Assembly: GCA_900618795.1 (NCBI GenBank)
Contig: UYJD01000010.1
Coordinates: 892,292-956,291, forward strand
DNA length: 64,000 nt
Reading direction: 5' to 3'
Origin: Cyanodermella asteris
Taxonomy: Eukaryota > Ascomycota > Lecanoromycetes > Ostropales > Stictidaceae
A program made the position numbers and the translations under genes. This document shows, one piece after another, positions 1-64,000 of this stretch. The notes under the pieces are model-generated. The model was given only the letters and a program-made list of their open reading frames with translations. It had not been told where the DNA came from and ran no database searches. Each line of letters starts with the position of its first letter. The first letter of the stretch is position 1.

Positions 1-808
1 CTCTCTTGAGAAGAAGGATGACAAGAAATGCTACCGCAAGATGGGCGGCGGTGTCAAGGAGGCCACCACTTTCACGCCATGCTCGTCCATCATCGACGGC
101 GACATGTGCTGTGGCGAAAACGATGAGTGCATGCCTCTCGATCCTTCGAACAAGAGTGTGAGGATGTGCTTCAGCCCGACCAACAACACAGCAGACCACT
201 TCACCAGCTATTACGTCGCCGGCTGCACGGATTCAAACTTCAAGGACGACTCGTGCTTTGACCACTGCGGTGGCAGCGACAGTGAGTTGCTCCCATCTGG
301 TAACAGAATGATCAACGGCTAACGCACCAAAGATTCCCTCGGCCAAAACAGCGTCAAATACCAGTCAAGCAGCAAGCAATGGCAATGCTGCGACCGCCAG
401 GGCACCGGAATTTCCTGCGACTCCAGCAGCGACAAGTTCAGCGGCCCAACACAGCAGTACTACGACGACTACCGCGCAAACCTCGACAGTGCCAAACACG
501 GCATCAAGCTGGCCATCGGCGCCATCATTGGCATCGTCATTGCTTGCGTCGTCGTCGCCGCTTTCGGCTGCTTCTGCCTGTGGAGATGCTGCTTCAGCCG
601 CCACGCCCGAGACAAGAGAAGTCGTGGAAAGTTTGTTCCCCTGGGCAATACGCGCGGTTCCGAGAACGTCTGGGACGCGAATGCGCACAACCACAACCAC
701 GAATTGCACGATGGTCCTGCTGGCAGCTACGGATATGGTGGACAAGGTGCGCCATACAACCCGCCTCACCAGCAAGGTCCTCAGTACACCGTTGCCAACT
801 TCCGATAG
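1..808 (+). CDS. Cys-rich single-pass membrane protein, C-terminal part (5' end outside window)
   Basis: The frame is already open at base 2, so the start lies upstream. Two exons are visible, 2-281 and 333-808, joined across a 51 bp intron with GTGAGT donor. The visible protein has an extracellular-looking part with many cysteines (pairs such as CC and CxxC), then a hydrophobic segment (IGAIIGIVIACVVVAAF), a short Cys/Arg-rich juxtamembrane stretch and a His/Gly/Tyr-rich cytoplasmic tail ending VANFR. This layout (Cys-rich ectodomain, one membrane segment, low-complexity tail) is common among fungal plasma-membrane proteins of unknown role, some of them wall sensors. I do not recognise a named family. 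The membrane topology is visible; a sensor role is only a guess. Confidence 0.75.
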
Positions 809-1774
809 AGAGGGCGCAATCAAGAGAAGGATGTACGGTCTCAACGCTAAATCGGCACTGCTTCTTTGCGGCCCGCCGGCGAATTCCGCTGTCAACAAAA
901 TTGTTATGCTAGTGATGTGATGTTATCTGGGCGTTTTGGTAGAGCACTTTGGCGGCTGGAGTTTGGGTAACAACTGGACATTCGAAGCGCACACGGGCGC
1001 TGCCAGTCCTTGATTCAACCTATTCGTCTTCATATTCGCTGTACATGTACAACTAGAGCTGCCGCGTTCAGGCGCTTCTTGGCTCGAGGCACAAGGCGCT
1101 CACGACCAGACAGTGTTTGAGATACAATGAGTTCAAATGATTACCTTTGAAGTCTTGCAATGCCGTGAGATCGACATACGGAAGGTAAAATCCGATGTTT
1201 TTGGTGCACAAGACGAATTAATTTTCTCTCGTGGCAGCTTCCCATCAAACCTCCACATGCCAGCGTCGGCGAAAGAGCAATCAGCCAAAAGAGCTCCCAA
1301 GAAAACAACCACGCACGGCACTTCCAACAGGCACCTTTTCTGCCAAACATTAACCCGACAAAAACTGCGCATTGACCTTCCTGTAAAGAAGCAATGCCTC
1401 GAAATAGGGTTCACTACCGTTCCCTCGCTCGTCACCGCTCAACTCTTGCTTGCTCCACCAGGGAACCCGCTTCAAACCCATGCCGTCCGTATGCGTTCCT
1501 GTCCCCCACGGGGAACCCAGCTCGACGATCAGTTCCATGCATCCAACCAGACTCCATCTTTGTTCCTCCACTCGGGATTCTGGAAAACGTCATGCTCAAA
1601 TGTCCCAGCCTAGTTCCTGCCTAGTGGTGTGCTGTAGCGGGCTGTAGCTTGAAGCTGCAGACCCACTGCGATGTACAGGTACTGGTATATATGCCGCGAC
1701 GACCGGCTCATGTCTCTCTCAAGGTAGGGCAGCCTCTCTGTTCGTGACCTGGTTTTGCATTGAGAGAGTCAAAC
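809..1774. other. Intergenic region, no gene seen
   Basis: Open frames here (for example 1137-1613) overlap on both strands, lack fungal-type splice partners and resemble no family. The right end holds the promoter of the GH1 gene. Confidence 0.6.
1686..1692 (+). promoter_or_regulatory. TATA-like box of the GH1 gene
   Basis: TATATAT lies 83 bp before the ATG at 1775, a plausible position for a fungal core promoter. This is inferred from sequence only. Confidence 0.4.
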
Positions 1775-4013
1775 ATGTTCCGTCGACTTGTAGGCAGCTT
1801 GGCGGTTGCTTCGCTTGCTTTCTTGCAGGCGGTAGAGGCTCAGTCGTTCGCCAATGCTTCTACATCTACTGTGGTGCCTTCGGCAACGGTTAATGGCACG
1901 GCTGTGGCGAATCCGGCGGCTTTTGTGACGACTTTGAAGATCTCGGTCGATGGTACGTTAGTTTTCGATTGTCTTGATTAGATCACGGAGGGTCTTGTTT
2001 CGAAGAAGGTGATCCTACTGGAAGTATCGAGTGGTTTAATGGGTGGTTTGTTCTGCCTCAAATTTGTACTTCGAAAATATTCCCAACGCACTGTCCCAAG
2101 CTTATTGTATAGATGGCATCCCGATAAGGCGTAAACACCTTGACATTGCTGATCTGATGCTTCAAAGACCTCTGGGACATCGCCATCGGCCCAGTCTCTT
2201 CAGCAAACACCACGACCACCGTCGAAGCCACACCAGTCCCATCAAGCTCTCTGGTCCCTCCTCCCTTCCTTACCAACTACGCGTGGCCTCCAGGCCGTGA
2301 TATTCCCGTTTCAACTCAAAATCAATCATGGAAATTTCCCAAAAACTTCCAGCTCGGCGTGGCTGGTGCAGCCTTCCAGATCGAAGGCGCGGCCCAAGCC
2401 GAAGGCAAGGGACCCAGCGTCTGGGACAAATTGACACACTCCGTGAAAGGAAATCAGGCCGATAACTCGACGGGCGATATCACGGACAACAATTACTATC
2501 TATACAAGCAAGGTGAGCAAGACCCCACATCAACCTCGAACTCTCCACTGGAACAATGACTGACATCGAGGGTCTTTAACAGACATCGCACGTCTTGCTG
2601 CGATTGGTATTAACACATACTCGTTCTCCCTGGCTTGGACGCGCATTTTTCCCTTTGGATCCGGTCCGGTCAACGAGCTGGGTATCGCTCACTACAACGA
2701 CGTGATCGATACCTGCCTGCAGTACAATATCACACCTGTGGTCACGCTCTACCACTGGGACACGCCACTCTATCTCCAAGAAACCTACGGCGGCTGGCTA
2801 GGCAACCAGATCGTCGAAGACTTTGTCGCTTACGCAAAAGTGGCTTTTGCCCGTTTCGGCGACCGAGTCAAGCACTGGTTTACAGTCAACGAACGTAAGC
2901 ACACCGCCCACCTCCCTACGACACTCCATGTTATGATGGAAAGCTGATTGACATTTCTAGCTATCGTTTTCTGTGGCCAGTACCCGCTCCCAGCACAGTA
3001 CTTCAAGAACTTCACCATTCCGTATCAACACCAACAATACGTCTGCGGCAGGAACGTCGTCCTAGCACACGCCGAGACATATCATGTTGGCAAAGCCATG
3101 ATGCCAGACAGCACCATTGCGTTCAAGAACAACGGCGGCTACAAGATCCCCCTGACCAACTCGACCGAAGACGCAGAAGCCGTGCAACGAGCCTGGGACT
3201 TCAATGAAGGCGTAAGTTAAACCCCGTCATATTCCCCACTCCCAATCCGTCCCATTCCCATCAAACCATCGAACGACCCAATCAAATTCGTCAAGCCACG
3301 AAAACCATACTCACAAATCATTCTAGCGGTTCGCAGACCCCATCTACCTAACCGGCGACTGGCCATCCTCCCTCGCCCCCTACCTCTCCACCTTCCTCCC
3401 GCCCTTCACCTCCTCCCAAAAGCAATCCATAAAAGGCACCGCCGATGTCTTCGCCCACGACGCCTACACCTCCTCCTTCTACATGGCCCCGGATTCGGGA
3501 ATCTCCAGCTGCACCGCCAACGCCTCCCACCCGCTCTACCTGGGGTGTTTCAACACCACCAACGCCTACTCGGCCCAAGACGGATCCTGGCTCGTCGGCG
3601 CCGCCGCCGACCCGCACTCTCCCTGGCTGCACAAGGCGACGGACTGGGTCCCGACGCTGCTCCACTACATCACCGACACCTGGAAGCCGGCGCAGGGCGT
3701 CGTGGTCAGCGAGTTCGGCTTCGCGGAGCCGTTTGAGAATATGAAGCAACTCTTGGGCGATATCCTGTTCGATCCCGTGAGGACTTCGTACTATCACGAT
3801 TACATGGAGGCCGTGCTGAGGGCGATTGCCGAGGGTGTGAATGTACGGGGTACGCTGGCGTGGAGTTTTGTGGATAATTTGGAGTGGAGTAGTGGGTTTA
3901 CGGTCAAGTTTGGGATGCAGTACGTTAACTTTACGAGTCCCGGGTTGGAGAGGAGTTACAAGGCTAGTTTCTTCGCTTATACTGGCGCTTTTAAGCAGTA
4001 TGTAGAGAAGTGA
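1775..4013 (+). CDS. Secreted GH1 beta-glucosidase
   Basis: Five exons (1775-1952, 2168-2512, 2583-2894, 2961-3211, 3327-4013) give 590 residues in one frame. The protein begins with a signal peptide (LAVASLAFLQAVEAQS), then a Ser/Thr/Pro-rich linker of roughly 80 residues, then a glycoside hydrolase family 1 barrel: FQLGVAGAAFQIEGA, SLAWTRIFP, TLYHWDTP, TVNEP with the acid/base Glu278, VVSEFGF with probable nucleophile Glu491, and WSFVDNLEW near the end. GH1 enzymes release terminal glucose from beta-glucosides; the signal peptide suggests it acts outside the cell. The nucleophile motif departs from the usual TENG. The first ATG of the longer frame is not used because that frame opens with TTG. 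Intron 1 (215 bp) is the longest and least certain. Confidence 0.9.
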
Positions 4014-4293
4014 GGCAATAGAAATAGAAAATGGAGAAGATGAATGACACTCTGAATGTGGCAGCAAATTCGACGTTTGCTGATGTCTCATGTGGCATGG
4101 GGGCATTTCTATGACTATCAATTCCGACTTCGAACAAGTTTTCAATCACACATGCTAAAGGCTTCCAATGAGAAATAATGACATTCGATTCGGGATCAAA
4201 GATTCGTTCACGGATGCTGGTATCGCTTATCTTGGCACATTAGGTATCACGTTTTCTTCGCTGTCGTCAAACCACCACCTCTTTTCACACCCT

Positions 4294-6437
4294 TCATGCG
4301 TCCTTGTATGCCTGGTCCACCTGTTTCTGGTATTTCTTGAGAATAGGCTTGCGCTGCAGCTTTTGAGCGGCGGTAAGAAGACCCTGGGATGGATGTCAGT
4401 AGTTGAACCTTTACTCCTCATCAATGCGAAGCTTACATTCTGCGGCGTCCATTCTTCCTCGGATAGGACGATACCTGAAATGATCTCGAAAGGTGCCAGA
4501 CCGCCCTTCTTGCCTGCTGCCTGCAGCTCCTTCAGTGCTGCGTCCTGGAGCTTCTTTTCGTGTACTAGCTCTTCGATGCCGCCTCCTGAAATGCCGTTGT
4601 CCTTGGCCAACTGCTTGAGCGCTGGCTCGGCCGGCACGATGATTGCAATCGGCTTCGCCTTGTCGTCGGCGGCATACACGCAAATATTTGCGACAATCTT
4701 CGACGTCTTGTAGATCGACTCAAGCTTCTCGAGCGCAATGTATTCACCATTGAGTGTCTTGACGAGATTCTTCTTGCGGTCAATCAAGCGGAGGTGACCG
4801 TTGTGGTCGAATTCGCCAATATCACCAGTTTTGAACCAGCCGTCAGGTGTGCACGCCTCCTTTGTCTCTTCTGGGTTGTTAAAGTATTCGGTGATGACAC
4901 TGTCGCCGCGAATCCAGACCTCACCCTGCGGCGGGTCGTTGGTGGAGAAGTAGCCTGCGTCGGCGAAATCGACCAGCTTGACCTCGATGGATGCGGGAAT
5001 GTCGCCCAATGCATCTGTTGTCCAGTGGCGGGGATCCTGCAAAACACCCATGGCAGTGGTTTCCGTCAGACCATACCCGGAGACCATGGGGCAGATGGCG
5101 TTGGAAATGAAGCGCTGTGTCTCCTTTGCAATGGGTCCACCACCGTTCATGCAAATTCTCATGCGGCCACCAGTGGCCGCCTTTACCTGTTTGAAAACAA
5201 CCGCGTCTAGGACGCTGGCACCAGGGAGACCGTAATCGAGCAGGAAGGTCTTTGCAGCCATGGCACCCCAGAAGAGGTTCTTCTTGAGTGCACCACCAGC
5301 CTCGACCCTGGCCACGACGCCCTTACGGACGGTCTCCCAGACCGCTGGAACACCGACAAGGATGGTTGGCTTGAACTCGCGCATGTCACCAACAGAGTTC
5401 TTCATGGAAGTGTCGGACAGAGTCTTCGGGTTGCCGTAGCCCATGGTTCCTCCCCAGTAGAGGGTCGCGTTCTCAAACACAAACTCCAAAATATGCGCAG
5501 CAGGCAGATAGGTGAGTAGACCATCTCCGGGACCGATGTACTTGCCGATGATTGTGTCAACACCGGCAATGGCAGCGATGACAGCTTTGTGCTTCAACGG
5601 GACACCCTTGGGCGTACCGGTGGAGCCAGAAGTGTACATGATGCAGCAAAGGTCCTCTGGCTTAGGCGGAACTGGCTCGACCGGGTTCTCCTCGCCCAGC
5701 TTTTGCAGCTCATCGATTGAGACGATGGTAAGACGCTCGTGAGTCTTCTTGAGCTCATCAATATCGGCCTGCTTGACATCACCATTGTGGTTGTTGTAAA
5801 TGATGCAGTGAACATTTGTGGCTTTTTCCAGCGGCTTAAGCAATGTCTTTAGCAGAGTACCGTCCGTGTAGATGCCCTTGGAGCCGGTCTGGACCAGTGA
5901 GTGAGTCAGGCCCTCCTGCCCGAGAGTATCGTATGCAGTCGCGATTGGTATCGACTGCGAAACAGCGCCGTGGGCAGTAGTCAGCCAGTTCGCGTGAGTA
6001 GCACCGTAAACGTGTAACCTGTCGCCCTTTTCGAGACCGAGCTTGCGAAGGCCAGAACCTGCCTGTCGTACAAGACGCTGGTACTCGACAAAACTGATGT
6101 ATGTGTAGCCGGAGAGCTCAAAGTATGTCCACTCCTTGTCGACCTCCTTCAGTTGTCCGTCAACCATCTTCTTGGCCTTCTTCTTCTCCTTGTGAGTCTT
6201 GATGAGCTTTCGGGTGCCCATTGCTTTGGCGTTGCCGAATTTCTCGGCGCCGCGCTGGATGAGATCCCAGATGGTCTTGACATCTGGCGCGGGCGAAGCA
6301 ATAAGCTTGTCTTTGGCAGCCGGGTGTCGACGAGGAATGGTTTCGCCTTCCTGCTTCGTATAACCTGGGGATTCGATGGTAAATGGCCCCTTTTCGGCCA
6401 TGTAGGGATATAGGGTCTGCTCTCGTCGAGAAGCCAT
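4294..6437 (-). CDS. Long-chain-fatty-acid--CoA ligase (Faa1/Faa4 type)
   Basis: Two exons, 4437-6437 and 4294-4383, with a 53 bp intron, give 696 residues, the normal fungal length. The enzyme activates long-chain fatty acids to acyl-CoA using ATP, feeding lipid synthesis and beta-oxidation. The AMP-binding signature YTSGSTGTPKG is at about 268-278, GYGLTETTA at about 454-462, and the fatty-acyl-CoA signature region DGWFKTGDIGEFDHNGHLRL at about 540-560. Reading on through the intron gives an unrelated Arg-rich tail, while splicing gives a typical family C-terminus (QKLQRKPILKKYQKQVD). It is transcribed towards the GH1 gene; the two converge with a 280 bp gap. Peroxisomal versus ER location cannot be told. 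Confidence 0.95.
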
Positions 6438-7544
6438 GATGGAGAATACAGGTAGAGTGCAGTAGGCGAGGAGGTAATCAAGACGTGAGCTGGTGAGATG
6501 GGTGCTGGCACTCGAAGCACGAATGGAGTGCGGAGAGCTTGGCCGAAGAAGCTATGGCCGTTGCCGTGACGAAATGGTTCGCGGTAGGATTGATCAGTCG
6601 AGGTTTGAAAAGCAGTGATGCTATGAAGCTTTCGACGGGGTTTCGGGACGTGGATGTGTGTAGCACGGTGAATGCGGAGCTCACCAGAGGGCCTGTTCGT
6701 GGTCAGGGAATATATCGAACAGCACGTCGAGAGAACAGTGAGCAGCGCATGCCGGACAGGCAGAATTGTTGGGCTGTGTGACGCCTGTTTCGCAGCTGAT
6801 CCGCGGCTTCAGCACCGGCCTCTCACTGCCATCAGCGCCTTCCTCCCTGCTCGCTCGCTCCTTCCGCAGAGACCACCCGTCATCAGACTCGCGCCTTCCC
6901 GAGCAACGTCAGGCGTCTACTCTTCTACAGTCCTCGACGCACTCTACTAGACGCTCTCATGTCCAGTTACAGCGAGTATCTATGGTGGCAAATCCGTCAA
7001 CATATCTTCTCCTCCACAGCCACTCTTGGACAACGTGATGCTTCCCTGACGATCCAATGCTGTCCCTGTTCTCCAGATCTGCCACCCGCCAGCACACGTC
7101 ATTTTTGCTCCCTCTCAACACAGCCAGCGCACGCCGAGCAGTCCTTGTAAGGCGACGCATAATCGCCCCTGCCGCTGACATCTCTGGCTTGGCCTTTGTA
7201 CTACTATCACCGCCGTCATCAGCTTCAACAAGTTCTCCTCGAAGACCGAGTGACAGCCTCACTCGTGATCGAGGTCAGACTGAGTGAGCCCAAAATTTGC
7301 ATGCGAGTTGGTGGCAGACAGCAACCTCGGCCCAGCAAGCTTTGGACCCTTGGCTACGAACTACCTCCTCCTCAACACTGACTGGCCCAAGACGTGATTC
7401 GGCCATTAAGCGCTCTCTCATTGGTTGCGTGCTTTGAAAGTCCTCTGACTTCTCGGCATCGACTTGGTTGAAGGACCTGCTCCTCGTGTAAGGTGTGAGA
7501 TTGGCCCGTTATTTAAGCCACCGTCTTTGTTGTAGTTCGAGACC
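6438..7544. other. Divergent promoter region, no gene seen
   Basis: It separates the acyl-CoA ligase (minus) from the Rossmann-fold gene (plus). Short open frames occur in all phases but none carries recognisable motifs. Confidence 0.6.
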
Positions 7545-8420
7545 ATGATGTTGCCCCAGGTTGACCCTGTCGACTTCCTCATTCTCGGAGCCGGCTGGAC
7601 ATCAGACTTCCTGATACCTCTGCTCGAGAGGCAAAAGGTCAAATTTGCAGCCACAACCACGACCGGTCGTGATGCCACAATACCTTTCAAGTACGACCCA
7701 AGTTCCGATGACTTGGCGCCATTCAAAACGCTTCCAGCTGCCCAGACCGTCCTCATCACGTTCCCGTTGAAAGGCAAAGGCCAGTCCAAGCACTTGACCA
7801 GCCTATACAAGCAGACACACCCCGCCAGCCTGTCCGCGGTCCAAGCAAACTTCATTCAGCTTGGCGCAACGTCACTCTGGAAAGACTCGACGTGGAGTGA
7901 TGAGAACTCTCCTATCGACAAGCAGAATGAACGCGGTATTGCCGAAGATGAGTTGATGGAAGTTGCCCAAGGCTGCGCATTAGATCTGGCTGGTTTGTAT
8001 GGCGGGAATAGAAACCCAAGTTCGTGGCTTGATCGTGTCATCAAAACCAAGAATGATCTCAAGAACAAGGGGTCACTGCACCTAATCCATGGCCTTGACG
8101 TTGCTCGTGCAATTGTCGCGCTTCATAAGAACTTCACTCCCGGCAAGCGTTGGCTGCTGACCGATCTTCACGTTTACGACTGGTGGGACTTGGTTCAGGA
8201 CTGGTCGACGGCTGCATTGAAAGCTGCACACAACGGTACCTTGACCGATCAAGCAGAGACTGCAAAGCACAACAACTACGCCGCATGGATCGTAGAGTTG
8301 ATGGCTGAAGAGGATGTCAAGGCGTTGCCGCGCGACAGCAGCATTTTGGGTAGGAGACTTGATGGCCGGGGGTTTTGGAAGCAGATGGGCATTTCTCCTG
8401 TCCAAGGACGCGTAAGGTGA
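7545..8420 (+). CDS. NAD(P)-binding Rossmann-fold protein (YeeZ/SDR-e-like)
   Basis: Single exon of 291 residues. The N-terminus carries a beta-alpha-beta nucleotide-binding motif, DFLILGAGWTSDFLIPLL, followed by a strand reading QTVLITFPLKG. The rest (LYGGNRNPSSWLDRV, LHLIHGLDVARAIVAL, RWLLTDLHVYDWWDL) matches the layout of NAD-dependent epimerase-like proteins of the bacterial YeeZ group, where the H-x-x-D-V-A-R-A-I helix is typical. The substrate is unknown, and no clear catalytic YxxxK is visible, so it may be a binding protein or atypical reductase. The second Met of the MM start could also be used. Confidence 0.85.
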   Translation: MMLPQVDPVDFLILGAGWTSDFLIPLLERQKVKFAATTTTGRDATIPFKYDPSSDDLAPFKTLPAAQTVLITFPLKGKGQSKHLTSLYKQTHPASLSAVQANFIQLGATSLWKDSTWSDENSPIDKQNERGIAEDELMEVAQGCALDLAGLYGGNRNPSSWLDRVIKTKNDLKNKGSLHLIHGLDVARAIVALHKNFTPGKRWLLTDLHVYDWWDLVQDWSTAALKAAHNGTLTDQAETAKHNNYAAWIVELMAEEDVKALPRDSSILGRRLDGRGFWKQMGISPVQGRVR

Positions 8421-8816
8421 AATGTCCTTGCCACGGTAAGATGAAGCAAAAGTACTTTCCTAGAATGTCGATAAGAATACACCTCATCGGCCGTTTCACA
8501 CATCTGACGAGCACCGTTACATACAGGTCACCTCGATAGATACTTCTGTAGGCACCTGCGGGACTTGAGCCATCGTACCTTCTGAGATACCCAACCAAGT
8601 ACCCACCCGAGCACACGGTTAGGTCACCAAGCAAGTACCCACCCGAGGGCTCAGCCTAGTACCTACCAGATTTTTGATCCATTGCTCACCCGAGTACTGT
8701 TACAGGTCGGCAAGTGAGTCGCTAGTCAAGGTGTTGTGATAAGTCTCTATGCAACGACCATGCTACATACTACCCTTCCAAGGTCTCCTCCTCTCACAGT
8801 CAGCATCACCCCCATC
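8421..8816. other. Convergent intergenic region with short repeats
   Basis: It lies between two convergent genes. It holds a 16-base direct repeat (listed separately) plus weaker relatives of it, and no gene. Confidence 0.6.
8596..8647. repeat. Two copies of a 16-base direct repeat (CAAGTACCCACCCGAG)
   Basis: Exact copies occupy 8596-8611 and 8632-8647, 36 bases apart. Looser versions (AGTACCTACCAG, TCACCCGAGTACT) follow up to about 8700, suggesting a decaying minisatellite. Confidence 0.7.
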
Positions 8817-9617
8817 TCACGCTCCCAGTTGGTTATTCCAACATACATCCATAGTGCAGAAAGCGGCCAACTGCACCTCCTCAAAGGGATTCGGCAACTC
8901 CAAATTCTTCGGCGGTCTCCGATTCCACAGCTCACAGTCCGTGGGGACGTTGATCCTCTTGCCCTTGTAATCGATCCATACGTCGTCGAAGAAGTCCGTC
9001 TTCTTGCGCTGGTTCCAGCAGTAGCGGCCGCAGTGAAACTCGATCTTCTCGCCGCCGGGCACGTCGGTGAGCCAGGGATAGTCGATGTTGAGCCAGCCCG
9101 TTTGGGCGTTGCGACCCTTGTCCTCGGTGATGTTTAGTGGTTCGGTCCAGAGGCGGAAGGAGGGGAAGTCCATCGAGAAGAGGAGCCAGTCGGAGTCGTG
9201 CGGTGAGACGCCGGGCATGGTAATGTTGGGGACGCCGGTGTCATAGGGGAGGCCGAAGGTGACCTGAAAGGAGATTGTCAGCGTCGGATGCAGAGGAAAG
9301 TGAGTGAGTGGTGGGGTCCTGTTGCGTGGGGAAATCTTCGAGGGTGGAGTTTTGTTTGTATTCCGTCTGGTTCGTGTTTTCTCTGCCAGTCAGATGTGGG
9401 ATTCACTTACATATCGTCTCGGTTGGAGCAGGTCGGTGTAGCCTGTCAGCATGACATTGAATTTGGTGTGGTCGAACTTGGAGAAGCTGTTGTCTTTATA
9501 CCAGAGGGGCCACCCGAATCTGTCTGCGACGCTCGTGGGCTCTGGTGGCTCTGGCTGAGCGGAGACCGTGGCAAGGCTATAGGCGATGGATAGCGCCAGA
9601 GATTGGAAGGACACCAT
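8817..9617 (-). CDS. Small secreted Cys-containing protein A
   Basis: Two exons, 9411-9617 and 8817-9263, give 217 residues; the 147 bp intron has GTAAGT and CAG borders and falls in phase 0. The start is the Met of MVSFQSLALS because the longer frame adds an implausible leader before the signal peptide (cleavage likely near TVSAQP). The mature part ends with the block GRYCWNQRKK, F-x-D, then VPTDCEL and two further Cys (FCTMDVCW). The same ordered motif appears in the divergent neighbour at 10590, so the two are distant paralogues. I do not recognise the family. A secreted, possibly effector-like or wall-associated role is inference from the signal peptide and cysteines. Confidence 0.8.
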
Positions 9618-10589
9618 CTCGTTGTGATGGTCTCGTAAGGCGATTGTGTGCAGGGTGTGTTGGAGACGCAGGCTCAAATATGTTCGAAGAATGAAGACAG
9701 CGAAGCAATTTTACGTTCAGTGCAAGAAGAAACAGGGCTTTGCTCCCACGGGTTGTTCGCTGACTGAAGCAAGGATATTGCCGTCGAGGCGAGCTGCGAG
9801 TCCTGAGTTCAAAATTAACGTACGACCTGCTTTTGGACATGGCGATGCCTGAAAAATATTGCGACCTCTGTCTCATCTGTCTTTTTTGCCACTTGTCCAA
9901 CTTGGTCACTGTGATTCCTGCGGGACAAACAAATACAGGCTTGGTAAAGGATAGTCGGATGGTGGATGCGGGATGACAGGACCGTGGATCTTGAACATGG
10001 GGATAAGGGAATGTCGAATTGGTCTCGAATAGTGTCTGCGGCATTCAGATCGAGCGACGATACCCGTGGTACGTCCACGCTCGGCATTTGGCGCTACTCC
10101 GCAGAGCATCAAGCACCAACTTCAGCCAGCGAGTCTGTCCATCTGCTCAGGTCAGAAACCAAGATGCTTTCCATGGGTGGGGTGGATCTTAAATCGAGCG
10201 ACGCCACGGTTCGACATGTAACCAATCCAAGCCAGCATGAAGTGGCACCAGCAACCACTCGGTGCCAAAACTTTAGACAGCATCAATCGCCTCCCCCTCA
10301 CAAAAATGCCAACTCCTCACGTCTCTCTGATTCGATCATTGCGCTGGTTCGTAACCTTATGAGGTCAACACAAAAACACCGTCGACGCGTCTGAGTTCAG
10401 GAAAGCCTGCTTTGTGGCTCCCATTGTGGCCCAAGCACTCGCGGACCTTGCCCATAAGTCTGCCCTCTCTCTTGCCTCTCCATCTTTCACTCTGTTTCGA
10501 CGCTTTCTTCGCTCTCACTCTCTTCGTCTCTCTTTCTCCCTCTCTCCCTCTCTCCCTCTCTCTCTCTCTCAATTTTCACAACAGAAATC
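9618..10589. other. Shared promoter region of two secreted paralogues
   Basis: About 970 bp between divergent paralogues. The right end is a pyrimidine-rich tract just before the plus-strand ATG. No further gene was recognised. Confidence 0.6.
10511..10570 (+). repeat. CT/CCCT-rich pyrimidine tract in 5' leader
   Basis: Runs of TCTCTC and CCCTCTC end 19 bases before the ATG at 10590. CT-rich tracts next to start sites are common in filamentous fungal promoters and leaders. Confidence 0.7.
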
Positions 10590-11165
10590 ATGCGCTTCTC
10601 TATTGCATGCATCGCGGCGGTGGCCCAGCTCGCCAGCGCCACGCCCGTCGAAATCCGCACCGACTCCAGCGTGGAGAAGAACGTCGACGTTCCGCAGATG
10701 CTCGAGATGATCTTCCGTCCGGACTATATCCGTCCGGGTCTCAATCCCTCTTTGAACTGGGTACGTACGTATGCAACGAAAAAGAAAAGAAAAAGAAAAG
10801 GCCTTCTCTTCATGTCCCACCTTCAAAGTGAACAAACTCGCTACTCCCTGTGGGAGGGAAGGGGGGGTTTGTTTTCAGACCGTGCTGATCCATTCATCGA
10901 CAAAAATATAGGTCGAGCTCGAACACCCCGACTTGATCAGCGACAAGTTCATGGCCCTCGACTGCGGCGGCGGCTTCGCCAACTGGCACCGCTACAAGTT
11001 CGAAACGACAAAGGGCCCCAAGACCTTCTTCCTGAAGCCGGGCCACTACTGCGACAATCGGAAAGTGGGCGACGACCCGGAGATCTTCAACGACCTGCAC
11101 CTTTTCTTTCAGTAAGTTCGAAATCCCATCATCGTCCCGTCCCAGCCCGACAGATCTCCATGATG

Positions 11166-11226
<61 letters not shown>

Positions 11227-11263
11227 NNNNNNNNNNNNNNNNNNNNNNNNNNNNNNNNNNNNN

Positions 11264-11328
<65 letters not shown>

Positions 11329-11635
11329 TCTTCCTCTTCCTCTTCTTTTCTCTTTTGACTTGGACCATTTTTGCTAACGTGGGACGCTTTTGTATAGGGG
11401 TCAATTCCGCAATACACCGGAAGACTGCGTCGTCACCAAAATCGGCTCCGGCGTCGGTTCCCAGACCGCGCGTTGCGGATGGAAGTTGTACCCGGACGCG
11501 GAGAGCGTTGCGAACGACGCGGGGCCGCAGGTCACGTATCTGGAGGATGGCACGGTTCTGCTGCCGCCTTCGATGGACGACCCGAAACCCGTGCCGCAGA
11601 ACCCGAGTCTGCAAGATGGCGAGATCGAGTATTGA
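10590..11635 (+). CDS. Small secreted Cys-containing protein B
   Basis: Three exons, 10590-10760, 10912-11111 and 11398-11635, give 202 residues. The signal peptide is FSIACIAAVAQLASATP. The core block reads KPGHYCDNRKVGDDPEIF, then G-Q-F-R-N-T-P-E-D-C, which lines up motif by motif with GRYCWNQRKK..VPTDC of the divergent gene at 8817-9617. The C-terminus is acidic and Pro-rich (LPPSMDDPKPVPQNPSL). Intron 2 is at least 286 bp long and consists mostly of a CT microsatellite containing an assembly gap, so its true length is unknown. Function is unknown; I infer secretion and shared ancestry with its neighbour. Confidence 0.82.
11171..11325. repeat. (CT)n microsatellite inside an intron
   Basis: An uninterrupted CT run flanks 37 N bases on both sides, so at least 110 bases of pure CT are visible and the real array may be longer. 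It lies wholly inside intron 2 of the secreted protein B gene, upstream of its 3' splice site. Confidence 0.95.
11227..11263. other. Assembly gap (37 N) in the CT repeat
   Basis: The run of N sits in the middle of the microsatellite, most likely because the repeat could not be assembled. The gap size may be arbitrary. Confidence 0.95.
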
Positions 11636-11855
11636 GGCCGAAGTAGCGAAGGCTTGGGGAATTGGACGGGGGGACTGGCGAGGGTGTGCTTCGGGTGAAA
11701 TTGGAAGGTGGCTTGACAACTGCGATGAGGATGAGCAAAGTGCGTAATTTCAAAGTGTGCAGAGTGCAAAATGAGAGGTCAGAGTAAAGCGGGAATATAA
11801 TGCAATTGCCGCGATTCGAGGCGGATTGAAACCTATTTAAAGCTTCTATCACATC

Positions 11856-13792
11856 TTATTCCTGCGTGACCTCCGCATCGACACTCTGATAGTGGTCGAA
11901 AAAGCCCTTGAACAGCTTGACTCCCAAACCTGGGTCGAGCGAGCCAGTAGTGGCACGTATGCTGTGCATGGCGAGCTGAGGGATACCAGCATCTACGGCA
12001 CGCATGCCGGTCGCGCTGCTGAGCATGGGTCCGACGGTGCCACCGCTGCGGCTGTCGTTTCTGATCTGGAAAGGCTGCAGGGTGGATCCCGATTTCTCGG
12101 CGATGGAGGCGAGGATTGTGGAGGAGATGCCGTCGGTGGTCATGTGGGCGTTGGAGTCGAAGCTGATGGCCACGCCGACGTTGAGGCGGGGTGTGTGACC
12201 CGTCATGTAGACGTCGTCGTAGTTGGGGTTGTAGGCGTGGCATACATCTGGGAACAGTCAGTGAATGGCCTTGTTTTGTGCGGAGGTTTCTTACCTGCGC
12301 TGATGAGGAAGGACTTTGCAAATGTCCTGCTGACAGCTGATGGCTTGCCTCCGAATGCTTCGTTGATTCGCTCCACCGTTCCGGGCAAGAAGTTGCTGTT
12401 CGCGCCCTGTCTCAACAAGCTACCGACCTCCTCGTCGTCGAAGAGACCAACGACTTTCAGAATGTCATCGGCTGCACCGTCGTCGCTAGCCAGAAGGGCT
12501 TCAACGGCAGCGTATGCGCACAGCTTGTCATCGATGCGTCCCGCAGACAACAGCTCCTTACCCAGCCCAACGAGAGCCGCCGGTTCCGAGCTGTACATCT
12601 CAAGCTCCCAGTTGACAATGTCGGCCGGCGAGACATCGAGCTCACGAGCAACAGCCTTGAGCAGCCTTGGAGGCTGGGTCTTGGCAAAGGCAGAGAAGCC
12701 GAAGCCATACTCTGGGCTCGAATCCTTTGGTGGCTCGGACGCGTTCGAGTAGGAATGAATGTCACTATTGTCCAGTCCGACAATCGGCACCATTCTGGTC
12801 TCGCGATTCGGCTGTCCCTCGGCTGGGATACCAAAGTGCGGCGCGATGCTGGGAATCTTGGCAACAGGGTGTCCAATCTTCATCAGCTTCTGCTCAATCT
12901 TGCCAGACTTGGTGTCCCTCACAAACACGCGTCCGCCGATGCTCAGGTCACGATCGATCCACAGAGAGCTCAGAGCACCGCCGTAGTGTGCGACACCCAG
13001 CTGCTGGTAGCCCTGCTTCGTCGGCTTCGTGCTGACTGGCTTGATCTTGGTGGTCAGAGCATCGACGTGGCTGGCGACGAAAGCACCACCCTTGCCAGGT
13101 GTCCAGTTCTTGCCGACCACGAATGCCACCAGACCCGAGCCGTTGCGTGTAATGTAGTATTTTCCACCTGCTTTCAGATCCCACTCGTCCCGCTCGGAAA
13201 GGTGCTTGAAGCCGTGGTCCGTGAGACGGCTGCCAAAGGCATCGACCGCGTGGAAGACGGTGGGGTTCTCGGTCATGAACTTGAGGAAAGGCTCGGTGTA
13301 GGCAGCCGGATCGAAGCTTGACGAGGGCTGTTCGACTGTAGGCTGGGACGCCGGAATGACCGCCGACGCCTGCAGGTTCCGCGAGCTTGCGGTTGCTGGC
13401 CTGTTCGACTCCTTTCGAGCGTCGGCCCATTCCTTGCGCATCAGCCTGTGCTGTTCGTCGCGCGTTTTAATCTCTTGAAGTTGATCACTCGATAACTCTT
13501 TCTGCGTGTCCAATGCACCGATGCGCTCAACCGGAGCCGGTCCGGTGGACATGACTGGCGAAACCGACCAATGCTGGGGTCCTCGGGAAGCGACAGCGTG
13601 ACCGTCGGTGGTGACACGCGACTGCTCGGCACCCAGCTGCTGATAGCGCATCGAAGGATGGGGTGACGAGCTGGGCTGTCGCAGCGAGTCTCGGGAAGCT
13701 CGAGAGCGCGGGAAGCCGTTGAAGAGCGTCGGCTGGTCGTCACGAAGAGTCTCGTGGGAGGGCTGGAAGCGTAGAGGCATGTTGCGGGTCAT
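11856..13792 (-). CDS. Aspartyl aminopeptidase (peptidase M18), with long N-terminal extension
   Basis: Two exons, 12295-13792 and 11856-12247 (47 bp intron), give 629 residues. M18 enzymes are metal-dependent dodecameric aminopeptidases; fungal members include vacuolar Ape1 and Ape4. The catalytic domain starts near residue 163 (AYTEPFLKFMTENPTVFHAV). Likely metal ligands are His242 (ASHVDAL), an Asp at 421-422 (RIDDKL), a Glu at 454-455 (FDDEEVGS), the Asp of DVCHAYNPNY and the His of QLAMHSIR. RNDSRSGGTVGPM is the usual family motif. The first 160 residues are Ser/Pro/Arg-rich and lie outside the family core; translation could instead begin at an internal Met (MSTGPAPVER, residue 81). Location (vacuole or cytosol) is not clear. 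Confidence 0.9.
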
Positions 13793-14499
13793 GGCGACGG
13801 TGACAGAGCTGGAAGGCTGGCAGGTCGGCGTTGAGGAGTGCGAAGGCAGGGATATAAGTTAGAAGGCCGGTAACGTGGACACGAGGACCGCTGGTCAGCT
13901 GGTGCAACTCGGGCGGGCAAGGAGCGCCGTCGGGAAGGTTATATGGATGGCAACGTCGGAGCGGACTCGAGGCAGGCAAGGTGAAGGTCCTGGCTGGATT
14001 GGGTTGTACGTGAGGCCGTGTAGGGAAGCTTGGGAAGCTTGGAAGCTTGGAAGCTTGGTCGTGGTCGGCAGATGGGCCGTCGGTGCCGAAAACAGGAGAC
14101 GGTCGAGGCTTCAGCTCGGAATAACCGATTACTATAACGAGGAATGAAGGAATCGCATCCACCGCGCCACCGATCGCCAAGCCGAATGCAACTTACTACA
14201 CCACAGCTTCCAGCATCCCAGCACGACGGGCCGGAACCATTCCAACCAATTGCCTCGGCGTGGTCCGTCTCCAGATATACATGGCATCATCACCATCGTA
14301 GCCGCCGGCGTTTTCGACGTCGACGTCTCCTTCTTCACGCCGGCCGCATATGCAGGGTGCCAGCCGCCATCCTCCACCATTCGTTCCATGCCCATGCTGC
14401 ACGATACCACTCGATCGGGAAGCTTCCCCTCGATGCTCCAGCTATGCTCCGTGTGGTGTCTTACACGCGCCTCTGCTAGTGTCTCGACATCCTTGCAGC
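13793..14499. other. Divergent promoter region with a short tandem repeat
   Basis: It lies between the M18 gene and the methyltransferase-like gene and contains the GAAGCTTG repeat. Part of it may be coding if the plus-strand gene starts at the upstream in-frame ATG at 14350. Confidence 0.5.
14024..14058. repeat. Four tandem GAAGCTTG(G) units
   Basis: Four nearly perfect 8-9 base units, each containing a palindromic AAGCTT, lie about 230 bp before the M18 start codon. Confidence 0.8.
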
Positions 14500-15432
14500 A
14501 TGCTCAAGACCTCGATCTGTTGCCCCAGCACACGTCCTTCGTTGCGAGCTTTCACTGCTCTCGCTAGTACATCGACTCGCGCTGCCACTGCATCCCGGTC
14601 CCCCCTTCGAGAGCATTCTTCCGAAATGGCAAGCGCTTCACCATGGCCGCTTCAGAGATACTCCCCACGGCACGATGCCTGGCCATACTCAGACGCCGAC
14701 TTTGCCAGGATGGACTCGCAGCCCGACACCGACTTCTACTCGACGCCTCGATTCGTGACACATATCGACGACAGGGCCATATCAACTCTTCGGAAGTACT
14801 ACGACCACGTCCTCCCACGTCGAGGCCGAATACTCGAACTGTGCAGTAGCTGGGTCTCCCACTTGCCACCGTCGCTCGAGGAGGTTGCCAAGAGCACTGC
14901 GGCGACGGAGAGGCAGCATTCCGAGCACGCTAACAGTGCAGCATCTGAGACATGCGATGAGATCGCGCCAACTTGCGCTAATGGAAACGGGCTATCGGTC
15001 ACAGGCTACGGAATCAATTCTGACGAACTCAAAGCCAACCCTGTGCTTTCCAAATTCGTCCTCAAGGACTTGAACGTCGATCCGACCTTGGCCACCACCG
15101 ACTTGGCTACCGTCGGTACATTCGATGCAGCGATCTGTGTCGTATCTATAGACTATCTGATCCGGCCGCGTGACGTCTTGGCTTCTGCATTGGAGGCGCC
15201 TAAGCCGGATGCAACCATGCATCTGGTCATTTCAAATCGATGCTTCCCGACGAAAGCCGTCGCGAGGTGGCTCCATGTGCAGGAAGAGGAGAGGTTGCTG
15301 ATGGTGGGCGACTATTTGTGGTTTGCTGGCTACAGGGATATTGACATTGTCACCCTCGAAGATGGCAAGGGTACGTCTTGGTTTCGGTCGAACGATCCGT
15401 TGTGGGTGGTCAGCGCAAGGAAGCCGCCATAG
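14500..15432 (+). CDS. SAM-dependent methyltransferase-like protein
   Basis: Single exon of 310 residues from the ATG at 14500; an in-frame ATG at 14350 would add 50 residues. The leader is rich in Ser, Thr, Arg and Ala (RAFTALASTSTRAATASRSP), resembling a mitochondrial targeting peptide. Class I methyltransferase features follow: RGRILELCSSWVSHLP as motif I, GTFDAAICVVSIDYLIRP as the motif II region, and a C-terminal strand pair ending LWVVSARKP. Between motif I and the next strand there is an Ala/Ser/Glu-rich stretch of about 35 residues that such domains usually lack. Motif I lacks the usual GxGxG, as in a subgroup of type-11-like proteins. The substrate is unknown. Confidence 0.78.
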   Translation: MLKTSICCPSTRPSLRAFTALASTSTRAATASRSPLREHSSEMASASPWPLQRYSPRHDAWPYSDADFARMDSQPDTDFYSTPRFVTHIDDRAISTLRKYYDHVLPRRGRILELCSSWVSHLPPSLEEVAKSTAATERQHSEHANSAASETCDEIAPTCANGNGLSVTGYGINSDELKANPVLSKFVLKDLNVDPTLATTDLATVGTFDAAICVVSIDYLIRPRDVLASALEAPKPDATMHLVISNRCFPTKAVARWLHVQEEERLLMVGDYLWFAGYRDIDIVTLEDGKGTSWFRSNDPLWVVSARKPP

Positions 15433-16314
15433 CCAGTACATTATAAACAGGGACCGCTTCCATTCGCCGCCTCAGGTGCCCTTACTGTACGATATGAATG
15501 ACATGTTCGGAGACCTCGCATGGTCAGCTCAATATGTGAGCAACAATTGATTTCGATCAACGCCAAGCCAAGAAACCAACCAAGCAGTGAGACAGGTTCT
15601 GTTCGAAGTATCTGTCAAAGTACCGGCATACGTACAATACGGAAATACCGATCAAATAAACCCCTTCGAACTATTTGTAGTCCACTCAGGGGACTTTGGT
15701 AGGTTTTGAAAGGGTAGTCCAAAAGTCTGTGGCGAAAAGCAATTATTTCAAGCTACAAGTTAAACAAAGTTTCCGTCGCACAACTCTTGCTGAGGAATTT
15801 GGACATTAGCCCACAAAATGTCGTGATTGTTAAGAGAGACCTAGTATTAGACTCGATCAAATGTATTGCGAGCCGCCCGCAAGTTTGTATATCACAACCA
15901 ATGGCTTCCTTGTTGAGCTGGGTCGAAATCCCATGTATCTTGTACCCCACATGGAAGAAGGTAACGCCACAAGCAGCCAAACGCCGCTGAACAACTCACC
16001 TGTCCACGCGCCAACCATCTGTTCAGCCACCGGGTCACATCTTAGATCTGCGGTTGAGTCGACCACATGGAAGTTGGTCAACATACATAGAACCCTCACT
16101 AAGAACTCACAAGATGCGGCCGATTACGTGGGGGTTCTCTGCTCCGCCAAAGTCACGTGAGGGGCGGCGCGTTTCAGAAAGCTCAGTCCTGATGTGCAAC
16201 CAGTCGCCAGTCCTGTGCTTCTGCCTATCTTGCACATGACTTTTTGAAAGTATACAAGCACAAAAATTTTCCTGCACTGATGCTTGCGATGCTGCCATCC
16301 TTCTCACTACCATC
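15433..16314. other. Intergenic region, no gene seen
   Basis: Relatively AT-rich DNA before the ABC transporter, with short open frames on both strands that show no recognisable motif. Confidence 0.6.
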
Positions 16315-19300
16315 ATGGACGGTGCTTGGCTGCAGCGCCATGTTGCCTTTTTCGCGAAGCAACAGCTGCCAGTGGCGGTCAAGTCCCACTCAGCAGAGCT
16401 ATCCTTGAGCTCAAACAGCTCTCACTGTGAGATATGGGTGAGTTGCACGACATTGAGTCGAACTGGATTTTGAAACTTATGTCACTGTGCAGAATTCTAC
16501 CAATGCGTGGTTTAATGAGTGCGCCCATACTACCATTCGTCTGGTCCTGGGAGGTGTGGCCGTATTCGTTCTGTTGGCTTCGTTGCTGCAGTTGGCACCC
16601 TTCGTCAGACTACCTATATGGCTCCGCAACTTCGTCAGGGAGACGCCACCAGATGTTGCGGAGCATGAAAGACTTCGACTGCCTGGACGCACAGTCTTCC
16701 TGTCTTACCCTGTCGGCCTCCTAGTTCTGTCTGTCATTGGGCTCTGGCCATCGTTCCATTTCTGGGATCAATCGATTGACCAAGACAATGCGGTCGCTGT
16801 CTTCACCACCTGGGCGAGTTGCGCGATCATTTGGGTATGTCACCCATGACATGTCATCGTGACCGATGCTGACCATTTAGGTGTGCTCGATTGTTTACGT
16901 TCTTGTGTTCCGGCCGAGAACTACGCCTCCGACGCTCCTTATTCTTCAAGTCCTTGCTTTGCTATACACTCTGATAGATCCCTTGCTTTTCAGGAGATAT
17001 TCGACATGGTTTATCGGTCCGGTAGTCTCTGTGATTTCGATCGCGGTCATCATGGGCATGCCTCTACGCGACCCCCGGCTTCCTTCACACGACATCAGTA
17101 AGCCTTCAGCCATTCCCACGAGCGAGTTGCGCACCCCCGAGGACAATTTGTCTTATTGGCAATGGCTCACGGTCAGCTGGATGTGGCCAATGATCGTCCA
17201 GGGCAAGGCCCGCCAACTGCAATTCGAAGACGTGTGGAGTCTTGGCTACGAATTCCAGCACACTCGCCTACACGAGCATTTCCGACTACTGCGTGGCTCT
17301 GTGGTGAAAAGACTCTTTCTTGCCAACGGTGTCGACCTTTTCATCACATCTGGTTTAGGAATCGTGGCAACCCTCGGAAACGTCGTCGATCCTGTTTTAC
17401 TGCAGAAGCTGCTCCAAGTGATGGAAGACTCTCAAAGCCCTAGAAACGCCGCCACCGTTTACGCTGTATTGATGCTACTCGCCCGCTTGGTGGTGACGCA
17501 GAGCAATGTGTTTCTGATGTGGTATGGCCGACGTGCCTATGAGCGGTCTCGCGGAGAGCTCATCACTATGCTATACGAGAAGACGTTGGCACGCAAGGTA
17601 ATTGGCGAAGCCACCGGAGAAAATGACGAGAACGGGAAGCCAGAGCAGTCTGCATCTACTGGCAAGGTCCTCAACATTCTCCGCGGGGACGCTTACGAGG
17701 TGGCGCAAAGATTCTGGGAATGGCCCGAGCTGATCACAAAACCACTCGAACTCGTCGTCTTGTTCATACTTGTTTGGAACCTGATCGGATGGCCAAGCTT
17801 GCTTGGTATTGCCTTAGTTCTGGTCACTCAGATCATAAATGCGTTCATCACCAAATGGCTACTATCTCTCGAACGAAAACGGCGTGTCGCAACCGACGAC
17901 AAGCTAAAGGTGATTACACAATTCGTGGAAGCAATTCGACATCTCCGTTACAACTCGTGGGAGACCAAATGGCTCGAAGGCATCTTCAATGAGAGGCAAA
18001 AGGAGCTCGTTTTACGAGTCAAGACCGGCCTTGTCAATCAGCTGATATACTTGCTGAACATGCTCGCTGGCCGCTTGTTTCCTGTGGTCGCATTTATCGC
18101 GTTTACGAAGCTTGCTGGGCAACAACTACGTGTCGATATTGCCTTCCCTGCCCTGTACTTTTTTCAAATGCTTGACAACACCATGCGCGAGGTTCCGCAA
18201 TTGATCACGGTCATCATCAATGCCTGGGTCGCAGTTGGCAGAATTGAAGCTTTCATGCGCGAGCCAGAAATCCCACACTCTGATGATGACTTTGAGGATC
18301 TCAACGACAAGCCGGCTCCGATTGAAGTCAATAAAGCATCTTTTACATGGCCAGGATTGCCCTCGCCCGTTCTTCGCGACATCAGTCTGACCATAGAACC
18401 CGGACTAACAGCTGTTTATGGCAAAGTTGGGTCCGGCAAGACCGCCTTGCTACAGGCACTGCTTGGTGAAACAGACCTTCTATCAGGTGGTTACAAGCCA
18501 CCGCATGCTATGATTGCATACTGCGGCCAGTCTCCGTGGTTGCAAAACATGAGCATTCGCGAGAATATTTTGTTTGGTGCCCACATGGACATGAACAGAT
18601 ATAGGCAGGTGCTTGCTGCATGTGCTTTGACGACAGATCTTGCTGGCTTTGCAAATGGTGATCTATCATTTGTAGGCGAGAACGGTATTGGGCTCTCTGG
18701 AGGCCAGAAAGCGCGAGTGGCACTGGCGAGAGCAGTCTATAGCAAAGCACCGTATCTGTTCCTCGATGATCCTATATCTGCACTTGATCAGCAGACGGCC
18801 GAGCACATTATCCAACAGTGTGTCACATCAAGTCTTTGCAGGGACCGAACCGTCATTCTTGTTACCCATCGACTCGATCTGGTAAAGGATGCAGCACAGA
18901 ACGCCATCGAGATTATTGACGGCGAAGCCGTTGTCCGCAGTCTTGGCGAACTTCAAAATTCGGCTCAATTCCCAAGCAATGATCACACAGAGACTGAACC
19001 CGGCGACACGACAAAGCAGGCAGCTCCGGCCCAACCTACAGATGATCCGGCAGAAGAGTCCGTCGACGGTGTCAAGGACAAATTCATCGAAGAGGAGAAA
19101 CGAGCCCATGGCAGCGTCAAATTCCGTGTCTACTGGGAGTATATCAAGGCTGGGAATCTACCTTGGTGGGCTATACTGATCGTCGTGCTGATTGTCTTCC
19201 GTCTCACCGACGTGGCCAGGACCTGGTTTCTCAAAGCCTGGGGCGAGGGTTATGATGAACAACCTGCGGTCCTGGCTCTGGTGTCTGATCCATTCAAAAA

Positions 19301-20837
19301 GCTGCCATCTCCTCAAGAGGATCTCACACCCTGGTTCATCGGATTTGCTGCACTCGGGGTGGCGCTTTCTCTGCTGCACTTTACATCCCAGCTTTTGATC
19401 CTGCTCATCACGTACTGTGCCGGCAAGCAAATGTTTCGCAATGTCATGCAACGGGTCAGCAATGCATCATTCCGCTTCTACGATGTCACGCCGGTCGGAC
19501 GCCTCATGAACCGCATGACAAGCGACATCGGTGTCATCGACGGCCACCTAGGCCAGATGCTACAGGTCGTGGTTTGGTATTTCGTCATGTGGATCGGATC
19601 GATCATTGTCATCATGTCCGTCACGCCCGTCTTCCTGGTGGCTACAATCCTCATTTCGGTCGCCTTCGTGGCTACTTTTGCTCAATTCTTGCCTACGAGC
19701 CAGAACCTGCGTCGCCTCGAGATGGTCTCCCTTTCTCCGTTGATGGCAAACTTTGGCACCTTGATCCAGGGTCTGGCCACTGTCCGCGCATTCCGTGCCC
19801 AACGACGTTTCCAAGCTGGTGTCATTCGTGTCGTCGATACATTCCAAAAGATGGACCATTTCTATTGGAGTCTGCAGGCCTGGAACATGGTTCGGTTCGA
19901 GACGTTGTCATCACTGTCTACCTTTGGCTTGACCATGCTTGCTATCTATACCGGCGTCTCTCCCGGACTGACCGCATTCGTGCTCCGCTCCGCCTCCCAG
20001 TTCGTCATTGCCACCCATTCGCTCTGTCGGGAATACGGTCAGCTCGAATTAGACTTCACGTCCGTCGAGCGTGTCGTCGAGCTCCTGCACATCGACCAGG
20101 AGCCAGAAGGTAAGCTCGTTCCACCCGCCGCCTGGCCAACATCCGGCGAAATCGTCTTCGACCACGTCAACGTCCGCTACGCCGAACACCTCGACCTCGT
20201 CCTCAAAGACATCAACCTGACCATCCCCGGCGGCTCCAACGTCGCGTTGATCGGCCGCACGGGATCTGGCAAAAGCACACTAGCCCTCGCCCTGCTCGCT
20301 ACCGTCCGCCCCACCAGCGGCACAATCTACGTCGACAACATCGACATCTGCGCCCTGCAACCCTCCGAACTCCGCAGACGAATCACCTTCCTAGCCCAAG
20401 AGCCCACCCTGTTCGTGGGCAGCATGCGGCAGAACCTCGATCCCCTCGACGAATTCTCCGACCCCGAGTGCGCGGGCGTGCTCGAACGTCTTTCCGGCAG
20501 ATCCCGCCATGGCTGGACGCTCGGCACGCACGTCGAGGCTGGCGGCAAGAATCTGAGCCAGGGCCAGAGGCAGCTGGTGCAGCTTGCCAGGGCCATTCTG
20601 AGGAGAAGCCCGTTGGTGGTGCTGGATGAGGCGACGGCGAGTGTGGACTTGGGGACGAGCTTGGAGGTGCAGGATATCTTGAGGAGGGAGATGGTGGGGA
20701 GCACGGTTGTCACGATTGCGCATCGGGTCGAGGCGGTTAGCAATGCGGATTGGTGCATCGAGTTGAGGCAGGGAGAGGTGGTGAGGGCCGGCAAGCCTGG
20801 TGAGAGCGGGAACGGAGTTGATTTAGAGGAATATTGA
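16315..20837 (+). CDS. ABCC/MRP-type multidrug ABC transporter
   Basis: Three exons, 16315-16437, 16493-16834 and 16881-20837, all in phase 0, give 1473 residues. The first exon is needed to supply an ATG; the join reads CEIWNSTNAWFNEC, like other fungal ABCC N-termini. The order is TMD0, TMD1, NBD1, TMD2, NBD2. NBD1 has Walker A GKVGSGKTAL near 669, signature LSGGQK near 760 and Walker B ending LFLDDPISALD, where the catalytic Glu is replaced by Asp, as usual for ABCC NBD1. NBD2 has GRTGSGKSTL near 1280, LSQGQRQ near 1380 and LVVLDEATASVD. ABCC pumps export conjugates and drugs or load them into the vacuole; the substrate here is unknown. No secondary-metabolite genes flank it. Confidence 0.95.
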
Positions 20838-21228
20838 GGGTCGCAAACCTGTTTCGAGAGGCGTTTGAGCCGGTCAAAATTGATGATAGATACGAAGGGT
20901 CAGAATGTAAAATGCCCTTACTGTGGTGATGAGATAGAAGACCGTTATGACATGAAATACATGAAACGTAACGAGTGGATCATGTTTGCACAGACGACCT
21001 GTCATTATAGCTATACACAGGAAGAAATGACTCGCTGCCGGCTCTTTGAGAACAGTATTTGACGTTCCGCCTCGGAAAGAAAAAAAATGTCTCGCGCCGC
21101 TGCGTGACTTGTACCGAAATGAACCTGTACCCCATAAACGCTATTCCATGCACGCATAAACTCATAGAAAACCATGCTCACATCCAACAATCTCTCATTT
21201 TCTCGTCGTCCTCCCTCAGAAGCCTCCA
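20838..21228. other. Convergent 3' region, no gene seen
   Basis: It lies between the tail-to-tail ABC transporter and BAR-protein genes and should contain both 3' UTRs. Confidence 0.6.
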
Positions 21229-22600
21229 TCAGACCGTACCGGCGATACTCAAATCCCTGATCTCGCCCAACACCTGCTCGACCTTCTGATCCAAATGCCC
21301 CTGCGCATACATCTCCCTCGTATCCGAATCCAGATACTGCTGCACCTGCGCCATCCGACTGTACGCCTCGGCACAAAACCTGAGCTGAATCTTGACCAAC
21401 GCCTCAAAACTCGGATCCAGATACGGCACCCGCAAATCGATCAGCTGCGGCAGTTCCGTGAACAGCTGCTCGTTCAACGACTCGTACGCCTGCTTGCTCA
21501 GATCCATGTCTCTCTCCGCCCTCGGAAGTTTCGTGACATCCTTGTCCGGCTTCTCGACCAATTTTTTTACTTTTGCGCGACAACTGTCGTAATCCAGCAG
21601 CTTGTGGTTCCGTTTCTTGATGCATTCGTTCACGTCGTTGAAGTAGCCGCAAAATCGCCCCACGGGTTCGAGGACCGTGGTGCGGTAGGGTCCGTCGAGG
21701 GCTTTTATCGTTTCGGCGTCGAGGTCTTCGACGGCTTGTTTGTAGGAGCGCGAGACGCCGTCCTTTGCGCCCGCGTCCCCGTAGAAGGCGTCGATGGTTT
21801 CGGCGATGCGCATTTGCGAGGCGGTCATGGCGCGCAGGGCGTCGAGGTAGCCTTTGGATTCTTTCTGTAGGCGGTTCACGCCGCCTTCGAGGGTGCGGTA
21901 GCGCCGTTCTTCGACTTCGTAGTCGCGATCGTTGGTGCGTTCGACGTGGCCTGTAGTGAAGGAGGCGTTAGTAGGAAATTCTTCTTCTGGGGTTTGTTCT
22001 GAGGCTCGATCTGAGGCTTGGTCCGGGGCTTGAGTTAGGACTTGGTTTGTGTCTTCCGAGGCCGGTTCGATACATGAGTCTGGGCCTTCCTCTTGGGGCG
22101 AGCTGTGGGATTTAGAGAGGTTGAGAGGCGCAGGAATGGCGCCTGGAGTTACCGGAGAGATCTCGTAGATGGCGTGAGCGTCCGTCGCAGCACGAACAGA
22201 GCCGTTGTCTTCGCCGAAAGCCAATGGATCGATCCTTAGCATGCCCGCCAGGCTCTGCTGCCACTGCGGGATGTCTAGCGCCTCCATTGTGCAGAATGTA
22301 CAACCAGGGTTTGACCTTGCGACGTATCTCTATACTTCATCGACGAAGGCTTTGTGTAGGTCGTTTCGTCTCGTTTTGTTGTCGACCGCTCCTCCGACTC
22401 TTCAATCCCCCTCGTTCCCATGACTCCGACCATGCCCTCCAAGCCCGCACTGCCCCTCAGAGGGAGTATCACTCACCCGTCTTCATCATAACCTGGGTCG
22501 TCGCCCGGTTGACATTCTTCTTGAAGCCTACGCACCAATCTCGTCAGTCAATGTCCTCCATTTCAAGCACAGCGGACGAAGACTCACCCGCCCACGACAT
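21229..22600 (-). CDS. RVS161: N-BAR domain protein, Rvs161 type
   Basis: Three exons, 22588-22600, 22477-22527 and 21229-21950, give 261 residues, close to yeast Rvs161 (265). The first two tiny exons encode the amphipathic start MSWAGFKKNVNRATTQVMMK, followed by HVERTNDRDYEVEERRYRTL and a full BAR coiled coil; there is no SH3 domain, which separates it from Rvs167. It binds and bends membrane at endocytic sites as a heterodimer with Rvs167. Intron 1 is 60 bp; intron 2 is unusually long (526 bp) and contains an open frame, with its own ATG at 22287, that runs in frame into exon 3. A second isoform with a different N-terminus is therefore possible. Confidence 0.93.
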
Positions 22601-23314
22601 TGCGGCGGCGCTCGTTTCGGCTGTATGGTGTAGGAAGAGCGCGTGTGTCGAGAGTCGAAGAAGGCGAAGAGAGGGGTTATGCGTTTAGGGGTATATTGTC
22701 GCTGAAGTGAGGAAAGGTGTACTGGATTAACAGGTAGACAGGTTGGAATGGCTCGAGATGAATGGCAGGTAGGCAGGCAGACGGCCGCAGCAGGGCCGGC
22801 TGTCGAGTCGATTGTGGCGCAGATGTTTGACAGCGGCTATGGCGTAGTGCCAAGACTGAGATATATCTGCGGCTACCGAAATAAGTAAGGTACTCCTCCA
22901 TATACTTTCTTATGCTGGCAGCTATCCCGCCATAAAGTTACGAATTGTTGACGCGATTTAAAAACATTCACAGGTGGTGCACTTGAACACATATCGACGC
23001 GACCCATACATGCACAAACAAATTCTTCAAGAATCTCGATGCCGCCCGGTCGCTGTGGACACCAGAGGAAACTCAATGTTAGCCAACAGTGTCACATCGA
23101 CCAAGTTCACCTTAGTCAAATTGATCACTGGCAGCATTCGTGAGACTCAATCTTTCATAGAGTTGTTTTCATCTACGAATGCTCGCCAAGTCCTTTGCCC
23201 GGGCATGTACTGATGTATTGTTCACGACGTTGAGATTTCGAGCATATTGCCGATAGAATAGCACGCCCTTCGACCATATTCATGCCGTCTCTCTCGAACT
23301 TGAGAGCAGCACGT
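22601..23314. other. Intergenic region, no gene seen
   Basis: Promoter side of the Rvs161-type gene. No other coding signal was recognised. Confidence 0.55.
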
Positions 23315-23818
23315 TCAGTCCTTCTTCCTACCATATTTCCCATCCTCGCTCAAAACAAGCGTCCCCGTAGCCGCCCCGTGCTCCGTCGCATTATCAAGCT
23401 CCACCGTGTACTCCGGCCTCGCCGCATCAAACCAACCCTCCTTCCCCTGCGCAACCAACCCCTCCACGTACCAAGCCTTGATCTTCGGACAGATGGTCTC
23501 GTGGAAATGATCCGGGGCGCCGGCAGTACCCTGCGCGATGATCAGGAAGTTGACGCCGGACACGGTCGCGTTGGCGAGGAACATCTTGTCGTCGTCGTCC
23601 AGCACTCCGCCGGGCTGTAGATGCACCATGGCGCGCTTTTCCGTGTAGCTGTTGTAGACGCACACGGCTTGGGTGTCCGCGAGGCCGACGGTGAAGAGTT
23701 GTTCCGACTGGGCGCCGTTGAGGCTCTTGCCTTTTGAGGTATTTCCCACTGACACGGGCACTTCGAAGGCGTCGGCTTGGACGGCGATGCCGGCTTGGAC
23801 TAGTCTTGGGGCTGGCAT
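23315..23818 (-). CDS. Hypothetical protein, 167 residues
   Basis: Single exon with a real ATG. It has no signal peptide or membrane segment. The middle reads FTVGLADTQAVCVYNSYTEK, then RAMVHLQPGG and FLIIAQGTAG, giving an alternating strand pattern; together with a C followed later by H (MVHLQPGG) this faintly recalls CheD-like deamidase folds, but the likeness is too weak to name it. It ends with a Lys-rich tail (DGKYGRKKD). The coding case rests on length, composition and a clean frame; the function is unknown. Confidence 0.65.
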   Translation of the reverse strand: MPAPRLVQAGIAVQADAFEVPVSVGNTSKGKSLNGAQSEQLFTVGLADTQAVCVYNSYTEKRAMVHLQPGGVLDDDDKMFLANATVSGVNFLIIAQGTAGAPDHFHETICPKIKAWYVEGLVAQGKEGWFDAARPEYTVELDNATEHGAATGTLVLSEDGKYGRKKD

Positions 23819-24372
23819 AATTACGATACTAGCAATGGAGTTGAATAGTCGGAGATTTGGCTCTGGTTTGATTTGTATGACAAAGGAGAATTCACAGGTG
23901 GGAGTTCTTGGTCCTATATACCTTTCACGTCGAACAAATTAAGGCGTATTCCTCAGGCGCAATCCTCAGCTGGTTACGTGAACCCCGTGGCGTCGAGAAA
24001 TGCACTAGAGCGGAGCGTGATGATCCTGCAAAACTTGGCTCACTCTTCTCCAGCTGTTAAGTGCTGCCGTCACCGTGGACACCACCTCGGCGACGGATTG
24101 CCAAACAAGTGCTTCACGGTCAGCGTATCAGCTGGTGGTCGAAGCAGCTTGCGGTTTGGAACAGGCAATTCCTTAGATAGCTGGATCGAGTGCGAGCTGC
24201 TTGAGAGAAATTCAGGCATTCAAATACAGACTTGAAACACGCATTGGAAAAGGTCGTTACTTTTGAGCTAGCGTAGGTTCATGTTATTAGCAACGAATTT
24301 TAGAAACCATCTATCATACATCTATCTATGCCAAGTCTCTCTTGAATGCTCATATCAATCCCAGATCTCACC
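23819..24372. other. Intergenic region, no gene seen
   Basis: Spacer between two minus-strand genes; nothing recognisable. Confidence 0.55.
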
Positions 24373-27300
24373 TCACGACCCAATAATGCTCGAAGGAGCC
24401 AACGCCGTTGGCGCCCTATTCCCCACCCCCATAGTCGTCGCCGCAATACTCGTAAAATACGCCGCAATAAAGCTCTCCGTATAGAACGAATGCGCCGCAC
24501 TATGATCCGGCACAAGATTATGACTCAATTCATGCGCCAGGGTCACAAACCAATAAACCACCGCATCCGCCATCTGCCCCCTCTGGACATCTTCCAAATG
24601 CAAGCTCTCAAAATATCTGTAGTTAAAGAACAGCGCGCGGTTTGTGTTGAACGCAATCGTCCCCGATTCGTCCCAGAAAATGTGCATGCTGGACGTGGAC
24701 AAGCTCATAGCTTTGGCAATGTGTTGGAGTACCGAGGCGAAATTCAACAGTGCGGTGCCGTTGCGGGCCATGAAGGAGGAGGCGGCCGAGTCGTCGACGT
24801 TCCTGGACAGGAAGACTTTCATGCCGCCGACTTCGGCGAGGAGGCGGATATTTTGGGCGGGCTTGGAGTCGCAGAAGGTTTCTTTTTCGCGGACGTCGTT
24901 GACGGCCAGGTTGGAGGTCATGCCTTGGGAGTTGTAGGCTCGGGAGGCTTTGATCGCGCCGAGGAGGTTTTGCTTTAGTTCGTGGGGCGTCGTCATGGGC
25001 CGTTCAATGTCTGAAGTCGGGCCTACTACTGGTGTTGGCGTCTGGAGGTCTTGACCGTCGGCTCCTGGATAGGGTCGTTCGGGTAACGTTGGAGGCGGGG
25101 AGTTTGTTCGCCGCGATCTTCTCTTGTCGCCGCCAAACTTGGATGTGAATTGGTACCATAGGCTGGTCTGGTCCGCGCCTTTGTTGATGGGTGACTCATC
25201 GAATGTGCCAGGCATGGCTGGTACCACACTACCATCAGGCGTGGAACTTCTCTCTCCGCGTCCACGCTGCCGCTGCTCCTCTGTCTGCTCGGCTAATCGC
25301 CGTTCCTCTTCTTCCAATTGACGCCTGCGAGCCTCCTCTGCAATCTTAGCTTCCTGCTGCTTGCGGCGAAGGATCCGGTCCACGTTATAGCCACGTTGCC
25401 GGAGTAGCTGAAGTGGTGACTCGAGCAGATTCGTAAGTACGATAGCTCGCTCAGGCTTTGGGACATAAAGACACAGTCTGAGAAGTTCGATGCTGACTTC
25501 GTAGAGATCTTTCATGCTGCCGGAGATGCAAAGCGTGAGCTTGCCGCGCTGACTGACGACGACAGCAGACCTCTTCTCGGTATGAGATGTCGAGGTACCG
25601 ACTAATGTCTTGCGAACAGATATCGTCTCCACAGCAGCATAGCCAAGCTTCGAGTCAAGCCAAGATGCATCATGTCTGATCTGATCCTTGGACATGCCGT
25701 AGAAGAACAGCTTGATTCTCTCTTGAATGAGCCTCTTCAGGTTCTGTACCGGCCGTTGATCTGGCAACTCGGACCCGACTCGTGATCGCTCCTCAACAAT
25801 GCTTGACAGGGTCACAACTCCGAGAGCAGTGTAAAGCGACTCGAGAGTCTCTTCCATCGGGGATGCAAGGAGATGTTCCCTGAAAATGTAATAGTTAATC
25901 GCATCGTCTACGACGATGATCTGACTGGCAGACGCCAACTGGTAAGTTTTGATGGGTTCGTGCTCCTCATCAGGATCATCCCCATTCTGCGCATCTGAAG
26001 AGTATGCCGGTGGAAGCTCCTTGAATGCAAGTAAGAAAGGGGACCTCTTCATCTCCTTGACCAGATCCTTCTCCTTCTTGAGCGTCGGCCAGGCGATGGC
26101 AAACTCCGTCAGAAGTTCAAGATACCGTTCCGAGCTTGAGAATGTCGTGAACACACGAGCAGGCTCCTTGACGACAAGCCAAGCGAGCTCTGAAACCGTC
26201 GGATCGTTCTTCGCTCCTAGTCGAAGCAGAAATGCGTTCGAAACACTTCCGAAATCGACATAATCGAAAATGTCACCATACTTCCCACCGGAGCCCAGAA
26301 AGCATGCCGAAGGGGCGAGGTAGGCTGTCCGCGAGCCCTTTTCCGTCTTCCTCGTGATCGGTACAATTGGAGCATCTCTGAGCATCTCTATTGGCTCCCC
26401 AGCTAGCTCATGCAAACGAGCGGCGAAGTAGTCGAAAAGCTCTCTCGCACGGCGATGAGTATCAGGACGGTTCTTGATAAGCCAAATGACAGCCTCGTCA
26501 ATGGGCATATTAGCGCGGACACCGAAGCGATCAGCATGAGGATGGAGATCTTTTCGCAAGATCGTAAAGCCCATTCCAGCGACGGCCTCGTTGGTGAAGC
26601 ATCGGGAAGGCGCCGCAAAAGACTCCTTGCTGCCTTCCAGAGGCAAGAAAGGTGTCGTCGTTGCGCCAATCTCTCTCGCGGAGTATCCATGCATATGATG
26701 GAATGCAACTATGTATCTCAACGCCCTGTTCTGCAAGGCAAGGTCCTTCTTTTGTGCCGCATTGTATGCGATATTTATCAACTCATTGGCGTTCGGGTAG
26801 CTTCGCAAGCCAATCTGCTTCAGGAACTTCGCATCTTCGGTTCCATTTCTGAAGATTCCTGGCCACTGGAGAACGTTGACACCGAGGGCTTTAAGCTCGT
26901 CGTTTGGCTCAAACAAATCGGATGCCTTGTAAAGCTCTTTCGAAGGGCCGTTCGGTGTCTCTGCGGGACAAATTGGAGTGTTTGTCAAGCGTTTGATGTC
27001 ATCCTTGGGGATATCGTTTCGCACCGAAGCTAGATATTTCACCAGGTCGACATGATTCCATGATTTTCCTCCTTCGGCTGATGGCTCCTTAGGCTTGAGT
27101 AGACGGTCGAACACAAGGTTGAGCTCGATGGTTTTGCGGACCCCGAGGGCAATCGCAAACTTCTCCTTGACGCTACTGACAGTAATCACAGGCAGATCAT
27201 CAAATAGCCGGACGGACGGGAAGTATGATTGCGAAGGTGCACGCATTCCAAGTTTGGTCGGCATGACAGTTCTTGCTTTGAGAAGCTCCACAATGGTGGC

Positions 27301-29514
27301 CTTCGAGGACTGCGAAAGACCGTCCCACTGTTTTGAAATCACAGCCAAGACTCGACCGGCGAATTCTGTTGACGTGAGCATATTCTGCGATTCAGGCAGC
27401 AGATTGTGGCTGGTAGCGCTTTCCAACAGCCAACGGACCCATGGCACGATTTCCAGACTCGTCCAGCCGATACCCTCCAGCTCAAGCCTCTCCAGGCTTG
27501 ATGTATACTTGTAAGGAATGACGTAGTGCGGATGTGGCAGGCCTGGTGGTATCTTTGATGGATTGATGAATGCTTTGATCTCGGCCAGCACGATCGGCAT
27601 CTTCGTATCGTCGTCGTTAGCGACGGTGACATCCAGCAAAGAAGACGTAATGGCGGTGTCGATCTCATTGACTTTGACCTTGTGAGTAAGCCACTTCAAA
27701 AACTCTATCAGCTGATTTGAGCTGATCGCTTGAGCCTCGAGTTCTTTGCGAATATCGTTGGGAGTTACATCTGTAATGATGCCGACCTCGATAAGCTTTT
27801 TCACAAATCCGCCCGCCTTCTCGAAGACGGCGGCCGGGACAACAGGAATGCCCTCAACAAAACTGAGTTCGTCGGTCGCAATGCGAACATTCTGGCTGTT
27901 TAAGATGCCCCTGCTCGACAAAATCTCGATCGATGAGGCTGGATTGCAGGTCCAGAATGCTTCCTCGATGAACGTGCCAACCTGGCTGGACGGCGTTGAT
28001 TCCTTGAACGTGAATGAGTTCATCACGTGTACGGCTTCCGGTGTCACCTTTTCGACGTCTTCAGGGGCGACCTTCTTGCGACCAGCCTTCTCCATAGACG
28101 TAATGATCGCTTGTCGAACAGCATCAATTTCGCCGAGCCACGACAACCGGCATACAATACCGCACGCTCGTAAGAGTTCCTGATTCCACGTTCGTACCCA
28201 TCTCGCCTGTAAGTCGATGCTTTCACGCTCGACCGTCGGGATGACGGACTGTGCCGAAATGTGTGCGGAAAGACCGGTCGTCTGGTGTGTGATCTGTCCA
28301 ATGAAGACGCGGCCACTTTTGGTGGGCAAGACAGATGAGAAGATCTGCTCGCCAATACCTGGGAGAGCACCGCCCTCGCCCGCAAACGAAGAGGTCATGA
28401 CCGCAATTTTCGTTGTCTTGGGAGGCGGCTTCTTGGTAGCACGTTCTAGCTCCTGTGCGAAGTTCTTACCAACGCTGGTGCTGACATTGGCTGTATTGAC
28501 GTGCATGAAGACAGTCCCACTCACTTCCTCGGTGAGCTTCTCTGAAAGAGCCTCCTGCGCAGCTTTCTCGTCTCGTGCAGCCTTTTCAGCTGCAGCGTTC
28601 CGCAGAGCTGCGCCGGAGAACCGGTTGAAAAACGTTCTCAACGATCCGGTGCCTCCGTTCGAAGAGTCCTCTGATTCTAACTTCTCCTGTTTCTGTGGTT
28701 TCCAGCCAACAGCAGACAGCCACGTCGCATTCAGCTGTGCTGTCTCGTGGTTCACTGACTCAACTTTCGTCAGACCTTCGTTCGTCTTCGTCTTCAGCGA
28801 TCTCGGTATGGGGACGTTGACGCCGGGAGCACTCAACTTGCTGAGATTGATGACCCTGAAGTTGTCCACCCACAGCTCAATTCCAGTCAGTCCCACAAAG
28901 GTCATACTGCTCGACAGAAACTGGCAAAGCGGTAGAAGAGGCGGTATACTGGATGTCGTATCTCGGTAATCAAGCACGAAAGTCGTATCCGAGCTCGCCT
29001 GAACTTCATTGAGCTGCAGCCTTCGCGTGAAGAGCGAGTTCCCCTTCCAGTAGAAAGCCATAGCCTCCTTCCCAGACTGCACAAACGGCTCCTCACAACA
29101 ATCAAAAACCGAATAGAAACCAACGCCAAAAGCACCAATCTTCGTCTCATCCGGATTTCCCTCCGCTATACGTTTGAGCCTCGACCAATCATTCGGGCCA
29201 AATATCTGCCCGTTGTTCGTAACGTGCAGGCTCCGCACCGTGTGATGCAATAACGTATGCCGTAATTGCGTCGACGAACGCTGATTGTGAGGAAGAGGGA
29301 CTTTGGCAGAGGGTAGCGTGTCGAATTTGATGGACACCTTGGATGCTCCAGCATCAGCAGCGTTCTGCAGTAATTCTCGCAAGACGGTCCATTCTCCCGA
29401 ATATCGTGCTAGGACTTTATCGATCAGGGCGCGGGTGTTGACAGTGACGGCCTCTTCATCCTGCCCGGCGCCCATGGTCTGTGCCCGAAGGGCATTCCAG
29501 TCGGTGGACGCCAT
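24373..29514 (-). CDS. Sacsin-like GHKL ATPase protein with C-terminal HExxH motif
   Basis: One uninterrupted frame of 1713 residues. The N-terminus is a sacsin-type GHKL/HSP90-like ATPase: VLRELLQNAADAGASKV (Glu47, Asn51), HVTNNGQIF and KIGAFGVGFYSVFDCCEEP. The long middle fits the fungal DUF3684-type architecture. A charged, coiled-coil-like stretch rich in Glu, Arg and Gln (EEARRRQLEEEERRLAEQ) leads to a Ser/Pro-rich linker and then a C-terminal domain with LAHELSHNLVPDH, which gives H1661, E1662, H1665 and H1671 in HExxHxxxxxH spacing, with E1680 just after. The ATPase part suggests a chaperone-like role; the C-terminus looks like a zinc metallopeptidase site. Neither activity is shown. 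The length and lack of introns are normal for this group. Confidence 0.92.
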   Translation of the reverse strand: MASTDWNALRAQTMGAGQDEEAVTVNTRALIDKVLARYSGEWTVLRELLQNAADAGASKVSIKFDTLPSAKVPLPHNQRSSTQLRHTLLHHTVRSLHVTNNGQIFGPNDWSRLKRIAEGNPDETKIGAFGVGFYSVFDCCEEPFVQSGKEAMAFYWKGNSLFTRRLQLNEVQASSDTTFVLDYRDTTSSIPPLLPLCQFLSSSMTFVGLTGIELWVDNFRVINLSKLSAPGVNVPIPRSLKTKTNEGLTKVESVNHETAQLNATWLSAVGWKPQKQEKLESEDSSNGGTGSLRTFFNRFSGAALRNAAAEKAARDEKAAQEALSEKLTEEVSGTVFMHVNTANVSTSVGKNFAQELERATKKPPPKTTKIAVMTSSFAGEGGALPGIGEQIFSSVLPTKSGRVFIGQITHQTTGLSAHISAQSVIPTVERESIDLQARWVRTWNQELLRACGIVCRLSWLGEIDAVRQAIITSMEKAGRKKVAPEDVEKVTPEAVHVMNSFTFKESTPSSQVGTFIEEAFWTCNPASSIEILSSRGILNSQNVRIATDELSFVEGIPVVPAAVFEKAGGFVKKLIEVGIITDVTPNDIRKELEAQAISSNQLIEFLKWLTHKVKVNEIDTAITSSLLDVTVANDDDTKMPIVLAEIKAFINPSKIPPGLPHPHYVIPYKYTSSLERLELEGIGWTSLEIVPWVRWLLESATSHNLLPESQNMLTSTEFAGRVLAVISKQWDGLSQSSKATIVELLKARTVMPTKLGMRAPSQSYFPSVRLFDDLPVITVSSVKEKFAIALGVRKTIELNLVFDRLLKPKEPSAEGGKSWNHVDLVKYLASVRNDIPKDDIKRLTNTPICPAETPNGPSKELYKASDLFEPNDELKALGVNVLQWPGIFRNGTEDAKFLKQIGLRSYPNANELINIAYNAAQKKDLALQNRALRYIVAFHHMHGYSAREIGATTTPFLPLEGSKESFAAPSRCFTNEAVAGMGFTILRKDLHPHADRFGVRANMPIDEAVIWLIKNRPDTHRRARELFDYFAARLHELAGEPIEMLRDAPIVPITRKTEKGSRTAYLAPSACFLGSGGKYGDIFDYVDFGSVSNAFLLRLGAKNDPTVSELAWLVVKEPARVFTTFSSSERYLELLTEFAIAWPTLKKEKDLVKEMKRSPFLLAFKELPPAYSSDAQNGDDPDEEHEPIKTYQLASASQIIVVDDAINYYIFREHLLASPMEETLESLYTALGVVTLSSIVEERSRVGSELPDQRPVQNLKRLIQERIKLFFYGMSKDQIRHDASWLDSKLGYAAVETISVRKTLVGTSTSHTEKRSAVVVSQRGKLTLCISGSMKDLYEVSIELLRLCLYVPKPERAIVLTNLLESPLQLLRQRGYNVDRILRRKQQEAKIAEEARRRQLEEEERRLAEQTEEQRQRGRGERSSTPDGSVVPAMPGTFDESPINKGADQTSLWYQFTSKFGGDKRRSRRTNSPPPTLPERPYPGADGQDLQTPTPVVGPTSDIERPMTTPHELKQNLLGAIKASRAYNSQGMTSNLAVNDVREKETFCDSKPAQNIRLLAEVGGMKVFLSRNVDDSAASSFMARNGTALLNFASVLQHIAKAMSLSTSSMHIFWDESGTIAFNTNRALFFNYRYFESLHLEDVQRGQMADAVVYWFVTLAHELSHNLVPDHSAAHSFYTESFIAAYFTSIAATTMGVGNRAPTALAPSSIIGS

Positions 29515-30505
29515 CGCCGCCGCTCGTTGCTCTATATCAGTCTGGCGCGGCGAGGTAAGTAGACGGGGCGGACTTCAAGCCAGGCACCGGTAGGGTTCAT
29601 GCAGCCATATAACTGGTATCCCGGTTGCCTACGACAGAAATGACCAAGATTCCGGAGACGGAATGAGATGGACGCACAAGGAATGCGGAGGAGAGGAGGT
29701 ATGCGAGTAGATGGGAAGTGGTATTTGGTAAGCGTGCCGGCTCGCCACTGGTCGAGGCTGCCTGTAAGACGCACGCATGACAACTTGAAGCAAAGACGGA
29801 GGGCGAGGCTGTTATGTCATCCGTGCTCCTGTGCTTTCGAGTGGACTTTTCGGCGCGTTTCAGCTGACAAGTCCGCTGGGGTCAGCCGGGGCTTTGTTTC
29901 ACGCGGCGCATGCATTGTTGGCAATTCTTCAGGCTTGTCATGTCGAAAGCTGTTGTTGGACTTCGTTTTCACTTTTTATTATTGCTTCCGAAATCTGTCG
30001 GATATTATCCTTGTGTGCGAATCCTGACCCTCATTTTCGGTGACTAGAGGTAATTTCTGCATTTAATTGCGTACACAAGATCAGAGCACCAGCTCTGATT
30101 CTAGACTCGTTTCTATGGTTACACATTTGACACAAGCCCAGCCTGAACTCCAGATATTCTTTCCCTAGTCGGATCGTGCATGAGAATGTTGCAACAGCAG
30201 CCATCAATCCTCGTTTTTCCCCTCTTTGCCCTTTAGAACCACAATCCGTATCTCATACCATCTCCGCAGAATTTTGATTGAATTCATTCCGAAACGGCTC
30301 AGCAAATGTAAAGATGAACACTGTTGTAGAAAGAATTGCGCTGTCAGAGACAAGAACATTTCCGCCTCTTTCATGGCCTCGGCATTTTCGAAAATCGAGA
30401 CCTGCACCGTAGATTGCGAAGCGCCTAGGACGACAGCGATCCACTGATAATCGAGCGTCGGGTCACCAGAACCCACTTCGTCTAATCAGCAGATTTCCAG
30501 CCATT
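29515..30505. other. Intergenic region, no gene seen
   Basis: About 1 kb upstream of the sacsin-like gene and downstream of the VRG4 gene; no supported gene. Confidence 0.55.
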
Positions 30506-31799
30506 CTATGACCTCAAGCCATCTCTGGCGCTGGCACCGCTTGCGCTGACGACTGGAGCATTGCTGGTGGGCAAACCCGGTTTGTTGGCGGTCTGCTGTC
30601 TGATCTTTGCCACGGCGTAGACGATACCAGATATGCTACCAACAACGATGGCGCTGACAGATGGGAAAGTGATGGGTGCGTCGAAGAAGATGAGACCGGA
30701 AATCGCAATCGGAATCTTGTTGAGCGCACCGACCATGGAGTAGGTGGCACCGGAAGTGACACGAACGCACCAGGCGGAGGTGTATGAAATGAAGACCGTC
30801 GACACACCGGTGACCATCATGGCGAAAAGTAGCTGGGTACGGCTCTCAGGCGGGAAGTTCTTTGCGACGTTGGCAGCGGACCAGTCCTCGACGAGGAGAG
30901 AGGCGACGATGACAAGCGGGATAGTGAGCAAGTTGTTGTAAAACATGGCTAGAAAGGTTAGCATTCATCCAGGACCAAAATGGAGTATACGTACTGTCAA
31001 AGTCCTTGAAGTTGGTGAGCTTGATGCGCTTCCTCATGCCAAGAACGTAGCTGGAGGTGCAAAAGCAGTTGAGCATCATCCACATATATCCGGAGTTCAA
31101 GGTCGAGATCTGCGCGTTAGCAGCGGTGCTGGCGTGTCCAAAGTTCTCGAGGGCGTGCTGAACGTCCGCCCAGGCGGCGATGACGGAAGACAGGACGATC
31201 AGACCGAAGGAGAACAAAGTCATGCGAGTGACGCTGCCACCGAACCACAAAACCTCACCGTAGGCGGTGATGATGATTGTCAAGTTTTTGAAGATGGTGT
31301 AGACGGGAATCGACAGGTACTGCAGGGCCTTGCTGCCGGTGTAGATCATACCGACCAGGACGAGAGAAACGGGGAACCCTAGCCAAGTCAATCGTATATC
31401 AAGACACTTGACACTCTATACGCACATTTTCTAGCCTCATCGGTGTTGAAGTCTCTGTAGGTGATCATTCCAAGCGATTTGCAGGTCTGGATAGCAACAA
31501 TGCAGACGACTGACTGTGGCCGCATAAGCTCGAGTTCAGAGCCCCCAACGGAGACTGCTTACCTGCACGCAAAGCAAGAAGAAGTTCAAATTGAAGTCGC
31601 CGAGCAGGACGAATTTGTTCAATACGGTCATCATGATAGAGGAACCGCAGTAACTCAAAATCGGCACCAGAGGGTGGTTTCGCCAGTCCTGCTGGGGAGT
31701 TGGCGGCTTGTAGGGCGCTGGTGGAGGCTCAAAGTGGCCATCGCGGTCCTTCTCGCCCATCTCGATAGTGTAATCCTCCCTTCTCTTATCGTCGGACAT
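30506..31799 (-). CDS. VRG4: Golgi GDP-mannose transporter
   Basis: Four exons, 31563-31799, 31426-31513, 30995-31378 and 30506-30948, give 383 residues, the usual fungal length. Every splice phase is consistent, and each join gives family sequence (LLCVQ|SVVCIV; EARKWFPVS; FKDFDTMFYNNLL). It has about ten membrane segments. Hallmarks are FYNNLLTIPLV and the GALNK motif (MVGALNKIPIAISG), which in Vrg4 contacts the nucleotide sugar. The protein exchanges GDP-mannose for GMP across the Golgi membrane, supplying mannosylation of glycoproteins and lipids; it is usually essential in fungi. The ATG at 31799 is chosen because the longer frame adds a non-conserved leader before MSDDKRREDYTIEM. Confidence 0.96.
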
Positions 31800-32499
31800 T
31801 TTGACAGTGTGTGAGGATGGCGGTAGAGTGTGTAGTTGGGTTGTGAAAGAACGAGGGCGGGCGCAAAGTCGCACAGGTTGGTGTGGTGTACCAAGGAGGC
31901 CCCTTGCGGAGTCTGCAGGTCGGGAGTGTAAAGGCCGGCAAATGAGTGACGAGCTGGACAGATATCTATCGGCAGCCGAATGTGGGCAGGAGTCAAGGGT
32001 GCGAACGAAGTGAAAAAGAAACTGGGAATGCAGAGCACGGGGTTGGTGGTCGATAAGGGGAGGGAGAAATTGGCGATAGCTGAGTCCTGGCGCGCCAACC
32101 AGCAAAGTAGGTAGCAATACGAATAATTGGAACGGAAGTTAGAAGGTGGCCTCTTTCAAGCCTCAAACCTCACAGCCGCGACGCCACGAAACCTGCTGCC
32201 GATCGAACCATTTGAGCCACCCGAAACTCGACGACCGGCAATCGGAGCTGAAACTCCGCCTGTGAGATAATTTTAGCCGAAATCAATTGCGGCGTCGGGG
32301 TAGCATACATTATTGGAGTTTTGAGAGTTTCATGCACAGAGTCGAGGATTGTCTTGTCATTTGTTGAAGCAAGCAGAAGAGTCCACTCCAAAGGGACCGA
32401 CCAGGGTTTCTCAATCGGCGATTTTTATTCGCAACCACCAGTTCAGTTCACTCCAAAAAAGCCATCACAGGCAATTGTACACAGTTGAAAGTCATCATC
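31800..32499. other. Divergent promoter of VRG4 and HIS3, no gene seen
   Basis: A 700 bp head-to-head spacer. The open frame extending VRG4 upstream to 32117 is treated as leader. Confidence 0.6.
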
Positions 32500-33219
32500 A
32501 TGTCGAAATCATCACAATCAGCAAGGACTTCGTTCCTGGAAAAGAACACCAAGGAATCCAAAATCCAAGTGTCCCTCTCCCTAGACGGCGGGCCTCTAGA
32601 CCTCCTCCCCGCTAATAAAGCCTTCGACAACCTGCCCACTTCCGACACCTACACCATCCCCGCCCAGACAGCAGAAACCCACGCCAGCCAGACCTCCCCC
32701 TCGCAACAAATCTGGATCTGGACCGGCATCGGCTTCCTCGACCACATGCTCCACGCCCTCGCCAAACACGCCGGCTGGTCCCTTCGCATCCGCACCCGCG
32801 GCGACCTGACCATCGACGACCACCACACCGCCGAAGACACCTTCCTAGCCCTGGGATCCGCCTTCAACGAAGCGCTTGGTGCTCGCACCGGACTGAAGCG
32901 ATTTGGGACGGGATTTGCCCCGCTGGACGAGGCTTTGTCCCGTGCGGTGATCGATTTGAGTAATCGCCCGTATTTTGTGGGCGAGTTTGGGTTCAAGGAT
33001 GAGAAGTTGGGAGGCTTGAGTACGCAGATGGTGCATCATTGCTTGGAGAGCTTTGCGCAGAAGGGTGGTGTCACGTTGCATGTTGATGTCCTAAGGGGTA
33101 GGAATGATCATCATAGGTGTGAGAGTGCGTTTAAGGCGTTGGCGGTCGCGTGCAAGGAGGCTACGGCGAGGGTGGAGGGTCGGGAAGGGGAGGTCATTAG
33201 CACCAAGGGTGTCTTATAG
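32500..33219 (+). CDS. HIS3: Imidazoleglycerol-phosphate dehydratase
   Basis: Single exon of 239 residues. It catalyses the sixth step of histidine synthesis, dehydrating imidazole glycerol phosphate. Conserved metal-binding blocks are present: [67 protein letters not shown] and [17 protein letters not shown], with the usual ending STKGVL. The ATG at 32500 is preferred because the longer frame opens with TTG. Compared with yeast His3 there is a modest insert rich in Thr, Ala and Ser before GIGFLDH. Confidence 0.97.
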
Positions 33220-33367
33220 AATGGATGATGGAGACGATGGGATTGCTGTAGATGAGATCATGAGGTTGATGACTTGAGCTGTATATAGAAAAAGCCTGCA
33301 AAACGTTCGAGATCATGCATCGCGTTGGCCCTTGTGGCACTTGATTCAAAGACTAGGACAGCTCACA

Positions 33368-34550
33368 TCATTTCGACGTCGTCGTACTCCCGGTAACCTT
33401 GCTCCTCTTCCTCTTCTTCGCCTCCTCAGCGCTCTTAGCACCTTTCATCAACGGATTCTCCACGTTCGCATCACTCGGCGGCGGCAAAGGCAAGGGCGTC
33501 GCCGGCTTCGCCGTCTGACTCGGCTTGACCAGCATATTATCCGTCATCGACTTCTTCATTACAAACGACCCCAGCTCCCCCTGCAACGGATTCTCATCCA
33601 TAAACTCATCCTTCCAACTCAGCGCCAACGACAAGCTCTGCGCTAACAGCCCACCATTTCCAAATGCGTCACGCGTCCGCTTCGAAGCCGAACCAGTGAG
33701 CACCGACGCGTTATCCGGCATCGGAGTCGCCTCTTTACTCGCCTGAGCCGTCCGCGATCCCGTAGGTTGACGGGCGTTCTGCGTCTCTGCTTCGTAGAAT
33801 GTCCCCCGAGCGGCGGAGAATTGTGGGAGTGGCGCCGCTACATGGAACGTGTCTGCCAGCGTCTTATACGTACTCAGCAGCCGGGAACTCAACACGGCAC
33901 TCACGCTCGCCGCTTGAAACACATTGATTCCCACCACATAATAAATCGCCAACGGCGTGATCGTCGGGCCCTTTGTCCTCTCATCCAGGGTCTCAATATC
34001 CCGTCTCTGTTTGCGAATCACCCATACCCCATTCATCATGCTCTCTCTGTCCTTGAACTCGTTTGTGCGTCGCTCCTTGGCTTCATTTGCTTTTCGAAGG
34101 TTCTCGGCTTTCATGGCGTTGATGTCTTCGCGTGTCAGTTTTCCGGCTTTGCGGTTCGCGTCGTGGGTTTCCCGAAAGGCTTTTTCGGCGGGCGTCTCTG
34201 TGGGTGGGGTGGACTTTGTGGGGTCGTGCCAGACTATGTATTCAATTCCGGAGATCCGGGAGAGCGTCGCTTCGAAGGCTTCGCGGGTGGCGATCTGATA
34301 GAGGAGGTCCGGGTTGTGGGCGGATTGGGTGAAGATGGCGTTGTTGTTGGATGTCGGGTCGAAGAAGGGGGATCTGGCGAAGTAGTGGAGAACTAACCAT
34401 GGGAATGAATATGCACGCTTTTGGAAGAGGATTTTGATTGAAGTGGTTGGTTTTGAGGGACTTACCTGAATTTGAGTTGATGCCACCGTTCATTTGTGCT
34501 TCGTAGGGATCACACCAGACCTTCTCGTCCAACGGATCAGACGCCGCCAT
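33368..34550 (-). CDS. MED6: Mediator complex subunit 6
   Basis: Two exons, 34466-34550 and 33368-34392 with a 73 bp intron, give 369 residues. The join yields INSNSVLHYFARSPFFDPTSNN, the most conserved Med6 block; without splicing this is lost. Further family motifs are YQIATREAFEATLSRISGIEY, VWVIRKQRR and ITPLAIYYVVGINVFQAASV. Med6 is a head-module subunit of Mediator and links activators to RNA polymerase II. A Lys/Glu/Arg-rich helical insert (about residues 95-130) and a long low-complexity tail ending in Lys/Arg/Ser/Thr are typical of filamentous fungal forms. Confidence 0.95.
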
Positions 34551-35196
34551 GGTGAATCAACCCAGCATGCGTTCCGAACAATCAGGTCGATCAAATGATG
34601 TGTTCATGCGTTTTATGCAGAATGTTCTCAACTGGGTCGTTCACAATAGTACACAGTGTTTTGGGCTAGCAAATGTCTTCGAAAGAAGGGTGTCAAACAA
34701 TGTAAATCGGCCAGTCGCGCTCCTTGATTCGTGGTTCGCAAATCGTGTCACACCACGAATATCTCTTGGTTACTCGGCGGACATGATTATTTTTGATTCA
34801 AAGGAAGCCTTGTCTGGCTCTTGATGGTGGAATCCTCAGTTCCCCTGAGCTGCAATGTGATGTGTGAAGTACGGGAAAGTCGATGCCGCAGAATAAGGTT
34901 CGGCGATCGGCCGTCACTTTTTGGAGCTCAACTCAACTCACACACACACTTCATTCCTGCAGGCCCCAACTTAATCTAGCACCCACTCGGACACGGGCGG
35001 GCAAATCTCAGACGATTTCACGATCGAACTGCTCTAGCATTTCAACGATCCACCTGTTGAAATTGACAACATGAGATCCAACGAAACTTACTCCGCGTTA
35101 CCGGTCTGACTGACGTATATCAAGCCTTCAAGTCAAGCTTCAACTCAATCGAGGTGGTTTCTGAAGACAAGGCCTAAACACAACCTCTCATCCGAC
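34551..35196. other. Divergent promoter of MED6 and MMM1, no gene seen
   Basis: Spacer between head-to-head genes. A CA-rich stretch (CACACACAC) lies near 34942. Nothing else was recognised. Confidence 0.55.
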
Positions 35197-36510
35197 ATGT
35201 CGAGCGGTCTCTCCTTCATCCATGGCTTCCTCCTCGGCCAGCTCTCCGTCTGCATTCTGATCTTCGCCTTCATTAAATTCTTCATCTTCGGCGAAGCCCC
35301 CAGCAGCTCCTCTTCCTCCTCCGGAACCCACCTCAGCACTCTCTCCCCTCGCCATCGTCGCTCCTTTACAGCTTTTCGATCATCCGCAACACTTGCAGCA
35401 TGGGCCGAATTCGAATCCCGACAGACCAGCGATGGAGTCACGCCACGAAAACCCAGGCCACAATCGCCTTCATCATCCCAAATTATCCGCCCACCACTCC
35501 CCATGACGCTGGCGAACATCCTACGAAAGACATACTATAATGTACCGCACCACCAGCCCGAATCACTGGATTGGTTCAACGTCCTCATCGCACAGACCCT
35601 GGCCCAGCTACGAGTCGACGCCGCCACCGATGGCGCGATTTTGAAATCTCTAACAGACATCTTGAACGGCCCCGTCAAGCCCGATTTCCTAGCCGACATC
35701 GCCGTCACCGAAATCGCCCTCGGCGAAGATTTCCCCATCTTCAGTAACTGCCGCGTCCACCCCATCGCAGAAGACAAAGAAGGTCCCGGACGGTTGGAAG
35801 CGCGCATGGACGTCGATCTGAGCGACTTTATCACCCTGGGCATTGAAACGACATTAGTTCTAAACTACCCTCGCCCCAGGACGGCAATCCTCCCCGTCGC
35901 CCTCAGCGCCAGCGTAGTTCGCTTCTCAGGAACCCTGAGCATCAGCTTCCTCCCCGCCTCCAATGCGCCCGGCATGGATACCCTTCTCTCGCCTGGTGTG
36001 GCGGGGAACGCTGCCAGTGCGGGCCCGACGTCTACGGGCCAGAGTATCCGTACCCCCACGACACTGGCGTTTAGTTTCCTGCCGAATTATACGTTGAGCT
36101 TGAGTACGCGGAGCCTCCTCGGTGCTCGGAGCAGGCTACAAGACATACCCAAGATTGCCCAGCTCGTGGAGAGTAGGCTGCGAACGTGGTTTGAGGAGCG
36201 TTGTGTTACGCCTAAACGGCAGCAAATTGTTATTCCGAGCTTGTGGCCCAGGATGAAGAATGTGGTTGATGAACGCGGGCCCGGCGAGGAGTGGGAGGGG
36301 AGCAGGGATGGGGCAGGTGGAGGCAACGGCGGAACGCCGTTGAGGGTAAGATCGGGGACGGGGAGTGGCGTGAGGGACGGGAGGGGAATGGCGGAGGAGG
36401 GATTGAGGCATCGGAGAGCGCCATCGGGGACAACCAGGTCCGGAGCGCAGTTCGATAGGCCTGCGGCTTTTGAGATGCCGGGAAGTATGCCTGGTGCGAT
36501 GGTTGAATGA
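35197..36510 (+). CDS. MMM1: ERMES subunit Mmm1, SMP-domain protein
   Basis: Single exon of 437 residues. A short N-terminus in the ER lumen is followed by one membrane helix (LLGQLSVCILIFAFIKFFIF), a Ser-rich linker and a cytosolic lipid-transfer SMP domain from about residue 115 (ESLDWFNVLIAQTLAQLR, ILNGPVKPDFLADIAVTEIA, RMDVDLSDFITLGIETTLVL, RLRTWFEERCVTPKRQQIVI). Mmm1 is the ER anchor of the ER-mitochondria encounter structure and moves phospholipids between the two membranes. The SMP domain carries a Gly/Ala/Ser/Thr insert, and the C-terminal tail (Gly/Arg-rich, ending SMPGAMVE) is typical of filamentous ascomycetes. Confidence 0.96.
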   Translation: MSSGLSFIHGFLLGQLSVCILIFAFIKFFIFGEAPSSSSSSSGTHLSTLSPRHRRSFTAFRSSATLAAWAEFESRQTSDGVTPRKPRPQSPSSSQIIRPPLPMTLANILRKTYYNVPHHQPESLDWFNVLIAQTLAQLRVDAATDGAILKSLTDILNGPVKPDFLADIAVTEIALGEDFPIFSNCRVHPIAEDKEGPGRLEARMDVDLSDFITLGIETTLVLNYPRPRTAILPVALSASVVRFSGTLSISFLPASNAPGMDTLLSPGVAGNAASAGPTSTGQSIRTPTTLAFSFLPNYTLSLSTRSLLGARSRLQDIPKIAQLVESRLRTWFEERCVTPKRQQIVIPSLWPRMKNVVDERGPGEEWEGSRDGAGGGNGGTPLRVRSGTGSGVRDGRGMAEEGLRHRRAPSGTTRSGAQFDRPAAFEMPGSMPGAMVE

Positions 36511-36825
36511 CGAAGGAAGTCTGAACGTTGTCAGGACACACATACATGAACCAAAACAGCGAACGCAGATTTGTATCATTATAGGGCGGCAAATAGCTCG
36601 CTTGGGTATCTTTGTGGAGCCGTTCATCGTGAGTCCCCCCTTTATGTTGCACTAAACGCCGAATGCGCCCAACCAGAAGCTCAACCTTGCTATTCGCATG
36701 TGAAGAGAGCGCCAACGCTTGTGCACAATGCGTTCATCCTGTACAGTGCGAAGACCGAACGTCAATCATGCTGATCATCGCATGTACATCCCGTTTTGTG
36801 AAATCTCCCACTTCGTTGAAACATC
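36511..36825. other. Convergent 3' region, no gene seen
   Basis: Tail-to-tail spacer between MMM1 and the ASX-homology-like gene. Confidence 0.6.
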
Positions 36826-38805
36826 TCAACCATATCGCTCTTTATAATACGTCTCGCGCATGTCCCAAAGCGTGCCCAAATCTTTGCCACCCCGCTGACA
36901 TCTAAACGTCTTCCACGCCATCCTCCTCGGATCACCCTTGTAGCGACCATCCACCTCCAGAATCTTGTCCTCAAGCACCTGAAGGTTGTCCACGCCTTCA
37001 ATCGTCAACACTGATGGCGAAACCTTCTCTGAGCGTGACGAGTCATTGTCGTTGACCGCACTTGGTGGGCTGGGACTTCCAACTGGAGATCTCTGGACCT
37101 TCTTGCTGCTCTTGTTGCTGTACGGCGTGAAGCCTGGAGAGCTAAGCTCGCTATCATCGCAGAGCGAGCTGAGCGGACTGTCACTGTCGTCGTGCTGCAC
37201 CTGAACGGCTGGCTGTGTGGGCGTACTGGGCGTGTCGGTCTTGTCAGCCGGCTTGTTGACCGGCTTACGGCGAATGTCGAGAGAGGATTGTGCTAGGCTT
37301 TCGCTCGAGCCTGGGGCGGATGTCTTGCGCCGAATCGATTTCATGAAGCCGAAGCGCTTCTTGTCGGATGGTGATTCATCATTGTTGGACTCAGGGCCAA
37401 TTGACGATTGGCGACTAGATGTCGCCGGGCTGCCATGTTTCGGCGTCGGTGGCTGTAGGGACGAGCTACGTGTTGGCGTCGTCGCTTTCGGTGTTGGCAG
37501 ACGTGAATTGCGCGCGTTCTCTCCCGAAGGCGAGCGGATGCTGGCACTAGGCGACTTGTTTGTTCCATTCGCCGGCCGCGGAACGAAAATTGAAAGCATA
37601 GTCTTGGGCGATTTTCCGTGCGCTGGCGGAGTGGGTGGCGAAAGCGATGTTTGCGACTTTGCGGACGGGTTGCGCTGTTGGCCAGGCGCCATGGTCAACG
37701 TGAGCTGTTGACCAGAGACCTTGCTTATAATGGAGTTTTTTTCGACAAGAAAGCCGCTCTTGCCTTTACCGAAAGTGCGCGTGTACGAAAATTCGTCGCC
37801 GACACGAAACAGCCCGGCTGAGATCATCTCCGGAAGTCGGATTTTGATTGCTTCGCCTGCCATCAGATCGGCGTGCGCGTCGGACTTTTGGCCCCAAAAT
37901 TCTTCGAATTGCTCCTCTTTCCATGCGTCAAAGTCTCCATTTCGACGTTGTGTGGATGCTTCGTGAGCTTCTTCCAGCCATTCGGGTTCATAGCGTCCGG
38001 CTTGCACGTCTTCGCCGAAGAGACGCACTCCGTTTCTCCAGTCGTTGTCGTAGCGAAGGAAGTCCAGGCTCGGTCCGTGGTCTTCGTTGTATAACATGTC
38101 GGGTGGCATCAGGCTGCGGATGGTCTCCTTCTCGTCGTCTGTGAGAGAGTTCCAGGCTGCAGGGTTGGCGAAAAAGGCAACGAGGTCTTCGTTGACAGGT
38201 TTGGACTTTGCGCTGAAGACGTACTTCTCATCGTGAAGGAGGTCCTTTCGGCCTGTCGCGCGCTTCGCAGGTCCAGTCTCCCCAGAGTTCTTGGCCTTGC
38301 GTTTGGGCGGCATAGCGTCAGACGTGTAGAGCACAGGATCCGAAAGTCTCGGTCTCAAGTTTGGACGTGACAGCTGAGATCTGAGATTGAAGACTGAATG
38401 AGAACGGTTTGACGAGAGCGGCGTGATTTGATCTTCTTGGGAAAGGAGTCGCAACAGACTGGTTGATCTCTCCACGTGATTGGGTAAGCGCGAGACAATG
38501 CGAACTCCGGAAAGAGAGCCTGGCTTATACAAGTCACAGACTTCGCTATAAAGCTGGTTCAAGAGCCTGTCATTTTGAAGCAGAGCTTGAGGTTTTTGAA
38601 GGGAGGAAGAGCGCTGAGTGAAGGCAGTTCCGGACCGGCGAGCATCCTGGCCAACAGGTTTGCGACTGACGCGAGCCGGCGCCCAAGCTAGCTCTGGGTT
38701 TGGGCTTCCGCGGTCTTTTCTTCCATTCTCAGGAGACGAGTCGTCGACTTCAAGGACCGTTCTGAGTGGTGAACTGGCCAGCAGAAAGTAGTTACGGGTG
38801 CTCAT
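36826..38805 (-). CDS. Probable nuclear protein with ASX-homology-like domain
   Basis: Single frame of 659 residues. A basic stretch (MPPKRKAKNSGE at about 165) that looks like a nuclear signal precedes a conserved block: DLLHDEKYVFSAKSKPVNED, AAWNSLTDDEKETIRSLMPP and EQFEEFWGQKSDAH. The pattern of a W/L-rich helix followed by L-x-x-L-x-P resembles the ASX homology (DEUBAD-like) domain that in animals binds and activates the BAP1 deubiquitinase; fungal proteins of this type are uncharacterised. The remainder is Ser/Pro-rich and disordered, with a conserved-looking end (KTFRCQRGGKDLGTLWDMRE). The first 160 residues are poorly conserved in character, so the Met of MPPKRKAK may be the true start. 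Confidence 0.78.
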   Translation of the reverse strand: MSTRNYFLLASSPLRTVLEVDDSSPENGRKDRGSPNPELAWAPARVSRKPVGQDARRSGTAFTQRSSSLQKPQALLQNDRLLNQLYSEVCDLYKPGSLSGVRIVSRLPNHVERSTSLLRLLSQEDQITPLSSNRSHSVFNLRSQLSRPNLRPRLSDPVLYTSDAMPPKRKAKNSGETGPAKRATGRKDLLHDEKYVFSAKSKPVNEDLVAFFANPAAWNSLTDDEKETIRSLMPPDMLYNEDHGPSLDFLRYDNDWRNGVRLFGEDVQAGRYEPEWLEEAHEASTQRRNGDFDAWKEEQFEEFWGQKSDAHADLMAGEAIKIRLPEMISAGLFRVGDEFSYTRTFGKGKSGFLVEKNSIISKVSGQQLTLTMAPGQQRNPSAKSQTSLSPPTPPAHGKSPKTMLSIFVPRPANGTNKSPSASIRSPSGENARNSRLPTPKATTPTRSSSLQPPTPKHGSPATSSRQSSIGPESNNDESPSDKKRFGFMKSIRRKTSAPGSSESLAQSSLDIRRKPVNKPADKTDTPSTPTQPAVQVQHDDSDSPLSSLCDDSELSSPGFTPYSNKSSKKVQRSPVGSPSPPSAVNDNDSSRSEKVSPSVLTIEGVDNLQVLEDKILEVDGRYKGDPRRMAWKTFRCQRGGKDLGTLWDMRETYYKERYG

Positions 38806-39042
38806 GGCTCTTCGCTCAGCGCGGCTGTTTCAGAAGCGCCAAGCCGCGGCTGTCGGATTGTTTGCTGTGACGTGTTTGAGATTCATCAGAGCCTCCCGAT
38901 TCTCAACCATCCGGTCTGATCACGAGCACCTCACGATACTGACAGCTGTCCTGACAAGACCCAACTGCTGCCTGAAACAAGATTCGGGCTATTAGTGCAA
39001 GTGAACCCTCGTCAGGCAGGCAAGAGGAGCACAGACGCAATC

Positions 39043-39796
39043 ATGGTGCTGTCCACGATGATAGCCCGCCTTGACGGTAAGTGAACTGAGAGAAAGCCAG
39101 TATAGGCAAGCTCTAATTCGGAAACAGGACTCATGCTTGCGGCATCCGTCGACAACGACCAGGTTCGAACTACTCCTCGCTCGTCGCATACCATGCACAA
39201 GCTCACCCTTTCCCTAGAACGATGAAGAGCTCGCCGACCCCAAATCCAAGGCCAAGATGCTCCTGAAGCGACTCAATCGCAACTCAGAACCCCAAGCAAC
39301 CGTCGAGTGCGGCAAGTTCAATATACACTACCAGGTTGAAGACTCCGTCTGCTTCCTCACAATTACCGACAAGTCGTACCCGAGGAAACTGGCCTTCACA
39401 TACCTATCCGACCTCTCCGCCGAGTTCACCACAACCTACAAGTCATCCGAATACCTGTCGCCCACATGCAGACCGTACGCATACGTGCAGTTCGACACAT
39501 TCATACAGCGGACGAAGAAGACGTATCAGGACGCGAGAGCGGCGAGCAATCTGGATAAGCTGAATGACGAGTTGAGGGACGTGACGAAAGTAATGACCAA
39601 GAATATTGAAGACTTACTATATCGAGGCGACAGCCTGGAGCGGATGGGCAATATGAGTCAGATGCTACGGGAGGACAGTAAGAAGTATAGGAAAGCGGCC
39701 GTCAGGATTAATTGGGAATTGCTGTTGAAGCAGTATGCGCCGTTTGCGACAATTGGCTTCATCATTCTGTTCTTCATTTGGTGGAGGTTCTTTTGA
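39043..39796 (+). CDS. SEC22: R-SNARE Sec22
   Basis: Three exons, 39043-39076, 39128-39162 and 39218-39796, give 215 residues (yeast Sec22 has 214). The short exons restore the conserved start MVLSTMIARLDGLMLAASVD. The order is longin domain (FNIHYQVEDSVCFLTITDKS, RKLAFTYLSDL), SNARE helix with the zero-layer arginine in NIEDLLYRGDSLERMG, and a C-terminal membrane anchor (FATIGFIILFFIWWRFF). Sec22 works in ER-Golgi vesicle fusion in both directions. The second intron has a less common donor, GTTCGA. Confidence 0.95.
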
Positions 39797-40411
39797 TCAG
39801 CATCGCTTTCTGAGAGAATCCTCGGTTCTGGCAACCAAGCGTTAATTGTAATGCATTTGGCCTTGTATGGCACGTTACCACGAATTTCCTTGTCTTTGAT
39901 GGAATGACTTGGTCAAATGATTCGAGTGGATTTGGCGACCAGGACAACGAATTAAGTTACACACATGGCGAGTGCGGTTGGTTGCCCAGGACCGACACCC
40001 ATATCTGGCGAGCATGGTGAGAAAACATTGAATTTCGACTATTCCTTTGTCATGTATATGAGTCGACAGTTCGTGCAGCGGACTTGATCGTTCTTCACAA
40101 TTTCATTGTCGGCAGTCTTTGGCCAATTCACACAGCTCGAGTGTGTCGTGACCTCTGTGCGCGTGTGCAATTGCGATACTGATTTTGCAGTGAAGACAGC
40201 AGGTCTGTGCATCAACTGTCCCTGTCGCTGGTGTAGGCAACGGCGAAGTATAAGTTCGGCGATTTCTTTGGCAGTATGTTGATTTTCCGCTTCATCACCC
40301 TCTTCTTCCGCGATCTCCTCTGCACTGATCTAAACTGCTCTCGACGAGTTTACCATCGAAAAGATCACCAAACAAACCCTGCAAACTTTACAAACCCATC
40401 CATCCATTATC
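39797..40411. other. Intergenic region, no gene seen
   Basis: Spacer between two plus-strand genes; no coding signal. Confidence 0.6.
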
Positions 40412-40867
40412 ATGCCTCGCAAAGAGACCGGCGGCGTCGCCACCTACGACTTCAGAAACTTCGAAACCACCGAGGCGTACGTCTGGACAGCCGAAGCAAA
40501 AGACGCACTGGTGAACTACTTCAACACCTTGGAGTACTCGGATGGTGAGCTCTGCCTGATGCTCGCAGACTACGCTGCGGACGGCAAGGGCCCAAATGTG
40601 CGCATGGTACACAATTACCTACTCCACGTCGATATCAGGGATCGCATCGTGCGCCCCGGCTCCAGCAGGCCCAAGCCAGGCCATATCACACCTGAACTCG
40701 AGGCCAACTTGATGGCATGGTACGCCGAAGGCCTCAGCCTTACCCAGCTTTCGATTGCATGCGCCCATTCTTCCCAATGGGTTAAGAAGCACATTGCGCG
40801 ACTGATTGCGGAGGGCAAGCTGGCGGAGCGTCAGTGGGATTTGGAGTCTGGCAAACCATGGCTGTGA
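40412..40867 (+). CDS. Hypothetical protein with C-terminal HTH-like segment, 151 residues
   Basis: Single exon starting MPRKETGGVATYDFRNFETT. The first half has a possible helical domain (AYVWTAEAKDALVNYFNTLE). The second half, LMAWYAEGLSLTQLSIACAH followed by SSQWVKKHIARLIAEGKLAE, reads like a helix-turn-helix: a G-x-S-x-x-Q-x-A start and a second basic helix. It has no signal peptide or membrane segment. DNA binding is inferred from this pattern only, and I do not recognise the family. Confidence 0.7.
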   Translation: MPRKETGGVATYDFRNFETTEAYVWTAEAKDALVNYFNTLEYSDGELCLMLADYAADGKGPNVRMVHNYLLHVDIRDRIVRPGSSRPKPGHITPELEANLMAWYAEGLSLTQLSIACAHSSQWVKKHIARLIAEGKLAERQWDLESGKPWL

Positions 40868-41127
40868 GCTTTTGAGCTGGGATCGGAATTGAGAAACCGG
40901 CTAGTTGCGCATGTTCATTGACAACATTGAAGGGATTGATGAGGCTACCGACTGGCGCTGAAGTTATTGATGTATAGAGGCGTCGAAATGTAACGAATTG
41001 AAACAATTTGAAGATGAAACCGAATTTTCGATGCTCATGTGATAAACTTCGCTAGACTGGCCATGAAACACTGTTCCTTGCACATTGCTGAATGTTAGAC
41101 TCGAAAGCCTGATACTAGCTTACCTAT

Positions 41128-42471
41128 TCAATGCCCACCACGAATTGCTTTCAGCACTCTCGTCACCGGACACTCCCTCACCAGCTTCTTCGCCGCCTCC
41201 TCAGCAGTATCCTCACCTTCCACCCGAGCCCGAGCCCAAGAATCAACAGCAGCATCCAAGTCGGCATTATAGAGCCATGAAAGCTCAATCTCCTCCTTCT
41301 GCAGATCTCCCATCGCCCCCTGCGGCATCCTCCTCAAATCAATCTGCTTGTTCAACTCCAACACCCGATCCACCCTGGCCTGTCGGAATGTCTGCCAAAA
41401 ACTCAGCGCATCCTTCAAGACCGCATTCTTCGCCATCGCACTGCCTTCTTTCTCCGCAGACGCAAGCAAAAGTGCTAGCATATAGACATCCTCAAACGCC
41501 TGATTAATCCCCTGTCCCGCACTCGGCGGAATCGCGTGGGCGGCGTCACCCAGGATGACTACGCGACGCTTCTCACTCGCCCACGACTCCAGCTTCGGCA
41601 CCACATAGAACGGCCACACGTTCATCCTGTCGGTCGGAATCTCCTTCGTCGCATTCCGTACAACCTCCGGAAACGCCTCGTTGTTGGATTGCAAGAAGCG
41701 GACAAGACCTTCTTTGTCGGCGCTGAAGGCTTCCCATTCTGCGCGGCTCAGTTCGTGGTCCATCTTTCGTTGTTTGCCGATGAAGACTTCGGATCCGTCG
41801 GTGTTCTGCGGCGCGATGACGAAGGCACCGGCTTGCGGGTGCATGTACGTGACGACGTGCGGAAATTTCCCGTCTGCGGTGTTGAGCTGGGATGTCGGGA
41901 TGGTGGCGTTTATGCCGGCCATGCCGGTCCATTTCGGCACGAGGTCCGGGTAGAGAAATTTCCGGACCGTAGAATGGATCCCATCAGCGCCGACAAGGAG
42001 ACTCGCACTCACCGTCTCTCCACCCTCAAACTCCCAACTAACACCATCCTTATCCTCAGACAGTACTCGTGCGAACTTCTTCCCATACACGACCTTCACG
42101 CCCGCGTCTCGCAGGGCTTCGAGAAGGGTATCGATCAGCTTGTACCGATACACCCTCAATCCTTGATATCCGTACTTCTCCACGTCCCCGAACTCGTATT
42201 GTTCGGTAACGGAGCCGGTGGTGGCATCTGTCCAATCGAGCAGAGAGAAATTGTAGCCTTGCGATGCGATCTTGTCGTAGAGGCTCAGTTTGTCGAGAAT
42301 GCGCAGCGCGTTGGGGGATAACATGATTGCGCCGCCGATGTTCAGGGGCGCAGAACGGGACTCGTAGATGGTTACGGGGATGCGCTGCTTGGAGAGGGCG
42401 AGGGCGAGGGTCAGTCCGGAGAGGCCAGCGCCGATGATGGCGATGGTGTTGGTCGGGACCGGAGAAGACAT
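41128..42471 (-). CDS. FAD-dependent monooxygenase (salicylate hydroxylase-like)
   Basis: Single exon of 447 residues from MSSPVPTN. Class A flavin monooxygenases hydroxylate aromatic or isoprenoid-derived substrates with NAD(P)H. The FAD-binding GxGxxG motif is at the N-terminus (TIAIIGAGLSGLTLALALSK), the DG motif is LLVGADGIHSTVRKF, and the second FAD motif is VVILGDAAHAIPPSAGQGIN. The frame stays open upstream to an ATG at 42687, but that lies upstream of a TATA box at 42655-42661, so the shorter start is preferred. The substrate cannot be predicted. No clustered biosynthetic genes are adjacent. Confidence 0.9.
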   Translation of the reverse strand: MSSPVPTNTIAIIGAGLSGLTLALALSKQRIPVTIYESRSAPLNIGGAIMLSPNALRILDKLSLYDKIASQGYNFSLLDWTDATTGSVTEQYEFGDVEKYGYQGLRVYRYKLIDTLLEALRDAGVKVVYGKKFARVLSEDKDGVSWEFEGGETVSASLLVGADGIHSTVRKFLYPDLVPKWTGMAGINATIPTSQLNTADGKFPHVVTYMHPQAGAFVIAPQNTDGSEVFIGKQRKMDHELSRAEWEAFSADKEGLVRFLQSNNEAFPEVVRNATKEIPTDRMNVWPFYVVPKLESWASEKRRVVILGDAAHAIPPSAGQGINQAFEDVYMLALLLASAEKEGSAMAKNAVLKDALSFWQTFRQARVDRVLELNKQIDLRRMPQGAMGDLQKEEIELSWLYNADLDAAVDSWARARVEGEDTAEEAAKKLVRECPVTRVLKAIRGGH

Positions 42472-43130
42472 TCTGAGAGCTTCTTTCGATAAGTCTGTGA
42501 TGTATTCACGTTTTGAAGAGATTTGGGGTTGGAGTTTGGATACAAGGGATGAGGTACAGTGTGGTATCAGAGATTCTCTTTTGCTGTGCGGATGGGAGGA
42601 GACTCGAGGAACTCTGCTTGAACAAAAGAGAATGATAGTGGTACTTGGTCTTGTTATATATCCAAGTCTGTTGAGCATCGAGTGCATTTTTCCCTACACC
42701 CACTCAGCTGCTTTACAAATCATTCAACCCGCGAAATTAGCTCACGGCCGTCCACGAGGCCGACCATGATCGATCTGCGATTGCTGCTCATACCGAGATT
42801 TTGAAAACATAAGGAGAAACAAGCCAAGCTTGCATGATTTGCTATCAGAGTCACAAGTGAGGACGGCGCCGAGCTCGCGCGAGCTCCTAAATCGGGTATT
42901 ATGATGAGGATGAGTCGGTCGTATTGTAGCGATGCCGTCGGGCGAGGTTTCGGGCTTCGGATGTTTCGGCCGGAATGTCCGAGCCAACACTTAATCTATA
43001 ACGTGCAGCAAGTTTTTCGAACAGTATTGATTAATTAAAACGAGGTTAGAACCCTACGTAAGGGTTTTGTAGACCCCTAATTACTTAGGGGCGCGCTAAC
43101 CTAAAATAGGCGAGTAATTTACATATAGTA
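42472..43130. other. Promoter and AT-rich, gap-flanking DNA
   Basis: The left part is the monooxygenase promoter. From about 43000 the base composition turns AT-rich with motifs such as TTAATTAA and CTAATTACTTAGG, unlike the genes around it; this may be a decayed transposon edge. Confidence 0.5.
42655..42661 (-). promoter_or_regulatory. TATA box of the monooxygenase gene
   Basis: On the minus strand this reads TATATAA-like sequence (ATATATAAC) about 185 bp before the ATG at 42471. It helps to reject the longer N-terminus. Confidence 0.45.
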
Positions 43131-43567
43131 NNNNNNNNNNNNNNNNNNNNNNNNNNNNNNNNNNNNNNNNNNNNNNNNNNNNNNNNNNNNNNNNNNNNNN
43201 NNNNNNNNNNNNNNNNNNNNNNNNNNNNNNNNNNNNNNNNNNNNNNNNNNNNNNNNNNNNNNNNNNNNNNNNNNNNNNNNNNNNNNNNNNNNNNNNNNNN
43301 NNNNNNNNNNNNNNNNNNNNNNNNNNNNNNNNNNNNNNNNNNNNNNNNNNNNNNNNNNNNNNNNNNNNNNNNNNNNNNNNNNNNNNNNNNNNNNNNNNNN
43401 NNNNNNNNNNNNNNNNNNNNNNNNNNNNNNNNNNNNNNNNNNNNNNNNNNNNNNNNNNNNNNNNNNNNNNNNNNNNNNNNNNNNNNNNNNNNNNNNNNNN
43501 NNNNNNNNNNNNNNNNNNNNNNNNNNNNNNNNNNNNNNNNNNNNNNNNNNNNNNNNNNNNNNNNNNN
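43131..43567. other. Assembly gap (437 N)
   Basis: A run of unknown bases flanked on both sides by AT-rich DNA, which suggests that a repeat collapsed in assembly. Confidence 0.95.
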
Positions 43568-44267
43568 CTACTTTGAAAGCGACGTAATTAGAACGTTATA
43601 GACCTTTTGCTATTTATAAACAGAGCTATATTGGCTTTTATCCTCCAAAGACGGAGGAAACATTGCAGTAGATTACGATATAGTTGACCACGGAAACGGA
43701 AGGACCAGAGCTTTGGTCAGTCTTGGCGAAAACCCGAAGATGAGTTCAAATGCCCACCTAAAGCGGCAGCTCGTGTTTGAACCAGCAGGATTATTATTGG
43801 CGCCATGTGTGGCTTCGAAGCCCGAGCCACAGGTAGAATAAGGGTATGAAGGTGTCTTGAAGTGCCGTCTGAGCGTTCCTCGGCGACGAGCTGCCAACGT
43901 CTAACGTAGTGAATTTAAGCAGATTGAATGGAAAGAGAAGTGCTCTCCCCAGAGTGAGAATTGCGTGGATGCACAATTCGCTTTCAGCAGCTGTCAAGGC
44001 TGCTTGCGCGACGAGTGTCTGAATGTGCGGCGGGCGGCATGATTAGTAGCCACAAGCCGGCGCTCGTTGCAGCCACTTGGCAGCAGCAGACTGTGAGGCA
44101 GAAAGACACTTTGTACGCCCTTCTCCACGATACTGTACCGTGCTGTATACTCTCCCATTGCATTTCGGGCTTCCCTCCAGCAGGACCCTGCGCTCGACTG
44201 TCAGCTTGCTGCCTCTCTCTGGAGACACCGTTTCCTCTTGACCGCTGCCCTCGAGAGCATCGTCGCG
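43568..44267. other. AT-rich gap flank and YIF1 promoter, no gene seen
   Basis: The first 80 or so bases are AT-rich like the left flank of the gap. The rest has overlapping open frames on both strands without motifs and contains the YIF1 promoter. Confidence 0.5.
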
Positions 44268-45380
44268 ATGCAGCGGCAGGCATATCCACCGAATCCTGCT
44301 GCTGCTTCTCCCCCTCTCCACCATCCGGTTCCTCAGCATGTGTCCACCGTCCCAATGATGCGATCACCTCCACCGCCACACTCCATGAGCAACTCAAACT
44401 ATGGCTCTCCTTATGGGGGCCAGCAGCAGCCGCCAAACGGCGCCCCGAACCAGTTCATGCCGAACTTTGGCGGCATCATGGAGAACCCGACAGCGGCCAT
44501 GGGAATGCAGTTCGGCCAGTCTGCTGCAATTGCCGGTGCACAATATCTTGAGCAGAATGTCAGTGGAGCTCATGCTGAACAAGACCTGTGCGGATTGCGA
44601 TACTGACATGCTACCAGGCAGGCAAATGGCTCCCAACGTCAGCTCTGAAGCACTACTTCAACGTCACAACCTCATACGTCTTTAAGAAAGTCCTACTTGT
44701 CCTCTTTCCCTGGAGGCATCGCCCGTGGGTGCGAGCGCAGCGCCCCTCGGCTGACGGATCGTCTGGAGCTGGATACTACTACCTTCCGCCGCGAGAAGAC
44801 ATCAACTCTCCAGACATGTACATTCCAGTCATGTCATTTGTCACATACATTTTGCTGGCTGCCCTTCTCGCGGGCTTAAGAGGAGAGTTCCACCCTGAGG
44901 TCATGGGCACAAATTTGAGCTGGGCATTTCTGACCGTCATCATCGACATCGGACTCTTGAAGCTCGGCACCTACTTCCTTGGGATTACCGAGCAAGGCCA
45001 GCTATTGGATATGATCGCATACAGTGGCTACAAGTTTGTCGGCGTTATTGCGACACTGGTGATTGCGGAAACCATGAATCTTGGCCAGGGCACTGGAGGA
45101 TGGGTTGGCTGGGCAGTGTTCATTTACACCTTCAATGCCAACGCCTTTTTCTTGGTGAGAACCATTGGCTGAGTCTGCTGGCGTGTGAGAAACTGACCTC
45201 TTATAGTTGCGATCCCTTCGATACGTTCTCCTTCCCGAATCTTCGTCGAGCAGTGCGCTGGCACGATCTCAGAGGAGCCAGAGGACATACTTTCTGTTCG
45301 GCTACGCATACGTCGTCCAGCTTGCGTTCATGTGGATTCTCAGCAGACAAAGCAACTCTGGAAGAGCTTTGAAGGCTTAA
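44268..45380 (+). CDS. YIF1: Yif1/Hrf1 family ER-Golgi transport protein
   Basis: Three exons, 44268-44558, 44618-45154 and 45207-45380, all phase 0, give 333 residues. After a Pro/Gln/Asn-rich cytosolic N-terminus (SPYGGQQQPPNGAPNQFMP), the family core begins at AGKWLPTSALKHYFNVTTSY and FKKVLLVLFPWRHRPW. About five membrane segments follow, and the C-terminus FFLLRSLRYVLLP continues into the last helix (YAYVVQLAFMWILS). Yif1 partners Yip1 and Yos1 in COPII vesicle budding and fusion. The longer frame begins with TTG, so the ATG at 44268 is used. The first donor is GTCAGT. Confidence 0.94.
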
Positions 45381-45938
45381 GAAATCAAGCGAAATCAGAA
45401 AATCATTGTATAGACATATCATGAACTTTAAAAAGCTTTGGTGAATTGCAGTGCAAAGCATTACTCAAGTTGTGAGGCTAGTGGCACGGTTTAAGCCCGT
45501 GGAAGGCCCAGATCTGTAAATCCGAGGGAGAAGCATGTCTTATGCAAGCATGAAGGAGAATCACCTTGAGCAGTCAGCCTTGACCGACCCCTGACAGACG
45601 AAGGAGATAGTGATGATGTTGAGCCGGTTTCGTTCGTCCAACAATCTAGTCTGCGCGCGGGCAATACTATTGTCTTATCGTGCAGAACTGCACAGGTTTC
45701 AGAATTCATGACTGGAGGACTACAGCGGATAAATGTTGCGATAGGGCCAAGTTCTCAGCTAAGCGTTGATTTGTTACGATATGTTCAATTGGGCACCCAA
45801 ATTTGATAATGACCTGGTTACCCAGATAGCAACCATTCGAACAGACTTTTGTGTTCGTTCGAACAGATGCAAGTCGTGTATGCTGTGGTGTAAAGGCAGC
45901 CTCCAAAGTGCCAAAACTCAACAAAATCAATTTCTTGT
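45381..45938. other. Convergent 3' region, no gene seen
   Basis: Tail-to-tail spacer between YIF1 and the permease gene. Confidence 0.6.
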
Positions 45939-47709
45939 TCACAACTTCGCCGCATCTTTTGCGTTCATGCCGCCATTTCCGGCAACATCAGAGCCAGACG
46001 TGGATCCAGCATCGATGACATCTGTCTCCGTCAAAGGACCAGTGTAATACTTCTTTCCACCACCGGGGATGTACCAGAAAATGGCAGCCGCCAACAGAAT
46101 GAAGACCAAGAACACGCAAGCGTAGTTCATATTGTCTGGAGTGACGGGCATGATCGTCGGCAACAGATAGATGATCGTGGTCCAGAACGTCCAGATGCAA
46201 GCCCACGCGTTGATGAAGTACCCAGCCTTGCCCAAGTGGAACGGACCGGGCTTGTCGAAGCGACCGAAGACGAGCTTGCAGAAGATGGGAATGCAGTAAC
46301 TCCAGTCGAGCGCAATGGCCGTGATGTTGAACACTCCGGAGATGGCGGCGTAGCTTCCGAGACCGATCAGGTTGATCAGGATGCAGCACAGGGTGCTGAG
46401 CCAGACGGCGTACAGGGGTGTTTCGGAGGCCTTGCTGACCTTGAGCCAGACGCGGGACAGCGGGACGAGCCTGTCGCGGGAGAAGGCGAAGAAGGTACGG
46501 GCCAGAGCCTGCAGCGCGGCGAAGCAGAGGAACTTGATGATGATGAAACCACAGGCCGCGAAGCCGATTCCACCTGCGGGACCGAGCGCGTTGTACCAGA
46601 TCTGAACGACGGGCTGTTCCATGGGTGAGCTGAGGATGCCGTCCGCTCCGGCCGGGTCGCTTCCCATGCAGAAACAAAGCACGATTGTGAAGAGCCAGCC
46701 GGCGATGTAGGTAAAGGCCATGGCGAGGGTGATGGCCCAGGGTGCCTTGACTGCTGGGTCGGAGATCTCTTCAGCAATGTGGGCTGTCGCATCGTAATCT
46801 GTCATGGTCCAGGAGACGGACAGGAAACCGAAGAGGAAGGAGAAGCCCAAGGGCTCCCAGCCGGCGGAGCCTTCGATGTTGGTGAAGACATACGAGGGGC
46901 TGTTCTTGTTCGGGGTCACGACAAGGAGGGCGATGCAGCAGGCTACCAAGACCATCACGTGGAAAATCACATATCCTGACAATCGAGTTAGCACAAATTT
47001 GCAAGCGGTGATATGTGCTTAGCTCACCCTTGGTGATCTTCTCAAGCCACTTGGTCGAAAGCGAGTTTACGAGACCGGTCAGAACCGTCGAAGCAGCCAT
47101 CACTCCCACAGTGTGTCCGACATTGGGAATATAATTGAACGCTGCCAGATCGGCATTGTATCCCGAGCCCATGGAAACGGCGGCAAGCAGCATTTGAGCA
47201 CCACCATATTCAGACGAGGCAACACCGGCGACTTGACCGAGAAGGTTCAGCCATCCGGTGACCCAAGAGACCGACGGAACCCATGCGGGCGGAGCGAGGT
47301 AGGAGACGGTGTAGTACAAGCCGCCGGAGGTCGGGAAGGCGCTGACGAGTTCGGAGACGGAGACGGCGATGCACATGCAACCAGCACCGGAGATCAGCCA
47401 ACACCAGACGGCACTTGCGGAGCCGCCGGCTTCGAGAGGGTAGATGAAGGTTGTCGTGACAGTGGAGAAGACACCGCTAATGCTGACGGCGAAGGAGAAG
47501 GCGGAAAGCCAGCCGAACTCGCGCTTGAAGACGGGCTTGTAGCCGTACCTCTCGGCGAGCTCTCTGTCCGCTTCGGATAGCTCATCAAGCTGAATGGTAT
47601 GCCGGCGGCCATTGTTGTCTTGCACTTCGACAGCGCCAACACTGTTGCGCCTACGCATCTTATCGGCGTCGAGCACGCCGCTCTGCGTGGTGTGGGCGAC
47701 TTCAGCCAT
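45939..47709 (-). CDS. Amino acid/choline/GABA-type permease (APC family)
   Basis: Two exons, 47028-47709 and 45939-46975 with a 52 bp intron, give 572 residues. Around twelve membrane segments follow a hydrophilic N-terminus. The first membrane region (SAFSFAVSISGVFSTVTTTF, YPLEAGGSASAVWCWLISGA) and the loop DYDATAHIAEEISDPAVKAP are typical of fungal permeases of the Uga4/Hnm1 group, which carry GABA, choline or related amines with protons across the plasma membrane. Substrate choice cannot be told from sequence. The join AAG-G|GA-TAT restores a continuous membrane helix (KGYVIFHVMVLVACCIALLV). Confidence 0.93.
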
Positions 47710-50700
47710 GCTTACAGGCTAAGTATGTGATGGAGAGATGGACGTATGATTGTTCCGCTGCGGCGAGCTATTCACCTCCACTTGCGCAGACGATGAATCC
47801 GCTTGTCTGCGGAATAGTAGCAGATGCAGAGACTAAGTTCGTGGATAGGCTGCATGTGCTGCTGATGACCTAAAAGATAAGAAGGTAGCACCTTGCCACA
47901 GGAGACTGTGATAACTGGCGGCAGGATGCCTAAAACGAGCAGCGAACGATAGATAAGAAAAGAGGGGAGAGAAGGCACGGCAGCGCCGGCGAAGAAGAAG
48001 AAGAAGAAGAAGGCCGCCAACGATTTTCTGACGGCAAGACTCTGAGTCGCAGTCTATCCTCCGATGGGGTGCCAACGGCTCGAGCGGCGGCGACCTTGGC
48101 GGAGGGGACGCTTAGTGCCCCAGCAGTATACTCTACGTGCACTACTGTCCATGGCAGCAATCCAGGGTTTCTCGGCGTGTGCTTTCTCGCAGTCCTGGTT
48201 GATGGCACAGCTTTTTTTTCTGGCGTGGAGCCGGCGGTCATACCCATGGTATCGACCCAGCCTGGATGTCGGGGATTTTATCGTGTCGTGCTTGCAGGAT
48301 AATTTGCTCAAAGCTTGCTATGGTTCGCCGGTATGCTGATTGGTAGATAAAGGGTGGTCATACTGCTTACGAACAGGTTGCTCGCGTGGCTGGCACGGCA
48401 TGGAAAAGGCCCAGCTCGACGCCTGAGAGCGCCATCACTCCGAACAGGAACACCAAAAGAGCGCTTCTTTGCTGGCTGTAGAGTGTAGACGGGCACGCGA
48501 CACCGTCAGCTCTTACTTGCCGCAGATGTTGGTTCGTCGCATGGCTGCAGAATCCGTCCGGCGATACTTGCCACGCGCATCTAAACTTCGAAACGAAGGA
48601 ACGTGCTTCTAGAATGAAGTCATGCCCCCACAGCAATCTCAGCCCAAGTGGACCATCTTGCAGCCTCAGGTTTTTTTTTCTTCAACGGCGCTTGCTCTGA
48701 GCGCTGCCAAGCAGGAATAATGGTGGTCATACACTGTTGTGTGAAAATTCTATGCGCTGTTCGCCGCCGCAAAGCGGGCGACAAATTTGTTTTTGGCGGA
48801 TGCAGATGCGGAGAGGCAGTTCGGCCCCGCCCATTACCGAAAGCCTCGAATTCAAGCAGTGCCAGCGCGATGCTCTCGACGATGCCGTTTGTAGAATGTC
48901 TATCCGCAGCTTGCAGTTGCCTTTCAAGCCGCGGATCTGACTTGCAAGACGCCGCAAACGTACTCGGCAGATACATTGTGTTCAAAAGCAGCTTCGCCAA
49001 TTTGCGGATCAAAGATCCTGCTTGGCTCGGAAGGTCTCCGGCAGATACTGGGACGAAGAACACTGAACGCCGTCGGGTACGAGAAGGAACAACATGACTC
49101 CTGCCAGGAGAGAAAGTAGAGCAAACGAACAAGAGCTTTGATTTCACCTGTAGAATCCCCACTTGATGATAGGTCAAACTTGTATTCGTCTCAAGGGTCG
49201 AAGGAGTTTGACGACCCTTGGTCTCCACATGGAGGGAGCCAGGAATTTTGACGATCCATTTGAAACCGTCTGTCGGAAGCGACCATGGCCATCCTTCTGC
49301 ACTTTCCTGGAAGAAGCAAGGGAATTGTGCCGATTTGGGCTGCTAACTTGGTGAGAGCAATAAATCGTGACACGCGCGGGCAGAGCCGCATCCGATGGGT
49401 CTGGAACTTCTGTCGTCACTCAGCGAAGATGCGCCAGAAGTTACACCGTCAGTACCAGCGGAAGGTAACCGAAGGGGCCCACGGTTCGCGCAGTGTTTGA
49501 GCAAATGCGATTTTCAATATCCTTTGGTGAAGCTTGACAGCTTGCGACCTCCACTGGACTCGCCTTGACGGCCACTGGCCTTGCAGCCTTAGCCGAGGTG
49601 CACGCAGCGCTTGGAGGAATTTCTGTCCAAGGTCTCACGTATACATTGCAACGGCAAGGCGACCAAAAGGATTGGTAAGATATACAACGAAGAGTCTGTC
49701 ACGAGCGCCCGCGCATCCCAGCGGGGTAGGACGCACTGTGGATGATTGCATTGTTCCTCGGGAACGCAAGAGTCTACTTGGCATGTTTGATATTCCAAAG
49801 TATCTCTGTTCATGTGGGTGTCTGTCTCATCTCGCGATGCAGTGATATAGCACATTTGTTAGCACAATGCCAGGGCCTGTGAAGGCCGAAAATCGGAGTT
49901 GGCGACGGATAATGATAAGAGATAGCAGTCATTGAATGTCGAGCACTAGCGAATCGTCGAATATGATAGAGGCAGGCTCGCCCTGATCCAGTGGGGGCGA
50001 TCGACCATTCATATTACCGGAAGTTGCCAGTCTTATCGATGCGTTACGCATTCCACGAGATTGAGCACAACCTGTACTGGCACCGGCGCCGACATCGAAC
50101 CCAGACTGACGTGGCAGTCCTCAAACGAGATAGCTCAAACACAATGCTTCGATCTCGCAGTTCACGACATCAAATGTCGTCGCGATGTCGGAGCACCGCA
50201 TCTGAATTGGCTGTAGCACTATCTGGCAGATCGGGTGCTTGCCGATTTCGAGGTCGTCGGGGATTGCAGCTGCTTTGGTAACCGGCACTCTGATCCAGGC
50301 TTATGCTTCAGCGATGGGACTCGCTGTGGATACGTTGCTTTGGAAAGCAGGTTGTCTGTGGAAACTAAGTGAGCTCGTATACTGACAGTATTCGAGGCAA
50401 GATTTCCGCCATTGCTTATCAACCTCTCTCCGTACATCGCGCGCTTAAGGACAGCCGAGCTTTGACTGACCGGCATGCTCAGAAACCTTTACCTTAAAGC
50501 GCCTCAACGGCCGGGCAAGACGCATGGTTACAGAAAGACGCGCTGCGGCTGAAACATCCGCGACGAATGCTCGAGTTGGATGACTTTGTTGTCTGTTGCA
50601 AAGCGTGCGCCGACCCGGCCATCGCAGAGCTCGTTCTTTCATGTCCTTGGAATCCGATCGTAAGTCGGGACGAAGTTGAAGCGACTTTTACAACAGAAAC

Positions 50701-51459
50701 CAGAATGTGGCCATGCGCCCCATGTTTCCTCCCTGTTTCACCTACAGAAGCGCCAATGGACCACGCGGGCTGATGCTTATGTGGTGTTGAGACGACGCAA
50801 GCACAGCCCGCACGCCCGCATAGAGGTCCACCATAAAATCTGGTCAGTTTGCAAGGTTCTAGTTCCGTTGTGACATCTTGAATGAAGACACGTCGGGGCT
50901 GACTGTTTCAAATTAAAGCTGATGCTAGAGCCGCCCATATCGTGCAAAATTTGTCTTTTCTAGCACAGTTGATGTAACGCACGATCCACCGAGCCGTTTC
51001 CGTGGTGGGCATGTTAGAGGGATCATCCTCAGCCTCACGAAGCACAATGCGTATTACTGGTCTACTACACAAACCAAGAAGACAGGCGTGATGCAGTCAT
51101 TTTTGATTGGATCTATATTGAAGCTGCCAAACCTATGGCAAATGAGATTAGAAAGCCTGCAACCTGCTCACTCCTGGAGCAACGGTTGCACAGCTCTGGC
51201 TTCTCTTCGGTACCGCCGCGATATTTATGCATGTACCAATGCTCTTCGTTCCCCCCTATATAGATCTTTGGACGTGACGCAGACGTCGAAGAGGCCGCTT
51301 CGACGCAGCTTGAGAGCCGTGCCGAGCAAGCGCTGGCCGTTAGCTCGATTGTTCGTATTTACAGCCTTTCTCAATTCCTCGCGCATACTGATATCACCTG
51401 CTTGGACAAAGCTCAGTTTGGTGCTGGTGATATGTCGAATCAGTCCTGCAATTTCTGAG
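47710..51459. other. 3.7 kb gene-poor stretch
   Basis: No convincing gene in either strand. The longest open frames (48620-49228 minus, 48648-49097 plus) overlap each other antisense, have no motif and no splice partners. It contains a GAA repeat and short T runs. It may hold long promoters, UTRs, a non-coding RNA or decayed genes. Confidence 0.5.
47991..48012. repeat. (GAA)7 microsatellite
   Basis: Seven GAA units in the upstream region of the permease gene; on the minus strand it is a TTC tract. Confidence 0.85.
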
Positions 51460-51931
51460 ATGTCAAGCAACTCAGACCAGGGTATTCCGGATAAGGACAC
51501 AGTGCTTGCACTCTCGCTAGGCATCGGACTGCCTTTCTTCTTTTCAGTCATCTTGATCGTCGTCTTAACTCTCAGGTTGCGAGGTGAGTCAGGATTTGTG
51601 GGAATGGACAATTTAGGACTGACTTTGAATAGCGAGAATGGCCGCAGCAGAAGTGCAGAAGCCAAGCAGCTTCAGCCAGGAATCGAGTCGGAAGCCAACC
51701 ATTGTGGAAATTATGCCGAAAGAATATGCATTCGCGGGCTCGGGAGACCAGATCTCGATACTGACCGTTCCCTTGGATAGCAAGACTCGGGGTCCGCCGA
51801 CCATCATCTCGGAGTATCCACAGCTGCAAGATCTGTCACGTGCCAACTCTTTCAATCGACCAAGCAGAAGCCATCTTTCCATCCCGGTCAGCAAGTACTC
51901 TCCTGCGTTCAACCACTATCAGTGGGTATGA
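51460..51931 (+). CDS. Small single-pass membrane protein, 140 residues
   Basis: Two exons, 51460-51583 and 51633-51931, joined over a 49 bp intron (GTGAGT...TAG), give an intact frame. The short N-terminus (MSSNSDQGIPDKD) is followed by one hydrophobic helix (VLALSLGIGLPFFFSVILIV), a basic stop (LRLRAR) and a tail of about 95 residues rich in Ser, Pro and Gln that ends FNHYQWV. The positive-inside rule suggests an outside N-terminus and a cytosolic tail. I do not recognise the family. An upstream exon supplying a longer ectodomain cannot be excluded, since the frame is open to about 51088. Confidence 0.6.
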
Positions 51932-52269
51932 GCGACAAGGAGGGTCCTGGCAGGGTCCGCGTCGCCCGGTTGATGGATTTTGAACGCTTGAGGGATCATG
52001 ATAGGTGGAGAAGAATGTGTTTGAATACAGACAGGCCATTTCGTTTGCCTGCCTGCGACATGCTTGGCAGCTAGATGGGTAGTGCTCGAAGACTCCATAC
52101 TCTTCAGGCGAAAAAGGAGAATGGCGCAAGCGCTGGTAGCTTGCAAGTACTTGAACTGCGTATCTACCACAAGCTTGAAGAGGATGATCTTGTGACAAGT
52201 CCAGAACGTGGAACCAAGAAACGCTTGGTCTTTGTGCGTTGTTTTGTCAATTTGTTTCGCGGCTCAAGC
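51932..52269. other. Convergent 3' region, no gene seen
   Basis: Tail-to-tail spacer between the small membrane protein and SEC6. Confidence 0.55.
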
Positions 52270-54531
52270 TCACTTGACCTTACCCAAGACTGTTTCTGCT
52301 CCCCGCCCGTCGCCGCCCTCTGTGACCTTCTGCCGAACAGCATTCATCATGGCTCGCTCATAATCATCTCGGGCTCTCAAGACAGCCTCAACCCAGCTGA
52401 CTTGGACATCGCCAAATTCACGACGCAGGTCAGCGAAAGCGTTCCCAACAGAGGTCTTGTCAACTTCGAGTAGTCTGACCATGTGATGCACTGCCTTCCA
52501 TTTACCTCTGACCTCGGAAAAGTCGACCTGATCAGGGAATTTCTCGAAGAATCCGAAAGCCGTACGAACATCGTCGCCGATCTTGTCCGGGAATGGATCT
52601 TGTCGCTTGAACTTCGCTCCTTTGTTTCTCACGGCTGACATGTAGCGCACCAGGAGAGTCTCGCCAATCTGTTCCAGCAACATGTCGAGGAGCGATGGGT
52701 GGAGAAGCTCGGTATAGTCGCTCACGTAGTCATCAAAAGTGCTAGTGATGCGCTTCAAGGCGTATTCACCGTACCATTTCTGTGTAAACAGCTCGCCCAT
52801 AGTTGACTTGAAGTCGACGTTGAACATCAAATCCACAAAGGCGTTAATGCAGGTGGCTCCCAAGTCAATATAGCCATCGCGGAGCGCATCGATCGCCGGC
52901 TCAGCAGTAGCAGAGAGGAAGCCGGGTGGGCAAATTGGTCGCACCTCAGCAGCAAAACTCGTGAGATGACCTTGCACGCCCATGGCTTCATTGTCGTCAA
53001 TGCAAGAGATAGCATCATTAGCCATTGCGACAAGATAATCTTGAAGGGCCTGTAAATCCGAGGTCTCGGCGTTAGGCTTGTTGTAACGTTCAACTTCTGC
53101 TGCGATGATCTGGGACCAAGTCGATTGACGTTTCTTGAGAGCACGGAACATAGCTTCTAGGACGCCCTCGACAATCTCGGGGCGACCACTACCAGCAGCG
53201 ACACTGAGTTGCTCACGCAGCATGCGCCACATGTCTGGGAGAGTCTTCGTACGGAAATAGCCATTGGCGTCCTTCTCGAGTGCATCCTCGCTGCGTGCAT
53301 TGAACGCGTCCCGGTCATTGTTGAACATGCGGTCCATCCATTGGTCGACAGCATTGACGATGTTCTGGCGCCAGTTACGGATGAGGTCTTGCTCGCGATC
53401 GTCAAGCACATCGGGCAAGAGATCACTTGGCTCAAAATTGCCGAGAGCTTTCATCTTTTCATAGTACTTTGTCCGCCAATGGATAATCGAAAGTAGATGA
53501 CCTTGCGTGGTCCGATCGTCCTCGATCAGCTTTGTCAAGAAGTCGTGCATCTTCTGATGGTAGATGTCCGTATATGTCTTGAAAATCTTCCACTTTCTTG
53601 GCATGAGTTCAACCATGCCGATTTTGACCGCGTTGAGGTCATTGAAATACCACTTGAGACTTTTCTCCAATTTGCTGGGCTCCTCCAAGAACTTCTCTTC
53701 AGTGTTGGCAAACCCGACCGTGGGTTTCATGCCAATTGCCTCCACAAACTTATCCTTGTAGCCACGTAGCTCTTTGGGACCTCCTTTTATTGACTTGAAT
53801 CTGGATGCCAGCTCCTTGTGTTCTTTTTGCGCCTCCTGCATCGCCTTGACCTTCAGATCGTTTTTCTCTTCCTGCTCAATGATAAGTGCCATGCGCACGA
53901 TACTGCTCTTCCTGCCGTCCAGGAGCAAACGGATCAGATTTGCGCAGATGTGTCCGATGTTCGCATCGAAGAGGTCTACCACGTCATCGAGTCTGTTAAA
54001 GTAGTCGAGCAACTGGTTCTCGAAGGATTGATCCGAAGACTGCCTAATCTCGGATATGGCTTCGTCTCTGAAATCACGTAGCTGAGTGAGCTCGTAGTGG
54101 ATTTCCAGCAGGCGTGGCTGTTCGTCCAGGTCGCGCTCGTCCTCTTGCAAAAGATCCTCTATATGGTCAATTCTTTGGTTGAAGCTCTCTAAGCTATCTT
54201 TCATGGCTTGCACTTGCTGGAAGTTCCTGTGAATCTGTGAGACGATGTTGATGTTCGGAAAGTCTTTGATCATATCCTGCGACTCGGCGCACAGTCGGTC
54301 GATGTTCATCATCTCCTCCTTGATTTGCGCAACAATGCGCTGACTGTCGCTGATGGAGGTCATGCCAGACTGCGTGATCTCGAGCTGCTCCTTGAGACCT
54401 GCTCGGAGCTGGCCATCGACGGCGGCTTTCTTCCGCTGGAAATCCGCTTTCAAGGCGGTCAACTTCTCAAGGTCTTCCGGATGCCGAAGCAATTCCGCCA
54501 GCTTGGCCGTTGAAGCCTCCAAATCCGCCAT
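52270..54531 (-). CDS. SEC6: Exocyst complex subunit Sec6
   Basis: Single exon of 753 residues from MADLEASTAKLAELLRHPED; an in-frame extension to 54720 adds 63 poorly conserved residues and is not favoured. The N-terminal coiled coil (SGMTSISDSQRIVAQIKEEM) leads into the helical-rod Sec6 fold (YFNDLNAVKIGMVELMPRKW, YHQKMHDFLTKLIEDDRTTQ, FVDLMFNVDFKSTMGELFTQ). The length matches fungal Sec6 (about 750-800). It is a core subunit of the octameric exocyst that tethers secretory vesicles at growing tips and septa. Confidence 0.95.
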   Translation of the reverse strand: MADLEASTAKLAELLRHPEDLEKLTALKADFQRKKAAVDGQLRAGLKEQLEITQSGMTSISDSQRIVAQIKEEMMNIDRLCAESQDMIKDFPNINIVSQIHRNFQQVQAMKDSLESFNQRIDHIEDLLQEDERDLDEQPRLLEIHYELTQLRDFRDEAISEIRQSSDQSFENQLLDYFNRLDDVVDLFDANIGHICANLIRLLLDGRKSSIVRMALIIEQEEKNDLKVKAMQEAQKEHKELASRFKSIKGGPKELRGYKDKFVEAIGMKPTVGFANTEEKFLEEPSKLEKSLKWYFNDLNAVKIGMVELMPRKWKIFKTYTDIYHQKMHDFLTKLIEDDRTTQGHLLSIIHWRTKYYEKMKALGNFEPSDLLPDVLDDREQDLIRNWRQNIVNAVDQWMDRMFNNDRDAFNARSEDALEKDANGYFRTKTLPDMWRMLREQLSVAAGSGRPEIVEGVLEAMFRALKKRQSTWSQIIAAEVERYNKPNAETSDLQALQDYLVAMANDAISCIDDNEAMGVQGHLTSFAAEVRPICPPGFLSATAEPAIDALRDGYIDLGATCINAFVDLMFNVDFKSTMGELFTQKWYGEYALKRITSTFDDYVSDYTELLHPSLLDMLLEQIGETLLVRYMSAVRNKGAKFKRQDPFPDKIGDDVRTAFGFFEKFPDQVDFSEVRGKWKAVHHMVRLLEVDKTSVGNAFADLRREFGDVQVSWVEAVLRARDDYERAMMNAVRQKVTEGGDGRGAETVLGKVK

Positions 54532-54778
54532 GGTCGCGTTGCGGACTGTCTCACCACAGTCTGCTATGCGATGATGTGGTCGTGGAGGCGTTCTGTAAAG
54601 CAAAGCGACCGCGAGAGTGCCCGCAGCACGGGCCACTGAAGAGTCCAGCACGGGCCACTCTGAAGAACGCGAAGAACACTCGCTCACGCCTGCGACGCCG
54701 TCAAGGACAAGCACACGCAATATCTACCACTGTTTACTTTGTTATGGGTTCTCGAGTATCTGCTCTAGAACCTCGCGT

Positions 54779-55395
54779 CTACCTCGCGTGCCCACCTCGG
54801 TCATAGAATGAGCTGACAGGAAAGGTGTCGAAGAATGCTTCTTGCTCATCGACTGTCACGAAGCTCTCTTGCAAATGACGAAGGTACCACATTCTCAGTT
54901 TCTCCAGACTGTCATCATCCATCGCACTTTCAATGTCCATCGGATAACCACAGTCGAGCATAGCAGTCTCTGAAGCACGAACATAGCTTCCTTCCTTGGG
55001 TCTCCAGCCGTTGGCTGCCCACAGCGTTTGATCGAAGCGAAGCCCAGAGATAGGTTCTTGCACGTCGTTTTCTGCAAGCAACGTGAACAGTTCATCTTTA
55101 CACGATGGCTTGCCACCCCTCTGCCTGCGCTGGTGTACACAGTGAATCCAATCAGCCCGCCATCTGGGATGCCTGTAATCACGTACGGTCTTTCCTTCAC
55201 ACCTACTGAACCGACCCTACTTGGAATAGCAATGTTGCGATCGTCACTCCCAGCCTTGGGATTGAAATTGGGGGTAACAAACGGTGCCTACCTTATTCCT
55301 CCATGTCGGTAATCGGTGGATCGAGTTTTCGATCGAGCGTTGCGGCGCATGGGAGGGTTGTCAGCGACCGAACCGACCAGAAGGGACGGATCCAT
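54779..55395 (-). CDS. Hypothetical two-exon protein, 175 residues
   Basis: The proposed exons, 55292-55395 and 54779-55202 (89 bp intron, GTAGGC...CAGTAG), keep the frame. Exon 1 begins MDPSLLVGSVADNPP. Exon 2 has a C-terminus that looks protein-like: TLWAANGWRPKEGSYVRASE, LRMWYLRHLQESFVTVDEQE and TFPVSSFYDRGGHAR. An overlapping frame (54895-55200) also reads sensibly (RPYVITGIPDGGLIGF), so the locus may be frameshifted or use another intron. No family was recognised. The C-terminal exon is more secure than the N-terminal one. It is divergent from the decayed region to its right. Confidence 0.4.
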
Positions 55396-55539
55396 TCCCT
55401 TCAAGACCACCAAAGGCGATGCGAAAGGTTCCGAGCAGCGACGTAATACCGTATCTGTTGAGGACGGTGCACGCCTGGCGTCTAGACTTTGGTTTTGGGC
55501 AACGGTAAACCGCGCAACGCAGTCGAAACACGTGCTTGG

Positions 55540-55975
55540 TACTCATGATGTTATGCTTGGGGTTGGGTACCTTATACGACTTGCGTTGTCGAACCTGTTG
55601 TCTTGGAATAACGTGACATGGCCAGTCCCGGTGTCAAAAGTTGACGAACCTTGAATGGAGGTACAAAAAGCTAGTTTATGCACACGTAAGTGTTTCGATT
55701 TTGCAAAATCCATACACACGGCGCATGCCACAACACCGTTAGCTGGCCAGATGGCTTCTTATGGGATCTTCCTTGTCACGAATCTAGCCTGCCTGAACCC
55801 AATAATGAACTTGAGAACGGTGGCAGTCTAGTGTTTTTGAGAGGCAAGCCACGTATCTTTGAGATAATTGTCTCATACAAGCGGTCACTCCCTTACTTCT
55901 TTGTACATCTCGTCGGACGAGGTGTTTCAACTGCGGAGTTTTGGGCTTTGCTTTGTTTGACGACAAACGGCCACC
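55540..55975 (-). pseudogene. Decayed copy of the 61217-62008 gene (copy B, minus member)
   Basis: In one minus-strand frame the translation follows the intact protein but with several stops: NTSSDEMYKEV matches NTNASMYKLGQV, LKFIIGFRQARFVT matches QIIIGIFQDAGLVT, GVVACAVCMDFAKSKHLRV matches GVLSVPYAKRHECMHVV, and GHVTLFQD matches PGVTLRSAD. At least four in-frame stops interrupt it. It lies just left of, and divergent from, the broken plus-strand member at 56083, repeating the arrangement of the intact pair. Confidence 0.55.
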
Positions 55976-56082
55976 GACCGATGCCTTGTGGCGCCAATGA
56001 TCAGGTTGGCGGCCATGGACTGTTGTTCTCAACGCAGGATCGGAGCTTGTTTCGTTCACGATCATTCCTGTGAAACCTAACG

Positions 56083-56530
56083 ATGAGCCGGACTCGCACT
56101 GTACATCAGCATATCTCACGACAATCCTGGAGTCGTTCACCCCGCCGCACAACCGTCGCTACTTCGAGTCTTCAATTTCATGACTCCTCCGAGACGAGAA
56201 ATGGATTGTCTTCAGAGTATAATGAAACAGCGGCGGAGCTGCTTCCAAGTGATAGCACACAGAAAGTCGGAAGGTTCAAAAGTCTGCATAAACAGCTCCT
56301 GCAAGCTGGAGAATATTCCGAGGAGCATGTTGAACCCGCAACCGAAGTAGCTGAAAGCCTGCGGAACTCTCTTCGAAGGGTCAGAGAGCGCTTGAAATTC
56401 AATAGCCGCTTCGGAGGCCCGAGGGACGTTTACAATGAGCTAGGCCGGAGAATGGATAACCTCAGCCACTGTCTTTAATCCATGGATCGTGATCACGAAG
56501 CTCAAGCCGCCAATATACATGCTTCGAGGC
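56083..56530 (+). pseudogene. Truncated copy of the 62485 gene (copy B, plus member)
   Basis: An ATG at 56083 opens a 131-residue frame ending at TAA 56476-56478. Its end, FGGPRDVYNELGRRMDNLSH-CL, aligns with FEGPTETFNEFGQRLEDLQH-CL of the intact protein, and SLHKQLLQAGEYSEEHVEP aligns with the segment before it. After the stop the same frame continues with MDRDHE, matching IDRDFE of the intact copy, so the stop is a late nonsense change rather than a natural end. A short expressed protein remains possible. Confidence 0.6.
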
Positions 56531-56540
56531 GACTTGCGTA

Positions 56541-57369
56541 ACCAAGGGCTGCGGGCTGGCATTCCGGTACGTATGTATAGGATGCGGCCGGGTAAATACG
56601 CTCGGGCCGGATAAAGAGGAGGCGACCTCGGTCGCAGCGGTGGAATGTTCGACGAAGCTGTCACGCGACGCACGGCCCACTTTCCCCCCACAATCTCCCC
56701 ACCGACGTTTTCTGGGGCCCGGGGAAGGTGCGACGGTAAGCGGAACACACAATGGCGAAGTTTAAGTATTAGCCTTCAACGGCCAACGCCTCCCCCCGCC
56801 ACCTCCGACAGCCCCAGATCGACAATGTCTGGCCACTTAGCGTTGCTTCACTCGATGCATCGCTTTGAGCAGAGATTTTGTGTCTGTAAAGTCCAGATAT
56901 GCGACTCCAGCTGCCCTGGTCGCGCGCTACGCTCGCCCTGACTCGCGTGCGTTTAGGCGGATCCTGCATTGCTGCGGCGTTGGTGCGGCCGAAACAGGGA
57001 AAGCATCCGGCACGGGCTGGCGGTGGGGACTTTGCCTTTGTATTGGACTGTACATACTCTCAGCTATCTTTGCATGGCCAGTGGATGCGATTCATTCCCC
57101 TGCCGTCGTGACTCTCGCGGGGAAGAGTCGCAAGCCACGTGGGTCCGACTCCCGATCCGTCGCTCTGGCACTGGTGTTACATTAACCGGTCTTTGAACTA
57201 CTTCATAATCCACAAGTACCTCTTTTCTGCTTCTCGTCTCGCGTCCCTGCCATCCCTCCCATACCTCTACTTGTCCATCGAGGTAGCCAAGGACAATTTC
57301 GCCTTGCAGCCCTCCCAAACCACCACAAGTTGTCTACTCGTTGGCTCGACGTAGACGCCGTTGCCCAAC
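56541..57369. other. Promoter region of the MFS transporter, no gene seen
   Basis: Upstream DNA with C-rich and CT-rich runs close to the start. No coding signal. Confidence 0.55.
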
Positions 57370-59196
57370 ATGAATCGCAACAGCGACCCCGAGTCCAAGG
57401 GGCACATCCACCATGCCGAAGAGATCGATCACACCGCTGTCTTCAGCGAGAAGTCGGCGGTCGCTGACTACAAGGCCGATGCTATGGAGGCGGAGACAGT
57501 CGAACACAACATGACTGTGCCTCAGGCCGTCAAGGCCTACCCAATGGCCTCCTTCTGGGCGTTTGTCATCTCTTGCACGATTGTAAGTTATCCCCCCGCC
57601 GTGTCCGCAGCGAGTGACATGCAGCTGACAGACCCAGATCATGGAATCTTACGATGTCTTCCTTATGGGCAATTTCCTCGCCCTTCCTGCCTTCTACAAC
57701 AGATACGGCGTGTACGATGCCGCCTCGGACAAGTTTGTCGTCGAAACCCGGTGGCAGTCAACAATGCAGGTGTCTGGCCAGCTTGGTGCGCTCATTGGTG
57801 TCTTCCTGGCTGGTCCTCTTACCACCCGTGTTGGCTACCGATGGGCTACCATGATCGGCCTTATGTCACTGAACGTCTTCATCTTCGCTTTCTACTTTGG
57901 CGACTCACTGCCCGTCTTCTTCGTGGCACAGCTATTGGAAGGTCTCCCGTGGGGTATCTTCATCGCCAATGCACCTGCTTACTGTTCGGAAATCGTTCCC
58001 ATCCAGCTCCGTGCACCGGCAACACAGATGCTGCAGATGTTCTGGGCCATTGGCAGTATCATCGTGGGCGCAGTCACCTACGTATACAACGGTGTGCCCG
58101 ATGCAAGTGCTTACAGGTATGGATGAACATTTCTGTCGCAAAATTCTCGCTAATCAACGTTGAAAGAGTCCCCATCGCCCTGCAATGGATGTTCCCCACT
58201 CCGCTCATGATTCTCGTCTTCTTCGCCCCAGAGAGCCCCTGGTGGCTCGTGCGGAAGGGTCGCCTCGAGGAGGCTGCAAAGGCAGTCGTACGTCTCGGTC
58301 GCAAGTCTAGAATATCGGATCCATCCGACACCGTTGCTATGATGCGCCGTACAATCGAGTTGGAAAAGAGCCAGAAGAAGCCCTCTCACATCGAATTGTT
58401 CAAGGGCACAGATCTTCGACGAACCCTCATCGTGTGTGGTGTATATTTGGCTCAGAACCTTACTGGTAATCTGATTGCCAATCAGGCCGTCTATTTCTTC
58501 ACTCGTAAGTTGCAGCTGACCTTGGAACTTGTACAGGTCACTAATGAACTTTACAGAGGCCGGCGTTGGTACCAACACTGCTTTCGCTCTTGGACTTATC
58601 ACCTCCGCTCTTCAGATGATCTTCGTCATGCTTTCCTGGATCCTGACCACTTACTTCGGCCGACGATCCATCTATCTGTGGGGTTCGGCAGCGAACACGA
58701 TCCTCCTCATCGCACTCGGTGTCGCAGGCTCGGTTGGCTACTCCACAGCATCGCAATACGCGCAGGCCTCCCTTGGGTTGATTGTCTCCGTACTCTTCAC
58801 CTTGGGCCCTGCCCCCGCCTCCTGGGTCATCATCGGTGAAACATCGGCCATCCGCCTTCGACCTCTCACCACCGGTATGGGACGTGCGACATACTACATT
58901 ATCGAGATTCCTTGCATTTTCCTCGCATCATACATGCTCAATCCCCTTGGAGGCAATCGTAAGTTATACTTCCTTCCGTACTCTACGTGTGCTGTGACAT
59001 GGCTAACACAATCGCAGTTGCTGGCAAGTGTGGTTACGTTTGGGGTGCGACAGGTCTGCTCTGCTTGATAGTCGCCTACTTCGAGCTTCCCGAGATGAAG
59101 GGCCGTTCGTACCGTGAGATCGATATCATGTTCAAGCGCAAGATTCCGGCTCGCAAGTGGAAGTCGACGCAAATCGATCTCAACGAGGACGAGTAG
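57370..59196 (+). CDS. MFS sugar transporter, alpha-glucoside (maltose) permease type
   Basis: Five exons, 57370-57582, 57638-58116, 58167-58504, 58557-58958 and 59018-59196, with introns of 50-59 bp, give 536 residues. Twelve membrane segments are predicted. Sugar-porter features are the loop-2 region GPLTTRVGYRWATMIGL, PWGIFIANAPAYCSEIVPIQ, PESPWWLVRKGRLEEAAKAV, the helix-7 region ANQAVYFFTQAG, and ELPEMKGRSYREIDIMFKRK at the end. MFAPESPWW-type and E-L-F-K-G-T-D-L-R-R-T sequence (here HIELFKGTDLRRTLIV) is usual in fungal Mal31/Agt1 relatives, which import maltose and other alpha-glucosides with protons. No alpha-glucosidase or Mal regulator gene lies nearby in the window. Confidence 0.94.
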
Positions 59197-59777
59197 ACGT
59201 CCGCCGCGAGGGCTTTAATGGACGCTTATGTATACTTGTACTAACATGCCTTTCTTGTTGGATAGACTGGCGTGCGGCAATCAGGATAGTCATATAGCGA
59301 ACAGTCAAGAACATCTTCAGGGTCGATGTCCTGCTTACAGGCTCCTCAATCTTCAAACAGAATTCCCCACTTACTTCTCAGTGACTTTGCTCTGTGCTCG
59401 CTCGCATCCCAAATCGCCGATGCACGAATGTAGATTATCAGCCGCAGCCACGTCAACCCTCGGCTTCGAGCCAGTTTATTATTCTCGTGGTGGTGATCCT
59501 GGGTATCCGGGAAGCTTCTACTTGCCGCATGGCGGGGCAAAGTTCGACCGTGCCATCCATCCGCGCGCGGGACAAAGAAACCTCCATCTTTGCATCGCTT
59601 CCGCAGCCTTACCTATGTAAGTGCCACCAATAATGTTCCATCTGTCCAGGCCTTCGGCCACCCCTGTCTCGCGTGGCGGTCAGATCGGACGTTATACTTC
59701 TTTAGGTTAACCGTAGATCTGCGATTGGTTAGTCTTGTTTCCATGTTCTCTGTCGGGTTAGTGTTGAGTACCCCTTC
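59197..59777. other. Intergenic region, no gene seen
   Basis: Spacer between the transporter and a pseudogene; open frames on both strands have no motif. Confidence 0.55.
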
Positions 59778-60290
59778 TCAGTGTAATTGTCTGTGCCACT
59801 TCTGAAGTCGCTTACAGCTTTCCTCCTCGATGCCGCTCTTACACCGCGCGATGGGGTAAGCGTACGATAGAAGAATGCAGTCGGTAGCACGAATGTGTGA
59901 GCCAGAAATCGGCGCCCAAGCTTCCGTCGTGCGCCAGCGCTTCTCCAAAGCGCATCCCATCCCGTCAACCGGTGGCTCGGCCGCCCTCGGGTGCAAGACA
60001 TGGAAGAGTCCGTCCTTTTCTTGTATGATACTCCCTCGCCTCCGTTTGAGAAGATGGGGATGGCCAGCAGCCCAGATTCCAGGATCCTGATCACGATGTC
60101 TGGTCTCTCTTTCGCGCATACGGCTCCGAATTTGTGAGAGCAGCGCAATCTCCGGGTCGTCGCTCATGCTACTTGGGTTGGGATTCGTCGCTACGTGCGG
60201 CGGACAAATTTACCTCGCCGTGCCGATGGTCGTCGGCTCGCGTTTTTATCCTTGTTCGTCGGGTGGTCGATTCGTACTGACTGATGGAGC
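59778..60290 (-). pseudogene. Frameshifted copy of the 61217-62008 gene (copy C)
   Basis: Homology to the intact protein jumps between two frames. Frame one has PPHVATNPNPSSMSDDPEIA (intact: APYVIPNSDPNAVNTDESIA), preceded by an in-frame TAA at 60210-60212. A second frame has AKERPDIVIRILESGLLAIP then IFSNGGEGVSYKKR (intact: AKSRPQIIIGIFQDAGLVTI then PIFSSTSRG). Frame one returns with AWAPISGSHI and EESCKRLQKWHRQ (intact: DWMPTVGSHV and QTSVRRLQTLHDL). Two frameshifts and a stop make this a pseudogene unless they are assembly errors. Confidence 0.7.
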
Positions 60291-60342
60291 ATATGTTGAA
60301 AGCGGAGCATTGTCGCCAGGGAATTTTGCACTGCGGCTCTGA

Positions 60343-60681
60343 TCATCAACTCCTGAGATCGAGGATTTGCTCCACCAGAATGCATATGAGAAGGTTAACC
60401 CTTGGCGAGTCGAGGCAGACTTTGGCGTCTCGCCGGAGCGAGCATCACATTATGCTTCATCCACGTCGTCCCATCCGTCAGGCTGCAGGCCTGGCAAAGA
60501 TCTGGCCGGACCTGCGATTACGGACAGCGTCAGCTATATGATTCGTCACGGGATCAAGCAGGGCTTTGGCTACTCAGTCTATCGAAATGAAATTGACAGC
60601 TTCGAAGTCTTGAGGGAAGAGATGAGGAGTACTCTTCCCAAAGAAGCTAGGCTAGCTCAGAAGAGCGAGACTACAGGCTGA
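60343..60681 (+). other. Protein-like open frame without ATG, possible gene remnant
   Basis: A frame open for 112 codons after a TGA reads PEIEDLLHQNAYEKVNPWRV, EADFGVSPERASHYAS, MIRHGIKQGFGYSVYRNEID and FEVLREEMRSTLPKEARLAQ before a TGA. The first in-frame ATG is more than half way along. The composition looks coding. It may be an exon of an unrecognised gene or the relic of a gene partner to the copy C pseudogene. No similarity to the 62485 protein could be seen by eye. Confidence 0.35.
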
Positions 60682-61216
60682 TCTAAGATTGACGATGAAA
60701 TGACGATCGTCCCTACGCAATACTGCATTCTGAACCAAATCTTTACGGTTTTACCATCGTGAAATCGTAGTATTTTCCTTCGCCTCCATGATGTACAAGA
60801 TGCTCGCCGTCAGGTTCGAGTGAACATTGAAGCTGGAGAACCGCAATCCAAATACATAGCGCATTTTCCTTTATGACACCGCCTTTGGCCCATTTTCTAC
60901 ACCACGACTTCGTAGCCCGCGAAATTTTGTTGCTGAAACGCATATGCTGCAAGCCAAATCTAACATAAGAATAGGTGACAGAGCTTATATTTCCTCCTTA
61001 CCGAAATTGCGGAAGAAGGACTGAATTGTTTGGTCATCACCGCAACCACTTCCAAAAATCAGGTATAGCAATTTTCAATCTGAAGTTCATCAAGTTATAT
61101 ATTTCAACTTCCGTGAAATGAAAAGCTGGCATGATCAACAAACCAGCAACGGCGATGACAAAATCATGTACCTACCTGACTTACCTACTTATTTGACTAT
61201 CCCAGGTACTGATACC
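60682..61216. other. AT-rich intergenic region, no gene seen
   Basis: Comparatively AT-rich spacer; it should contain the 3' end of the minus-strand gene to its right. Confidence 0.5.
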
Positions 61217-62008
61217 TTAATGGAAGCGTTCTTTGATATAAGCAAGCTGATCCCTGACCGGTCTGTAGCTTGCCGCCAGATACAAATCATGCAAGGTTTG
61301 GAGCCTTCGCACGCTGGTCTGATCGATGGCACCGACGATCTTGATCGGGCATTCGTACTTGAGCCGATAGGACAGCGAAGCATAAACATGAGAGCCCACG
61401 GTCGGCATCCAGTCGTTGTCGTCTGCCGATCGAAGTGTTACACCAGGTCGATCCAGCGGGGCAAGGCTCTCTTCTCTAACGGACCTTGTCACGACGTGCA
61501 TGCATTCGTGGCGCTTGGCATACGGAACGCTCAACACTCCCCTGCTCGTTGAAGAGAAGATGGGAATGGTGACGAGTCCCGCATCTTGGAAGATGCCGAT
61601 GATGATCTGGGGTCGCGACTTGGCGGAGATGGGCCCGACGATGGCCGACATGGCTATGCTCTCGTCAGTGTTCACAGCGTTCGGATCGCTGTTCGGTATC
61701 ACGTATGGAGCCGTCACAACCTGACCCAATTTGTACATTGAAGCGTTCGTGTTGACGCGAGCTGTCAGGTTCTTCCTCCCGAGCGCAAAGTCTGTGACAG
61801 AGCCAACTGGGAGCTCTTCGAAGCGGCTTGCGTGAATGGAGTCAAGAACGTTCTCTCTCTTCACAAAGGCACTGGGGCCTCGTGTTATTCGCTGAGAGGG
61901 CATTGTTTGCTTCGTCTGGAAATCGCGAGGATTGCTGGTAGGATGCCCGTGGCCCAGCCTCGCATTGCTGTTGTGCCCAGCCTGTGGATATCCTCTTGGG
62001 TATGACAT
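61217..62008 (-). CDS. Unrecognised protein, intact minus member of a duplicated divergent pair
   Basis: Single exon of 263 residues from MSYPRGYPQAGHNSNARLGH; the longer frame has only a TTG start. The N-terminus is polar and disordered. A folded part begins near residue 60 (NVLDSIHASRFEELPVGSVT) and includes SRPQIIIGIFQDAGLVTIPI, AKRHECMHVVTRSVREESLA, DNDWMPTVGSHVYASLSYRL and PIKIVGAIDQTSVRRLQTLH. It has no signal peptide, membrane segment or known domain. Repeated beta-like stretches (IIIGIF, LVTIPIF, KIVGAI) suggest a compact alpha/beta or beta fold. It is divergent from the gene at 62485 with a 476 bp shared promoter, and two decayed relatives lie within 7 kb. Confidence 0.7.
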   Translation of the reverse strand: MSYPRGYPQAGHNSNARLGHGHPTSNPRDFQTKQTMPSQRITRGPSAFVKRENVLDSIHASRFEELPVGSVTDFALGRKNLTARVNTNASMYKLGQVVTAPYVIPNSDPNAVNTDESIAMSAIVGPISAKSRPQIIIGIFQDAGLVTIPIFSSTSRGVLSVPYAKRHECMHVVTRSVREESLAPLDRPGVTLRSADDNDWMPTVGSHVYASLSYRLKYECPIKIVGAIDQTSVRRLQTLHDLYLAASYRPVRDQLAYIKERFH

Positions 62009-62484
62009 GATTCTCCGGTCTATCAAAGACGGGACTTTCAAAGTAGATTGGTACCTGCTGAATGTCAAGGATGAGGCTCGGTTGCGATGTAAGAGCGTCG
62101 GGAAAGAGAGTGAGTGAATCCAAAGCCGGAAGAGCCAGAAGTCTGGCGGTGCAGCGTTTATTAGCAATTCAACCAGCAGGCTACCTCAAAGGGATGAGGG
62201 AGCACAATATATCAGTGTGGTGTATGATCGGCTTTGTTCGGTAGATTTGCTTTGAGTAGATGGTGTGTATTCAGCTTTGTTCTAACCTGGCTACTATCGT
62301 TTTTGCTGTGGAGGCGTGATCAAAGGGGCTTTGTTTGACTTGGATTCCTGTCGCCGGCATGGTTAAAAGAGCACGTCAGGCCCCATCTGTGTTTTCACCG
62401 CGCACTCTCTCGGTCGTTGACATCTCTACAAATTGAAAACAACGAGTAGATCTCGCAACTACACACAACTCATCGACTATAAAC
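62009..62484. other. Shared promoter of the intact divergent pair
   Basis: A 476 bp head-to-head spacer. The sequence near the plus-strand start (CACAACTCATCGACTATAAAC) is typical fungal leader. No regulatory motif was recognised. Confidence 0.5.
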
Positions 62485-64000
62485 ATGTCCGTTCAAGACT
62501 CACGAATCACCGACCCGGCAGGAGACAGGAGACGCCGCCCGTCAGCTCTTGTCAATGCTCTTTCAGGAAACAGGTTTCTTAATCGAGGAATCGAAGCAGG
62601 CACTTTGGCCTTCAACTTCATGCAGCAATGTCTGCTCCCACGCACCGAACGCTCGTTCAGAAGACGACATGGAGCTACTGCGTTTCCGCAAGTGCCTGAA
62701 GCTATACTGGAAAAGCTTGCAACATACAAAACAGTCCAGAACCGGTATAAAGATGTTACCGAATGGGCATGTCAAAAGGCTGAGCCTAGCGAAGAACAGG
62801 TGGCCCGCATCACAGCGGCTATCGAGCGTGTGCAAGCTCGCATGCGATGGATTAGTACTTTCGAAGGGCCGACTGAAACCTTCAATGAGTTTGGTCAAAG
62901 GCTGGAAGATCTGCAGCATTGTCTTGACACCATCGATCGAGATTTCGAGTTGGACAATGAATGCCTCCAGGGACTGGCATCTGATATGCAACAGGAAGGG
63001 GAAGAGCTGATTGTGATGATCGAGGATTGGCTAAGAAGCACCTTTGGTGTATCAAGGGAAGTTGAACGTGACGAAACTCCTGCCTACTGCCCAGTCTTCG
63101 ATCTAGCGATCATCGACAGTGCGGAGGCAGCTTGTGACCAGAAGGAAGTCGCTGACGCGCAAGAGGAAGCCGAGCTCCGCCAGCTGCCATTCCAACCAGA
63201 TGACATGATCATGAGCCGAACATGGATAGTTCGGGAAACCAAATCCCGAATTCGCGAATCGCGTTCGGAAATTCGAAGAGCTCGTGAAAACCTTGAAGAG
63301 CTGCTGAAGAAGCGCGCGGCACAGGACCTGGGATGCGCTCAAGGCGATGATAAGATGAGCTCAACTCACACAGATGCTGGCCCAACAGGTGCTGATGTCA
63401 ACTCACAATATCCAGAGGACAGTTCTTTCAACGCTGAACCAAGCTCATACGATGACAGGGGCAATGCCTGTGAGACTGATACCTTCTCGGATGACCGAGG
63501 ATCTGGACGACGGTATGATGTGGATGCCGATGAGTTCGATTCTGGACCCGATTATTATGAAGATAATTTGTCTTATGGTCGTGCGCAAAGCCCAGAGATG
63601 AGCCTTGGAGAAGCTATCAGAGCTGAAGAGCAAGCCATTGAGGCATCAACGAATGAGCTGAACTTTAGCATCAAGGCGGGACGCGAGCTTGGCCTGGACG
63701 TGACGGATAGCGGATCTATAATCTTCACAGGGCCACCCCCTCGGCCGTCATCAAGATGCAGCGAGGACATGATACTTTGGGGCGCACACCAAGCGGACAA
63801 CGACCACGAGATGATCGATGAAGAAATTGCTGAGAAGCACATGAAAGTTGCTGCTATGTGTCAGCCTTGGGCTGAGGACATCGATGTTGCGATGTCGCCC
63901 AGCGAGCTTGGCCCTCCTTCACTCTCGCTCCCTTCGACTCCAACAGCTGATGAGGTCGTCCTGATCGAGGCGCAGATCTCCGATGTCACGGACATAGGGG
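62485..64000 (+). CDS. Unrecognised coiled-coil protein, intact plus member of the divergent pair (3' end outside window)
   Basis: The frame from the ATG at 62485 is open to the last base, 505 codons with no intron. It begins MSVQDSRITDPAGDRRRRPS. Helical, charged segments follow: KTVQNRYKDVTEWACQKAEP, RITAAIERVQARMRWISTFE, FNEFGQRLEDLQHCLDTIDR and SRIRESRSEIRRARENLEEL, consistent with coiled coils. The second half is acidic, Ser/Asp-rich and probably disordered, with one more helix (MSLGEAIRAEEQAIEASTNE). No catalytic domain, signal peptide or membrane segment is visible. A truncated relative is at 56083. Structural or scaffold roles are possible but not shown. Confidence 0.75.
   Translation, partial: MSVQDSRITDPAGDRRRRPSALVNALSGNRFLNRGIEAGTLAFNFMQQCLLPRTERSFRRRHGATAFPQVPEAILEKLATYKTVQNRYKDVTEWACQKAEPSEEQVARITAAIERVQARMRWISTFEGPTETFNEFGQRLEDLQHCLDTIDRDFELDNECLQGLASDMQQEGEELIVMIEDWLRSTFGVSREVERDETPAYCPVFDLAIIDSAEAACDQKEVADAQEEAELRQLPFQPDDMIMSRTWIVRETKSRIRESRSEIRRARENLEELLKKRAAQDLGCAQGDDKMSSTHTDAGPTGADVNSQYPEDSSFNAEPSSYDDRGNACETDTFSDDRGSGRRYDVDADEFDSGPDYYEDNLSYGRAQSPEMSLGEAIRAEEQAIEASTNELNFSIKAGRELGLDVTDSGSIIFTGPPPRPSSRCSEDMILWGAHQADNDHEMIDEEIAEKHMKVAAMCQPWAEDIDVAMSPSELGPPSLSLPSTPTADEVVLIEAQISDVTDIG

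Follow-up and report, generated by a model that had tools for sequence, protein, structure and literature searches.

Two divergently oriented, unrecognised genes lie at the right-hand end of a 64,000-nucleotide stretch of fungal DNA (hereafter, the window), and they raise the question of whether they were copied locally as a unit and whether the two proteins they encode act together. The window lies on one contig (C9) of a 28.5 Mb genome comprising 25 contigs. It contains a Sec6 exocyst gene (52270-54531, minus strand; Pfam E 1.9e-150) and, recognised by eye, a sugar-transporter-like gene with apparent introns at approximately 57370-59197. Together with the general gene style, these two genes suggest a filamentous ascomycete-like fungus.

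The divergent pair at 61217-64000, here termed pair C, is genuine. Open reading frames (ORFs) at 61217-62008 on the minus strand and from 62485 to the window end on the plus strand reproduced the coordinates and the 476 bp gap of the original prediction. The plus-strand ORF contained 0 stops in its own frame, whereas each of the remaining five frames had between 10 and 40. Situated on opposite strands and separated by less than 1 kb between start codons, the two constitute a divergent gene pair. We refer to their families as minus-type and plus-type, after the strands of the pair C genes, and label the related pairs A, B and D (Table 1). The pair C proteins carry opposite charges; in pair D, however, the plus-type protein is close to neutral, and we therefore give charge little weight.

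Table 1 Members of the minus-type and plus-type families and their positions (window coordinates, unless the segment L010 is named)
Feature	Position	Strand	Description
Pair A minus-type relic	54833-55383	-	Frame-tolerant alignment: 66/184 identical, 1 frameshift, 1 stop
Pair A plus-type relic	56083-56499	+	ORF start 56083; query residues 43-155 at 56171-56499; 35/110 identical, 1 frameshift, 1 stop
Pair B minus-type relic	59793-60252	-	Frame-tolerant alignment: 56/150 identical, 3 frameshifts
Pair B plus-type C-terminal remnant (tentative)	60343-60678	+	Directly right of the pair B minus-type relic
Pair C minus-type gene	61217-62008	-	Single uninterrupted ORF, 263 aa, pI 9.7 (basic)
Pair C divergent intergenic region	62009-62484		476 bp between start codons
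Pair C plus-type gene	62485-64000	+	At least 505 aa, no stop before window end, pI 4.4 (acidic)
Pair D plus-type ORF	L010 (C9:964501-974400), 2884-4689	-	601 aa, resembles the pair C plus-type protein
Pair D minus-type gene	L010, first part from 5302 on	opposite to the 601-aa ORF	Head to head with the 601-aa ORF, 612 bp away

To the left of pair C, tblastn of its two proteins against the window revealed decayed relatives of both. The minus-type protein matched at 55386-54907 (65.1 bits; pair A) and at 60209-59793 (39.3 bits, E 4e-6; pair B), and the plus-type protein at 56227-56499 (65.5 bits, E 1e-13; pair A), compared with a best score of 30.0 bits (minus) and 32.7 bits (plus) among 500 shuffled queries. 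Frame-tolerant alignments scored 173 for the pair B minus-type relic and 155 for the pair A plus-type relic, against at most 45 for eight shuffled queries each. The plus-type copy proposed at 56083-56530 and the minus-type relative proposed at 59778-60290 were thereby recovered, the latter aligning over 60252-59793. A further minus-type relic had been placed at 55540-55975. This position was wrong: the minus-type protein reached no better than E 0.28 against 55500-56082, and the true site lies at 54833-55383. Despite the corrected coordinate, the predicted left-minus/right-plus order holds for pair A.

All three relics are frameshifted, in keeping with the decay that had been suspected, and the pair A plus-type relic corresponds to the N-terminal part only. 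The protein-level alignments of the 55-56 kb and 60 kb segments, well above those of shuffled queries, demonstrate that copies A and C and the minus half of B are homologous, and establish their order, orientation and decay. At the nucleotide level, similarity between the copies is nearly unrecognisable. A blastn comparison of 54501-64000 with the window (E ≤ 0.1) returned the segment itself and one 28-bp self-inverted match, with no match between copies, and a repeat finder reported one 37-nt stretch, 70% identical, linking the pair B minus-type relic to the intact pair C minus-type gene.

A candidate fourth pair, pair D, is found about 11 kb beyond the right end of the window, in mirror orientation relative to pairs A to C and still head to head. 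BLASTP of the pair C plus-type protein against the 601-aa protein aligned residues 114-245 (30.4 bits, E 2e-4 in this one comparison) and, in a second collinear piece, residues 343-472 (E 0.038), single-comparison values that take no account of the choice of this ORF by eye (L010 1700-6000 has three ORFs of 120 aa or more, two of which were compared with proteins of the window). None of 1000 shuffles did as well, and a tblastn search of the window plus four loci (about 104 kb) gave E 0.012. The first part of the minus-type partner, likewise read by eye from the DNA, matched minus-type residues 92-143 (0/2000 shuffles as good) and the second part, in another frame, residues 150-173 (16/2000); joined as two collinear pieces, they gave a tblastn E of 1.9e-4. 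The reading frame of the gene shifts between L010 5574 and 5582, a distance that leaves no room for an intron; the shift may reflect damage to this copy or an error in the assembly.

We scanned the window in 1-kb pieces with each pair D sequence. The first minus-type part scored highest at the intact minus-type gene (68), followed by the pair A relic (55), with no score above 49 anywhere else. Its second part was less specific (44 at the minus-type gene versus 45 at two unrelated places), and the 601-aa protein scored 80 at the plus-type gene versus 71 at an unrelated place. Compared directly with the pair A plus-type relic, the 601-aa protein was equalled by 15/500 shuffles. Because both partners match independently, side by side and in the correct mutual orientation, these comparisons indicate that the L010 pair is very probably a fourth divergent pair of both families. 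Further along the same segment, at L010 7641-7736 (minus strand), a weak match (E 0.39), interrupted by one stop, to minus-type residues 145-176 is perhaps a fifth relic, or else a chance similarity.

Does pair B, too, retain a plus-type half? The readable pair C plus-type protein, aligned to the DNA directly right of the pair B minus-type relic, was matched by 52/400 shuffles. Against the same DNA, the last 101 residues of the 601-aa protein outscored all shuffles (0/2000 as good), and the whole protein was equalled by 7/2000; an equal score also arose at a single site elsewhere in the window, and tblastn gave E 0.29. When 1314 stop-to-stop ORFs (minimum length, 30 aa) were searched with a profile built from the C termini of the two proteins (plus-type and 601-aa), the ORF at 60343-60678 came second to the plus-type gene itself (E 0.079; next, 1.7). 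With a full-length plus-type profile, the ORF reached E 1.3, behind two unrelated ORFs. Since it sits at the expected place and on the expected strand, we consider this ORF probably to be a plus-type C-terminal remnant of pair B.

Local duplication of the pair is, in our judgement, highly probable. The claim that the two genes had been copied as a unit finds its support in pair A and, with the tentative members included, extends to what are probably four divergent pairs (A, B, C and D) within about 24 kb. Genome-wide, all matches with E ≤ 1e-3 to the proteins of pair C fell within this cluster, and the pair D proteins yielded no match outside it at that threshold. The 601-aa protein retrieved only itself; the first part of the pair D minus-type gene retrieved the pair C minus-type gene at E 0.31, and the second part missed it. 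These searches were insensitive: at its default cut-off the minus-type search missed the copies in pairs B and D, and the plus-type search did not list the 601-aa gene. The absence of solo copies from the genome is therefore weakly supported. A mobile element, or its remains, carrying two divergent genes would account for several decayed copies lying close together. We regard it as very improbable, given the lack of matches elsewhere in the genome at E ≤ 1e-3, of long boundary repeats in 54500-64000 and of any domain typical of mobile elements in what can be read of the pair C proteins.

What kind of proteins does the pair encode? A search of a 5.8-billion protein set, which requires common five-residue words, returned no homologue at E ≤ 1e-3 for either the plus-type protein (7993 candidates sharing most words scored) or the minus-type protein (485 candidates). 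Against PDB sequences, the former gave one match at E 1.4 and the latter none up to E 10; NCBIfam gave nothing above cut-off. The original statement that neither protein resembles a known family was nearly right: no family exceeded its cut-off, but the minus-type protein spans the Pfam profile DUF6590 (PF20233; function unknown) below threshold. Its residues 91-237 aligned to positions 3-151 of the 152 in the profile, scoring 14.8 bits (E 0.029) for the whole protein and 16.2 bits (E 0.011) for the domain part, yet short of the curated gathering score of 27 bits.

One could accordingly regard the minus-type gene as simply a diverged DUF6590 gene beside an unrelated orphan coiled-coil gene, a reading compatible with the others. 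The nearly complete profile coverage speaks for it, as does the presence of a true DUF6590 gene in this genome, the only one over cut-off in a genome search (contig C15; spliced domain, E 7e-17). Against it stand the sub-threshold bit scores and three unsupportive comparisons with true members: hhalign of the minus-type protein with two of them (probability 0.1%, 22 columns), a two-domain profile of true DUF6590 sequences (2000 shuffles made, 1184 of them reported and 655 of these as good) and a rough profile combining every minus-type piece, which performed at shuffle level (94/200). Searches with the relics of the minus-type gene and with its pair D relative yielded no Pfam family. We consider this reading somewhat unlikely. 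The minus-type protein itself is possibly a very divergent DUF6590 domain, a similarity kept as a lead with no family assigned. A literature search by the names DUF6590 and PF20233 found no paper, and an AlphaFold2 model of the protein, built without relatives, had a mean pLDDT of 33.4.

The canonical DUF6590 gene, unlike the minus-type gene of pair C, adjoins a HET-domain (heterokaryon incompatibility) gene. Within its segment (L012, G000:C15:2830000-2839900), the DUF6590 match lies at 5914-6529 on the minus strand, and the HET match falls in an ORF at 8179-9789 on the plus strand (E 1.7e-28), placing the two head to head, with both 5' ends guessed. In the protein set, the C15 gene recovered one fungal DUF6590 protein among 335 candidates, its sole listed database relative (P0001; Emmonsiellopsis sp., 441 aa), implying that the set includes some fungal proteins. 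The 203 residues ahead of the DUF6590 domain in P0001 match no Pfam family. BLASTP of the minus-type protein against P0001 reached at best E 1.1; the notion of P0001 as a fused relative was not supported, the plus-type protein matching it at best E 0.16.

The Pfam matches of the plus-type protein were all sub-threshold, with TBCA at E 0.083 and, for the N-terminal part, DUF7109, ABC_tran_CTD, SesA, GST_N_4 and Dynamin_N; the 601-aa protein had one such match (DUF5959, E 0.055). SesA (PF17107), a domain of fungal NLR-type proteins, covered residues 106-156 at E 0.092 (13.3 bits versus a cut-off of 26.3). We rejected this lead, as a profile built from the three SesA domains of this genome detected no signal in the protein (2000 shuffles made, 1619 of them reported and 244 of these as good). 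An AlphaFold2 model built without relatives was mainly helical, at low confidence (mean pLDDT 45.6). The three SesA domains that exceed the Pfam cut-off lie at L013, L014 and L015 (contigs C14, C11 and C24), implying that NLR-type recognition genes may be present elsewhere in this genome.

What maintains the arrangement? The most likely reading, which we hold with moderate confidence, is a lineage-restricted two-gene module that has been duplicated as a unit and is decaying. Such a module would consist of a small basic minus-type protein and a larger helical plus-type protein (acidic in pair C), encoded head to head across an intergenic region of 0.5-0.6 kb. Local duplication of the unit would have produced three copies facing one way (A, B and C) and a mirrored one (D), joint duplication of each pair being the simplest account. 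The copies would then have diverged and decayed by birth and death, leaving pair C, with both readable frames open, and the distant pair D, with an open plus-type frame. A bidirectional promoter may serve both genes, and the two products would cooperate, probably as a single complex of a helical scaffold and a small bound partner, with a joint role in some rapidly evolving process, for example recognition or stress defence.

How far the arrangement speaks for joint action depends on what duplication alone would produce. In its favour, the two genes of a pair appear to remain divergently arranged even though protein identity has fallen to about 25-31% and one copy is inverted; it is for this reason that we entertain joint action at all. 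Weakening it, tandem duplication hands on the arrangement for free, and the intergenic regions lack convincing common sequence. On balance, we see joint action of the two proteins as a tentative proposal. The original suggestion, that conservation of the arrangement points to proteins acting together or co-regulated, may be right but does not follow from the arrangement: tandem duplication preserves it without selection, and no convincing excess of intergenic words emerged. Common 8-, 9- and 10-mers between the intergenic regions of C and D were as numerous in 44, 68 and 80 of 500 shuffles, and those between C and A in 171, 86 and 36 of 500; D and A had fewer common short words than expected. 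Sequence comparison thus pointed to no convincing conserved element among the readable intergenic regions. A sigma-type promoter scan was set aside as not meaningful in a fungus.

Passive tandem duplication of unrelated neighbours that happened to share one segment, with dispensable copies and functionally unlinked products, is a serious contender, though we stop short of calling it probable. It would explain the confinement of the copies to about 24 kb, the broken members of pairs A and B, the frame change in D, and the lack of both a convincing conserved intergenic sequence and a motif common to the partners. It sits less easily with a pair that apparently remains together at such low identity and in an inverted copy, and with the failure to see a solo copy, bearing in mind the insensitivity of the own-genome search. 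The lineage-restricted module, which we continue to favour, would represent two unrelated families kept paired through repeated duplication, deep divergence and inversion. Many fungal genes are unclassified and offer no functional handle; here, the head-to-head pairing provides a concrete and testable hypothesis of joint function. Finding the pairing in further fungi would establish a new two-component system; its absence there would make the locus a clear case of pairs duplicated neutrally and then decaying.

We compared the locus with known two-gene arrangements. In fungal nonself-recognition units such as nwd2/het-S of Podospora, a receptor gene lies next to an effector gene, and the two have an amyloid motif in common (PMC5485727). 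The likeness lies in two adjacent genes of a filamentous fungus with proposed joint action. Unlike in nwd2/het-S, no NACHT, HeLo or HET domain was found in the readable part of the pair C proteins (the plus-type C-terminus falls outside the window). Nor did the partners share a motif: the minus-type and readable plus-type proteins, the latter lacking its 3' end, aligned with a score of 25, which 500/500 shuffles equalled. Lacking both a common motif and a receptor or effector domain in its readable proteins, the pair was not filed with the nonself-recognition pairs. That it might nevertheless be an undescribed ascomycete recognition or self-defence module, in which a helical scaffold and a small basic protein depend on joint inheritance and expression and which multiplies and decays at a single locus in the manner of known nonself-recognition loci, strikes us as improbable.

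Divergent genes less than 1000 bp apart are treated as likely promoter sharers in a description of bidirectional-promoter pairs (PMC2871058). By start codons, pair C (476 bp) and pair D (612 bp) both fall below this distance, the latter likewise forming a divergent gene pair with less than 1 kb between its members. Unlike those pairs, the present pair has been amplified locally, and it has no convincing conserved intergenic sequence.

Arrays of several paralogous divergent gene pairs are a feature of the HD1/HD2 mating-type loci of basidiomycetes. The present locus resembles these loci in holding several paralogous divergent pairs and differs in that the readable pair C proteins gave no homeodomain match. 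Elsewhere in the window, two 2-kb intervals stood out by composition. The interval 42001-44000 has a low GC content (0.387 versus approximately 0.53 around it) and includes a 437-base run of N at 43131-43567, which may itself lower the figure, and the interval 46001-48000 shows a strong AT skew of 0.178 along with a GC skew of 0.120.
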